From Amphiura filiformis (taxonomy: Eukaryota; Echinodermata; Ophiuroidea; Amphilepidida; Amphiuridae), in contig NC_092642.1 in NCBI RefSeq assembly GCF_039555335.1, positions 9,682,752 to 9,746,751 of the forward strand: a stretch of DNA of 64,000 bases, in the 5' to 3' direction. This document shows, one piece after another, positions 1 to 64,000 of the stretch. Position numbers and translations under genes: made by a program. Position 1 is the stretch's first letter; each line of letters opens with the position of its first letter. The notes beneath the pieces were generated by a model. It was not told where the DNA came from and ran no database searches. It saw only the letters and a program-made list of their open reading frames with translations.

Positions 1-1735
1 AGAGAATGTTGTGCATTTTTGTGTTTTTTTACAATATTATGGTCTTTTCTTATGTTTTATTAAAATGTTTCGTTATTTTGCGTTATCGATCATGTGACAT
101 AGGGCCTCTTCAATGAGCAAAAATTGAAAATTGGTCAAATGATGGGGGGGGGCATTTTGGGTGGGTTTTTCGGGTATGTGTATGTATCAGGTACACAGCA
201 AGTAACTTCCACCCTGCCTGCCAGGTGATTTGACGTGGAAATTCACTCGCGCATCTCAAGCAAGAGCTCCTCAATGATCAAAAATTGAAAATTGCCCAAA
301 TGATGTGGGGGGGCATGGTGGGTGGGTTTTTCTCGGGGGGGTGAAAAAATAATATGTTCGAAATTGGCACTGAAAATTAAGGAAAGTGCCAATTTTGGGC
401 TTCAACTTTTCACTTTTGTACACATTTCAATGGAGAATGAAAAATTCACATGCGTTTTTCCGGAAAATTTTCCTTTGCGGAAAAAAATTAAAAATCTTTC
501 TCGTTTTGATTTTTAAGTTTGTAAATAGCATATTACTTTTGGGCTTGGAGATAAAAAAAAAAATTACAATTCAAAACGACGCGAGTTCCTCAAGTGCGTG
601 TGGTCGGTCCGTCAATATGTGTATGTATCAGGTACACAGCACAGAACTTCCACCCTGCCTGCCAGGTGATTTGACGTGAAAATTCACTCGCGCATCTCAA
701 GCAAGAGGCCCTATGTCACTTGATCGATAACGCAAAGTATCCTTAAAAAAACAAAATATTTTAGAATATCTCCTGAAATTCAGTGTTACCTTAGAATATC
801 TACTGATATTTTCCGTTATTTTAGAGAATGTTGTGCATGCATTTTTGTGTTTTTTTACAATATTCTGGTCTTTTCTTAGGTTTTATTAAAATGTTTCGTT
901 ATTTTGCGTTATCGATCATGTGACATAGGGCCTCTTCAATGAGCAAAAATTGTAAATTGCTCAAATGATGGGGGGGGCATTTTGGGTGGGTTTTTCGGGT
1001 ATGTGTATGTATCAGGTACACAGCAAATAACTTCCACCCTGCCTACCAGGTGATTTGACGTGGAAATTCACTCGCGCATCTCAAGCAAGAGCTCTTCAAT
1101 GATCAAAAATTGAAAATTGCCCAAATGATGTGGGGGAATGGTGGGTGGGAGTTTTTTTTTTGGGGGGGTGTGAAAAAATAATATGTTCGAAATTGGCCAT
1201 ATTTTTACTCCCATGAATTTCAAAGCACTGAACTAAGTGCCAATTTTGGGCTTCAACTTTTCACTTTTGTACACATTTCAATGGAGAATGAAAAATTAAA
1301 GGAAAGTGCCAATTTTGGGCTTCAACTTTTCACTTTTGTAAAAAATTGAAAATTGCTCAAATAATGGGGGGGCATGGTGGGTGGGTTTTTCGGGGGGGTG
1401 AAAAAATAATATGTTCGAAATTGGCCATATTTTTACTCCCATGAATTTCAAAGCACTGAAAATTAAGGAAAGTGCCAATTTTGGGCTTCAACTTTTCACT
1501 TTTGTACACATTTCAATGGAGAATGAAAAATTCACATGCGTTTTTCCGGAAAATTTTCCTTTGCGGAAAAAAATTTTAAAATCTTTCTCGTTTTGATTTT
1601 TAAGTTCGTAAATAGCATATTACTTTTGGGCTTGGAGATTTTCTCCCACTTTTGGACCATATTATTGGGAAAAGAGCAAAAGGTTGACCTTTTTGTTGAT
1701 AGTGGGGTGGTGGGGTGCTGCATAGCGTGTTAAAT
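1..1735. repeat. Tandem pair of ~820-bp foldback repeat units
   Basis: The sequence from base 1 (AGAGAATGTTGTGCATTTTT) restarts near base 823, and blocks at 322-570 recur at 1380-1640. Each unit holds a block that appears several times (around 178-330, 618-710 and 1001-1160) with the core GTACACAGCAAGTAACTTCC. GCGTTATCGATCATGTGACA near 79 reappears inverted near 717-735, so the unit can fold back. No coding potential is credible here. I read it as a tandemly duplicated MITE-like element. Confidence 0.7.
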
Positions 1736-1802
1736 GATGGGGCGCTGACTTTGCATAAACCATTGCAAAACTTTGCTCTATAAGGCGCCCCCTAGACAGC
1801 AA

Positions 1803-2133
1803 ACTCAGATCAAACCAATGCGGATTTAAAGAAAACAGATCTACTGTATGCCAGATTCTTGCACTTAGAAGAATAATATATACTAGAAGGAATTCAGGAC
1901 AAAAATCTCACTGCAGTAATGACATTTATTGATTTTAAGAAAGCATTCGATACAATACATATAGAGGGAAAATGGTCAAAATACTCAAGGCATATGGACT
2001 ACCCACCATGTGAAAGCCATAGAAGACATACCAGAAAACAAGAGCAAAAGTTGTGACTCCTGATGGAGAAACAGAGGAATTCAACATCCTTGCAGGAGTT
2101 CTTCAAGGGGACACTCTTGCTCCTTATCTTAAT
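1803..2133 (+). pseudogene. Non-LTR retrotransposon reverse transcriptase, 5' part (broken)
   Basis: Conceptual translation across frames shows RT landmarks in order: QCGFKENRSTV, then FIDFKKAFDTIH (the motif with the first catalytic Asp), then GVLQGDTLAPYL. This is the fingers/palm region of a non-LTR (LINE-type) reverse transcriptase, which copies element RNA into DNA. At least one frameshift (near 1970) and a stop interrupt it. It halts just after APYL, exactly where a 1.9-kb insertion begins; the rest of the same RT resumes at 4004. I place it near RTE-like elements from the wording of the motifs, without certainty. Confidence 0.75.
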
Positions 2134-2149
2134 ACTAATAACGGCGTGT

Positions 2150-2330
2150 CCGTCCGTCCGTCCTCTGTCCGCGCGCTATCGCGTTCGCGTCCCGCGAGTT
2201 TCGCGTTCACACGGTGCACTATCGCGTGCTCGCGGTGCACTATCGCGTGCTCGCGGTGCGCTAGTATCAACGGGAGTGTGCGCGGAGTACAGTCCGCGCA
2301 TCGGAAAAGCATTACAGTGTGACTAACAGG
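2150..2330. repeat. CpG-rich patch with ~22-bp tandem repeats
   Basis: Very CG-rich compared with its surroundings. GTCC repeats near 2150 are followed by a tandem unit CGGTGCACTATCGCGTGCTC present about two and a half times (2213-2265). Open frames here are by-products of the repeat. Part of the insertion that splits the RT relic. Confidence 0.6.
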
Positions 2331-2397
2331 TGCATCTCATCCACATAATTAAAACCAGAGAAGGACTCGACCGCCATCTTGATACAGGCATGGAGCA

Positions 2398-2598
2398 AAA
2401 ATTGGGGGTATTCGGTTTCCCTCGGAATGCGCGTGAGGCATTCGTTGTCTCGGCAAGCGCGACATGGATGATATGCGCATTTGAGAGACGCACTTGATGC
2501 GACCTGCACGCGAGTACCAAGACGCTTCAGATGAGACGCAGAGTTGTTTTCGTTCGTCTCCGCGCACCGTCGGCAAGGACCCGAATACCCCCAATTTT
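2398..2598. repeat. 201-bp element with perfect 18-bp inverted ends
   Basis: AAAATTGGGGGTATTCGG at 2398-2415 is perfectly inverted at 2581-2598. The interior is CpG-rich with no ORF worth calling. Likely a small MITE nested in the 2134-4003 insertion; I saw no clear TSD. Confidence 0.55.
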
Positions 2599-4003
2599 CT
2601 CCCCATAGCTGACGGCGCGATTGTACGTAGCGGTATAGGGAGTCCCGGTTCTCCTTCTCTAATTCTGTGATCTCATCGGACCAATAATTATAGGCCTTAT
2701 TTTCAACACATATTTCAATATTAAGATACCGAACACGGAAGGCCTATGAACCGTTTTTGCGTTCACGTTTCTCGCGATTGATTTCATTACACTGCAAAAT
2801 TCCTGGCGGCAGAGTGACTACATCGCACTGGAACTTTGAAGTCACTACCGCCGTCACTCCAGAATAACCTACCCTATGGTGGCCGACAGAGTCACTACAG
2901 GAGAGTGACTATATCGGAAACAAGACAGTAGGGTACTTTGCAGCAGTGTCATCACGTAGTGACTACAACTGCTAGCCTCCGATGTGTTACCTGCTCGATG
3001 CCGCATCGGCGACTCATGATGTACACCACCGACTAGATTCCGACAGTGGTCCACATCTTGTAATATATATTACTAAATCTTGCCAGACTATCAGTCAGGC
3101 TGGATCATCATTGGTCCGTGAATACACCACGTGAACTTTTCACGCACCGTAGGACTTGTGTTTCAAAGAAGTATTGCTATCAAATAGTTCTTGGAAAAGG
3201 ACAAAATTGTGAACACATGAGGTCATTATCGATCGAACTGCTCAACGATAATCTGAAACAAGTCGATTTGGGACTATTTTCTTAGAATGCTGAAAACGGC
3301 CAGCAATGTCAATTTTATACACATTTTACGAAAAAACTGTTATTATTGCCAGGAAAAAACACCTTGCTCTCTTGCTCAAAACTTCGAGACTTGAAAATAA
3401 TTTTTAATTTTATGTGGCCATATGCAGTAGGCCTGTTACAATCTAGTGTCATTAAACATTATCTTGTGATGTTAACAGCCATATCAAAATCAAAGGTAAA
3501 AGGTAAAAGTTTGACTTGTTTTGTTGTTTGGATGACAGTGTCCTGTAGCTGTATAAAACACCTTATCGAAATAGATATATCCGCCACGTGTCCGTTTACT
3601 AGCTCTGATAAAGTGCTTTTTTTAAGTAATGTTTTTTAAGGTTTATTGTCAATATAATAGGCTACAACTAATTAATATATACAGTGTGTTCTTGAATTGC
3701 AAGTGAAACTGGTAGCTGTTCAGCGAATTTTTCTTCTACGTATTTCATTCATAAATTTTTTTTCTAGACTAAGGTAACCCTTTGTCATATCTTTCACGCA
3801 CATGTCTTTGGTCTTTGGCTATCATGGTTAAATGCACACCGGTCTTCACTGATGGCAATCAATTCCAATTCCAAATATTTCAAGTTGGGGAAAAATGACA
3901 CCAATTTCAATACTATAATACAGTTGGGGGAGAAGGTATCAATCAGCATGATCAGTGGAAGCGAGACCGTATTATGGTTTTTGCCTCCCTCCTTCCGACT
4001 CGT

Positions 4004-4850
4004 CTTTTTATAATTGTGTTATAGCATGAGATCTGCTATAGATGGTAGATACAGCAAATCCCAGACCCCGGGTCCCAGACGCAGTAGAAGGGTTGGACCG
4101 CTATGTGTTACTGACTTGGACTTTGCTGACGATATAGCATTAATCTGATACTGCCAGTCAAGCTCAGGAGCTACTGGAAAGGATAGAGAAAGCTTCTTTA
4201 CGAGTAGGTCTGCACATGAATACCAAAAAAGACCAAATGCATAGTATTCAATCAACAGACTGAAGTGGATGTAACTGCAGATGGAACCAGTTTGGAAGTT
4301 GTAAAAGACTTCAAATATCTTGCATGGAGCTTGGATCAAAAGCAGTGAGCTGGGCATTAAAACAAGGAAATTAAGCACTAGCACTGGCATGTATATGGAG
4401 GGCATTTAATAAGCTCACTGAAATCTGGAAATCCCATCTTCCAAGGCAGATTAAAGTCAAGCTATTCCAAGCAACAGTAGAAAGCATCCTGCAGAAACAT
4501 GGACAGTGACAAGCAAGATCCGAAAGCTGTTGGATGGCTGTTCAGCTCTTGATATAAGCTGGAGGCCACATACCAAAGACAGAAAAGAACTTGGACTACA
4601 ATATTATTTGCTGGTCACTTTTTAAGAAGTACAGGGCAGGTGGTGTCAGACCTAGTGTTGTGGGAGACCCAGTCACGGCAAAAGAAGTGTGGGCGGCCGA
4701 GCAAGACCTATAGGCCCTATGTAGATCTTCTGTGTGAGGACACTGGACAGGAACCAAACGAAATCCGGAGCTGCATGCAGGGCAGACACATCTGGAGAGC
4801 CATCGTAGGAGTCAGACAGAAGTCGGCCGAGTGAGTGAGTGAGTGAAGGC
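4004..4850 (+). pseudogene. Non-LTR retrotransposon reverse transcriptase, 3' part (broken)
   Basis: Continues the RT that stops at 2133. Visible in shifting frames: MRSAIDGRY, VTDLDFADDIAL (the FADD-type catalytic motif) at about 4100-4145, a KDFKYL-like segment near 4300, TEIWKSHLPRQIKVKLFQATVES near 4420-4490, and a C-terminal stretch GRPSKTYRPYVDLLCEDTGQ ending with stop near 4832. Several stops and frameshifts are present, including one directly after the FADD motif, so it is dead. The tail has GAGT repeats near 4828-4845. A related, separately decayed copy sits on the minus strand at 59745-60335. Confidence 0.8.
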
Positions 4851-5622
4851 GCCCCACACACAAAAAAAAACTGTCTCAGACACATCATTTGGTAAAAAAA
4901 TGTAAAGTGGTATAGTTAATGCTTTTATTTAAAAATGTTTTTTTTTTAGAAAATGAGCTAAGTCATTGTAGGCCTACGGAATAACTGAACTTGAATTCTT
5001 CCGTATTGCTAAGTCTATAATTATGCGATTTATAATAGGCCTATACAAAATATATATATATATATATTTTTTTTTTTACAATCAAGGCACAATGTTACTT
5101 TGTGATATTCAAACTTCATACACAATGAACATGTTAGTTTTATTTGTCTCTTTTACAATCATGGCAAAATTATGTACACAAAAAACAAATTGCAAAAAAA
5201 GGACACAATTGCATCGCGATACAGTAATTTTTTTTTTTTAAAAAAATTAAAATCAAATGATGCGCCCCTAAGGACGATATAAAATTGGATCGATTGAGCC
5301 CATATTTATTGGTCGAGCTTAAAACTCATAGCGAGACCAATAAATATTGGGCGTAAAGTATCCAATTTTATCATTATTATGTTTTGGATCCAATATTTTC
5401 ACATCCCACACTTCAGTGACGTAGCGTATGTCATCATATTGGGGGGGGGGGGGCGTGGAGGGAGGGGGCTATTGTTCTAGATTTGGGTTTCAGCGTTTCA
5501 TAAAGAACTAATGTTAATTAGTAGCTTTTTGCACAAGATGTGCAATTTAAAGAGAATTGGTCATTTGCTCATTCTAATGAAGCTATAGTACATGTATATG
5601 GCCAATAACTGTGCTTTTTCAT
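4851..5622. other. Intergenic, AT-rich, no gene seen
   Basis: Simple AT runs (TA repeat near 5052-5067) and a G13 run near 5441. Around 5290-5370 are related inverted words (CCAATATTTAT-like). No coding, RNA or TE signature beyond this. Confidence 0.5.
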
Positions 5623-5983
5623 TTAAGGGGGTACTACACCCCTGGCCAATTTTGTACCTATTTTTGCATTTTTCTCAAAAATTATTGCGCATTGGTGACA
5701 AGTAAGATATGTATATTATAGGGGCAAGGACTACAACTACTGCACTGAAAATTCAGCAACCCAAGGCAAGTAGTTATTGATTTATTGATCAAATATTGGT
5801 TTTCCCTCATTTTTGACTTTTTTCCACAACTGTTGTCTGTGCTGAAATAATTTCCAGTGCAGTAGTTGTAGTCCTTTCCCCTATAATATATATATATATC
5901 TTACTTGTCACCAATGCGCTATAATTTTTGAGAAAAATGCAAAAATAGGCACAAAATTGGCCAGGGGTGTAGTACCCCCTTAA
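5623..5983. mobile_element. Palindromic MITE with TTAA ends, copy 1
   Basis: A 361-bp near-palindrome bounded by TTAA at 5623-5626 and 5980-5983. The ends read TTAAGGGGGTACTACACCCC and its complement, and the arms extend about 100 bp. No ORF. A second copy is at 60912-61242. A TTAA target suggests mobilisation by a piggyBac-type transposase, but the termini (GGGGG) differ from the usual CCC start, so the superfamily is inferred. Confidence 0.75.
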
Positions 5984-6744
5984 TGACATAAAATTTGAAA
6001 AATATTGTAGGTGCACTTGAGGTTTTGACTTTTAAAACCTATACATTTTGGTCAATGCGTTATCTGTTGACCTAAGTAAAAATGCGTTTTTTAGTGGGAA
6101 GGGTTACGTGTTAGCTTCCGTTCGATATAAAATTCAAACAAACAAAAAAGCATTTTTTAAATAATATTTTAAGGAAATTATCACAAAAATGACTTTATTT
6201 TTTTTTGTCAATTTGATAAATTTAGTTTTTCTAAGCTATGATAAACTTGATTTTTTCTATGATGAAACAGAGTTTTTCAAGATAAATTGAAAATTTAGTT
6301 TATCACCTGAAAAACTAAGTACTTTTATTTAACAAACTGACCTTGCTAAACGGTTGTTCTGAAAATTATACTAGTTTTCACAGTTCTGAAGCTATGAAAG
6401 TTTAGACTTTACGTTTTTTAGAAGTGGCGGAAAAACTAATGGATAAATTAAATGTAATCTTTCGATATACGGATTTTAAGGGGCTGTGAAATAATGATGC
6501 GGTCCCAGGGGAGGTAAAAATTTCAAACGGCCCTCCAAAAATCGCTTTCCCCCCGGGCTGCCAAAAAATCTTTGCTACCTCCGGCCTTTGCACATGCCAA
6601 ACTTTTAGAGAAATTTTTGGAAACCAATTTGCAAACCCGGACCAGATGCAGATATAGGCCTATATTTGCGAGCGCAGCGTGCAGAATGTGCATATTTAAG
6701 TGTTTCCCTATAAAAATGTTCCTAAGCCTTTTGAAAGTGTTTTA
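5984..6744. other. Intergenic, no gene seen
   Basis: AT-rich DNA with short degenerate self-similar stretches (TTTAGTTTTTC-like words near 6230-6330). No convincing ORF or element. Confidence 0.4.
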
Positions 6745-6857
6745 TTTAAAAGGGCATTTCGTGATCCACAGCCTCATCCCCCACTTCAGTTTTTCAAAAA
6801 AAGTTGAGATTTTTATACCACTGGAAACCTCTGGCTACATAATGTTTATGGAATGCT

Positions 6858-7003
6858 GGACGGTTCGCACCCTTTCAATTTCGGACCCGTGCACTTTCGC
6901 CCCCTTTCTATTTCGCACCCGTGCACTTTCGCCCCCTTTTTATACCGCGGGTATTGTGCTGCTGTTGATTGATGCACGATCGATTGCTTGAACTCCCGGC
7001 GGT
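6858..7003 (+). repeat. GCACTTTCGCCCC cassette, left copy
   Basis: About 145 bp starting GGACGGTTCGCACCCTTTC, with two internal repeats of GTGCACTTTCGCCCCCTTT and ending in CTCCCGGCGG. An inverted copy lies at 10079-10222. The pair could be long terminal inverted repeats of a ~3.4-kb element or two solo insertions. Confidence 0.65.
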
Positions 7004-7189
7004 GCGGCGTAGTATGTTTATAGTGCTGGGGCCGTCGGGCATGCACTTATTAAGTCATGATAAACCCGGGAAGGAAGGAAAGAAAGGATATTTTATAACA
7101 AAATAGAGGAACGATTTTTTTTTTTTTGTTTATATTACAGGCCAGATATTTTAGCAGCAGGTTTACCCAAAATAATGAAATAATTAGAA

Positions 7190-7560
7190 TTCAATGATAA
7201 AAATAGTAATAATAATAAATAGTAATAATAATAACAAATTTACATTTAATTATTAATTATAATATGTATAAAAACAGTGAAAATTTGTTCCAACTGACGA
7301 CCAAAGGATGGATCCAAAAGGATACAAGTGTCAACAAGCAATGGATAAAATTAAAAACAATGAAAGTATGACACAACATCCAATGGGGAGTAACACAAAA
7401 CATATAAACAAAGTTAATTTAATAATATAATATGATGATAATAATAATAATATGATAATAATAATAATAATAATAATAACAATGTTAATAATATAAACAA
7501 AGTTTATTTAATAATATAATATAATGATAATAATATGATAATAATAATAATAATAAGAAG
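7190..7560. repeat. Degenerate AAT/ATA simple repeats
   Basis: Long low-complexity stretches of AATAAT and ATGATA words; AATATAATATAATGATAATA-like blocks are duplicated at about 7425-7470 and 7510-7550. Confidence 0.7.
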
Positions 7561-7783
7561 AATAACAATGATATGAGGATGAATGCAGATTATTTTTATC
7601 ATATTCATTTGTTATAATTTTTTTGTCTCTTAGTGAAATATTGTATTAGTCTATGTACATTTTTGCATTATAATTATCTTTTAACAAACTTTTATATTTT
7701 ATATTTTAGTAATGTTTTAATATCCACACGGACATGTGGAAGATCAATATTGTATTAAACATGTTTTACCGTGTATAAATAAA

Positions 7784-7784
<1 letters not shown>

Positions 7785-7830
<46 letters not shown>
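7785..7830. repeat. (TTA)n microsatellite
   Basis: About 15 uninterrupted TTA units. Confidence 0.9.
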
Positions 7831-8150
7831 CCCTCACTTTTCTCAAAAATTGAGATTTTTATACCACTGGAAACCTCTGGCTACATAATGTTTATGTCCA
7901 AAAAATAATTCTTGCAGATTTAATTCGTCTAGCAAAAATATCGTCAATTTTGAATTACGTTCTGGTGTACCAGAACGAAATTACAACAGTGGCCTATGGA
8001 GCAGTGTAATACACATAGTCATGCATAACTCGCATAATGCAAAATCGGAATCAACTGAAATTTTGGGAATAAGATTTTTCAAGCATATCTACCATGTCTA
8101 CTAAAAATGTCATAAAAAGATGATACTAGGATCACGAAATACTCCTTTAA

Positions 8151-9722
8151 GATAGATGTCATTTATGCGTTGGACCCCTATAGCCTGATCATGCAAACGA
8201 AAAAAGAAAGAAAGGAAATAAAGAAAGAAAGGGAAAGAAAAAACGAAATCCAAAGAAATTAAGATGAACTGAACAAATCTAATTGATAGAAATAAATTGA
8301 TTGTTTAAAACTGTTTATTATGTGCAGCAACATCCAAAAACAAAACAGGGTTCAAAAGACAAAGCAGCTTTCTTGATTAAAAAGAAGAAAAAGGCACTAT
8401 AAAAACGAAAAAAAAAGGAAAAGAAAAGAAAAATAAAGAAAGAAATTCATCTCCTTTACACGATCTTTATTATCTAAGAAATAGATGCTATATTACATTA
8501 TTGACATCTTCGAGTTCAAACATCCCGCCTTAAAATTGTCGGCATATTTAGCAGATTAAGATATAAGATGTGCCGTGGTGTTAATAAAGCATCGTCATAA
8601 TGAGTCCGTGATTGACAGGCCAGTAAACAAAATGAATCATGAACACATATGTCAATCATTTACAATGCAGAATTGGATAGCATTTTTCCACAAATTTGTT
8701 TATTTACTTTATGTTATTTATTAAAACCATATTTATACAAGGCTACCTTTCAGATAAATCTGCTATTACAGGGGCTATGTATCATAAAAACAATATACAT
8801 AACAATTTGTAGAATTATTCATAAGCCCTATATAATGTAAGAATTTTTTAAAAACATAAAAATGCATAAACATCAAAAAATCATACATCAAATATATCAA
8901 AATTCATTAAAAGTATTTACATTTCTTTGTTTTATACAATTTACCTAACACTTGTAGAAATATATATCAAATTAATTAAGAACACAGACAAAATACATCA
9001 TTCATTAAAAGACATAAAAGTTAAAACATTTGGTTCATTATTTACATTTCTCATTAAAACGAACAGAAAACTTTCCTGATTAATAATATTTTACGATCGT
9101 ACGTCAAGAGGCATATGGCACTTTTGCGTGTCTGTTTACGGTACCCTACCATTGATTGGACCCACACCATACCCGGCGCTTTCGCGTAAGTCATTCATTA
9201 CATAATGGGTTGAAGGAGTCACACTTTATACAATCACGCGGCCGCGTGGCCCGGAGACTTGTCAAGCAATCGATCCGGTACGGGTGTGTTCTGGGACGAA
9301 TATATGCGTGCTACTGCCTAGTCACCGTAGGCTACCATTGCATTGATTGAACCCATGTCACGCCCGGCGCTTTCGCGTACTAGTGGCAGCTAATACTCGC
9401 GGTGAAGAAAGGTGGTGAAAGTCGGCACAGCATTATCGCAAAGCTGCTGCAGGTATTTGTTTTGCTTGTGCGCATTTGTCTTTGAGAAATTTGCTAAATA
9501 TTTTTTTTCCATTAGTGTCATGTCAAAGAAGATCAATTCGGCAACATAAAGATGGGATAAAATTATAAATTATAAGCCATCATATTTTTGGCCATATCAA
9601 TATTAGGCCCTATAAATTTTATACTTTATAGGCCATAAATAATTGAATACTAAATTATATAGCCTATTATAAAGTACTAATACGGTAACATAATTCTAAT
9701 AACAATAATATAATAATAATTA

Positions 9723-9726
<4 letters not shown>
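8151..9726. other. Intergenic with purine-rich tracts and a duplicated CpG word
   Basis: GAAA-rich tracts at 8198-8250 and 8370-8450, then AT-rich DNA. Around 9135-9188 and 9320-9383 a related ~55-bp sequence occurs twice, each ending CCCGGCGCTTTCGCGTA. No gene recognised. Confidence 0.45.

Positions 9727-9788
<62 letters not shown>
9727..9788. repeat. (AAT)n microsatellite
   Basis: About 20 AAT units, followed by AATAAAAT-type runs to about 9850. Confidence 0.9.
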
Positions 9789-9793
<5 letters not shown>

Positions 9794-10078
9794 AAATAAT
9801 TAATAGGCTTAAAATAAAATAAAATAGAAATGAAATAAAATAAAATAGGCCTAAGTAAAACAAAATAACAAATCAAAAACATAATGAATACCAATCTTTA
9901 GTCGAAGCACATTTAATATATCGTAATAATATAGGCCTATTAAATTCAATCGAACCGGAGAGTCCATCAACATACTATTTGCTTTTGTACACGCTGGACC
10001 CAGTACCGGTACTGCAAACACAGACAATCAACACTCAAAACTCAACCAATACTATACACATACAACACCCCACTGTAC

Positions 10079-10222
10079 CGCCGGGAGTTGAAGCGATCGA
10101 TCGTGCATCACCAATCAACAGCAGCACATTACCCGCGGTTTAAAAAGGGGCGAAAGTGCACGGTGCGAAATTGAAAGGGGCGAAAGTGCACGGGTCCGAA
10201 ATTGAAAGGGTGCGAACCGTCC
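10079..10222 (-). repeat. GCACTTTCGCCCC cassette, right (inverted) copy
   Basis: Reverse complement of the cassette at 6858-7003, from CCGCCGGGAG to GGGTGCGAACCGTCC, again with the internal GGGGCGAAAGTGCACGG unit twice. It directly abuts the right half of a second copy of the interrupted MITE, mirroring the left junction. Confidence 0.65.
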
Positions 10223-10943
10223 TGTTTCCTGTTTATGTACCAACATTTTCTTGCAGATTAATTCGTTTAGCAAAAATATCGTAAAATTTAAATTCGTTCT
10301 GGTATACCAGAACGAATCGAAATTACAATGGCCTATGAAGTAGTGTAATACACATACTAGTATGTCACAGGGGAAGTTGCCCAAAGTGGTCCAGAATTGC
10401 CAAAATAGTATAAAGTTATTCAAAGTTTTACAAACTTGCTTAAAACTTCCTCGAAATTGCGGTAAGTTGCACAAAGTTGCTTTTTAAGTTTCTCAAAATC
10501 GCGTAAAGTTATTCAAAATTTCTCAAAATTGCTTAACATTTTCTCAAAATTGCTTAAAGTTGCTGAAAAGATGCTCAAAAGTTTTCAAAATTACTCAAAA
10601 TTCAAATTGCTTCAACTCCCGCGCAAGCTGCATAAAGTGAGCGCGGATTCCATCAAATTGTCAAAAATTTTCCAATGCAGCACAAATAGGTCAGCAACCT
10701 CACGCACTTTTGGGGAACTTTACGTAACATTAAAAAATGTTGCAAAATTTCGGACATTTTTGGAGAAAAGTTTGCCAACTTTGGGCAACTTCCCCTGTGA
10801 CATGTGGCCTCATACTCATGCATAACTTACTCGCAAACGGTGAATCGGAATCAACTGAATTTTTCGGAATAAGCTTTTTTTGTGAATATCTACTGACAAA
10901 TGTCATAAAAAGAGGATGCCATGATCACGAAATCCTCCTTTAA
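10223..10943. mobile_element. Second copy (right half) of the GATCACGAAAT MITE
   Basis: Matches 7896-8150: TTCTTGCAGATTAATTCGT, the short palindrome TTCTGGTATACCAGAA near 10297, then GAATCGGAATCAACTGAA and the end GATCACGAAATCCTCCTTTAA. Interrupted by a nested 442-bp element at 10362-10803. Confidence 0.6.
10362..10803. mobile_element. 442-bp nested MITE with perfect 26-bp inverted ends
   Basis: Starts ATGTCACAGGGGAAGTTGCC and continues CAAAGT; the exact complement ends at 10803. The interior is a degenerate array of ~20-bp units of the type TTGCTTAAAGTTTCTCAAAA (10390-10610). It interrupts the surrounding MITE copy, so it is the younger insertion. No ORF. Confidence 0.75.
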
Positions 10944-10971
10944 AAGGCGCCGATGTCACGGTGGGCTAAAG

Positions 10972-11016
10972 CTGAGACTAGTATACCTAAAGTACCTTTA
11001 GGTATACTAGTCTCAG
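10972..11016. mobile_element. 45-bp perfect hairpin flanked by 7-bp direct repeats
   Basis: Two 21-bp arms (CTGAGACTAGTATACCTAAA plus G, and complement) with a 3-base loop. GCTAAAG flanks it directly at 10965-10971 and 11017-11023, as a TSD would. The sequence contains nothing else. It looks like an extremely short palindromic mobile unit or a hairpin inserted during break repair. Confidence 0.6.
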
Positions 11017-11200
11017 GCTAAAGTCGCTCCCCCTACCGGTTTACCAAAAATTGCTTACCCCCACCCACCGTCCCCGTATGAATTTTACCCCCCCAGCCAG
11101 GGCTCATAATTATTGCACAGCCCCTAAACTTCGTGTACTCCCGGCGTGTACTTTATGGTGGCGTTATTTGGTCTTTTGTTTTGAACGGGTTTTGGATTTT

Positions 11201-11560
11201 GGATGTTACGTCACATTTTACTTTTATGATTTTTCAGGGTCTGTGTTTTTTAGTCACCCTAAATGTCAATTTGTAGGATGAATCAATTACGCATGCGTAG
11301 TGTACTCTCATTACACATTTTGTTGCATGCTGGGAAGGCCGCTATTTGCCACGTTGATCTACGTGTTGGAGCTGACAACCTGGCAATCCAGAGGCATTTC
11401 TGGTGCTATACGTCGGCAAAAAACACTCTAAATTTAGAATTTAGTTCTATGAAGATTGGTGATTAGATTTGTTGTATCTAAATTACATTTCAACCCTTCA
11501 GAAGAGAGTAAGAAAGGTGAGTATGGTGGTTTATGATTAAGATGGCGGAAGTGAATCGAG
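11201..11560 (+). promoter_or_regulatory. Candidate CpG-type promoter and first non-coding exon (possibly SEC31A)
   Basis: Within 350 bp lie TTACGTCA (CRE/ATF-like) at 11206-11213, the palindrome ACGCATGCGT (NRF1-like) at 11289-11298, and AAGATGGCGGAAGTG at 11539-11553, which joins YY1-like and ETS-like cores. Such words mark housekeeping promoters in animals. A good donor (AAAG then GTGAGT) lies at 11517. SEC31A coding exon 1 has a 3' splice site just before its ATG, so a non-coding first exon must exist upstream; this is one candidate. The link across 12.5 kb is inference only. Confidence 0.25.
11366..11490 (+). repeat. Diverged local duplication, copy A
   Basis: GGCAATCCAGAGGCATTTCT and the following TCGGCAAAAAACACTC, ATGAAGATTGGTGATT and TTTGTTGTAT words match, in the same order, 11873-11995. 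Confidence 0.55.
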
Positions 11561-11859
11561 TCTCATGAGTTTTCAATGGCATGCACAATCACAATGTCAG
11601 TGCATAAAATTCTGCTTTGCATGTTTGGCATAGGCCCTACTACATGTCATGTACAGGCATGAGAATTTTCAGTTTAAAAACTGAATTCAGTTTTTTTTAT
11701 AGTCAAAATTTCCGTAACTTTATTTAATTTCAGCCTGTTTTTGGTACTTTTTGCCCAATTTCACGCGCATTTTCAGTTTTTTTTAGGAAAGTGCAGTCTC
11801 ATTCCTGCATACATGTACATGAATTGCATTGACTGTGTTGTGACGTGTGTTACAATAAA

Positions 11860-12000
11860 AACAGCTGGTCCATTTTGGCGATCCAGAGGTATTTCTTGTG
11901 CAAAATGTTGGCAAAAAGGACTCAAAAATTATATCGATCTTTAATTATTCCATGAAAATTGGTTGTTTGATTTCATTTGTTGTATTTTTTAATTACAGCA
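11860..12000 (+). repeat. Diverged local duplication, copy B
   Basis: GGCGATCCAGAGGTATTTCT ... TTGGCAAAAAGGACTC ... ATGAAAATTGGTTGTTTGAT ... TTTGTTGTAT parallels 11366-11490. Upstream, ACAGGCATGAGAATTTTCAG at about 11653 also occurs in SEC31A intron 17 near 39858, so this is a dispersed family. Confidence 0.55.
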
Positions 12001-12352
12001 TGACAGTAACAGTTGTATACAAACCGTTCAAACCCAAGGGAATGTCCTTTATTATTATAATACTAGTTCTTTGTTATTATTTACCTAATCCTCTTACGCT
12101 GTCTTGGCAATGGATGCCCGGATGTTTATGATGGGTTTTGATCGATTGGCTGTCAGTCACTCAATCAATTTAGTTATTAATATATTTAGTTATTAATATA
12201 TTTAGTTATAGGCCTAATTGTTTACACTACAGTAATTTTATAATTTTCAGTGGAGAAATAAGTTTGATAATATTATTAAAAATAACACGATATAAATGAA
12301 TGGGATGAATGTTTTTTTTTTAATGTTTTTTTGTAAATCAATATTATTTTTT
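12001..12352. other. Intergenic, no gene seen
   Basis: AT-rich with a duplicated TTTAGTTATTAATATA word at about 12168-12205. Nothing else recognised. Confidence 0.4.
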
Positions 12353-12937
12353 AGTGCTGTAAAGTGTAATCGATTGTCGTAAGTATCGATAGTCTGAAAA
12401 TACATAGACTTCCGACATGTCGAAACACTCAATGTCAGTATCGATACACAAACGACATGGCACACATGCTTAGATTATCTCAAATCAGGTCTCAAATTAC
12501 TGTCAAATACTCAAATGATGCATGATCCATGTAGTTTTAGCTGTTAGCAGTGTTCGAATTTAGGAAAAATAAATGGTTGTCCCACGGACAACCAGATTAC
12601 AATTTCTGGTTGTCCGTCTAAGTTTTTGGTTGTCCGTAGGCCTACAAATGTGACTTTTGGCTAGATTTATGGTTGTCCGGCGGACAACTGAATCACTATT
12701 TTTGGTTGTCCGGCGACTTTTTTAGTTGTCCCGGGCAACCGGACAACCAAAATTTCGAACGCTGGCTGTTAGGCTTCAATACACTTGTTGTTAACTTGTT
12801 TCTGGAACTTACTGATAATAAAATTGGTAAACTCAAATCCGTGTTTCAAACTGCGTGAGTATCGATAATAGTATCGACATGTCGGATGTTTGCCTCCCGA
12901 CATATCGATACCCAGAAAGCTTATCGATTACAGCACT
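12353..12937. mobile_element. MITE with ATCGAT-rich ends and ~9-bp TSD (Mutator-like)
   Basis: Ends AGTGCTGTA and TACAGCACT; the arms contain TAATCGAT and several ATCGATA words. ATTATTTTT flanks both sides (one extra T on the left), fitting a 9-bp TSD. The element is interrupted by the hAT-like MITE at 12548-12764. No ORF. The Mutator-like label rests only on TSD length. Confidence 0.6.
12548..12764. mobile_element. hAT-like MITE (217 bp) made of GGTTGTCCG repeats
   Basis: Terminal inverted repeats CAGTGTTCGAATTT and AAATTTCGAACGCTG; 8-bp TSD GCTGTTAG at 12540-12547 and 12765-12772, as expected for hAT elements. The inside is mostly repeats of GGTTGTCCG in both directions (about seven), able to form many alternative hairpins. 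Confidence 0.8.
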
Positions 12938-14783
12938 ATTATTTTTAAATATTACATACTATTTATTATTATTTATTATTTACTTACATGTATATTATCT
13001 ATTATTGTTATTTTTATTTATATTATTAAATTATTAAATATTAATCATTATTTTGTTATTATTATTATTTATTATTATTACTAGACCTAATATTATTATT
13101 GGTCGCATGTCATGAATTGGTCATCTTTTGTGTAACATGATGCAAAATGAGAAAAATATCACCAATTTTGATTCAATTCAACACAATACATTTTAGACCA
13201 TTATAAGTATATATTTCTGGAAAGCTTATATTACAAGGATGCCAAATCAACAAAGCATAACATCATAATACAGGGTGGGTGAGAAATATACAGGGTGGAA
13301 CAACAACAAAATTAGCATCTTTCTTGTCATGGTGAACCCCATATTTTTCCTTTTCTGAAAGCTATGTAGTTCAAAATAAATATGGATTCAGAAAGACATT
13401 GCATGGGTCCTTCAAACAAATTAGGAAGAAAGAGTTTAGTATCCCTTGCGTTAAACATACAGGGTGGTCAAAAATTGTAAAATAATTTCACAATTTTTAT
13501 GACATTTTTCAATCAAAACTTTTTTCCTCCATTTCTGACACTAAAACTAATAGCATAATTGAATTCCTCATCAAATTTCCTTAAAAATGTGTGTTCTTTT
13601 GAATAAGCAGGGTGACTCGGGCAAGAGATAGCCCATTTAGAAATGTCGGAGCATAGTATGCACACTTTGTACAGTAACATATAGGGAAAACTGTCTTAAT
13701 TAGCATTTAATTAGGCAATTCATTGGTTACATCTTTTGTTACAGTTGATGTACTAAGAGGTAGATCTACAATCCAGGATGATATATGTGCAATTTGAGGT
13801 CCATGCTAGTTGTACTTTTCAAGATACAAAGGTTTGAAGTTTGCCATATTTTCACAATTTTGTGTACAACCCTATGGGGCTCCCCCGTCCCGGCTCCCCC
13901 GACCCGGCTGCTCCATTGGCACATTTTACATATTGAGGTGTAAATCTCAAAGTACTTGTTCAATTGACTTGGGGTTTTTTGTATTTGAAAAAGAACATAA
14001 TTATCTAAATAATGACACCAAACTTTCTACAATAGGTATTATACTTTTAGAATAAACCTAACTTGAAGTGTGAAGAAAGCGTTTTCATGTTACGGCTGCT
14101 CCATTTTTGGGTGACCTATTTGTGACATGCGACCTATTACTATTTATTATTCACTATCTTATTTTTAAATTTGTAAAAATACTTGAAAAGTAGGCCTACA
14201 CTGAATTCATTTCAGATTTTTCCCCGGATTTTTTCTTTATCTTTTTCTTTTTATAGGCCTTTTCGTTTATTTGTACAGCTAAGTATAATATATTATTTGT
14301 TTATGTTATTATTTTTGTTACTTTCTTCAGGTAACTTTCATTTATTTATCATTCATGAATTAATTTTATTTATTTAGATGGTACTGTAGGCTAGCATAGT
14401 AGCATGATTTTAATTTTATAAGTTTGTCATGATTTATTAAAATGACGACTTTGTTTATTATTTTACATGATTAAAATCTCTAGTACTAATAATTCCTGTA
14501 TTTTTTATTTATTTTTAAATCATAATATCATGATTCATTTTCATTTATAATAAATGTATTTTTATAATGTCAGCTGACCGTGGGTGATGGTACTCAAGTA
14601 CTTGTGGCTTTTGATACCACGGAATAATCGAAGTCAAGTGGTGACTTCCATATAAGGCTCATATATAATGGACGTTCCCTTGGGTTTGAACGGTTTGTCA
14701 GTTGTATGCATTGCCTCATCATGTATGTAGGTATCCCAGGCAAACCTTAGTTAACACATTTGCTAGTCAGCGAAATTCGCCTA
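12938..14783. other. Intergenic, AT-rich, with decayed transposon-end words
   Basis: TTATTA runs at 12950-13085. TACAGGGTG words at about 13270, 13290 and 13460, with CAGGGTGAC near 13609, resemble mariner-type ends but no complete element can be drawn. No gene. Confidence 0.4.
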
Positions 14784-15239
14784 GACCGGGGTAGGCATAA
14801 TCGGTATTGTAAAAACCGAAAACCGATAAACCGTCTGTGTAAAACCGATATAAACCGAAAAATCGGTTTTTGAAAAAAAAAAAAAAAAAAATTGATTTTT
14901 TTTTTCATCGCCAGATGACTAAGACGATTTACAAGGACTGCCCAGTGCGTAAATAACACTCACTGTTGACCGTCATGTTCATATAGTAGTGATGTTTCAA
15001 CATCTGTTATAGAGTCTGGTCTTTATCTCATGCCTAGAAATCGTGATTGAGGTTAGCAATGATTTGTGGTGTGTGACAGTGTGCTTAGACCATCACGATG
15101 AGGTGGATAACAAGTCCCTACGCTCAATGCCGAAGCAGTAACTATCGATTACTGCGATTGGTTGATTTGTTATGAGTTAATGAAATTATTTCTTCTTGAA
15201 ACATAAATTTTCCATTAAAAGTTATAAGTTATTTTATGA

Positions 15240-15746
15240 ATTTTGAATTACTATGCATAGTTGTCTGTTAATATGTCGAATTAAATGTATTTTCATGTTC
15301 GCATGGCCGGATTTTTTAATGGATGGTCAGAGGTCGGCAATATAACTTACCCGGATGTGAACTATTTTTTAGTAAATGTCGCTTGAACAAGTTTGTAAGT
15401 TGAAATATTATGTTCTGAAATTTTTTATAAACAAGGATATTATCATTGAGTGCTAAAAACGTAAATATTTGTTCATGTTTTGTATTATTTTACATATTTA
15501 AAACTTGTGTGATTAATTTCCTTTGGCGTAGTAACATGTTGTTAATTTCATAAGTACTTTGCCGCATCTTTTACGTGTAGCGCATTAAATAGAAACTATG
15601 TGAACAGGCAATTAGCGTGGGCTCGCTTTCATCCCTTTGTTCTTTCTTTTATGTGACGGCTTCGGCATCAGCAGTTGGGATTTCGATCAGCTCTCAATCA
15701 TTGTAAGAAATTAAAGAAAATCAACATTTCATAATTTTCATTTATA
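15240..15746 (+). repeat. Left arm of large palindrome
   Basis: Pairs with 17920-18430 reversed; for example GTCAGAGGTCGGCAATATAA (left, near 15330) has its complement near 18338-18360. The inner end of the arm continues after the mariner relic at 17247-17297, which pairs with 17870-17919. The mariner therefore landed inside an existing palindrome. Confidence 0.75.
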
Positions 15747-15793
15747 TACAGGGTGTCCCAAAAGTCTCGATACCTTCTTAAACCTTTGTATCT

Positions 15794-16258
15794 TTAAGAA
15801 GAAATGGTATACACAAAATTTGAAAACATATTTGGAAAGAAGACACTTGGGCAATTTTTTTGGTACCAAACTTGCCCCCTTTTGTGCCTCCTACTTAAAA
15901 ATAATGTTAGATGAATGTATAGGCACATAACGCGTAGTACCATACAGCAGTCATTCCTTTTCTGAATATTCACAGATCTTCTTGGGCTTGCTGATACAGC
16001 ACGTCTTACTGTATCAATGTTTCGTGTATCGCCTTGTCTTCCTACGTCCATAGCGCACTGAATCACGTACTGATCCTGTCTTAAAGAATTTGTTGACAAT
16101 GTTTTATGCAGCATTTTGATGGTGCTCGAGCATGTCCAATGAGTTGGTAATGTTCGGTGAACTTCTTTTGAGTAAGTTTGACCGATTTCGTTTAGGCATA
16201 AAACCAAAGAATGTGAATTTGTTGTTGAATATTGCAAGTCATGTTGATAAAACGCCAT
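15794..16258 (-). pseudogene. Mariner transposase N-terminal remnant, reversed
   Basis: The minus frame reads RQGDTRNIDTVRRAVSASPR, like the linker and second helix-turn-helix region of mariner transposases (RPR..EN...V..A...SPR.S). Downstream the frame decays (CCMVL). It points away from the DDE remnant on the plus strand, so the two halves of one gene are head to head: an internal inversion or a hybrid of two copies. The flanking residues are not recognisable. Confidence 0.45.
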
Positions 16259-16329
16259 TTATCACTTATTCGTGCATACAAAATGTCAGCACTGTGCAAA
16301 AACAAACCTCTTGAATGCGCATTAATGGA

Positions 16330-16751
16330 ATGGGGGGGTAGCAGAGCAAAACAATGGTTTCAACAGGACGGTGCGACTCCACACACAGCCAAAGTGACTC
16401 TCCAATGGCTTGAAAATCGTTTCCATGAGAAGATCATGTCCCTCAAAACTGATCAAACTTGGCCACCTCATTCTCCGGATTTAAGTCAACCTGATTTTTT
16501 TTCTGTGGGGTTATCTCAAAGACCAAGTGTATAGCACAAAACCTCGCAGCATACCCGACTTGAAGGAAAACATAAAGAGTGAAATAAGAAAACTTGAAAG
16601 AGACACTTGCAGAAGCGTCATTCAGTACTTCACCGTCAGAGTACGCAAGTGTGCGAATTTATATGATGGACATTTTGAACATATTCCGAATAGACTACTT
16701 GCAAAACAAAAAAAGTCCAAACTACGGAAGAACAAAATAAAAATAATGTGA
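16330..16751 (+). pseudogene. Mariner-type transposase catalytic remnant
   Basis: WFQQDGATPHTA holds the second catalytic Asp and WPPHSPDLSQPDF the third; 41 residues separate them, a DD41D-type spacing rather than the DD34D of classical mariners. After the second motif the frame shifts near 16510-16530 and continues as IPDLKENIKSEI ... YFTVRVRKCANLYDGHFEH, the usual C-terminal layout. The reading-frame break and missing N-terminus make it inactive. Confidence 0.75.
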
Positions 16752-17317
16752 AGTTGTTGGGAATAGTGTTTCAATTTGACAATGTTCCTGGTGATTTGTT
16801 CCCATTAACCATTTTTGCATATGCGCTATATTCATGCATAATGTCTTCTGACTTAGCATGAAAAGGGGAGTTTCAATGTGACAATTCAGTAATGATAGGG
16901 GTATCAACTCAATCAAAACATTATAAAATCCTTGAGATAAGGAAAATTACTTTACCAAGTCACTTTGTTAGGATTGTGAGCAAATGCAGAAGAGGGTGTT
17001 AATTTGACAATTCGTTTGCATTTAATTAAGTGTTTTTGTTTCTCTGGTTGAAAGAACGATTTTCCAATATGATAAACATTTGCTCGTATCTTCATACTAC
17101 AACATGCAGATATTAGCAAGTTTGATACCAAAATAAATGCCCAAATGTCCTCTTTCTAAATATGTTTTCATATTTTCTGTATACTATTTCTTCTGAAAGA
17201 TACAATGGTTTAAAAAGGTATCGAGACTTTTGGGACACCCTGTATAAGCTAGTAATTAATAAGCTTACTATCGTAGAAGTAATATTATGATTTCGACATA
17301 GGCCTAGTAATCCATGG

Positions 17318-17705
17318 ACCTGTAACAGTGCGTATTTTTAGCGAGAAAGTGTATCACTCTTGACTTTGCATGGTGCAGGTCGCTTGCCTACTGAGTATAC
17401 TGATTGAGTGAAAAATTTCGTTTCTTGGATTTTATTAAACCGTCCCGCAGTAGTGCGTATTTTTTTTAGCGAGAATGTGTATATGAAAATTCACTCTTGA
17501 CTTCAATTTCTGTTGCATTTGAAAATCACTCTACTTTGCATGGTGCAGATCGCTTTCCTACTCATGTAGGCCTACTGATTTTTATAGTTTAGAATTTCGT
17601 TCATGCGTTTTTTATTTTGGATTTTATTAAACGGTGCCGCAGTGCGTGTTTTTAGCGACAATATCACATGATTCAATGTGTATTTGAAATTCACTCTTGA
17701 CTTTA
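17318..17705 (+). repeat. Three degenerate tandem repeats in the palindrome loop
   Basis: Units begin near 17318, 17444 and 17633. Each carries GCAGTGCGTATTTTTAGCGA-like, TTCACTCTTGACTT and, in the first two, CTTTGCATGGTGCAG(G/A)TCGCTT and GGATTTTATTAAAC. No coding content. Confidence 0.65.
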
Positions 17706-17919
17706 TGTCATCCGAGCACTTCATGATCTAATGATTTTGGTTTGTTTCAACTTGTGCACTATGATATTCGATATTTGTTTGTTTCAAGTCGTGCACTACA
17801 TTAATTTCTACTATCGACTTGTGCACTTGGACTGTGAATTTACGATATTTGTTTGTTTGTTTTTGTTTGCTGAAATCATAATATTACTTCTACGATGGTA
17901 AGCTTATTAATTACTAGCT

Positions 17920-18430
17920 AAATGAAATGTTGATTTTCTTACCATGATTGAGAGCTGAAATCCCAATATGCTGAAGCCGTCAAGAAAGAACAAAGGAATG
18001 AAAAGCGAAGCCACGCAAACTGCCTGTTCACATAGTTTATATTAATGTGCTACACGTAAAAGATGCCGCCAACAAAAACAATATATAAAAGTACACCGGG
18101 GGCCACTCACATAAATGGTCTGTCTGTACGCATGCGTGACCAAAAAAAAACAAGGAAAAGGGGGTGTTTTTTAACAACATGTTACAAATATGTAAAATAA
18201 TACAAAACATAAACATCTATTTACGTTGTTAGCACTCAATGATAATATCCTTGTTTATAACAAATTTTACAACATAATATTCCAACTTACAAACTTGTTC
18301 AAGCGACATTAACTAACTTATAGTCCACATCCGGGTAAGTTATATTGCCGACCTCTGACTACCCATTAGAAAATGTGGCCGTGCGAACATGAAAAATACA
18401 TATTAACAGACAACTGTGCATAATTAACTT
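17920..18430 (-). repeat. Right arm of large palindrome
   Basis: Inverse of 15240-15746, including TAACTTACCCGGATGTG near 18325-18343 (reversed) and the AACAAGGATATTATCATTGA word. Divergence between arms (scattered substitutions and a few indels) shows the palindrome is old. Confidence 0.75.
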
Positions 18431-18721
18431 CATATAAACCTACATAATGTATTTAATTTCTACTCATTCCAAATTGCAATTTCCACTCACTTGAACAATG
18501 CATTTAAATAACATTCCAATTTAGCCCAAAGGTGATTTTACTAAAACCACCCCTTTTTAATTCCAACATCCTTTCTTGTATAAACCTATGTGACCTCCTA
18601 CTCCACTTCACATTACAACTGCCTCAGCGATGTTTGTCTTTTTTAAAGACTATTCTTGTTTATTTTTATTTTTTTTTTAAAAATTTTTTCACAAGTTTTG
18701 TAATGTTTTTCCTACCCATAA

Positions 18722-19250
18722 ACAAACTCTAACCCTCCCCCAAACTGTACTACATAATATACAAACCCACCCAAGCCTAACTAGCCTAACACTGTTGCCC
18801 CAAACCCCAAAATGGATTAGGGGTGAAATTGATTTCACCAAAAATTGGACCTATATTTAGCATGTTTATCAAATGCATGAATATATATTAATAAAGTTTC
18901 AATTACTTTATTTAGCATCATCAATAAAAAAGCTGTTGCATGTAAGAAAAGAATTTTTACCCAGAAGAAAAAAGCTTTTGCACTCCAATGTATTTTTTTG
19001 GTATTTTTAGAATTTTTTGAAATTTCCAAAGTTATGTGAAAGGTTTCTCCTCAATATAATTAGCCATAGAAATAGCCATTTTGTTGAGATGAGGCTAAAT
19101 AAAATAAAGTAATTGAAACAATTGACATGAAACTATTCATGCAATAACACTAAACATATCTACGTCCGTTTTAGGTAAAATCAATGTCATTTCTTTTAAT
19201 TGTTTTTTTCTGACCTTACACAAACTCTAACCCTATTGTTAAACGTTACT
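18722..19250. repeat. Foldback module with ACCCACCCAAGCC block, copy 1
   Basis: ACAAACCCACCCAAGCCTAA at about 18761 begins a module that runs through GAAATTGATTTCACC, GGACCTATATT and GAATTTTTACCCAGAAGAAA. The same order recurs at 19861 (partial), 20062 and, reversed, at 20770-20835 and 20985-21050. Confidence 0.65.
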
Positions 19251-20061
19251 GATCCAGTGTCATATACTGGGGTACCCAAAAAGGTGGCTTTGTTACATTT
19301 TGATGTGCAGCTTGGATTTCAAAACACTGTCTCTTGACTATTTCGTCACTTAGAAGATTCAATTAGGTCTTAAATTGAGGCTAATTTATTCTAGATTACT
19401 CATGTTTTATCCTGTTTTAAAATATTTTAAAATTATTTTCTTATGACGTTTGGCATGAAATGTGCCAAGGGTGGCTGAGGATTAGGGGGAGGAGGATTAG
19501 GGGGAGGGATTCGTATCGTAAATTTGATTTAAAACCCCTATTAAAAATTTGAATCGAGTAAAAAAATGTCTAAATGGACTCCCAGACATCTAAACCAAGT
19601 AAATAAATACAGAAGTTCATTTAAAAGACCAATACTTGCTCGGAATGATTATAAATGTGTAAAAAAGAGGTGGGGTTACATCCTCCCTACTTTGTGATTG
19701 TTTTTTGCCCGCACTCTCTTATTTTTTAACCGATTTCCATAAAAAAGGTGTCAAAATGCTCAGGAGGATGAACCACTTCAAATGAGATGTGTAGGTAAAA
19801 TGTTTGACCCATTTAATTTCTTTACTATGTAACGCAAAGGTACCCCAAGTTGTGACACAGGACCTACTATAACTATACAAACCCACCCAAGCCCAACTAA
19901 CCTAACACCCATGTCACAACCCCAAAGGGGAATTGGGGGAATTTAAATTTCACCTAAAAATCGGACCTATATACATATAAAAATATTCTTTTTCAAATTT
20001 CAAATGTTATTTTGTTTTAATGTTTTTCTGACCTTAAACTATAATAACCCTTTTTCCCAGG

Positions 20062-20832
20062 CCTTACTATAACTATGCAAACTCACCCAAGCCCAACTAA
20101 CCTAACACCCTAGCCCCAACCCCAAAGAGGGAATTAGAGGTAAATTGATTTCACCTAAAATCGGACCTAGACATGTTTAGTGTTATTAAATGCATAAATA
20201 TATGTCAATAATATTTCAATTACCTTGTTTAGCCTCATCTCATCAAAATGGCTATTTTTATGGCTAATTATAAAAGGAGAAACATTTAACATAATTTTGG
20301 AAATTTCAAAAAAAATCTAAAATTCTGAAAATACAAAGAAAATACATTAGAGTGCACAAGTTGTTTTCTTCTAGGTAAGAATTTTTATCTTACATGCACC
20401 AGTTTCTTTCTTGCAGGTTAGAAATTTGATAAATAGGCCCATGCATGAATATTGTATATGATGACCTATTTATCAAATTTCTAACCTGCAAGAAAGAAAC
20501 TGGTGCATGTAAGATAAAAATTCTTACCCAGAAGAAAACAACTTGTGCACTTGAATGTATTTTTTTTGTATTTTCAGAATTTTAGATTTTTTTTTGAAAT
20601 TTCAAAAATTCTTTTAAAGGTTTCTCTTTTATAATTTAGCAATAAAAATAGCAAATCGATGAAATGAGGCAAAATAAAGTAATTAACACATTCATGCATT
20701 TAAAACATAAAAAATTAAATACCTGTCCGATTTTCAAGGTGAAATCAATTTCTCCCCTAATAAGGGGGCAAGGGTTTTGGGTTAGGTTAAAGGTTAGTTG
20801 GGCTTGGGTGGGTTTGTATAGTTATAGTAAGG
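20062..20832. repeat. ~770-bp near-perfect palindrome
   Basis: Arms 20062-20439 and 20463-20832 around a ~23-base loop. The inner ~110 bp on each side are almost identical, e.g. GGTTAGAAATTTGATAAATA against its complement near 20464-20485. The outer parts hold the ACCCACCCAAGCCCAACTAA block and its inverse. A module of the composite element. Confidence 0.8.
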
Positions 20833-21253
20833 TTTGGTAGAAGGGATAGTCGTACGGTTGGGGTGGGTTAGAGGGTTATAAGGTTAGGAAAAACATTTAA
20901 AAAAATAAAAAAAAATAAAAAAAAAATATATATAGGTCCGATTTTTAGGTGAAATAAATTTCATCCCTAATTCCCGATTCGGGCAAGGGTGTTAGGTTAG
21001 TTGGGCTTGGGTGGGTTTGTATAGGTATAGTAAGGTTTGGCAGAAGGGGTAGTTGTAAGGTTGGGGTGGGTTAGAGGGTTATAAGGTTAGGGATAATATT
21101 TTTAAAAAAAATTTTAAAAAAAAAATTAAAAAAAAAAAACGATTTTTTTTTTTTTTTTTCGGTTTTCGGTTTTTGAAAAAACGGTCGGTATCGGTTTCGG
21201 TATTGATTTCAAACCGATATAAACCGCGAAATTCGGTATACCGAATATGCCTA
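20833..21253. repeat. Right sub-terminal region of composite element
   Basis: Another inverted ACCCACCCAAGCC block (20985-21050), A/T homopolymers at 21100-21160, then the ATCGGT/AACCGAT-rich end matching 14792-14880. Confidence 0.6.
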
Positions 21254-21261
21254 GACCGGGG

Positions 21262-24046
21262 CCCAAACACAATGCATATTTACATAGAAATTTGAATTTT
21301 TTTCGAGAACAGGTCGGTGAAGGAAACCTACATAAATATGTTTTCTATACTTCACTTGACCCAAATATATGATTTTTTATGGGGATAATCAAGTCGCACA
21401 TGGAATTTTAGTAGTTCGAGGAACCCATGGCATACCGTAGGTAGCTCTGCACAACGGTATGGGACGAAGTGTATACAAAAAGCTAGTGCAGTTTGCACTA
21501 AAAAATACAAGGCTCCTGTAGCTTAAATAGTTGCATATTTGTCATAATATTAATTACACAGCTTCTTGTACTTCTTACCTAAACTTCTATGCTTGAAATT
21601 GTAATAAATACTCCATTCTTTTATCCAGAATAAATACAAATTCATTAGCACATGATCCAAGTCGGCGCACCAAAACTGAGATGGCACTTCAGTGCAAACT
21701 TAGATAGGGCGTCACCAATAATGAAAATGTCATACCGATAAATGATGTGTCTGTTTGCCCGTTTTCTAAGTTTGCGCTATGCGAACTAGAATTTTAGAGG
21801 ATTTTGATAGCAGTTCCATTAAAAAAGCTGCTATCGCCATGAGACTAAGATCTAGAAACACCCCTAAATGCTGTTTTGGGGAATTTTGCTAGCAGAATCT
21901 TTTTGATGAAAGTCAATCTTTGACAAGATGCAACTTTGTTACGGAAAGTGCTATGACAAAAATGTTTTCAGTTTTGGCTTTCTTTACTCAAGGGCTTTAA
22001 TTTGATATGTAAAATGTCATCATGCCTGTACTATTATAGTATTGTACATGAATTCCTATATCCTTCTCCACTCTGCACGGTTGGAAGGAACATTGCAGGG
22101 GTAGAATTTCGTAAGCTGCGGCGAGAATCCGTTTGGATTCTCACAGAAGAATTTTCATGATTTTGCGAGAATCTTAGAAATAGAAGATAATCATAGTAAG
22201 ATTCTCGCAAATTTTGAAAATCCATGGGCATGGGATTTAATATTATAAAATTCAGCCAGGTACATGATAATTAAGTGTTTCTGTTAAATGTAAATATTAG
22301 GGGTGTCAACCATGCAACGTTAACTGACTGCAAATGCACGATTCGTTTAGAAAAATCACTAACCGTTTTTTAAAAACATTTAAAAAAAAGATGTGTTTTT
22401 CTGGTTTTTTACAGAAATACCCCCGGTACTCATGTTCTCAATTTAATTTCGAGCACCTCCAATTCACAAAATTACATGATTCGTGAAAATACACTCGTAA
22501 CTGGTGCCGAATTGGGCAACCCTAATTATTTTAACCAATAAAATTTTGAATGTTATTAATTTTAACCATAAATATCGTATGTTATGGCATAAATTATTAT
22601 TTGTTAGTCATTAATACCTTGTAACATCATTTTAACTTAATTTATCATGACAATGAAGGATCATATAAATTCCAAAAAACTTAATTTTTCACATTTAACT
22701 TGCTGGAGGATTGATTTGCTTAAATACATTCAGTGCTTTGAAAATAGTGACTCTTGTCGTTTTTGCACAAGTTTCCTTTCCCTCGCATCATTTGTGTCCA
22801 AATAACTCCTGAATGTTTTTAAATATTTTTTTCACACCTTAGAAATGATAAAAATATTATTGTTTAGTGTTGTACTATAGGATGAAAAAATTAAGTTTTA
22901 AAACAAAACTATGTTTCCAGGATGTGCAAAGGCATGGTGGATTGGTGGGCTATATCCAAAATGGCAGCCTCCATTGTAAAACGTGTTGAAGTTCACAAAT
23001 AAAAATAATTTTCTTCATAGTTTGCATTTAAGTTCAGAGAATAAAACAGACATATTTCGTTTCTAAATTAATTGCAACATTCTGTTGGGAAAGGTAAGAT
23101 GAAAATTCTACCTGAAAGCAAGAGAAAATTGAGGTTATGAATTCGGAAACTTTGACAGGGAATACCAATGAATACAGTGCATTTTAAGCTTCTTAATTTT
23201 TCTTTTTGATTCGCGAAATTAAATTGCAGCAAAAATGTGGCTTATTGGCGATTCGCAAAATAAAGTTGCCGCGAATTTAAAGTGTTTTACAGTATGCTGA
23301 GAGCTGACTGTTACCGCACAATGATAATCTATGATGATATTTAAAGCCTGCTGGACACATTCAGTTTACATATTAAATCTTACCTTTTCCGAGTCCAGTG
23401 AATTCAGAAAACGCGAAAAAACTGTGACCCTGGTACCAGTACTGGTGGGACAAGGTTTTAAGTAATAACATTAAAAACTTACTAACAATTTAACCTCAGT
23501 AATACTAATGACCTAGATAAAAAATAAAGCAATGTTATATTTGGACAAGAGGACAAGAGGATAAGTGCTTATTTCGAACACTGGTTATATTTACCCTCAA
23601 AGTCAAACATTTTTTTCTCACTTTTGGCAGTTAAATTGTCCATGCGATCTACAACCATGCCTTATGGTCATGCCTAAGAGTGTAAAGCTAATGGCACCCA
23701 TTTTCTGTAGCTTTGAAAATGGATTTCAATCTCAGTTGTATGAAAAAGGAAGACTAAACTTGATAGACTATGTGGTTACAGGTTAAAAGTTCTGAAGTCC
23801 TTAAAAGTCTAGATGCACAGGACTGCAAGCCCTGCAATCATGTCCCACTTAAAAAGGGTAAAACCAAGTAAATAATTTATTTTTGTGTGAAGCTCACAAT
23901 TTGAATGGAAATAAGTGACAAATGGTTCAAATTCAAAAAAGGGGAATGCTTCAACATGCTGTAGAATGTATACAATTAATTGGTCACAGACTATTGGACA
24001 CAATTAGTTACATTACATCTTCAATTACTTTGTTTTGTATTCTCAG
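21262..24046. other. Region upstream of SEC31A coding exon 1, no gene seen
   Basis: No coding exon recognised. 22098-22235 is rich in GCGAGAATC/GATTCTCGC words and resembles the MITE at 29713-29898. The rest is ordinary AT-rich DNA, presumably 5' intron or intergenic. Confidence 0.4.
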
Positions 24047-24053
24047 GGCTGCA

Positions 24054-24256
24054 ATGAAGGTGAAAGACATAGCCCGTACGGCCAATGTGGCCTGGAGCCC
24101 AGCCCAGCAGTACCCAATCTACATGGCAGCAGGGACTGCTGCTCAGCAGCTCGATGCTACGTTCAGCACAAGTGCTGCCCTGGAGATCTATGGCCTGAAT
24201 CTGGCTGATCAGAGTATGGACATGGAGCTAGCAGCAAGTATCAATGTGGATCATAG
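24054..24256 (+). CDS. SEC31A: SEC31A coding exon 1
   Basis: ATG at 24054, 3' splice site TTCTCAG ending 24046; donor GTATGT at 24257, leaving two bases of a codon. Encodes the first 67 residues (…[20 protein letters not shown]…), the first WD40 blade. Confidence 0.93.
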
Positions 24257-27200
24257 GTATGTGAAGTGTATGCACAATTTTGTTCTAAGAGTATTCAACA
24301 TGGATTCGAAGACATATATTGCAAGGGAGAGAGGAAGAGCTGAGTTAAAAATTAATGGGGTAAAATACCGTAATGCCGTATTCTTAACACCCAAATCATT
24401 TGTCCAAGGCGAGCTATACCGAGGTGCGTAGCACTGCAAGTTCAGGTGCCTCGGAACTCAGATTGCTTGTGGATATGGTAGTAGCAGACTTCATGGGTGC
24501 TGGCAGAGGCTCTAACTAGATGCATTTTGACAAATCACAGTGCATGATTTTGTGATTGGGTTGTGATGGTAATACTTTAGTGAGAAAATGTTTGTTTATA
24601 TTTTGTTGCCTCTTAAAAGTAAGTTAATTTTTCTTGATTCTCCCGATATATGTACAATGTACACATGTAAGAGAAACCTGTTGACCACTAATTAGGTCAG
24701 TTCTAGTGACACATGAGATGTAAAAATCATGCTTGTAACCAAATCTGAATAGTTTAGTGAAATTAGAGTTTGCTTTGTGTCGCTTTGAATTTGTAGTGAC
24801 GTTGAAATGCATCTCTCTATATAGAGAGAGCATTCCAATTGTACCACCTGAACTGTTTACATGTGAACGTATCAAGCTTTGATTCCGGGAATGGTGTGTG
24901 TCAAGGTTGCGCAACCTAAAACATGCAGTGATGTCAGTACCAAACTAGAAGCAACACAAGTAAGATAAGATTTATAAACATAATTTCACATTTCAAAGAA
25001 CATTGGTATGTATATAAATGTGCATTCATGAAGCTATACATTATGAAACAATGTAATTTTGGATAATATTGATCATCGATGTATTTTTATTATATTCAGG
25101 TTTCATAATGTAGTGTGGGGTAAACATGGCATGAGTAATAGTTCCTTACCCAATGGTATGATAGTGGGAGGTACGGACAATGGTGGTGTCTATATGTACA
25201 ATGCAGCCAAACTATTGGATGGATCAGATGCACTCATTGGACAGCTAGAAAAGGTAGGTTCTATAACTAGCAACATTGGGCTATTCCAGTTGAAAACCTT
25301 ACACCCCTATGGAAGACATGATCTTAATCTCCCACACATGGGGTGTAGATTTCAAACATCTCATTTGAAATTCACACTCCCTGTGTTGAAGATTTAGGTA
25401 ATGTCTTCCATGGGTTGTGTGGATTTCGATTGGAATAGCCTATTACTGAAGCAGGGCTCAAAATACTTTTTTGATTTTGAGGATTATAATATTCATGGTC
25501 AAGATTCAACTTCAATAAAAAGTAGGCAGTTGCACCGAGTTATCTTAATTTTTAATTTTCAATGGCTGTCATTGCATAAGCAAAGAACAAATGAGTCCAT
25601 TGGATTGTACGTCCCTTCTTTATAAAAATATGATGATACGCCTCTCTGTACCTGGGCTTTATCTGAAAACCAGTGATATTAGTCCAGAGATGCCTGGGAG
25701 AACATAACAAACAATGCAATACAAGACGAGGGCTGACCGGGTATGAGAATGTTCACAATTTCAGCTGATTTTCATCTGTTCATCTTCAGGAAGGACATTG
25801 GAGACTTTTAATATTTGCTTCTCATAATTTTCAGCATTTTGGGTAAAGAATAACCAAATTTAAATTTGATTGAAATTGTACTTTATTTGCTATTGCGTTG
25901 TTCTTCTTACAGCATACAGGTACAGTGAAGGCACTAGACTTCAACCCATTCCAAGGCAACCTGTTAGCCACTGGTGCAGGTGATTCAGAGATCTTTATCT
26001 GGGATTTGAATAATCCAACCACACCAATGACACCAGGAGCAAAGTCACAGGTATGTACCTACTATGAGTCAAAATAAGCCCACTTCTCTTGGCATGGTTC
26101 AAACTCTACATTCAGTAGTGACAGCTTACAGATTGACTTGTGTTGTAGAGTTTTGATGCATAGCTTTTTGTATACACTAGAGTACCTGCAGCTGTGAGGG
26201 CACTGTAGCTGTATGTGAGAGCACCACCAGCATCAGATAGTGATGCTGTTTGACCCCCAATGACCCCATGACCTCTGACCCTAGATGACCTTGGCTTGAT
26301 CCATTTTGACCTTTGATGACCTCAGTTTTATTTGATACATCCGTTTGAAATTTAAAATCATTTTCAGCTATGAATGCTGGGAAGACATTGCAGTCCTCGC
26401 AGGGAGTGGTGAAATCTTCCTGTTCCTGTCATATTGAGAATTCGTTATACCATGTTTAAGCCCTTGTATCAAGGATTCCACCCACCAAGTTTCGGCCCGA
26501 TCGGACAAAGTTGGAAATTTGACCCCCTCCGTAATGACCTTTGACCTCGGTTGACCTCAATTTTATTTCGGGCATGTATTCCCCTCGTATCAAGGATTCC
26601 ACCCACCAAGTTTCGGCCCGATCGGACAAAGTTGGAAATTTGACCCCCTCCGTAATGACCTTTGACCTCGGTTGACCTCAATTGTATCCCGGGCATGTAT
26701 TCCCCTCGTATCAAGGATTCCACCCACCAAGTTTGAGCCCGATCGGACAATGTTTGAAATTTGACCTCTCCGTAATGACCTTTGACCTCTCTTGACCTCG
26801 ATTTTATTTCACACATATATTCCCCTCGTATCAAGGATTCCACCCACCAAATTTGAGCCCGATCGGACAAAGTTTGAAATTTGACCCCTCCGTAATGACC
26901 TTTGACCTCTGTTGACCTCGATTTTATTTTGGGCATATATTAAGCCTCAGTATCAAGGATTCCACCCACCAAGTTTGGGCCCGATCGGACAAAGTTTGAA
27001 ATTTTGACCTTTGACCTTGACCTCCGATGACCTTTAAAACTACCCCATAAACATGGAATGCCCGATACCTATTTATATCCGAAATATCGGAACGATGCGT
27101 CGAAGCGCGGCGAAACGCATAGCCGGATAGACAGACAGACAGAGCTCATTATTTTATTAGTATAGATACCTCCCATAATTGTTGTAACAACCTTTCTTCT

Positions 27201-30200
27201 TGACTGTAATTCATTTTTTTTTATAGTACAGTAGTTGATTTAAAACAACAGTCACAAGACTTACTATTTGCAGAGCTGTGGTAGCTTGCTCATTTTTAGC
27301 TCATTTTTTTTAATTATGAAATATTTCTGTACTTGTGCTTCATCTGACAATATCCATGTAAATCCAGATACAAGAATTTCAACTGATACAATTTTTATGC
27401 TCATTATCTCTGTTGAAACTAGTGTCTGTCATGAATATATGAAACTAGAGGAACTGTAAATTGAATCAGTAATTATGATGTGATTCGTATCTCTCATCTA
27501 GCCACCTGATGAAATCAGTTGCCTTGCGTGGAATCGTCAAGTTCAACACATCCTGGCCTCAACATGCCCAGGGGGCGCTGTGTTGTTTGGGACCTGAAGA
27601 AGAATGAACCAATCATCAAAGTAACTGATCACAGCTCAAGGGTATGTTTATTTTTGATAGGCAAGAATTACAGGATCTGTAAAGATCTTAGGAATACTGT
27701 TACGCAATGCAAACTTACCTGGACACTTATCCCCCACTTATTCAAAAACACAAAAAGCTGAGATTTTTAAACCATCAGAAACCTAGGGCTACATAATGTT
27801 TATATACATGCAATTAAAAAATAAAGCTTTTTTTTCTTGGGATATTTATTTTATTGAATCATACCTTTAAAGATAGGATGCTAAAATCACAAAATGCCCC
27901 ATTAATGAATATGTATTTAATCATTGATATGTGCAGCTGTGAATCTGTACATGGCATATGATTTCAAGTGTAACTTTTATGAGACTAGTACCTTATGTTA
28001 CATTATGTTACATATATATAGCAATTTATAGAATTTCTGTTGATCAAGAAGTACTTGCGATGCATGCAAGCAATGCCTGTCCTTTAGTTTCTCATGTGAC
28101 AGAGATAAAGCAGTATGCAAGTAAAATAAATGAACTGTACATACACATCCTAAACTTTTCAAAATGTTATTTTGATACTGATGCGTAAATGGTTTTACTG
28201 TACTGTATTATAGATCCGTTGCAAGGCTGTGGCTTGGCATCCAGAGGTTGCTACTCAGATGGTGTTGGCATCAGAGGATGACTATGCACCTGTTATACAA
28301 ATATGGGATCTTAGATTTGCTACATCACCTCTCAAAGTCTTACAGAAACATGAAAGGTAAAAAAACTTGACTCATTTACTATACTTTGCTGGCAGGGAAG
28401 AATGGCACTTGTTAACATTTTGAGAGTGTACACAGTGGAAACACAGAAGATGGGTTCTGATTGGCCAATTCAATTGTATCACAATCATAACAGACCTGTA
28501 AACTGATTAGCTGATTACGTGTGGAAGTGTTGGTCAGTTCAGAGCGGCGCTTATGAAGGGAACACAACAAAGCCCTGCATATGTCGCTTATTAATATTAA
28601 GGGGATGCTTGTGTCGATCAGAGCAATTGAGTGGTGTTCTTTTCTAAAAGCCAGTGTAAAGATAGTGGTTTTGTTCATGAATAAGCAAAATGATTTGGAT
28701 GACAGGGCAACATGGTAATTTCAATATTTAAAAGATTTGGCAGCTTGTTTTATCTCAAGAATCATAGCTGGCACTTTGATGAAAAGTGTTTCAGGATATT
28801 TGTGATAACTTCCGAATGCCCTTCATACAACTGAAATGTTGGGGCATTCGTCAAGGGAAACATTTTACACAGAGCAATGTGCTTGCTGTCAGTATTTGTA
28901 AACTGGGAAGGGCTTATAATGTTGGCAATTATTCACTGATTATGTAAGCAGCCAATCAGTGGCACTGTGTAATACGCACTGGTGCTTAAAATATCTAACT
29001 TTTGCCACTAACTCTAATATTTACTGATGTTCATTACAGAGGTGTGCTATCCATTGCCTGGTGCCAACAGGACCCAGATCTTCTCCTTAGCTGTGCCAAG
29101 GACAACCGCATCTTTGTATGGAATCCCAACAGTAATATCCCCGGTGGTGAGGTTGTCTATGAGCTCCCCACCTCATCTCAGTGGAGCTTTGATGTACAGT
29201 TTTGTCCACGTAACCCTGCGGTGATCTCCAGCTCATCGTTTGATGGTCATGTTAGTATTTATTCACTGATGGGTGGTGGCCAGCAGGTCCAGGATACGAG
29301 ACAGTCGGATCAGGTGAGTCAAGAAAAAATATTTAATATGGTAGAGAAATAAGTGATGATCTTTCTTTGTTGGTAAAAAATTACCATCTTAAGATTCCTT
29401 AACCTTCCAAATGAGGCAGAAATTTACCATGCAAATGTTTGTATTTTGACATGATGACTTGGGCATTGCAATATGCACTTACGGACATCGTGCTATTAGC
29501 CTTTTCGAAGCATGGCATACACAATAGGAGGGCAGTATTCAATATGGGTAAAACCCGCCAAATTCAAAAGCCTTTACCCATTTTGTGCAGCGCCATCCTA
29601 TTTTGTCCGCCATACCTCTAAAAGGCTAATGGTTGTAGTGACATACGTCATCTTGCCTAATATATACAACAGGGTCAAATTTGGATCTTGTCCAGTAGCA
29701 TTTAAAGCGTCTGGGTCAGAATTTCGTTTCACATTGCGAGAATCAATCTTGATTCTTGCAGAATAAATTTGCGGGAATCATTTGATTCTTGCTAATCAAA
29801 TTCTGTGTAAACTACAAAAGTTTGCGAGAATCAACTTTGATTCACGCAAATCTGTTTACGAGAATCGAATCGCGGATTCTCGCCGAAATTCTGACCCTGC
29901 GTCACAAATGTATCGGTAACCTGTAACAGAGCTCTTACTTGTCCAGTGTTCAATTCAAGTCTTCAAGGCATTAAAAATGAGGAAAAAAACCCTGATTAGC
30001 TCAAATATCCATTTTTTTCTGTCTTTTCAGATTGCATCATCATTTGGTACGGATGGTTTTGGTCAGCAGCCAGTACAGCAGCAGCAGAGTCAAGTTAAAA
30101 CAGAACCATTGTTACTTAAGAAACCACCTAAGTGGTTACGCAGACCAGTAGGGGCTACATTTGGGGTAAGAATGTGTTTTGTCTGGGTGTATGTGTGGGA

Positions 30201-33200
30201 GATGTGCATGTGTGTAAGTGTTTATTTATGTTTCTGTAGAAAAACTTGACAAAATCATGTTAAAAGAGATTTGGGTCTTCAGTTTTTTTTTTTTTTTTAT
30301 ATTGTGCAAGTAATTTTGAATAAGGAGCAGTTTTTTTTTTTTTTTTTTGTATATTGTGCAAGTAATTTTGAATAAGGAGCAGCTTTAGATGTTTAAATCA
30401 TGTTGAAAGAGATTTGGGTCTTCAGGTTTTTGTATAGTGTGCAATTAATTTTGAATAAGGAGACACTTTAGATGTTCAATAATTTTGTTGCAGTACTTCT
30501 CACTTTGAAACATTTAGAAGTGATGATAGACATCTGTACTCGCGCTTCACTCGGAATGATCAGTGATGTAGGTGCAGAATTTATTATCTGATCAATACAA
30601 ACTATCTTGAATTAATTTGATTTGAATTAATTTGATATAATTGATTGTAACACTTATTTAATTGTGTTCTTCTTAGTTTGGAGGCAAGCTAATCTCTTAC
30701 ACAGCTACCAGCAAGCAGCAAGTACACATCAGCCAAGTGGTAACAGAGACTGAGTTAGTGAACAGATCAAATGCATTAGAAGAAGCTTTGTCCAATGGGA
30801 ACTTTGTTGAATTCTGCAACCAGAAGATTGGCAAAGCAAAAGATGATACAGAGAAAGAAATCTGGAACTTCCTAAAGGTATGTTATTAAAATTAAATAGA
30901 TTTGATTGTGCAGAAGTGGATACTAAGAACTGAACAAAACTTCCTATTTTACAAAAAAAACTTCGAAAAGATAGTAGAGCTGCTGCTCTTATCAATTATA
31001 TCATTTGGCTGGTTCGGACATGTATTGCATTTGCATTGTCTTGACAGTGAATTGTGAAGTGAAGATGTAGAGTAGCCACTAACCCTGTCTTGATTCAAAT
31101 CTGATTGAATGTTTGACTTCTAATGTGGCTGACATTGATATTCTGGACCTTGGAAGCAGCATGCATATCACTGTTGCATTGACCTGTGTCTGCAATCTAG
31201 AAACAAAAACATAATTATACTCGACAAACAGTTGACTGTTATTTCACTCCATCAATATTCCTTGCAATGTTTTTTTAATCATTTGAAAAGCTCTTTATGA
31301 ATCACAGAATGGATTTGGCAAAGAGACTATTTCCTAAAGTTTGTTTAGTATAAAGTAGAACATAACCCCATCCAATCCATTGACCTTTGTTATATGATAC
31401 ATCATGTCCAAAGTCATGTTTCATCTTTCTCTAAATGATCTCTAAATGACCCTACAGACTTTTTATTTGACGTATAATATTTGATGTAACATATCTATGT
31501 TATGTAATCTATTCCCATTCTATATCCAGCAATGTTTAAGTTCTAACGAATGTTTGATGTCATAAAATCGATAATATATTTCTACCAGGTATTATACGTA
31601 ACTTCTTATCGAATTTACATCATCAAACATTTGTTAGATCTTAAACCTTACTGGAAATAGAATGGGACTAGATTAAATAACAAAGATATGTTACGTCGAA
31701 TACTCACGAGTCTGTATCGGCCCTAACAAGTAAATTATGTTCTACCATAAGCAGTTGGCAACATGACCTTTTCTCCATTTGTGTAGGATTCATGCATTTT
31801 GGGTTAGGTCATGTTCCACCTTATTCGAGCAGCATTTAGTGTAAGAAAATTGCAACCCAATGTGGAATTGTACCGGTATTTACCTTTTATTTTGTTTAGT
31901 GCTAACAATCAGTTTCTATATAGGTATTAAATGTCAGTTCATACACCAATTTGATTATTTACTCTTTGTATTTTCATTTTTGTTCTCATAAAACAGGTTA
32001 ATTTTGAAAAGGAACCTAGAAATCATTTCATTAGTCTTCTGGGACACGATCCTCATGAACTGTAGCGCAAGGTTGCCTTGGCAACCGGCGCCCTCTGGGT
32101 CTGACCAATGGGATGCCAGGTGTTGATGCAGAAGAACTTGCTGAGAGGATGGAAAATCTGTCAACAGGAAGTAGGGGGTCAGAGGCCAATTTGGGCAGTG
32201 GGAATGGCTCACCAGCAACATCAAAAGTAAGTATATTTGAAGAAATGGGTACATGTGGTTTGTCAGAATTTAGTCCTCACAAATAGTAAAAAGTATGGAA
32301 CAAAACCTATGAAAAAAAAAACATTAACTCTAAATTTGCACCCAATATGGTAGTGATGTCAGGGTTTCACCAATGATACATTTGGTCACTGGGCAAGTTT
32401 ACCAAAGATAGGTTGGACCAATGTATAGAATGATTGCATGCTTGATTTGCTGCTTGTTGATCAAGTGCTTGATTTTTTGTTTGCCTCTTGGCATTGAGTA
32501 TTGGCTTGATTGGTTAGATTGATTTATTGGTTAATTGATTTATAATTGGTTGATTAATTTGATACAGAGATTGATAGTCAATCTTTTGTGTGATTTGCTT
32601 GATTGATTACATTACTATTTGATTCCTTTTGATTGATTGCAGACACCCAACAATTCAGTAGGAGACTCTGATGCAGGTGCAGCACAATTTGATGCCATTT
32701 CAGCAGGTGGTATGGTAGAGGTAGAGAACCAAGAACAGCAATCTGACTCAAGAGCTGCATCACCATTCACTATATCAAAAGAAGAAGGTAATTTAATATG
32801 CAATAGTAAAGAATTCTCATTACTGGAGACCCGGGTTGCAGCTAGGACATTTTTAGTGCTGGGTGGCATTTGATGAAAATCGTGCATATTCGGCCATTTG
32901 TTGTCAAAGTGGATCAAATTCTTGACTTATTGAACAAAATTGTGGAATTTTTGACTTAGTGGTGGGCTCCAATGACAAAATTGGAGTTGAGTGTTGGGCT
33001 CCAAAACTGAGTGGGCTCTGCCGCCCACCACCGCCCACTTTTGCTTCAACCCTGCTGGAGACATTTTCATTTGAGTGGCTACAGTTTTGTCTGTATTGCC
33101 AGATTTGTGATTTCATGCATCCAAGGGCATACACAACCAAGAGAAACCATGTGAAATAACAGTGTTGCACCAACTATGGTTGTCATCACTTTTGGCTGTA

Positions 33201-36200
33201 AGCTATGAATCAAAATTATGTCAACAGCCTGGTGAATAAAATGCTTGATTCTTCCTAATGCAACGGTAGCAAATTAGAAATGTTTTCCAGACTGTGTTTA
33301 ATTGATCAATGTTTTCTGTTTTTAAGTGGATTTGAAATATCAAAAGAAAATAGTTGGAAGTGATGATAGACCTCTGTACTCGCGCTTCATCTGAATTATC
33401 AGTGATGTTAGTGCAGAATTTATTACCTGATCCACAAATTACATACAGATTATAAATACTAAAGAAGGTAACTTCAGGTTGTTTCATATTTTTCACAATT
33501 TTGATGTGTTTTTTTTTACCAACAGACACTGATGGTTTAGTATCACAAGCAATACTGACAGGCAATTTTGAAGCTGCTGTAGAGATGTGTCTCCATGACG
33601 ACCGTATGGCTGATGCCATCCTATTGGCCATAGCAGGTGGTCCAGAACTGTTAGCGAGTACACAGAGAAAATACTTCAAGAAGACAAAAAGTCATATATC
33701 TAGGGTAGGTATATTGCATATGTGGTCAAATGTGATCCACATGGGCCAATATGGGAAATTGTCACGAACTTGAAAAAGCAGTTTTAGTGTACCATATAGC
33801 CAGTAACAAGTTTGTGAATGATTTGCAGACAGAGTGTTGTAAAATCTTATAACTTGTCATCCAATGTGTTAGTGCTGTTAGCATTTCAGCAATAGTTGAC
33901 TTAGTTACTGGACAAGTTAATGATATATGGTAACTCAATGGTTGTAGTAATGATATATGGTAAAAGAAGTAAATGTAGAACTGCTGTTGTTATTATTTGG
34001 TTGGTAAGGAAATATATTGCATTGTTTTGATAATGTGTAGATGTTGAAATAGCCACTAAACCCTGCCTTGATTCAAATCTGATTGAATGGTTGACTTCTA
34101 ATGTGGCTGAAAGTAAAATTTCTGGACCTTGGAAGCAGCATGCATACCTCTGTTGCATAATACTGTGTCTGCAATCCAGAAACAAAAAATAAATAATTGC
34201 ATTAAAATAAAAATGAACCAGAGTACAACAGGTATTTGATAAGATAGTAGAATGATCAAGCAAGTTGAAGGCTTGATTAGATTGTCATAGGACAAGTATT
34301 AAACTGTGTCAGGATTGACTGTCAGGATTAGCTCCTCCTGTGACGTATTGTTCTAATGTGTATGGTTATCTATCTTTCTTTTTTACAGTTAATATCATCA
34401 ATAGTAACAAAAGATTTAAAGGATATAGTTAGTTATTGCGAGTTGGAGAACTGGAAGGAAGCCTTGACTGCACTCTTAACCTATGCTTCACCTAAAGAAT
34501 TCTCTGCATTATGTGGTAAGCTTTTATCCAAAGAGGAAAGTGGAAATTAATTGAAGTTTTAGCTGGTGTAGTGATCTCTAATAGACTTAACTCTGGTATA
34601 ATTTTGTATTAGCCACTAAACCATTAAAACATTACAAAAGTCACTAAACCATGTCTTGATTCAAATCTGATTGAATATTTGACTTCTAATGTGGCTGGTA
34701 ATATCCTGGCCCATGGAGGCAGGCAACATGCATAGCTCTGTTGCATAATAGAATCTGCAATCTAGAAATAGAAAATTTGTAAATTGGATATCTAGACATT
34801 AAGATGTGGGGACTGCCATTTGTCACATAGAAATCTTGAGTGGTATAAAAAAGGAAATATGTGAAGGCCTAATTACTTGATATTAAAGTTCAGCATAGGG
34901 ATTATTTTCCAGGTTCTTCTGTAAGTATTTTCACTTTCTCATCACTTTATCTCCATTTACTTTCTTTCCAATTGATTGATTTGTTGTTTGATTGATTGAT
35001 TGATTTTTGGATTGATCTATTGGTTTACTTTATTGATTTATCTACAGATACACTAGGAGAACGGTTAGAAGGAGAGGGAAAGTACTGCACTCAAGCCTTT
35101 TTATGTTATATTTGTGCTGGCAATGTAGATAGACTTGTTAGCTGTTGGGCCAAAATCACACAAAATGCTAATGCACCTTTAAATCTTCAGGTAAGACAGT
35201 GATTATAATAAAAAACATTTATTGAAAGTAACCACACTATGCTCTGATCAGATCATAATAGGCGGGACTCATACACTAAAGTCGTGGATTGAAATAGAAG
35301 GGCGTTCACACAGGTGGGTGCAGCCCCTACATGATCTGCGCTTTACGTATTTCATGACTGACTCACGCTTATGTGAATTTACGCAGGCGTAAGCGAGTTA
35401 GGACTTCATTGACTCACGCAATAACAAAAACTGAATAATTTTTACCTATTACAAGCTGATTATACTACAGTTATCTTAATTAAAGGCTCAGACATATTTA
35501 TTCCCCTCAAAAAATAATTACTTTTAATTAAATATTAACAAGAGCCACTAAACCCTGTCTTGATTCAAATCTGATTGAATGGTTGACTTCTAATGTGGCT
35601 AACATTAAAATTCTGGACCTTGGAAGTAGCATGCATAGCTCTGTTGCATTGAACTGCATCTGCAATCCAGAAACAAGTTGATAAATTAGAGATAATTCCA
35701 TTTGCAAATTTATCTCAGCCTTTTTTTCACTCACCTTGGACACTTGGTAATTTGTTTGGTTACATCACCATATCGCACAGATTTTGAAAAAGTAAATGAA
35801 TTTCAGCAATATTCCATCTGTTGTTATTATACGTTCCACAACTGTTTGGAGTAATCTTTATTATTGTGTAGATAAAAATGGGCTCACTGACTCCACATTA
35901 TGCAGTTACCTACTTCGGACAATGGTCGAGATCCAATGATCTTTCACCTTTTCCCAACACTCCAATGTATTATGGAAATCAATTATAATCTGAATTTCTC
36001 CTCTTTTTTGTTGACAGGATTTAGTTGAGAAAGTGATGATTTTACGGAAGGCAGTGGAGATCAAAAGTGGTTCCAGCAATGCGGTGTCTTCATCCATTCT
36101 TGCAGACAAACTTAGTGAATATGCTCATCTATTAGCAGCACAAGGAAAACTATCAACAGCTAATACATATCTAGGAGAGTCAGCTCAGGTAGGGCTGTGT

Positions 36201-39200
36201 GTGGGTGTGTGTATGTGTATGATGTGTATGCATCGCTGCACATAGGGGTGTGCGCAGATTCGGGGTGGGGTTGTGTATGTGCAAGGTGGAGGGGCAGGGT
36301 GTTAACTAGCCACCTGTCCATCCGTCATATTGGACAGGCAGATTGCTCCTGAGACAGGCAAAATTAATGTATGTGTCATATGCTAAATCCTGCAAATATT
36401 GCTTGAATAAGTTCTGTGAACCAAAAGAAGACCAGACAAATAAATCAAACCTATAGCTATAGCTATTTGAACCACCAGAAGGGGTATAGGTCTGGTTTTT
36501 GTTTTAGGGTCAAATTTTGGACAGGCAGTTGTGGTGAAAATGATGCACACTTGTCAAATCCTAGCCAAGACCGTGGGGAGGAGCTATGTCCATGCATGGG
36601 TGCGCATTTTGGGTGCGTGTGGAATGAATTTACAAGCCACAAAGAATTGTTGTTATTATTCAAATCTGATTGGATATTGACTTCCGATGTGGCTTACAGT
36701 AAATTCTGGACCTTGGAAGCAGCTTGCATATTTTAGTTGTATACCTGCACGCAGTCCAGGAACAAAAACAACATCAAACACAAGATTTTTTTCAGGTTTG
36801 AATCCGAGTTGCTTGTTTCGGTTAATTTGATGCTGTTTATCATGGTTTTTTCACTAACAGTCTTTTCAAGAAAAGTTGATGTCTGAGTACAGCACAATTT
36901 ATGCCAAACCCAACATTTTTCCTTCCTAAAAAAACCATATCTTCTCTTCACAGCCCAAGATTGTATCATTACGAGACCGACTGTATCGTGCACAGGGTGG
37001 TTCGTCATCAGCAAACTATGCCAAAGCCCAAGTTAGCAATCCATATCAGAAGACCTCCACAAGTCAACAACAACAACAAAGCTATGGTCAGGTAGGTTAA
37101 ATGCTATATTACAGAGTTATTTGGTTAGTGTTATTGTTCCACATAACATCATAAGTAGTTAATAGTTGTCTATATTTTGGTTCATCTCAAGTTTGGTAGT
37201 GACGTATGTGTGTATTTCCCGTGCTGCAGTATCAAATCGCGTGTGTAAAGTTAAACACCCTAAATGTACACGCACGCGTACATGGTCGTTTTGTTGGCAC
37301 GCTTGCAGCGCAAAGGAGAAGTAGCATTGACGTCACTACCAAACTTGAGGTGAACCAAATTATATTCACTGGCGTTTCTTTTCTACAGCTGCATATCCCT
37401 GTCACAATTCAGTTTTAATTGAATGAGTGACCCTAAATGTGGCTTACAGTAACACACTGGCTGCATGCTTTATGCCACAGTTGCATTCAACTGTCTGCAT
37501 GCAGTTCAGTAACATGATTGAGTCTGTCTTTCTTATGACGATCTAGGAGTAAAGTTTGTTTGGCTTTTATAAGGCGGGAAAAATAAGACTCATAACACTG
37601 TGTATTGATATAGAATGGCGTGCACGCTGTTGGGAGCAATGCGTATGCTAGGTGGGCAATGCGTAATGCGTGACTAGCGCACGCTTATGTGAATTTACGC
37701 AAGCGTGAGTTGGGACTTGATTGACGCGGCACAGTAACATAAGCCGAATAATTTCCGCCTTATATAAACTTTAGGAGGTGGAGACCGATTTAAGATGTAG
37801 TGAACTTGATGCATCTGTCTGTCGGTCTTGCAATTTGGGATTAAATCATTGAAAAGTCATAGAATTACAAAATTATTTGTAGGAAACCTGGCAAGTCAGG
37901 GATGCACAGAAAGCTATTCCAGTTGAAATCCATACACCCTCTTATGGAAGACATGACATTAATCTGCCACATGGAGAGTGAGAATGGGGTTACCTGAATG
38001 GGTGACTCCATTTGAAATCTACTCACCCTGTATGGCAGATTAAGGTCATGTCTTTCATAGGTGTGTGTATGGATTTTTTCAATTGGAATAGCCTGATTCA
38101 GTGTCTGTGTAGGACAGTTTTAGCTTCAGTAATATCAGTGGGTCGTGATGTTTTTTAATGCCAATATTACAGCATATTCAGAAGGGGAAATCGTACAAAG
38201 GCTATTGAAGGGGGGGAAGGACAGAAATAAGCTACAAAGCATAAACCATTTTTGGGTATTTTCAAAGCTCACACATGGGCCAAAATCACACAAAATGCTA
38301 GTACACTTATGAATGTACAGGCAAGATGAAAATGACATTCATTAATTTGAAAAGTTATTAACCTGATTTATTTTTGTGCATTGAATTTTGCAGCAAAATG
38401 CCTTCAATACAACCACAGTTTCAAGTACTCAATTCTATAACTCCTCCCAAGTAAGTGCTACTGCCCGGCCCACGCATTACACACAGTATACATATAGCCA
38501 AAGCGCCAGCTCTCAGCCAGCTACAATGGGAAGTGCGACAACCACAACAAGTACCAATGCTGCTAAAGCAGGGGACATGCATGCTAAACTCTCAGGACCT
38601 AGAAAATATCCTAGTGCTAGTTATCAACAAACAGGAATGCAGGCATACTATGGATCCGCACCAACTTCAACTGCTGCAATGCCGCAACCCGGATATGCAC
38701 AGCCTGTACAACCTCAAACAACTCCAGAATATGGGTACCAAGCAACGTCACAGCCGCAGCCCATGGGCATCTACCAGCCTCAGGAGCCAGTGTCAACGTA
38801 TCAACCAGCAGCACCCCCACCGGTGGCTACGAGTATGTCGTCTATGAAACCAAAGGTGGAAGGAGCATGGAATGACCCACCACTTGTTAAACCTAAGAAG
38901 GTTGGTTTCTCAAATTTGTGTGTTTATGTGTTTCTTTTAGTAGATGGATAATGAGAAAAATTCAATTTGAATTTGGTTCAATTACATGATTAGTTGTTAT
39001 TGACTATAATATCTTTCAATTGAGCACAGGTCAGTTACAGAATCTGCTGTTTTGATAACTTAAATTGGAATAGTTTTCAGTGTATGCTAGGAGATCATAT
39101 AAGTGTCAGCAAACTATGCCAAAGCATAGGGAGGATTAAAGTTCTTGCTTTACATGGTTCTGGATTATCTAATAGGACAACTACTGTATTTAAATGTTAG

Positions 39201-42200
39201 TGGTCACAATTCTGGATCCGTTTTTAGTGTCTAAGCGAGAAAGTTTAATCCCACTCTTGAATTATTAATCTGACTTTTGGATCTACTGGAGTTAATGTCT
39301 CCTTGACCTATAATGGTAATTTAGCAAAATAAAAGATGTAACTATTGCCCTTCCTGGGAGCAGTCTCCATGTTTAAAAATGCCCAAAACATTGCAATGTT
39401 TTATGCTTTGTATGGGCTTTTACATCAAAATTAACTTTTTATATTTGGTTGTATTTCAGCAGCAAGATAGTTACGTACCGCCTCAACCCATCACGGCACC
39501 AATAATTGGTGCACCTGTAGAGGAAGTCCCACCCGATCTCCCGGAGCGCCTCTGGCATGGGCGGTCAAGTGTACAACCCGTACATGCAACAACAGGTATC
39601 ACAGTCACAGCAAAATAGTAATCAAGCCTACACGCCTGCTGCGGTGCCGCAAGCAACGGCGCCCCCACAGGCCCAAGGTGATGCCAGTACACAGGTAATA
39701 GATACGTCTTATGAGTTGAAAGCATGCAAGCATGTCAGTACAAATTGAGAGCAGTATTACGGTCACTCAACTCTGGTAGTATAAAGTGTTAACTATTTCT
39801 GTAATAGAGCTTTGTACAAGAGATAACTTGCCTACTTTAGTACATGGGTTATTTACAGGCATGAGAATTTTCAGGATAATACCATATTCAGGTGTTTTTG
39901 TTTGTGCAGTTTCCAAAATTTGTTTTCAGTCCAATTTTGGTCAATTTAGAGCTCTGCCGTGTAATTTTTTTGGTTATCATTTATTACCCTACCATTTATT
40001 GCACACTGTGCATGTGTATTTGTCCCAGGTATTTGTGCATGTGTATGCACTGTTCTTTAAAAGATGCACATTGACAACCTACAATGGTGGGTATTCTAAA
40101 GGAATTCAGATTTTTTTCACCATTTTAGTAACTTTTTGATCAAATATTATGACAAGAAATCACTTGCCAAAGCGTCTTTGTATGCACATTAAAAAAGCAT
40201 GTGTCAGCATACTTGCTTTAAATACAAGAAAAAAGTAATTTCAAAGAGTATACTGAGATTTCCATAGCATCCAATAAACAAGAATTCATGCTCATATGTA
40301 ATAAGCAACCAGCAAGAAATCAAGTGATAGACAATATTTTCAACAACCAAAAAGTTTTGACAGTAAGGCCACGAAAAAACTCACAAGTTTTACAGGCCCG
40401 ACCAACCAAGATTTTGCTTTTTGCTAAAATAATGTAAAATCTGCCATTTTGGGGCCAGAATTGATTGGTTTTGACTAAAGTTTTAAAAAATAATTGCCAA
40501 ATTTTCAAGCTTTCAGTGATATTTTAGGGTCATTTTAGCCTCCAGAAAAACAGTGGTTTTTTTTGTCGCCTAATTTGGTACTTTGTATATCTGCATGTGA
40601 GTGCAGTGTCTCTACATAACAAACATTTACTGAAATTGTCAAAAAGTTGTGAGCATTTATAAGTTGAGATTTCATCAAAAGTTCACACTTTATAGAACAA
40701 ATCGTCTTTCAACTCAAGACTGGCATAAACCAAGGTCTGTAGCCAAATAATAACTTAATGTGAGTGATTTCACTAATGACTAAATGTTGTTACTTTAGAT
40801 ACTGCTGTAACACTTGCTCCCCTCTTTGGTTTTGGTAATGTAACAGTGCATCGTTTCACCTAGCATAGTCTTTGTTGTATAGTTTCATGACTCTTAATAT
40901 TAGAAGCTAGTGTAACAATTCAATAGTTGTAGTTTGGTAAAGACTTCTACACAAATTAAGCTCGTCATTTGAAACATTTCAGTTTGGTGGTGGACATTAA
41001 TTAACTTGGTATTTTGTTAGCTTATATTGCACACAATGAAGTAAACACCGTTTTCCAGGCAAGGGGATTATGTGTAACTTGCTGGATTGCCGTAAATAAT
41101 TGAAGTGATCTAATTACTGTATTGAGGATTATTTGAAAAGTCTTATTGCTTTCATTATCTGAAATGGCAGCAAGTAATCTAACAAAACTCTTCTGTTTTT
41201 GACCAATTTGGCAGTGAATGTGGCTGGTTGAATCAACCTCAAAACCTTGTGTGCTAGTATTATAAAGAAAAACTACCCAATTTAATTTAATCTTATTGCT
41301 GCGCAATAAACCTTGAATTGCCAGTTAAAAATGTTCAAAAAGTTTGAATCAAGCACAATATGATTAGTTTACAATCAAAGTCTTACCAACTACTGTATTA
41401 CAATAACTTTACCGGTTTATCTGAAGTTAGCTACCATGTAACGTGTGACTGTAGATTGCATTAATTTCTGCTGGTATGCGTGCATTGCATTGTATTGATA
41501 TATATTGGTGTGTTACTTTGCTTGCATCTATACATGTATGTAATGAAATGGTGGTGTTTTTCTATGCTATTTTCATGTTTGTGTAGTGTTCATTGTAGTG
41601 TGTATTCCCTAATACTTATAAATGTTTAGATAGTGGGCAATTACATAATCGACTCCACATATACTGGAAGTGGCCGTGGCCATACGGGCCGAGATGGTGT
41701 ACGTCAATGGAATGAAACGAACTTTATTCCCTGGGAATTTACTTCGTTACATTTACATGCTAAAAAATATTTCAGTCCACAGCATGCTCAACATAAGCTT
41801 ACATAAATTACTTGTTTTACAATCAGACAGGCTGTGTTACGGGCAATCCCAAATAAATGGCCTATGGTTCTGTATTCGGCATTGGTCGAGAGCCGCCACA
41901 CAGGGTTCGTTTTTTGCCGGCAAAAACCTGTTTTTGCCAGCAAAGTGGCAAAAACCTGGCAAAAACTGTTTTTGCCAGTTTTTGCCTGGTTTAAACCGCA
42001 AAAATGGCAAAAAAATATTAAAAAGTGGCACAGAAAGCTCATAAACAGTAACACACAACTTTTAATGAATCATTCAACATATTTATTGTCTCATCAAGTC
42101 CTTGAAATGAAAAAGTTTTGAATTTGATACATTCCACATTTCAGTTAAATGCACTTGGGCAATGAAAACGCATGCCTTTAATTTCTTAATAAATTGCTTA

Positions 42201-45200
42201 TAATTACAAAATCTGGCCTTGTTACACTCGAGAACTTATTTTTGTAACAAGTTTAATAATTTGTTTTGAGATGTAAAAACTGAACGATAAATCACTTTTT
42301 TAGTTCTTGCCATTTTTGCCGGCAAAAACTGTTTTTGCCAAGTGGTTAAAACCATGTTTTTTTCCGCCTGCGGCAAAAACCTGCGAACCCTGCCGCCACA
42401 ATGTCACCGCTACTCGCTTTACTGGGGCGATGGCTTTTCATTCTAACATCCGGGTATGTGGATTCGCTCCACTTACGTCATAACCCACTTTCCATGTAGA
42501 TTAGCCCGGTAGTGAGAACACAAAATCAATGTGGATTCAATGTGGATCGACACCACATTACTACCCAGGTACGAACCCACATTGTGTAATGTGAACACAG
42601 CCTAATAGTGGCCTGGATTGGACATTCATATTATATTGTTAGTGATCATTATCGTCCCAAATAGTTAATTCTCCAGATGAGTGGCTATTTAAGATATTTT
42701 ATGCACCTGACAGCAATATTAAACAGGTGCACAGGTGGGTAGTAAGGTACAGCTCTTGACTCAATTTTGTCTAGCCTTGTGAGAATCAAAATTTGATTGA
42801 TTGATATGGGCTTCACTGTTATATGTGTAGAATCTACAAAATATTTTCCTGCAAATTCTTGGACCTCAAGTGTGGTTAATTACCCCTAATCCTGTCCCAA
42901 GTTACCCACATACATTCCAATGAATGTATTTTAAGATTATGTTTGTTTTGTTTTTCACTATTTAGGTATCATCAGCGCCAGCCCCAGCACCTCAAGAGAT
43001 TGCCAAGCCTCCTGTACCTGCTGAACATCAAATATTATGTGATATATATGATGCATTGTTAAGACGATGTTCAGAAAAGGCTGCTAATAGTGCTGTAAGT
43101 ACACTGACTTAATGACATCAAACTCTTGACAAAGTGCTATGGTTTATTTGAACATGGCATCATCCGCCAATAATACTCTATTTTATACAGGCGGTTATTA
43201 AATGTTTCAGCGAGCTGGTGAAACCTTGTGCATATTGTCCTGGTAGGATGTATGATCAACTGACGGGCATGTCTTGATAATAAAATAATCTAGAGCAGCA
43301 CTATATTGATATTTAAAAGTAAAATGTTTATACCTATTACAATACATCCAAACATCCAAGGCAATTAATGAGGAGGTGGAACAGATAATAGGCCTTAGGA
43401 AAGTCCATAATCCAGGAAGAGCCTTTCCAATGGAGGATTTTTTTTACGACATCGCATAACTGGGCATTAACAGCAGAGACGAAAAAAAATCATTTAGAAG
43501 CTGCTGACAAAAGTGTGATATTTATGATTGATCATTACAAATGTTGTTATTCTCTATTTTTATTTCAGCAAACCAAAAGGAAATTGGACGATGTAAATAG
43601 GAAACTTAACATACTGTATGATAAATTAAGAGAAGGAATGGTAAGTAGTTGGTTATCATTGACAAAAAGGCCTCAAAAACAAAAAAGGTATATTGCTCTA
43701 TCCGAACAAAGAAATAAAAGACTCTGATGTGGTTTACTCCAAGAAAAAGTAACGTGGTAGTGCTTGATTGTGGCTAAGTTGTGGTTAAGGATACGAGACA
43801 TGATTTACCGACAAGTGACTCATTTCGGAATGCGATCATGAATTTTGAAGAAAAAAAAGTTTCCACGGGCTTCGTTGGGACTCGAACCAGCGATTCTAAA
43901 CTTCCTTGATTACGCGTCTAGCGCTTTACCGCTTCGCCACCGTGGCAGTTGAGCGATGGAGTGTAATGATAAAAGATAAATCTCATAATGCCGCTTTTTA
44001 GCCTTTTGTTTACTAAAAAAGATGCGTTTTGTAAAGATAGATTAGCCGCTTTTATGCATAAATAGCACGAACGCTTGGGGAAAGGTTTCAAACAAATAAT
44101 AAAGACACTGATGTGATGATGAAATTGCGTAAGTCGGGAATTATCTGCGTCGCAATGTTTTGTTTTGGTTTTAGGAATTTGACCTTATAATTTACGACTT
44201 CATGACATTATCATTCGAAATCAACAAAAGATATTTCAACACTATATGTCATTCTTTCTCTAGAATGTTTTGTACATGTATGTGAAATAGCTTCAACAAT
44301 GGTTCGCTGCATAATGGTAAAAATAGCCTTGACTCAAAAAAGGGCGAGAGGTACCATATTTACGGATTCAGGCTAAATTTAAAATTGATATAAAACGTTC
44401 GTTTTTTGATCGATTACAAAAATTAATTTTTGTCGTATAAAGAAATTGTATCTGGCGTGAATTACACTACAGTTTTTATTCCTAGGGCTCTTTGACTTCA
44501 AATAATTTTTTTAATGATAGAGTGAATCCCCTGGCCCTCTATAATTACGCACAAAAGATCGACCCCCTTAAGCGAATGAATTGATGTTTTTCTTGACTTG
44601 GCTGATTTATTGAACTTTTTTTGTCTACTGAAAGACAAGCCTCAAGGAAATTGAGCACATTAAGATTGGCAGTTGGATTATAAGTGGCCTTGAGCAGCTG
44701 GGTCTTCTCATGATGGTGTATTTGTTCAATGAGAAAATGAAATTAAATAAAAACTAATAAAATGTTGAGTTTGTGGCAATTCAAATCAAAGCAACATCAT
44801 TTATTTATTTATTCCTTTCAGGAAATTCCATGAATACAATGTACTGGTCTCCTTGGAAGACCTGATATATATGTGACACAGTGTGGTCCATGGGGACCAA
44901 AGGCGGCAAATTTGAAATTGAGATAAAGGCGAAATATGGAGTAAAAAACAATAAAATACATAACAAAATATACATCACAAAGCTTTAGAACCAAGTATGC
45001 TAGACCTTTGGTATTTTCAATATATGATAGCCTGTTGTTTGTATAAGGTAATAATTATAGCAACTCAATTTTCAAAAACCCTCCTTTGGCCCCCATGGAG
45101 CAGATCATGTCACATTTACATGATACATATTGCCTACTTCATCTAACATAATGTTTACTTCTTGCCACAGGTATCAGCCATGATTCTTCAAGGTCTTCAT

Positions 45201-45350
45201 GAAATAGCCCAATTCATAGAGCAATTTGACTACCAACAAGGCCTTATGGTCCACACCAGACTAGTATCTAGCGGCAACTTCTCTGAAATCAGCGCCTTTA
45301 TGCCAGGACTCAAAGTCCTCATGCAAGTCGGTCTGCAAATGAGAGTTTGA
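24054..45350 (+). CDS. SEC31A: SEC31A, COPII outer coat subunit (gene span, 20 coding exons)
   Basis: Sec31 pairs with Sec13 to form the outer cage of COPII vesicles at ER exit sites and stimulates Sar1 GTP hydrolysis through Sec23. The exons join to about 1214 codons, in line with animal Sec31A. Order: a seven-bladed WD40 propeller (exons 1-6, about residues 1-350, starting [16 protein letters not shown]), the blade insert that completes Sec13 (exons 7-8, [12 protein letters not shown]), a linker, the helical ACE1 domain (exons 11-15, [17 protein letters not shown]), a Pro/Gln-rich segment containing GAWNDPP (exon 16), and the C-terminal helical domain (exons 18-20, [12 protein letters not shown]). 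In characterised Sec31 the Trp-Asn of this motif reaches the Sec23-Sar1 active site. Frame breaks occur in exons 4, 9 and 17 and an in-frame TAG in exon 9. A 3' splice site precedes the ATG, so the 5' UTR starts further upstream. Confidence 0.95.
25100..25253 (+). CDS. SEC31A: SEC31A coding exon 2
   Basis: Acceptor TATATTCAG; completes Arg from exon 1 and reads [14 protein letters not shown] to LIGQLEK; donor GTAGGT. WD40 blades 1-2. Confidence 0.92.
25279..25440. mobile_element. MITE in SEC31A intron 2 (GGCTATTCCA family, copy 1)
   Basis: Ends GGCTATTCCAGTTGAAA and TTCGATTGGAATAGCC; the arms hold ATGGAAGACATGATCTTAAT and a near complement. No ORF. Copy 2 is in intron 15. Confidence 0.75.
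25913..26050 (+). CDS. SEC31A: SEC31A coding exon 3
   Basis: 46 codons, [16 protein letters not shown] to MTPGAKSQ, with a WD motif (FIWDLNNP). Acceptor CTTCTTACAG, donor GTATGT; phase 0 at both ends. Confidence 0.95.
26216..27175. repeat. 120-bp satellite array and retroposon-like tail in SEC31A intron 3
   Basis: Units start near 26466, 26587, 26708, 26828 and 26950, each with ATCAAGGATTCCACCCACCA, GCCCGATCGGACAAAG and TGACCTTTGACCTC. Upstream, TGACCT words are already frequent from 26255. After the array the sequence runs through GCGGCGAAACGCATAGCC and GACA repeats to TTATTAGTATAGATA, a tail resembling the left end of the 2134-4003 insertion in reverse. A long minus-strand ORF across it is only periodicity. 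Confidence 0.85.
27502..27641 (+). CDS. SEC31A: SEC31A coding exon 4 (contains frameshift)
   Basis: Starts [20 protein letters not shown] and ends [20 protein letters not shown] then SR, both strongly Sec31-like but in different frames. The switch lies at about 27560-27572 in TGCCCAGGGGGCGC. The exon is 140 bp, one short of 47 codons, so one base appears missing. Acceptor CATCTAG, donor GTATGT. Confidence 0.9.
27726..27905. mobile_element. Short GATCACGAAAT-family MITE relic in SEC31A intron 4
   Basis: TGAGATTTTTAAACCATCAG, GAAACCTAGGGCTACATAAT and the end AAAATCACAAAATGCCCC parallel the element at 6745-8150. Heavily deleted. Confidence 0.6.
28214..28356 (+). CDS. SEC31A: SEC31A coding exon 5
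   Basis: [20 protein letters not shown] to KVLQKHE plus two bases of the next codon. WD40 blade with IQIWDLRF. Acceptor TATTATAG, donor GTAAAA (weak at +5). Confidence 0.93.
28357..29039. other. SEC31A intron 5, nothing recognised
   Basis: Ordinary AT-rich intron sequence; no element, RNA or extra exon seen. Confidence 0.4.
29040..29313 (+). CDS. SEC31A: SEC31A coding exon 6
   Basis: Completes Arg, then [20 protein letters not shown] through WCPRNPAV-like [17 protein letters not shown] to DTRQSDQ. Last WD40 blades. Acceptor CATTACAG, donor GTGAGT. Confidence 0.95.
29713..29898. mobile_element. MITE of GCGAGAATC words in SEC31A intron 6
   Basis: Ends GGGTCAGAATTTCG and CGAAATTCTGACCC; GCGTC on both sides may be a short TSD. 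The inside alternates GCGAGAATCAA and complements. A related block is at 22098-22235. Confidence 0.65.
30031..30165 (+). CDS. SEC31A: SEC31A coding exon 7
   Basis: 45 codons, [20 protein letters not shown] to [16 protein letters not shown], the linker into the Sec13-binding blade. Acceptor TCTTTTCAG, donor GTAAGA. Confidence 0.94.
30260..30480 (+). repeat. Tandem triplication in SEC31A intron 7
   Basis: TTGTGCAAGTAATTTTGAAT and AAGGAGCAG follow a T-run twice in a row (about 30300 and 30350), and a third, diverged copy follows GAGATTTGGGTCTTCAG near 30410. Confidence 0.75.
30516..30597 (+). repeat. Intronic repeat shared by introns 7 and 10, copy 1
   Basis: GAAGTGATGATAGACATCTG, TACTCGCGCTTCA and GTGCAGAATTTATTA recur in the same order and orientation at 33356-33432. 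Confidence 0.7.
30677..30877 (+). CDS. SEC31A: SEC31A coding exon 8
   Basis: 67 codons, [20 protein letters not shown] to KEIWNFLK. Completes the blade insert and starts the helical region. Acceptor TTCTTAG, donor GTATGT. Confidence 0.94.
31072..31211 (+). repeat. SEC31A-intron repeat, copy 1 of 6 (intron 8)
   Basis: About 135 bp: GCCACTAACCCTGTCTTGAT, TTCAAATCTGATTGAATG, GACTTCTAATGTGGCT, GGACCTTGGAAGCAGCATGC, ending CAATCTAGAAACAAAAA. All six copies are in the gene's orientation and end in an A-rich tail, as a SINE-like retroposon would, but no pol III boxes were seen. Confidence 0.8.
31350..31750. mobile_element. Foldback element in SEC31A intron 8
   Basis: GTAGAACATAAC near 31356 is inverted near 31737; closer in, TATATCCAGCAATGTTTAAG and GAATGTTTGATGT pair with ACATCATCAAACATTTGTTA and the CTTACTGGAAATAGAATGGG stretch. 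Arms of about 190 bp, no ORF. Confidence 0.65.
31997..32226 (+). CDS. SEC31A: SEC31A coding exon 9 (stop codon and frameshift)
   Basis: Opens [20 protein letters not shown] then EL and hits TAG at 32063-32065; the same frame continues RKVALATGA, after which the frame must change near 32085-32100 to read [20 protein letters not shown] to the exon end. Length 230 bp is one base short of a whole number of codons. I looked for a micro-intron that would bypass both defects and found none in frame. Acceptor AAACAG, donor GTAAGT. Confidence 0.85.
32643..32787 (+). CDS. SEC31A: SEC31A coding exon 10
   Basis: [20 protein letters not shown] to SPFTISKEE plus one base. Low-conservation acidic linker before ACE1; the call rests on phase continuity and splice sites (GATTGCAG, GTAATT). 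Confidence 0.85.
32831..33054. mobile_element. hAT-like MITE in SEC31A intron 10
   Basis: Ends CCGGGTTGCAGC and GCTTCAACCCTG; 8-bp TSD CTGGAGAC at 32823-32830 and 33055-33062. 224 bp, no ORF. GTGGGCTCCAA occurs twice inside. Confidence 0.75.
33356..33432 (+). repeat. Intronic repeat shared by introns 7 and 10, copy 2
   Basis: Near-identical to 30516-30597. Confidence 0.7.
33526..33704 (+). CDS. SEC31A: SEC31A coding exon 11
   Basis: Completes Asp, then [20 protein letters not shown] to KSHISR. Start of the ACE1 helical domain. Acceptor CCAACAG, donor GTAGGT. Confidence 0.96.
34051..34189 (+). repeat. SEC31A-intron repeat, copy 2 (intron 11)
   Basis: AGCCACTAAACCCTGCCTTG to CAATCCAGAAACAAAAAATA; full length. 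Confidence 0.8.
34389..34515 (+). CDS. SEC31A: SEC31A coding exon 12
   Basis: [20 protein letters not shown] to KEFSALC plus one base. ACE1. Acceptor TTTTTTACAG, donor GTAAGC. Confidence 0.95.
34641..34774 (+). repeat. SEC31A-intron repeat, copy 3 (intron 12)
   Basis: TCACTAAACCATGTCTTGAT to CAATCTAGAAATAGAAAA; full length, more diverged. Confidence 0.8.
35048..35190 (+). CDS. SEC31A: SEC31A coding exon 13
   Basis: Completes Asp, then [20 protein letters not shown] to NAPLNLQ. ACE1. Acceptor ATCTACAG, donor GTAAGA. A decayed copy of its 3' end lies at 38277-38320. Confidence 0.95.
35262..35460 (+). mobile_element. MITE with CACGCTTATGTGAATTTACG core, copy 1 (intron 13)
   Basis: GGCGGGACTCATACACT through CTCACGCTTATGTGAATTTACG to GAATAATTTTTACC parallels 37573-37767. 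CpG-rich relative to its intron. Confidence 0.65.
35543..35678 (+). repeat. SEC31A-intron repeat, copy 4 (intron 13)
   Basis: GCCACTAAACCCTGTCTTGA to CAATCCAGAAACAAG; full length. Confidence 0.8.
36018..36188 (+). CDS. SEC31A: SEC31A coding exon 14
   Basis: 57 codons, [20 protein letters not shown] to [11 protein letters not shown]1. Acceptor TTGTTGACAG, donor GTAGGG. Confidence 0.95.
36658..36772 (+). repeat. SEC31A-intron repeat, copy 5 (intron 14)
   Basis: Lacks the first ~20 bp; TTCAAATCTGATTGGATATT to GTCCAGGAACAAAAACAAC. Confidence 0.75.
36954..37091 (+). CDS. SEC31A: SEC31A coding exon 15
   Basis: 46 codons, [20 protein letters not shown] to [11 protein letters not shown]. End of ACE1 and start of the disordered region. 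Acceptor CTCTTCACAG, donor GTAGGT. Confidence 0.92.
37176..37359. mobile_element. 184-bp MITE with ~28-bp inverted ends and CRE words (intron 15)
   Basis: TTTGGTTCATCTCAAGTTTG followed by GTAGTGACGT is inverted at 37329-37359 with one or two mismatches. The interior is CpG-rich (GTACACGCACGCGTAC) and the right arm contains the palindrome TGACGTCA. Confidence 0.7.
37436..37515 (+). repeat. SEC31A-intron repeat, copy 6 (intron 15, partial)
   Basis: AATGTGGCTTACAGTAA, CTGCATGC, TTGCATTCAACTG and GCAGTTCAG follow the family order but are badly decayed. Confidence 0.5.
37573..37767 (+). mobile_element. MITE with CACGCTTATGTGAATTTACG core, copy 2 (intron 15)
   Basis: Ends TATAAGGCGGGAAA (from about 37569) and TTTCCGCCTTATATAAA; the core repeats 35370-35390. 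No ORF. Confidence 0.65.
37912..38093. mobile_element. MITE in SEC31A intron 15 (GGCTATTCCA family, copy 2)
   Basis: AGCTATTCCAGTTGAAATCC to CAATTGGAATAGCC, with TATGGAAGACATGACATTAA and a near complement inside. Matches 25279-25440. Confidence 0.75.
38277..38320 (+). pseudogene. Stray copy of SEC31A exon 13 3' end (in intron 15)
   Basis: GGGCCAAAATCACACAAAAT and GCTAGTACACTTATGAATGTACAG match the last ~45 bases of exon 13 with a handful of changes. The frame stays open ([15 protein letters not shown]). The donor is GCAAGA instead of GTAAGA, and the following intron sequence is also similar. No matching 5' half or acceptor was found. Confidence 0.75.
38394..38900 (+). CDS. SEC31A: SEC31A coding exon 16 (Pro/Gln-rich, active-fragment motif)
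   Basis: 169 codons of Gln/Ser/Thr/Pro-rich sequence ending [19 protein letters not shown] of the motif is at 38868-38873. Acceptor TTTTGCAG; donor GTTGGT is unusual at +3 but joins in phase to exon 17. An internal GTAAGT at about 38451 could serve as an alternative donor. Confidence 0.9.
39106..39125 (+). pseudogene. 20-bp stray copy of SEC31A exon 15 (in intron 16)
   Basis: TCAGCAAACTATGCCAAAGC is identical to a stretch inside exon 15 (coding SANYAKA). The flanks do not match convincingly, so it is a small fragment or an old duplication. Confidence 0.5.
39460..39694 (+). CDS. SEC31A: SEC31A coding exon 17 (contains frameshift)
   Basis: [20 protein letters not shown] to DLPERL in one frame, then [20 protein letters not shown] to GDASTQ in the next; the switch lies at about 39545-39557 (CTCTGGCATGGGC). 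Length is one base over whole codons (one extra or two missing). Acceptor GTATTTCAG, donor GTAATA. Confidence 0.85.
39695..41900. other. SEC31A intron 17, left part
   Basis: Contains ACAGGCATGAGAATTTTCAG near 39858, shared with 11653. No extra coding exon recognised; the rest is AT-rich. Confidence 0.4.
41901..42392. mobile_element. hAT-like MITE of GGCAAAAAC words, copy 1 (intron 17)
   Basis: Ends CAGGGTTCG and CGAACCCTG; perfect 8-bp TSD CCGCCACA at 41893-41900 and 42393-42400. The sub-terminal regions are dense in TTTTTGCC/GGCAAAAA and a TGGTTTAAACCG-type word. 492 bp, no ORF. Copy 2 at 61398-61835 shares the middle (AGCTCATAAACAGTAACA). Confidence 0.85.
42393..42965. other. SEC31A intron 17, right part
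   Basis: A stretch with AATGTGGATT words (42460-42600); otherwise nothing recognised. Confidence 0.4.
42966..43094 (+). CDS. SEC31A: SEC31A coding exon 18
   Basis: 43 codons, [20 protein letters not shown] to [11 protein letters not shown]; start of the C-terminal helical domain. Acceptor TATTTAG, donor GTAAGT. Confidence 0.92.
43569..43640 (+). CDS. SEC31A: SEC31A coding exon 19
   Basis: 24 codons, [20 protein letters not shown] then REGM, the most conserved part of the C-terminal domain. Acceptor TTTATTTCAG, donor GTAAGT. Confidence 0.95.
43851..43858 (-). terminator. Pol III terminator (T8) of tRNA-like locus
   Basis: Eight A on the plus strand, i.e. eight T just downstream of the tRNA-like unit on the minus strand. 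Confidence 0.5.
43863..43946 (-). tRNA. tRNA-like locus in SEC31A intron 19
   Basis: On the minus strand: CCACGG acceptor-like arm, A box TGGCGAAGCGG, an anticodon-arm region with stem TAGAC/GTTTA around an oversized loop, B box GGTTCGAGTCC, and CCGTGG complementary to the start. A T8 run (43851-43858) follows within a few bases, as a pol III stop. The T stem pairs poorly and four extra bases precede the acceptor, so it is probably a tRNA pseudogene or a SINE head. The loop contains CAA, but I cannot assign the isotype. Confidence 0.5.
44872..45115. mobile_element. MITE with TGTGACACxxTGTGGTCCAT ends, copy 1 (intron 19)
   Basis: TATGTGACACAGTGTGGTCC to GAGCAGATCATGTCACATTT; the middle AGAACCAAGTATGC, ATATGATAGCCT and AATAATTATAGCAACTCAAT match 49107-49339. 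Ends just upstream of exon 20. Confidence 0.7.
45171..45350 (+). CDS. SEC31A: SEC31A terminal coding exon 20
   Basis: [20 protein letters not shown] to MQVGLQMRV and TGA at 45348-45350. Acceptor CTTGCCACAG. Confidence 0.95.
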   Translation, partial: VSAMILQGLHEIAQFIEQFDYQQGLMVHTRLVSSGNFSEISAFMPGLKVLMQVGLQMRV

Positions 45351-45691
45351 TGCATGTATTCTTGATTTTTTATCAGTGTTTTTACTGATAACTGGTTCAT
45401 TTATACATTAAAATATTAAAAATAGTATATCCTTCATGTAAGCCTACGTCAAAATTAGCCTATTGTCAAGACTTAATTGAGGGATTGGGTGTCTTTATAC
45501 TGTAAGCTGTATAATCCCTGTCTTGATACTAGGCTAACTCTTGAGTATGCACACATGAAGGCAATACCACTTTATTTTATTATTGTTATTATTTTATGTG
45601 ACAAAATATTCCTACCTTAATTATTTAGTGTATATTGTGCCATTGCTGATACCGAAGAATTGAATGTTTTGTTTTGAAATTGAGTATGGGA

Positions 45692-45697
45692 AATAAA
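45692..45697 (+). promoter_or_regulatory. Polyadenylation signal AATAAA, SEC31A
   Basis: First strong AATAAA after the stop codon, 342 bp downstream, in AT-rich 3' UTR sequence, so it is the likeliest cleavage signal. A later AATAAA at about 45906 could be used as well. Confidence 0.6.
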
Positions 45698-45713
45698 GTT
45701 TGCAACAGATTTC

Positions 45714-48474
45714 ATTTTTCCATAGTACATTACATGATCCGTCTTTGTATCAATTATGAATAAATTTTGATCTGACCGACCAACCTACCTACCAACCAGG
45801 CAGAGTTGTGCATTCCTGAATCTGCTGCCTCGCCTAATTCGACATGGAGGTGCACAAAGCAGTAGCTAGGGGGATGTGACTCACCTCCTAAAAAATGTCA
45901 ATCTGAATAAAGAGCCCTTTTTTGAAGGAAAATTTTGCAAAAGTTTCACTTTGGAGTCCACCGCACCCCCAAAAAATCAATCCTGCCTACGGGCCTAGAG
46001 TTGTAGAAATGATAGTTGAGCGATGTGATTTTCTTATGACAGTGCTTCCTTCTACCCACACGCATACCAGTTAAATAAATTTGAACTGTTTGTGACAGAT
46101 TTTTAATTACTGGTGCAAGCAGGTGCAAGCAATTGGCATAGAGATTTGGCAATCTCACAAATATAATGTGATGTATTCTTTTTAAATGAACATTTGTTAA
46201 TAGTGCCCCATGAATTTAAGATTTTACATTGGCACAAAGTTTCAATATGGAGACCAATAGTCTAAGTTATATCAAGTAACTTCATTTATACATGTTGCAA
46301 CAAAGAATACTGATCAAGATTTTTGATAAATTTTTCAAATTTTAAAGTGAAGAAATTGATACATGGTGGGTGACATAAAAATTCAGTTTTTTTTTTACTT
46401 CAATATTGTTCTTTACTTCACTGAAATGTTTTACAAATGCAACACATTCTGATCCAATTGGACCAGAGTTGGCAATAATGAAATTAAGGAAAAAAAAATA
46501 ACCGGTAATAAGATAGTGGACATGTAAAAACTTCATAACTTTGCAACCAAGTATGCCATGGACTTAGGGAATCCAGCACCAATAAGCGTAGGTACTGAGC
46601 AAGTTAGCACTGGTAATGCAACAATTTTCAAAATTTTTCTTTTGAATTTGATCAGTTTGTGTTACATGTTGCAGAAAGTTTTCAGTTAAGTGAAATGAAA
46701 TGTGCTGTTTGAAGTTTAAAAACTGAATTCCTGTTTACTGTAAAGTTAGTGATATCAGTGCTGTTGTTTTAATTATTTTAATTTATGCAGGAAGAAGTGT
46801 GTTCTTCCTTGTGAAACAATCATGCCCCATGTTTAGGCTCAAATATTGTTTTTGTGTCATTGAATAACAATTTGCTATTTATTCTGCAATTTTATTTTTT
46901 AATTGGAGGTCTTCAAATGCAACACGGTTTCATGTTTTTGAGATGCATTTTTATGTTTCTAGAAAATCCAGATGCATTAATGTCCTAGAGGTCCGTAAAA
47001 CATATGCATATCAGTTTATGTTATAAGGACCTGTATTTATTGTGTAAATACTCAGAGCTAAGGTTTTATACTCAATTTGAGATGTATTTGCACATCACAC
47101 AATGATAAAATAACACCTTTTTGTTGAGGGGTGTAGTGGATTCACTGTGTATATAATACTAATGCACTTAGGGCATTGTACAACTGTAATTGGCACAAAA
47201 CTACAGTTCATGACATACACAGTGCAATCACACCCCACTTTAACAAAAACTTGGTAATGTCAATTTTTTTGTTTGTCAATATTTTCTGACTTGAAGATAC
47301 CAAAATAAATGAATGCATTATTTTCTAACTTTGTTGACAGTCTAATACTTGCATGTTTATGTACAATTGGGATGATAAATTACTTATATTGGGATTGTGA
47401 TTTTCAAGATATCTAACAAATTGAAATAAACTGGCATTTTTCAGAAATATACATTCCATTTTGGAATTAAATGCTGTTATGCTGTACCAAATATGAACTG
47501 CTTCATGTGCTTTTTCTGTTTTGTACAAAATACTGGAAATTATAAATTTGCATCAAAAGATTTTGTTTCAATATGGAGAAATTTATGTCATGACTCACTG
47601 TGGTGCTATGTTTGTAAAGATATGTTGGGGACTGTGCATGTTGTGACTCTTCAGATTTATCTACATGATGTAGGTGAAATGGAGGTTCAATATCTGTAAG
47701 TCGTAATAGGTGTGAGAAGACAAAATCAATGTGGGTACATGTATAAGAATATTTATCAGAATATTAAATGCTGTAAAATTCAACTAAATTGGTTATACAT
47801 TAAAACCAAGAAAACAGACAAGTCATGGTGCTGTAAGGAGACTTTACTATCCTGTGCATAATAATTGAAAATGCTGTTGGTAATACTTCATGTATTGTAA
47901 GACTAATCCCGAGTTAGCCCAGTATCAAGACATGGATTATAAAGCTTCCAGAATGTGTCGTTGTAGTGAATATGTCATACCTTAATTACTGGTTCACGTT
48001 TGGTTTGCACAACTTGTAGAACCCATTTTGACTTTCTGTTATGATCATTTTTGATTGTGGTTCTGATAGTGTGAAGTGAACCAGTTTCCCTTGCAACGAT
48101 TGATTTTGATGTCATACTACAACAGCAAATAAAGCTGTATATTCCTTCAATTGACAATAAGCTAATGTGGTGTACGTATACACTGCTGATTGATCAAACC
48201 AGAGACTAAAACAGCGTTCCTTCGGGAAAGTTCCAAAATTGAACAGTAATTGGTGCCCAAGGTTTGCATGTATACTCATTGTGTATTGCCACAAGGGCTT
48301 TTTATTTAGATTACAAACAAGCACACATCGTGCATGGTGAAACGATCTTGCAAGTACATTATTTGCTTTTCCAGGAGTGACGTAAAAATATGGCTGAGTT
48401 GGACCTCTGTCATATTTCATGCCTTGAAACCAGAATTTTGATATAATTTGTATATGTGTGTGTGTGGTTGTTTT
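45714..48474. other. SEC31A downstream region, no gene seen
   Basis: AT-rich DNA with an old repeat edge near 45850-45995 (CCGCACCCCCAAAAAATCAA, CCTGCCTACGGGCC). No ORF with family resemblance. Alternative long 3' UTR cannot be excluded. Confidence 0.4.
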
Positions 48475-48483
48475 GCATTCATC

Positions 48484-49057
48484 CCCGGGGATCACTCATG
48501 TATAAAAGTTGTAAGCATCCGTGTGAATTGACTTTCAAAAATGACCCTAAGCTAGGATGTTGAAAATTTGTCAAACTGACCCTAAACAAGGATTGAACTG
48601 AAATAAAAACACCCTAAGCAAGGAATTGTCTTGAAATTTACCCCTAAAACAATAGACATTATAAAAACACCCTAATCGAGGAATTGGTTAGAAATTTGCC
48701 CCAAACAAGGATAGACATTGCGTGTGTCGGTACAGTGATATCAGTAAGCTTAAAAATGGCACTGTTGAAGTCGGCTCCATTTTTAAAATCTGGTTGGTAA
48801 AATTGCTCAGAAACCACTCTTTTGTGCCGAATAATTAGATAAATATGTCACCACTAATGTCCGTTAATTGGGTAATTTTATAAAATAAAGCGAGGATCAT
48901 CCTTTAAAAAAACACCCCTTCTTTTACTAAAATGAGTGTTTTGAGACTCTAATCGCGGATCCGCTGGATCCTCGCTTTTGCTTTTCAAAACCACCCTAAA
49001 TCCGCGTTTTCTTTCACGCGGATGCTTACAACTTTCATATATGAGTGGCCCCCCCGG
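48484..49057 (+). mobile_element. Mutator-like MITE with 9-bp TSD, copy 1
   Basis: 9-bp TSD GCATTCATC at 48475-48483 and 49058-49066. Ends hold ATCACTCATGTATAAAAGTT and a near complement continuing into GTAAGCATCCG. Inside, one half has about six ACCCTAAGCAAGGA-type units and the other a GCGGATCCGC-rich patch. 574 bp, no ORF. Copy 2 is inverted at 58017-58607. Confidence 0.75.
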
Positions 49058-49106
49058 GCATTCATCATTGTATACAAGCTGGTAAAAGGTAATAATACAT
49101 ACATTT

Positions 49107-49339
49107 GTGACACGATGTGGTCCATGGTGGTGAAAGGTAGCAAATGAGGTAAAGGCATAAATATCGACAAAATTACGTAGGAAATGCACATCGCAAAACT
49201 TCAGAACCAATTATGCTTGACCATTAGTACTAGTTTTCAGTATATGATAATCTAATGTTTGTATACAGCAATAATTATAGTAACTCAATTTGCAAAAATG
49301 CCTACTTTGGCCGCTATAAAGCAGATCGTGTCACATTTT
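49107..49339. mobile_element. MITE with TGTGACACxxTGTGGTCCAT ends, copy 2
   Basis: TTGTGACACGATGTGGTCCA to AAGCAGATCGTGTCACATTT, a cleaner inverted pair than copy 1 (44872-45115). Confidence 0.7.
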
Positions 49340-51115
49340 TCAATTGCTAAGTGTTACGGGGGGCTTTACAGTGTACATATACTTCCTTCGATACATGCAG
49401 AGAAACATGTTTCAGACTGTGCTGAAAGGAATCCTTGAACTTACATGTTTCTCTTTTGAAAATATAAGTGGGATCACAGAAAAGCAGCTTCAGTAAAGTT
49501 TATGAAAATGAGATATTGATGTGTAACAAGGACATATGATGTCTTCATTGTATTGCTAATACATGAAGGTTGACTAGGCCTTGGTTATCAACATCATGTA
49601 TGCTTGTTTTGTCAAGCATTAATTAGCATAAAATACTCTTTTAACTTTCAATTCGCTGTAGAAGTGATGATGTAACAGGATTAACTTCCATAGCAATAGG
49701 TTACAACAATTTTTGAATATAACACACTGCACTTGTATGTTCATGCAGTACCACTGCATTGAACCATAGTTGTCAAAGAACAGGGATAAAGACCTGGATC
49801 GTAATTCTATAGAATATTCACTTCATGCTGATCACTCCCACCTGTAAGATTAGTATCTTTGAAAAGAGCGGTATTGTATTCAATCTATGATTGCAGACAT
49901 ACACAAGTGATGAGTGCAACCTGTTTATAGTGCAGTGCGCGATATATTCATAAACAGTTTTTAACCTATTGCTGTGGTAGTTAATCATTTACATCATCAC
50001 TTCTACGGCAAATAGTTGGTTAAATTTTCCAAGTAAATTGGATTATCAAATTCAAGATGGCTGACAACTGGTTTCATTTGCAGTGATATTGTAAAATCAC
50101 AAATCATATATGGTTAAATGCAACTATGCTGACAGCCTAATGCTAACTAGAATGTAAATCAATATTTTTTTCAAGCTTGTAAATCAAACTAATTTCAGGC
50201 TGTCTTGATTCATTGGTGTTAAAGTTGAAATTACTCACATCTTAATTAAATTGGATTGAAATGACTCACTATTTCAAATTCGAAATTTGCATCCCCCGCA
50301 CTATTAACATGAGAAGAAACTGATTATGATAAAGCATTTGATGGGCTTTGAAGGCTATGTTTTGATATAACAGTATGGTGTCATCTAACAGGGAAATAAT
50401 TGTAAGAAATTCCAGCTCTTCTACATTTAAAAAATATTGCAGTCAAACATTCTTATAATACTTGTATGATGTTATGTAAATAATATGTCATTGAATGTGT
50501 TACCTGATTGAAGAAATGGGAGTTGAACAGGTGATGTATGTTAGCATTGATAATATATGCACCCAAATATGTGAATAAAATTATAATATGAAAGACTTTA
50601 CAGTTTTGTCATTTGTGATGTTGGGAATGGTGGTGACTGGTGAGAAAATGAGGATTGGGAAAGGCGGAAATGTGTGTGCCACAGTATGATTTCATTTGCG
50701 CTGGTATTAAGAAAGGTGAAAGAACTTCCAATTATTATCTGTTCCAAATCTAGTGACACCTAATGCACATTGTCCTAGGTAGGATTAAGCCTATTTGTTT
50801 GTTTGATATATAGTCAAAATCCCAGGACCACATATTGTACACAAAAAAAACCCTCAATTTCCAACTGTAAAAAATTACACCAACACATAAAAGGGGTTCA
50901 TTTATTGGTGGGGGGAAATGAACACAGACATTGAAATAGTTCTTTGGAATTGAGCTGAATTGCAAAGAAAAGAAAGTGATGTGTACATCATAAACATTAT
51001 TTTTATAGTTCGTTGGTGAGAAAGTTGAAAATATGACCTTTGTGTAATCTTTGTGAGAAAGGGGCAGTGGTGTAGTCAACACTTCCAGACACTTTTTCAG
51101 AGGGTATGCATAGGA
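49340..51115. other. Intergenic, no gene seen
   Basis: AT-rich single-copy-looking DNA. AATAAA near 50574 is followed by more AT-rich sequence. Nothing recognised. Confidence 0.4.
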
Positions 51116-51530
51116 GGGGGGCACAGTGGCGTAGCCAGGATTTTTATATTGGGGGGGGGCAAGTTTTTGACACAAACCGACAAGTAATATTGACAATTCG
51201 AGCGTAGCGAGCAACGAGTGGGGTCCAGGGGCCCGCCTTAGGGCCCCTGGTGTGGTCCAGGGGCAAAGCCCCTGGTAGGGGGCGAAGCCCCCGGAAGCTC
51301 TGAGGTTTTAGCGTTGTGGAGGGCCATTTTTCATGCATGTTTTTACCTTTATAAGCTTTTATATAGTATTTTTGTTCCTTTAAAATTGGGTAAAAATCAC
51401 TAGAGAAGGTAAGGAAATAATGTTTTAACATGTTTTTAAGAGAAAGGTTGCTATTTAATATAGTGTTTAAAAGTTTGAAATAATTTACGTAGGTTACACA
51501 GTGCGCCGGTGTGCCTAAATACCATACAAA

Positions 51531-52471
51531 TGTAACGGTAGAGATTTTTAGGGTGATTTTCTTTTTGTTCAACTTTGGATCCAGGGACTTATTCGGGCGA
51601 TATCAAATGTCCAATACCATTACACAAAATAAATAGACACGATGGAAGACTTGTAGATATACGCTGTTGTTATGCTCCGGCTTTAATATATGATGATAGA
51701 ACCAATGAAGATGGATGCAATATTATAAATATATTTAATTAATATGACCACGATTTAATTGATGTTGAGCAGTTGGAGGCTCAGATGGAAGTGAAGTGAA
51801 AATAATCTAAGACAAGTTCATATGGGAAAACACTTGAAAACCAACTTAAGTACCATCTCTACAACAGCATAAATAATATCCCTAACAAAGCATTTACTTA
51901 ATGACTACTCTTAACAATACACAACCCGATAAAGAGATAAAACTTTCTCATGAATAATTCATAAGTACATCACCTACCATCTTAAGCCAAAAGATAAGTG
52001 GCAATAATTTACACCACACTTAAGTTTTTAGGATAACAATACACACTCATATAAAAGGAATCAATTGCTAAAGTGCTCTTAAAACTTCTATGAATGGAAG
52101 ACAATAAACAATGAAGACATAAATATTTGAAGTACTCTTAAACTTGAAAATCAAAGGATACCTACATTTTCATGATCAAAAGAGGTGACTGACCTTTTCA
52201 AATTAAAGATAAACCATGATCTATTAAAAACAATTTCAAAGACAATAATGATTACGATGGAAAATAAGTTTACTTGATGATGATCATGATCGATTAATTA
52301 CACAACAGATAGAAATATAATTTTATATGAAACCAAAACCTATATTAATTAAGAATGACACAATCAAAACAAACAAAATAATAAACATGGTAAAGAATCA
52401 TATTATCAAAAGTCCTAACATTTCAAACCCTACACTTATTATTAAGACCAACCATTCTGATGCCGGTTACA
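51531..52471 (-). repeat. 3' LTR (element orientation minus)
   Basis: 941 bp, plus-strand start TGTAACGGTAGAGATTTTTA, end GATGCCGGTTACA. Compared with the other LTR it lacks one G near 51821 and one A near 52336; I saw no substitutions. Confidence 0.92.
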
Positions 52472-52484
52472 TTCACCCCTGCTG
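52472..52484 (-). other. Polypurine tract next to 3' LTR
   Basis: On the minus strand GCAGGGGTGAA directly precedes the LTR, the expected place for plus-strand priming. Short and imperfect. Confidence 0.5.
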
Positions 52485-54419
52485 CAAAGAAAATGACGTC
52501 CGCGGCATTTTACATGAAATTTGGAAGATGATAATTTGAATGTTACAAATGTCAAGAAAAACATACTAATCAAATACATGTACATACTTAAGTGATGTAA
52601 CTATCTCTTTACAATATAAAGTGCATTTATGACCTGTTAATTTGGTTTGAAATCCAAAAGGTACACTTTGCTGTAAATACCAAACAATACAAAAGAATCA
52701 ATAACCACACAAAATGTCCACTTTCATAACTTTCATGATAAAACAATTAACACTTTGGAAGAAAAAAAACTTCGCAATGTTTTCAAAGCAATGCCTCATT
52801 TTAAATTAAGCATGATAAACAAGACTAATTTGGAAGAAGATAAAGGCCTACATCAATGTAGAATACATTTTGAGATATTCTACTTTTAATTTAGTCATGT
52901 GAAAATGACACAGATCAAAAATAAACAAGTGAATAACTTAGCATGAATACCATGGAAAACAAGCAAATTATAAGATGACAAGATAATTAATGAACTTAAT
53001 GAACTTAAGATGGAGGATACATAATTAACTATTCATTAATATTCCTGACAATGATACCAAGAACAAAATAGAACACATGATTGATGGTTTCTACAATAAC
53101 TCTTTCATGTAGATGACAAACCAATAGAAATCAATATCATGATGATGAATGAGACATGATATCATAAAATAATAAAAACATTTGTGAGTAGCTTTTTGGA
53201 AAAATGTGATGACATGTTGCGCAAATTAAGATCATCTTTTTCTGTGATCTTCATGCCAAAAACATAATTAATAAAATATAGGTTTAATTTATAAAACCTA
53301 CACTACTCAAACAAAATAGTGAACCAAATAGGTTCTTAAATATAACCTCATAAAACTTCTAAAAACAATCTCAGCAAACCATAATCTTTATGATATGATT
53401 ATTGAACAAAATAATAGAACACAATGTTAAAGCTCATAACTTAGCTCATATCAAAATAATGGCATGTTTAAAGAAAAATAAATTATGAGATAAACTTGTT
53501 GGCAAATTACTTAAGATGGTATCATGATGGAAATGAAAAATGCTTTGTTTTTTTTAATAACTGATGCCAAACAAATATTCAGATGATTTGGTGATAATTT
53601 TGGATTGACAATTGCATGCAAATTGGATCACTTTTGGTAACGATCAAAAATATGCCAAAATACAAAATACCACAACAATAGGTTTAGTTTGAAAACCTGT
53701 TCAAATCAATAATAAAACATCAGTTTGCATAATGAACAGGAGACTATCAAAAACTCTGTTTTTAAGAGAAATTGGATGTGAGCAGTTATGATGCTCAACC
53801 TAACTTCTTTGGCCTACATAAAACATGGAGTGAAATAAAATAGTGAAATAAACAATGGCTTCAAACTCAAAGCAATAACATGATTAATAAGATGCCATGA
53901 CATACTCAAGATTTTTTTGAGCAAAATAATAGAATCGCAAAAGAGGACCGCAACTCTTAATTTGAAAGAGGAACTAAGTTTGAATAAGTGCACGTCTTCA
54001 AACTTATTCTTTGCAAAACTATAAACATGATTAACACCTCTAGAATTTAAGTTGTATACAAAAGAAGACAACAAACTTAATCATGATCATAAAATAAAGC
54101 ATTTGGAACCATTATTTGACAAACATAATATGAAGTTACTCAGGGATGACAGCTACATTCAACTCTGCTGCGAGGAAATGGCGTCCTCGACATTTATATG
54201 ACACTTTAAAAAATGATAAAAATAATGTTTGAACTTTGATGTAGATTTTAGCAATATACACTTCATATGATATTTTGATAGAGTCATTACAGTCTTTGAA
54301 AGATATTGTTCAGATTACAAAAATATGTAGATCGCACAATAATTTGAAATTTAAATGAATTGTATGATAATGTCTCAAGCAAATAATTTCATTTGAAGTG
54401 TTTTTCAAAAGTCAGTTTA
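52485..54419 (-). other. AT-rich non-coding interior of the LTR element
   Basis: No ORF of note. A degenerate second copy of the LTR/interior border lies at about 54140-54235: CTACATTCAACTCTGCTGCG ... AAATGGCGTCCTCG against TTACATTCACCCCTGCTGCA ... AAATGACGTCCGCG at 52467-52506. This suggests the interior grew by duplication of its own 3' end. Confidence 0.6.
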
Positions 54420-55739
54420 CTATTGTTGCTCTGCTGCTCGCTGATAATATACCTTCCATCTTCGATAACAGTTGTATAATGTAGTGGTGATGAGTTCCTG
54501 TTCCTTACTAATGTAAAATAGGTGACATAATTTATCAAGCAAATGTCCATATTGTTCTAGGTTGTTACCTTGAAAGTTCAACAGTATTTTACTTGCATGT
54601 GTACTAGTTGCATTTGCAATTTCTGAGTCTGAATATGATGTAAGGACGGCAGAATCATCAGAATATAAGTTGCGATATGAGGGGTGAGAGTTGATGGCTA
54701 CATATCCACAGGAAATAAAAGCATGGTACTTCCTAAGTACTGTCACAAATTGTGGTATAATATCACGAAGATGTCCATGGTGGTCGATGTCCAGAAGGTG
54801 TTGGCATAAACATAATAATACTTCCAAGATATCTTGGGATGGAACACGACGTGAAATATCTTCCAGTTGGCATAGTATCAAGAAATCAAATTTTCTGTCC
54901 AGTAACTGGTCGCAACAATTATCAGTCTGTAAATTACTCAATTTCTCCCAAGCTTCAGACATAGCAATTTTATCATGTTCACTAACCAGGTGGTTATCAA
55001 GAGTAGCTGCAGCTGGTGTGTAATTCAGTTCAGAGTTACTATCAGATTCAGATTCAGATGGTTCAGATGATGGGTCTTCACAAGGTAATTCTTCAGAAAT
55101 AATGTCAACCAAAGGAACAATATCATCAGCTGGTGGCAAGTTATCAGGTACAGAGTTTTCAGACATAACATCACTAGTATCACATGGGAAGTCATCGGAA
55201 TTGTATGCAAACTTATCATCATCACTATCAACATGATCAGGTTCAGAGTCAGTTTCACTGTCCAATATATCCAGAGGAGAGTTGTCACTACAAAGGCTCT
55301 CATGATTTGTCTGCGTATAAGAAGTCACAGGTTGATGCTGTACATTATCTGGTCTGTCCATGGCATAGCTACTACCACGAACACATATACCTCCAGGGCC
55401 GGTGACGTGAATGGCTTCAGGAGTTCTTCCAGGAATGAGCACAACGTCGAATACAACCGCCTCACCGTCGCCTACACTGGATTGAACTTTTGCAGGGTTG
55501 TTCCGGGTGATACCTCGCCAGTGCACAAACACATCTTCTCTGGTGTCATCGCGGGTGATGAAACCATAACCATTCTTAACGTTGAACCACTTTACATGTC
55601 CGGATACTTGATGTGCAAGATATGTTGGTCCTGTAGGCCTATACGATGGAGTTGAACACTGTCTAATGTGATGGAGATGACGAAGATGATTCACTTCAGC
55701 TTCCAAGGCTTCAAGCCGCGAAATTATACCGGATATCAT
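54420..55739 (-). CDS. Y-box-type cold-shock domain protein encoded by the LTR element
   Basis: The first ATG in frame (55739) gives about 439 residues; the frame is open 24 codons further up but only from a GTG. Numbered from the ATG: a short coiled-coil-like start ([17 protein letters not shown], 5-22); a complete cold-shock domain at about 44-117 with RNP1 KNGYGFI and RNP2 VFVH and the Y-box signatures [16 protein letters not shown] and VTGPGG; an acidic Asp/Ser/Glu-rich stretch at about 147-238; and a helical C-terminus with no family I recognise. Cold-shock domains bind single-stranded RNA or DNA. It occupies the gag position, with no intron in the domain, which suggests capture from a processed Y-box mRNA. 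Whether it packages element RNA is inference. Confidence 0.85.
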
Positions 55740-55818
55740 GATGTAGTCCAAGGGTCGTGGGTGCCCTGATCCAATTTGTTGAAGATAGTTATCGCCAAGC
55801 TTTAGCCCCACGTTGAAG

Positions 55819-55845
55819 ACGCCAATGTAACAGTAGAGGAAAAAT
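55819..55845 (-). other. Second, decayed LTR-end plus PBS copy in the leader
   Basis: Minus strand reads CTCTACTGTTACATTGGCGT and then CTTCAACGTGGGGC, i.e. the LTR 3' end followed by a PBS whose second half (CAACGTGGGGC) fits tRNA-Lys better than the first copy does. It lies about 57 bp inside the true PBS. Confidence 0.65.
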
Positions 55846-55862
55846 CCCGCTACGCAGAAATA

Positions 55863-55875
55863 ACGTTGGGCGCCA
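55863..55875 (-). other. Primer-binding site, tRNA-Lys type
   Basis: Minus strand TGGCGCCCAACGT one base after the LTR end CCGTTACA. It is complementary to the 3' end of tRNA-Lys as used by several retroviruses and LTR elements; 13 of 18 positions match before it diverges. Confidence 0.8.
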
Positions 55876-55876
55876 A

Positions 55877-56819
55877 TGTAACGGTAGAGATTTTTAGGGT
55901 GATTTTCTTTTTGTTCAACTTTGGATCCAGGGACTTATTCGGGCGATATCAAATGTCCAATACCATTACACAAAATAAATAGACACGATGGAAGACTTGT
56001 AGATATACGCTGTTGTTATGCTCCGGCTTTAATATATGATGATAGAACCAATGAAGATGGATGCAATATTATAAATATATTTAATTAATATGACCACGAT
56101 TTAATTGATGTTGAGCAGTTGGAGGCTCAGATGGAAGTGAAGTGAAAATAATCTAAGACAAGTTCATATGGGGAAAACACTTGAAAACCAACTTAAGTAC
56201 CATCTCTACAACAGCATAAATAATATCCCTAACAAAGCATTTACTTAATGACTACTCTTAACAATACACAACCCGATAAAGAGATAAAACTTTCTCATGA
56301 ATAATTCATAAGTACATCACCTACCATCTTAAGCCAAAAGATAAGTGGCAATAATTTACACCACACTTAAGTTTTTAGGATAACAATACACACTCATATA
56401 AAAGGAATCAATTGCTAAAGTGCTCTTAAAACTTCTATGAATGGAAGACAATAAACAATGAAGACATAAATATTTGAAGTACTCTTAAACTTGAAAATCA
56501 AAGGATACCTACATTTTCATGATCAAAAGAGGTGACTGACCTTTTCAAATTAAAGATAAACCATGATCTATTAAAAACAATTTCAAAGACAATAATGATT
56601 ACGATGGAAAATAAGTTTACTTGATGATGATCATGATCGATTAATTACACAACAGATAGAAATATAATTTTATATGAAACCAAAAACCTATATTAATTAA
56701 GAATGACACAATCAAAACAAACAAAATAATAAACATGGTAAAGAATCATATTATCAAAAGTCCTAACATTTCAAACCCTACACTTATTATTAAGACCAAC
56801 CATTCTGATGCCGGTTACA
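55877..56819 (-). repeat. 5' LTR (element orientation minus)
   Basis: 943 bp, the partner of 51531-52471. Promoter elements inside cannot be assigned with confidence. Confidence 0.92.
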
Positions 56820-57016
56820 CAAATAAGTAATGTTGAATCATATTTAGTCAGACCCATGACCGACGATACAGATGCATGATTTGCCGACCGTACCTCCGGG
56901 CCGGCACTTAGTAGACCACACAAGAAAATGAACCGACGGTCCCGTCTGAACCGACGGAATGGCATATTGGGGGGGCAATTTCCCTTGCCCCCCCTCTACT
57001 ACGCCACTGGGGGGCA

Positions 57017-58016
57017 ACTTTTAAGGGGAAAACGTTAACGAAAATGGCCAAAAACAGGGCTAAAAGTACACAAAAGGGCTAAAAATCTTGCATAACAGGG
57101 CGGTCAGCATCCCACAGTGGAGCAAGACTTCTCACAGGGGACAGCTCCCCCCCGTAGCTATGCCAGCGCCACTAGAAAGCCAGGGTCTTTTGGGTGTGAG
57201 GAAAAAAATATTTTCTTGGGATATATGTGTTTTGCTGGCTCAAAAGTTTCATAATTAGTTCCTCTCAAAGTCAAACTAGAGGATTAACTGAGAAATGTTT
57301 TATGGCTTTTATCCTAGAAATGATCATTGGGTTACTGCGGGGGTTAACTCCGGGGGGGGGGGCACTTCAATTTGAAATGGATGTAGGTGTAGGGCTGGCA
57401 CTTTTGCACTAAGGGGTATTCGGTGAGAGCAAAATGTAAAAAATATGGGGTCATTGGGTGAGAGCATGATTTTTGACATTCGGTGAGAGCAAAATGTAAA
57501 AAATATGGGGTCATTGGTGTGAAAACATGACCTTTTTTTAAAATGGAATCTTTAGGTGAGAGCCGAAACAGCGCAACAGAAACCTCGAAAATCGAATTTC
57601 TAGTTCTAAATGGCTTAAAATTTCTTTGTTTTATCAAAATAAGTGACAAAATCAGTGATAAATGAAATTTGCTGTTAAAATTGAACAAGTAAGGGTCTTT
57701 GGGTGACAGATCAAATGAAAAAATAAGGGGTCTTTGGGTGACAGACAGAACATGTGTTCGTAAAAAATATGGGGTCTTTGGGTGACAGCGATGCTGAAAA
57801 AGGGGTCTTTATAAAGCCCTACATACGCGTCACCTCCAAAGGTGGAGGGCGCTCCCCCCGGGTTTACTGCATAACAGTTTCCACTTCTTTTGCGTTTTCA
57901 CATCAAAAAGATCTATCCCCAGGATCTATCAATGGAAAGAAAGACCACTTTTTGAGTAATAAACAGAGAACTAGGCCTACTTCCAATTTGGCATCCCCAC
58001 AAATGAGTTGGAAGCC
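57017..58016. repeat. Intergenic with short tandem repeats
   Basis: A 60-bp unit, ATTCGGTGAGAGCAAAATGT plus AAAAAATATGGGGTCATTGG, occurs twice (57418-57520). GGGGTCTTTGGGTGACAG occurs about three times at 57690-57790. The right part (57820-57870) reads CCTCCAAAGGTGGAGGGCGC. No gene. Confidence 0.6.
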
Positions 58017-58607
58017 CGGGGGGATCACTCATATATGAAAGTTGTAAGCATCCGCGTGAAAGAAAACGCGGATTTAGGGTTGTTTTGAAAAGCAAAACGA
58101 GGATCCGCGCGGATCCGCGATTAGGGTCTCAAAACACTCAGTTTACTAAAAGAAGGGGTGTTTATTTAAGAATGATCCTCGTTCAGGGTAGTTTTTCTAA
58201 AATTACCCAATTAACGGACATTAGTGGTGACAAAGTTTATCAAGTTATTCAGCACAAAAGAGTGGTTTCTGAACAGTTTTACCAACCAGATTTAAAAAAA
58301 ATCGGAGCCGACTTCAACAGCGCCAATTTTAAGCTTACCCTTATCATCACTGTCACTGAATGGCACTCTACCGACACACGCAATGAATAAGGGCAAATTT
58401 CAAACCAATTCCTCACTTACGGTGTTTTTATATTGTCTGTCCTTGTTTAGGGGTAAATTTCAAACAAATTCCTCGCTTAGGGTATTTTTATTTGAGTAAA
58501 ATCCTTGTTTAGGGTTAGTTTGACAAATTTTCGACATCCTAGCTTAGGGTCATTTTGGAAAGTCAATTCACGCGGATGCTTACAACTTTTATACATGAGT
58601 GGCCCCC
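58017..58607 (-). mobile_element. Mutator-like MITE, copy 2 (inverted)
   Basis: GGGGGATCACTCATATATGA to TACATGAGTGGCCCCC; carries the GCGGATCCGC patch first and the CCTTGTTTAGGGT-type units last, so it is opposite to the copy at 48484-49057. No TSD visible. Confidence 0.75.
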
Positions 58608-59744
58608 TGTAGAGTGGTCAGGTCTTTCTTTTTGATTTGAAAACACAAAAGAAGTGAAACTGTTCGAGTCTGAACAAGCTTGCACTCAATTGCCCGAAAC
58701 TGTTCTTTTTTCCTTGGTGTTTTTGTTTGTTTGTGTGTTTGTTTGTTGGGGGGGGGCGTGTGTTCTATAGCTCCAATGCCTCCCCCCCCAAATGCTGGAG
58801 ACAAGCTGTTTGTAACTGTTATACCCCGGGCTGTGTGTAGTCAAACACAAAGTGTGCAGAATTTTGAAACGCAGGGGCAACGTTGCATTGATAAAAGGTG
58901 AGTTGAAATTGTTAATTTATACGCTCAAAAATTATTTCAAAGCATTGTCGGTTATATGCCACGGCAAACTGTTCATTTTAGAATAGGTCAGTACTCACTG
59001 CATGACAGTCATAGCATCAAAATGATCAAGGCACCATTTGACCATACTGAATACTCCGATATTTTTAAGCTTCCTTCACAATGCTCAGACTCAGTCTCAG
59101 TCATGTTCTTTCTTCACTGATAGTCACAGGCTCAGCATGTTCAGTTCAAGTCAATAGCCCTATAGAACTCTCAGGATAAACAGTTTTTACTTTTACTTAG
59201 GCCTAGCCTAGGCACTTTACATTGAAATTGAAAAATTGTAGAGCATGCTAAAAAAAATCATGCTTGAACGATCTACGTAAAAGTTGGAAAGCATTTCAAT
59301 GCTTGATTGACATGATTGAACCACAAATGTTTGTCAGGTCGCTAAAAAAAACAAGTTGAGAACACACAATCGACAGTCATTTCTAAAGATGCATTTATTA
59401 TTAATACTCAATCGCTATTGCAGAAAACTGAATCGCACGCCGGCGCCGGATCAGTGTACAAAATCGCTGTTGTATGTGCATGCACATGATTCACTGTTTT
59501 GAAAATGCAACAGGTATCATTCATCATTTCGTGGTAAAGATTGACAGTGCTGACAGCTTCAGCCAGTCTATGATTGCCTGGTCAAGCACCATCATCACAT
59601 ACCCGAAGGCGAACGTAAGGACAGTCGGTCAACGTTCACTAACAAGCATTAATACACATACATGTATATCTAGCACAGTTGTATACCGTACTAAAAGAAT
59701 TCAGTCTAGCATGAGTATCCCATAATGAATATAAACTCAGCTTT
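58608..59744. other. Intergenic, no gene seen
   Basis: GTTTGTTTGT-type low complexity at 58720-58750 and a G run; CTCAGACTCAGTCTCAGTC near 59088. Nothing else recognised. Confidence 0.4.
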
Positions 59745-60335
59745 ACTTGCTTACTTGCTAGTCAGACTCCGCTGATGGCTCTCCAGTCTCCACATGACTC
59801 TGTGTATGCAGTTCCTAATGTCTTGTCTCACTATCCCACTTCCAGTTTCCTCGATTAGTTGCTTAAAATTAAATTGTAATCTTTCCGTGGTTGTCCTCTT
59901 GATCTTTTACCATGCGTAGGCTGCCACAGCAAAACTCTGGAAGCTGCCTCTGTTTCACTTCTGGCACAGTGTCCAGCAAATCTCAGCCTTTTAGTTTTCA
60001 GCCTTTCGGAAATTGGGGAGAGATTGCCGTACAGCTCCTTATTGGTGGTGTGCGACTGCCAGTAATAGTGCCTTTCTCAGTAGTCTTGTGTAACAACCAT
60101 CAAGCGCCTTCCTAAACTTTGATGTAATTGTCCAGGTTTGTGCACCATACATCAGAACTGATTCGACTGTGGTGGTGAATAGCTTGGTTTTAAGATTTCT
60201 ACATGTAGGCAGGCTGCTCTTCCATATCTTGTTCATGCTGTTGCAGCTAGGCCCTCCATGCATGGGCTTTCCTGATGTTGAAATTCTTTTCACTGCTGCC
60301 AATCCAAGCCCCAAGGTATTTGAAATCATGAACTA
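59745..60335 (-). pseudogene. Non-LTR retrotransposon RT C-terminal relic
   Basis: The minus strand reads NSMNKIWKSSLPTCRNLKTK, LFTTTVESVLMYGAQTWTIT and LDGCYTRLLRKAL, then in other frames ELYGNLSPISERLKTKRLRF and AGHC, GQPRKDY and DIRNCIHRVMW. This is the 3' end of a LINE-type RT related to the relic at 4004-4850 but not identical. Frameshifts make it inactive; 5'-truncated, as usual for LINE copies. Confidence 0.8.
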
Positions 60336-60649
60336 CTTCAAGCTCAGCTTTACACAATGACTAATTTACATGTAAATTTTGGCTCTGGTATTGGAAATGT
60401 GCCAAATAGTATTTGGATTTTATGTACTTTAGGATTTTGCCATTCTAGATTATATTTGAAAGATATAGTCATAGAAAACATTGATGCAGTAGTGTGGGCA
60501 CCAAAATCCCTGAATTGTCGTGTGCAGTCATATGTCATATATTGGTATGAAAAAAGTTACACTTTGCAAATTGAGAGAAAAGTCACCAATTCTGATTCAA
60601 ATAAGCATATTAATATTATATGAATTATACATGGGGGGTGGTGGGGGGG
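60336..60649. other. Intergenic, no gene seen
   Basis: AT-rich, ending in a G-rich run (60630-60652). Nothing recognised. Confidence 0.4.
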
Positions 60650-60800
60650 GTTGCAAGGTGACTTTCAGGAATGGCAAAATTTGACACACATTGTCAAAAA
60701 ATGTCAACTATGCCATTCAGGGACAGCTCCCCTGGGGTTGCAAGGTGACTTTCAGGAATGGCAAAATTTGACACACATTGTCATAAAATGTCAACTATGT
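60650..60800 (+). repeat. 86-bp tandem duplication
   Basis: GGTTGCAAGGTGACTTTCAG to AAATGTCAACTATG occurs at about 60649-60712 and again at about 60735-60798, nearly identical. Confidence 0.85.
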
Positions 60801-60911
60801 CTACCCTGGTTATATGTACAACCAGGAGCAGCTGTAGTCAGCCTGACTACTCAAGTCTGCATAATGTTATGTCAATTAAACTTAACATTGTACAGAGAGA
60901 GAGTTTGGCAG

Positions 60912-61242
60912 TTAAGGGGGTACTACACCCCTGGCCAATGTTGTGCCTATTTTTGCATTTTTCTCAAAAATTATAGCGCATTGGTGACAAGTGAGCAACT
61001 ACTGCACTGAAAATTCAGCAATTCAGGGCAAGTAGTTATTGATTTATTGATCAAATACTGGTTTTCCCTCATTTTTGACTGTAACTCCACAACTGTTGTC
61101 TGTGCTGAAATAAAATTTCCAGTGCAGTAGTTGTAGTCATTGCCCCTATAATATACATATCTTACTTGTCACCAATGTGCTATAATTTTTGAGAAAAATG
61201 CAAAAATAGGCACAAAATTGGGCAGGGTGTAGTACCCCTTAA
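60912..61242. mobile_element. Palindromic MITE with TTAA ends, copy 2
   Basis: TTAAGGGGGTACTACACCCC to GGGTGTAGTACCCCTTAA, 331 bp, with TTAA on both sides. The interior matches 5623-5983 apart from short deletions. Confidence 0.75.
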
Positions 61243-61397
61243 CAGCCACCATTGGAAACAAAATCTACACTGCTTATAAATGAAAAGTGTGATGTAAAGA
61301 ACATGCCTATAGCACATATAAATATCTATGAGTGACAATGAGTGAAAGCTATAACACACCTGGAAATTTCAAAAACAATGAATGATTAATATTCAAG

Positions 61398-61835
61398 CAG
61401 GGTTCGGTTTTTGCCTGGTTTAAACCGGCAAAAATGGCAAAAACTCATATTTAGTCACTAAAATATTAAAAAGTAACACAGAAAGCTCATAAACAGTAAC
61501 ATAAAACTTTTAATGAATCATTCAATAATTTTTTGTCTCATCAAGTCCTTAAAATGAAAAGGTTTTTGAATTTGATTTTTGCCACATTTCGGTTAAATGC
61601 ACTTGAACAATGAAAACGCATGCCTTTAATTTCTTACTATGTTACTTGTAATTACAAAATCTGGCCTTGTTACACTTAGGAAATAATTTATGTAACTTAA
61701 TAATTTGTTTTGAGATGAAAAAACTGAATTATAAATCACTTTTTTAGTTTTTGCCATTTTTGCCGGCAAAAACTGTTTTTGCCAAGCGGTTTAACCGCGG
61801 TTTTTTCCACCTGCAGCAAAAACCTGCGAACCCTG
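61398..61835. mobile_element. hAT-like MITE of GGCAAAAAC words, copy 2
   Basis: CAGGGTTCGGTTTTTGCC to CTGCGAACCCTG; internal AGCTCATAAACAGTAACA and AATGCACTTG blocks match 41901-42392. No matching 8-bp flanks seen. It ends 45 bp before the LARP7 exon. Confidence 0.75.
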
Positions 61836-61880
61836 TTAATTACATGTATTTATTTTAATTCTTTGAAATTGAATTTCTAG

Positions 61881-62056
61881 AAATGCCAATATGGATACCA
61901 ATGAGTCTAACATAGGTGATAATGACAAGAAGAAAAGGAAACGCAACAAACAGCTTCTCAAAGATATTCGCCAACAAGTGGAGTTTTACTTTGGTGATGC
62001 CAATCTCAGAAAAGATCGCTTCTTGAAGCAAGAAATAAGCCAGTCTGAGGATCGAT
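61881..62056 (+). CDS. LARP7: LARP7 exon with start codon (coding from 61891)
   Basis: Acceptor GAATTTCTAG ends at 61880; ATG at 61891; donor GTAAGT at 62057, one base into a codon. An ATG at 61883 in another frame opens an 11-codon ORF overlapping the real start, a possible translational brake. Confidence 0.87.
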
Positions 62057-63468
62057 GTAAGTGATGATGTATCATGTTAAAATCTTTGAATTTGGTAATT
62101 GTTGACTTTCTGTTAAGGGATCTGGAATGAAGCGTTTTGAGCGTTTCAACAGTATTTTTGTGGGACATGAGAGCACATCAGACATATCAAATTGCATTCT
62201 GAATACGAAGAATGTCTTTCTGATATCAAATAATTTTCATTTTTGAAATTCACGATATAATACAAGTTTTATGACAAATTATTAAAATTTGATATTTTTC
62301 ACATTTTTGATATATTACAGTCCTCAAAGTAAATTTTATAAATCTAATGACATATTCTTAAAGTGTATGTACCTGGGAGAAAAGCCGACAATTAATTGAA
62401 AATTTTGACCTTTCATATTTAAGATATGGATTTTTTCCCCAAAAAGACCTAATTTTTTATGGTGTTTATGGAAAAAAAATCCATACCTTCAATACGAAAG
62501 GTCAAAATTTTCAATTGATCGTCGGATTTTCATCCCACCTACATACACTTTAAGAATATATCATCAGATTTATAAAGTTTACTTTGAGTACTGTTAGATA
62601 TCAAAATATCAATTTTAATCATTTGCCATAAAATGTGTATTACATTGCAATTTCAAAAATCAAAATTATTTGATATCAGAAGGACATTCTTCAGATTCAG
62701 AATGCAATTCGATATGTCTGATGTGCTCTAATGTTCCACAATAAATACTGTCCAAACGTTCATACCCCAGCCCTTAATGTGATGCAAATCTCAGAAAAGA
62801 CCTTTACTTGAAGCAAGAAATAAGCCAGTTTGAGATTTGATGTTTTAAATCGAGGGGTCAGTGACACAAAGACGTAACGTAAGATTTTGATATCAAAATT
62901 TTCAGAAACATGAGCACTTGCCAATAAACACATAGTAACTCCATTTAGCACCCCATTGAAATCAATGAGGACCATTTTCTTTAAATTAAACTCATTTTTC
63001 TCAGAATGGCAAAAATGGAGTTACGTCTTTGTGTCACTGACCCCTCGAAATGTGAATTTGGTAATTAATTGTTGACTAAAGTGATGTGTATAAGTGAAAG
63101 ATTATAACTTCAACCACATGCATTATACATTATTTCTGAAATTTCTTGTGAGTTTCCTTGTTTCCATCTGTTCAGTTTCAAAGTTTGAATTTCCTTCTAA
63201 AGTTGTCATTTTAATTCCTGATAGAAAGCATTCAAACGTAACTTTGGACAAGCGTAACTTTGGACAGTGGAAAGTGAAATAGATTATTTATTATGTTGTT
63301 TATAAAGAACATTTGAAAACAAACATAAAATTTTACATGAACTGGAACTCAATATTGTATTTTTTAGATGTTGATGTATCAATAATTGCCAGTTTCAATC
63401 GTATGAATGTCTTGTGTCCAGATCCTGGTCTCATCCCACAAGCTTTAAGTACATCTGATTTATTAGAG
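61891..63468 (+). CDS. LARP7: LARP7, La-related protein 7 (first two coding exons; continues off the window)
   Basis: LARP7 binds the 3' U-rich end of 7SK snRNA and keeps the 7SK snRNP, which sequesters P-TEFb, stable. Two exons join in phase: [20 protein letters not shown] ... [20 protein letters not shown] and [13 protein letters not shown] ... ALSTSDLLE. They form the first part of the La motif, and [12 protein letters not shown] and YVDVS..ASFN are closer to LARP7 than to genuine La. The rest of the La module, RRM1 and the C-terminal xRRM lie beyond the right edge. A splice acceptor upstream of the ATG implies a non-coding first exon. Confidence 0.87.
62112..62777. mobile_element. 666-bp foldback element with TTAA ends in LARP7 intron
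   Basis: TTAA at 62112-62115 and 62774-62777; ends TTAAGGGATCTGG and CCAGCCCTTAA. Arms of about 300 bp, e.g. AGAGCACATCAGACATATC near 62171 against its complement near 62714. The centre holds GGTCAAAATTTTCAATTGA and its inverse. No ORF. Confidence 0.8.
62778..62846 (+). pseudogene. Stray copy of the LARP7 La-motif exon end
   Basis: GATGCAAATCTCAGAAAAGA and TTGAAGCAAGAAATAAGCCA match the last ~65 bases of the first coding exon. Changes include a stop (GAGATTTGA) and loss of the donor. After the inserted 62851-63047 MITE the similarity resumes (GAATTTGGTAAT ... TTGTTGAC near 63053-63077 against 62087-62107), so exon end plus intron start were duplicated together. Confidence 0.85.
62851..63047. 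mobile_element. 197-bp MITE with perfect 28-bp inverted ends
   Basis: CGAGGGGTCAGTGACACAAA plus GACGTAAC, exactly inverted at 63020-63047; AAAT on both sides as a 4-bp TSD. It interrupts the duplicated exon/intron fragment, so it is younger than that duplication. Confidence 0.85.
63368..63468 (+). CDS. LARP7: LARP7 second coding exon
   Basis: Acceptor TTTTTTAG; AT completes Tyr and the frame runs [20 protein letters not shown] to LLE; donor GTAAGA at 63469. Confidence 0.87.
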
Positions 63469-64000
63469 GTAAGAGAACTATATGTCCTTTTAAATTATAA
63501 AAAGAAGTAGCAGAACCAAAAAGCTATGTTTTAATTCTTATGAAGGTACTGCTGAGAGTAAGTTTGTTTTTGTAAAGGTATTTGTTTTTATCTTCTTAAA
63601 ATTCACATAAGTAATGTGAAAAAGTAATCAATCGTTACAGTCGGTTCCGATCAGGGTAACGCCAAATTGTCGGCTGCACTTGCCTGTCCTATAAAAATAC
63701 CCTGACCAGCTATCTACGGCGACCCCCTTCGTTCACCAGGTCACTTGTGCCTGGCTGAAGTTTCGTCAGCGTTATCTCCTAGATTTCAACTGTTAATGCT
63801 TAGATATGCTCGACATTAAAAAAAAAGGAAAAAAATTAATGGATCTAAAAATTTATATTGCACCTTAATTAAACATGGCTTTAGTTCTTGAGCAGTGTTT
63901 GAAATAAACCAACATTTGCAATAGCCATTAAAGTTCAGATTGATGTTGAAGTCAGCATTGAGTCTGTCTTCCTGACTTTGGTAACAAAATGTCACACAAA
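63469..64000. other. LARP7 intron, cut by window edge
   Basis: A CpG-richer patch at 63640-63780 (GGTTCCGATCAGGGTAACGC, later TACCCTGACCAGC) may be a MITE fragment. No further LARP7 exon recognised. Confidence 0.4.

Follow-up and report, generated by a model that had tools for sequence, protein, structure and literature searches.

An LTR retroelement of the brittle star Amphiura filiformis with a cold-shock-domain protein as the only gene found

Non-autonomous LTR elements usually carry no gene, or a gag remnant. In plants, terminal-repeat retrotransposons with a GAG domain, known as TR-GAG elements, comprise two LTRs and a single ORF at the gag position, with no pol; one of them, AT5TE33540, is a Gag-only, non-autonomous element that transposes and thus provides a precedent (PMC8704663). 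Animal TRIM/Helenus-type elements also depend on a partner, make 4-bp target duplications and in some cases have a tRNA-Lys-type primer-binding site (PBS), and autonomous Gypsy elements match the PBS of such animal non-autonomous elements; the TRIMs used in that study are all shorter than 1000 bp (PMC10886601). Host-type domains have been found in retroelements such as Bs1 (PMC7264820), DNMT-bearing retrotransposons (PMC5890265) and the bdelloid ORF3 elements (PMC5408684). Finally, MMTV Gag is reported to co-localise with the host-encoded Y-box protein YB-1 and viral RNA, and particle output to fall upon YB-1 knock-down (earlier work cited in PMC4486188).

The window, i.e. the whole stretch of 64,000 nucleotides of A. 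filiformis DNA that was analysed (NC_092642.1, positions 9,682,752 to 9,746,751), contains at 51531-56819 an LTR element of 5289 bp on the minus strand (Table 1). The original prediction had left the strand unstated. The two LTRs (941/943 bp) differ by no substitution and two single-base indels (99.8% identity), begin with TGTAACGG and end with CCGGTTACA on the plus strand and have TG..CA termini, and the element is flanked on either side by a 4-bp target-site duplication, CAAA. This is a young, recently inserted element, as had been proposed. The PBS, TGGCGCCCAACGT, matches bases 1-13 of what we take to be a 20-base tRNA-Lys(CUU)-type PBS, and none of the remaining seven. At the other end, the polypurine tract is assigned tentatively because the purine-rich stretch is short. 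While the 4-bp duplication and the tRNA-Lys-type PBS are reminiscent of the TRIM/Helenus type, the element differs from TRIMs in its length of 5.3 kb and its ORF of 439 aa. Elsewhere in the window, neither a further LTR copy, apart from weak A+T-rich matches, nor another copy of the ORF was found.

Table 1. Features of the LTR element and its flanks, in window coordinates
Feature	Position	Strand	Remarks
Target-site duplication, left	51527..51530	.	CAAA
3' LTR	51531..52471	-	941 bp; direct repeat of the other LTR
Polypurine-tract-like stretch (tentative)	52472..52485	-	GCAGCAGGGGTGAA in element sense; adjoins 3' LTR; position and composition
3' internal non-coding region	52486..54419	-	~1.9 kb, 28% G+C
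Inner copy, purine-tract/LTR-start junction	54145..54219	-	~77% to 52459-52534; BLASTN E = 1e-6
Sole ORF	54420..55739	-	439 aa + stop; ATG 55739, stop 54420-54422
C-terminal all-helical domain	54423..54962	-	residues 260-439; also in 7 database proteins
Acidic linker	54966..55361	-	residues 127-258; 35 D/E vs 3 K/R
Cold-shock domain, Y-box class	55398..55604	-	residues 46-114; Pfam PF00313 E = 5.8e-18
N-terminal helix, coiled-coil-like	55656..55736	-	residues 2-28; low-confidence model helix
Leader	55740..55876	-	137 nt, without upstream ATG
Inner copy, LTR end + PBS	55804..55838	-	CTCTACTGTTACA then TTGGCGTCTTCAACGTGGGGCT
Primer-binding site	55863..55875	-	13-nt match, one base away from 5' LTR
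5' LTR	55877..56819	-	943 bp; direct repeat of the other LTR
Target-site duplication, right	56820..56823	.	CAAA

The ORF is intact (463 aa if counted from an upstream GTG, as the ORF lister chose to do). The longest stop-free run of the element spans 504 codons, whereas the longest runs in 500 single-base shuffles of the ORF's 1317 bases, which are shorter than the element whose run they gauge, averaged 87 and did not exceed 168. When all six frames were scanned with stops read as X, no pol, protease, integrase, gag or zinc-knuckle family was found in the element; the cold-shock domain (CSD) is its only protein family, and the six-frame scan gave one line, Mug135_C, below its cut-off. Outside the element, the scan covered two of the six frames of 36501-51500 and four of the six of 56820-64000, so that a pol relic may still lie elsewhere in the window. 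No Rfam family was found in the element, no CCHC pattern in the ORF, and no Gag family match for either the whole ORF or its C-terminal domain alone. The original claims of a Y-box-class domain in the gag position and of a lack of pol are supported, and because pol is not found, mobilisation would need a partner. Here, the element parts company with TR-GAG: its ORF encodes a cold-shock-domain protein instead of a Gag, its host is an animal, and it has no known autonomous sister. It likewise differs from the bdelloid elements, whose extra ORF accompanies gag and pol (PMC5408684), and from the DNMT-bearing retrotransposons, in which the DNMT lies inside the coding region (PMC5890265), since the ORF is the only gene found.

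The protein itself combines a full CSD, also predicted originally, with parts foreign to Y-box proteins. Its CSD scores 65 bits in Pfam (cut-off 27), finds its best PDB matches in the YB-1/YBX2 domains and retains intact GYGFI and VFVH motifs, presumably RNP1 and RNP2. Y-box proteins (YBX1-3) have a basic/acidic tail. The window protein shares with them a single CSD, mostly at 55-67% identity among the named Y-box matches listed, yet differs in having an N-terminal coil, an acidic linker and a helical C-terminal domain. A pattern similar to RLxxLExExxxLR occurs at the N-terminus of 10 of the 16 database proteins listed. The protein is net acidic, unlike a (basic) nucleocapsid. For the C-terminal domain, an AlphaFold model built from six input sequences (mean pLDDT 79) gave no confident fold match, capsid or other, so a capsid-like role is neither favoured nor disfavoured.

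The reading we tentatively favour, at somewhat less than an even chance, is that of a non-autonomous young LTR retroelement that is moved by the enzymes of another and encodes a member of an old CSD family, a protein that most likely binds element RNA. The RNA would be transcribed from the LTR, primed by a tRNA of the Lys type, and copied and integrated by enzymes that an autonomous LTR element, probably Ty3/Gypsy-like, supplies in trans. The sole product of the element, the CSD protein, would most likely bind the RNA of its own element in vivo and self-associate via its helical parts, and may thereby act as an RNA chaperone or as a packaging/granule factor carrying this RNA into the particles of the partner. 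In line with this reading, the repeated LTR-end/PBS and purine-tract/LTR-start junctions inside the element point to past recombination or template switching with a related element. MMTV offers a precedent for a retrovirus that uses a Y-box protein in assembly (PMC4486188); the difference is that the Y-box protein of MMTV comes from the host, whereas the window element encodes its own. More doubtful is the broader proposal of an animal LTR retroelement lineage in which a coil, a CSD and a helical domain replace Gag entirely and bind and assemble RNA without a zinc knuckle, while a partner gives reverse transcriptase and integrase.

Is the ORF simply a captured host gene? The original prediction had suggested a captured host domain; its Y-box class holds up, but a fresh capture looks unlikely. 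In a CSD tree, the family forms one group separate from 33 other CSD proteins including Y-box proteins (support 100/98), which argues that the family is old, even if this tree of 92 columns is unrooted, with an arbitrary root, and the family could be nested within Y-box proteins. Judging from this tree, the ORF seems unlikely to have been copied recently from a Y-box gene of the host. The full architecture of CSD, linker and helical C-terminal domain recurs in the A. filiformis protein P0001 (79% identity to the ORF over 95% of its length), in P0002-P0006 (34-41% identity, 84-94% coverage) and in P0143 (37%, 89%). As a whole, the family is characterised by a CSD and an acidic linker. An N-terminal coil is frequent and present in four of these seven relatives (P0001, P0002, P0005 and P0006), and the helical C-terminal domain occurs in eight sequences including the window ORF.

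Compared with P0001, identity reaches 83/86 in the CSD and 164/179 in the C-terminal domain, but 85/111 in the linker (29 gap columns); for both domains together versus the linker, Fisher's p = 1.4e-5. Between these two Amphiura proteins, each of the domains has thus been kept while the linker drifts. Across the six distant relatives, the CSD (63-72% identity) is the sole part to stand out in all six. The C-terminal domain is barely better kept than the linker in P0003 (41/38%), P0004 (37/35%), P0005 (37/33%) and P0006 (36/31%), with a clearer gap in P0002 (49 vs 24%) and P0143 (43 vs 27%).

An unlikely rival is a passenger: a CSD-family gene of the host, caught as spliced mRNA between LTRs and hitch-hiking without a role in transposition. 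Host-gene capture by LTR elements is known from Bs1 and others (PMC7264820), and at least three annotated family members among the matches listed are from A. filiformis itself (P0001, P0008 and P0192) and divergent, as expected of a host gene family. Since the constraint seen against P0001 fits a host gene too, it does not separate this reading from one of function in the element. What speaks against a passenger is that the ORF begins where gag normally would, and that near-copies among the database proteins (P0005/P0006/P0010 at 83-88%, P0151/P0152 at 88.5%) resemble, at the protein level, dispersed multicopy families.

Rather improbable, in our view, is an internally deleted autonomous element that has lost pol and kept the CSD protein as its gag, which would make the CSD family a true Gag lineage. 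The ORF does lie in the place of gag behind the PBS leader, the models of its protein show a helix at the N-terminus and a helical domain made of two parts, and inner repeats of the element ends indicate rearrangement. Local scores were 40 for the inner purine-tract/LTR-start junction, where none of 2000 shuffles scored above 19, and 20 for the inner LTR end and PBS, where none of 2000 scored above 15, the region having been picked in both cases after the repeat was seen. Against a deletion, the six frames, including the 1.9-kb non-coding part, hold no remnant of pol, and the six-frame scan of that 3' internal region gave no protein family. Moreover, the relatives stop near the end of the ORF: P0001 starts at the identical residue and ends one residue later, others end ~10 residues later, and P0002, P0005 and P0006 have both starts and ends within ~15 residues of those of the ORF. 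A search for long proteins (~785-2497 aa) containing part of the ORF gave 0 of 7755 candidates at E <= 10, but it was insensitive, because cold-shock proteins of any kind were absent from its output, and it would miss a pol in a separate ORF.

Slightly different in kind, and hardly probable, is a reading in which the CSD protein works on silencing or translation—RNA granules, escape from small RNAs or translational masking—and not on packaging. According to PMC4486188, YB-1 is a translational regulator linked to both P bodies and stress granules, and the long acidic low-complexity linker would suit condensates. A chance bracketing of a host gene by fortuitous repeats, or an assembly error, is very improbable: there is one copy only within the window, yet the exact TG..CA ends, the PBS one base off the LTR, the 4-bp duplication, the 99.8% identical LTRs and the agreement of ORF and element strand all argue against it.

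No description of an LTR element like this one came up among the papers listed by the literature searches, nor did the CSD-protein family, known from Amphiura and many other sources, come up there by name. In viral contigs, the full-alignment query retrieved cold-shock domains only (573 stretches; among the best 80 of 421 relatives, none extended past query residue 178), and neither the C-terminal domain (13 stretches) nor the CSD tail motif (43 stretches) found a match; the C-terminal domain also found none in genome contigs (14 stretches).

If borne out, an element with a host-type RNA-binding protein as its only gene would reveal what a parasite of parasites has to contribute by itself to the retroelement cycle, and would offer a natural example of a cold-shock domain being turned to Gag function, connecting the element with the reported recruitment of host YB-1 for MMTV assembly. 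It suggests that elements of this kind may depend on others for copying yet bring their own RNA-handling protein. The CSD-protein family could be surveyed across echinoderm genomes. In genome contigs, the CSD tail query matched 25 residues of a Bryobacteraceae locus (one of 42 stretches), which is presumably an ordinary cold-shock protein of bacteria and was left out of account.

The LTRs of the minus-strand element, 941 and 943 bp long, differ by two one-base indels; the lack of any substitution across 941 sites marks the insertion as recent. Its termini read TG..CA and are flanked by a 4-bp duplication, CAAA. One base inside the 5′ LTR sits TGGCGCCCAACGT, a 13-base match to the start of a primer-binding site (PBS) of tRNA-Lys(CUU) type, and the 3′ LTR is adjoined by the short purine-rich GCAGCAGGGGTGAA. 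A leader of 137 nt, devoid of ATG, precedes the ORF. LTRs, termini, duplication and primer site thus bear out the young LTR retroelement of the original prediction, as does the six-frame search its claim of one ORF with a cold-shock domain (CSD) and no pol: no further protein family scored above cut-off in the element, nor did any Rfam family at E <= 0.1. The element is flanked by an inverted pair of a dispersed repeat.

Features of the window (window positions)
Feature	Position	Strand	Detail
Direct repeats	1-1639		several, overlapping, 200-480 bp, 87-90% identical
Tandem array	26461-27033		unit of ~121 bp
Open frame overlapping the array	26469-26936	minus	
Q/P/S/Y-rich ORF	38388-38951	plus	GAWNDPP close to its end
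Dispersed repeat, inverted pair	48487-49069 / 58002-58607		85% over 617 columns
Complete LTR element	51531-56819	minus	5289 bp
ORF of the element	55739 to 54420	minus	439 aa
Exon with La domain start	61966-62052	plus	Pfam La E = 6.3e-13

The CSD of the ORF (Pfam E = 5.8e-18; best PDB matches YB-1 and YBX2) belongs, by sequence, to the Y-box class. A short coiled-coil-type helix, predicted in a low-confidence model, precedes it; behind it come an acidic linker (35 D/E, 3 K/R) and a C-terminal domain. Modelled alone from an input of only six sequences, the latter is predicted to be all-helical (mean pLDDT 79, pTM 0.48), and a fold search with this model gave no match that stands out. A model of the bacterial retron Se72 effector, a cold-shock-type protein linked with a different kind of retroelement, weakly matches all seven members of the ORF-family alignment over the CSD (the window ORF reaches 21 bits, where the cut-off is 82).

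A first protein search returned 198 proteins (best 120 of 198 listed) and an alignment search 1994 (best 120 of 1994 listed); 29 proteins (13 + 16) among the matches listed were examined by sequence. CSD, linker and C-terminal domain are common to the window ORF and seven of these 29, namely the database proteins P0001 (Amphiura filiformis; 79% identity, 95% coverage), P0002–P0006 and P0143. The match to P0001 suggests a brittle star, or a close relative of one, as host. The N-terminal coil recurs in P0001, P0002, P0005 and P0006 and is absent from the available sequences of P0003, P0004 and P0143; other relatives, e.g. P0007, P0008, P0010, P0151, P0152, P0154 and P0155, combine coil and CSD with different or shorter tails. 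P0008 and P0192 are two more, strongly divergent CSD-family members from A. filiformis whose tails differ. A CSD motif (GR, then T/S/Q, one or two residues, EA) occurs in 16 of 199 retrieved proteins, which together with P0004, P0143, P0151 and P0191, added by hand, and the window ORF made up the family set of a CSD tree. In this tree (92 columns, arbitrary root, family rows first picked by motif), the 21 family rows group together, with 0.59 changes per column along the branch that sets them apart (100/98 support) from 33 other CSD proteins, which were drawn from the matches listed, thinned to under 80% likeness and include no identified host Y-box protein. The ORF family therefore does not appear to be newly copied from a Y-box gene of the host. 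Of the captured host domain proposed earlier, the Y-box-class CSD stands, but a recent origin from such a gene seems unlikely.

Sequence comparison shows an intact CSD gene that appears to be under constraint. Residues identical to P0001 number 83 of 86 in the CSD, 164 of 179 in the C-terminal domain and 85 of 111 in the linker, the last with 29 gap columns (CSD and C-terminal domain versus linker, p = 1.4e-5). Against six more distant relatives, identity is 63-72%, 36-49% and 24-38%, respectively, the C-terminal domain being clearly above the linker only for P0002 and P0143 and 2-5 points above it for P0003–P0006. Near-copies among the relatives (P0005/P0006, 83%; P0005/P0010 and P0006/P0010, 88%; P0151/P0152, 88.5%) would fit multicopy families.

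Both ends of the element have inner repeats. In shuffle tests on regions selected after the repeats had been noticed (2000 shuffles each), the junction of LTR end and PBS, present twice at a spacing of 51 bases, scored 20 against a maximum of 15, and that of purine tract and LTR start, present twice ~1.7 kb apart and also found by BLASTN (E = 1e-6), scored 40 against 19. No whole inner LTR was found in the element. On the simplest reading, template switching brought in the outer ends from a related element, or the ends of one element lie buried in another.

The element has an integration-type structure, and no enzymes were found in it. Because it is without pol, it would, from established knowledge, depend on another element for both integrase and reverse transcriptase, supplied in trans. 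A Ty3/Gypsy partner would be compatible with its primer type and its 4-bp duplication, judging by animal elements (PMC10886601). By analogy, the ORF protein may bind element RNA, with packaging, translation control and silencing escape as candidate roles not told apart here. A Gag-only element is able to transpose (PMC8704663), and MMTV particle output is reported to fall on YB-1 knock-down (PMC4486188). Retroelements capturing host genes (PMC5408684, PMC7264820, PMC5890265) and Gag-only elements (PMC8704663) are likewise already known. No published description of an LTR element with a cold-shock protein as its sole gene was found among the papers listed in the literature search.

Elsewhere in the window, direct repeats and a tandem array were noted. 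The Q/P/S/Y-rich ORF resembles a SEC31 exon, and the translation of the La-domain exon resembles a LARP7/La protein.
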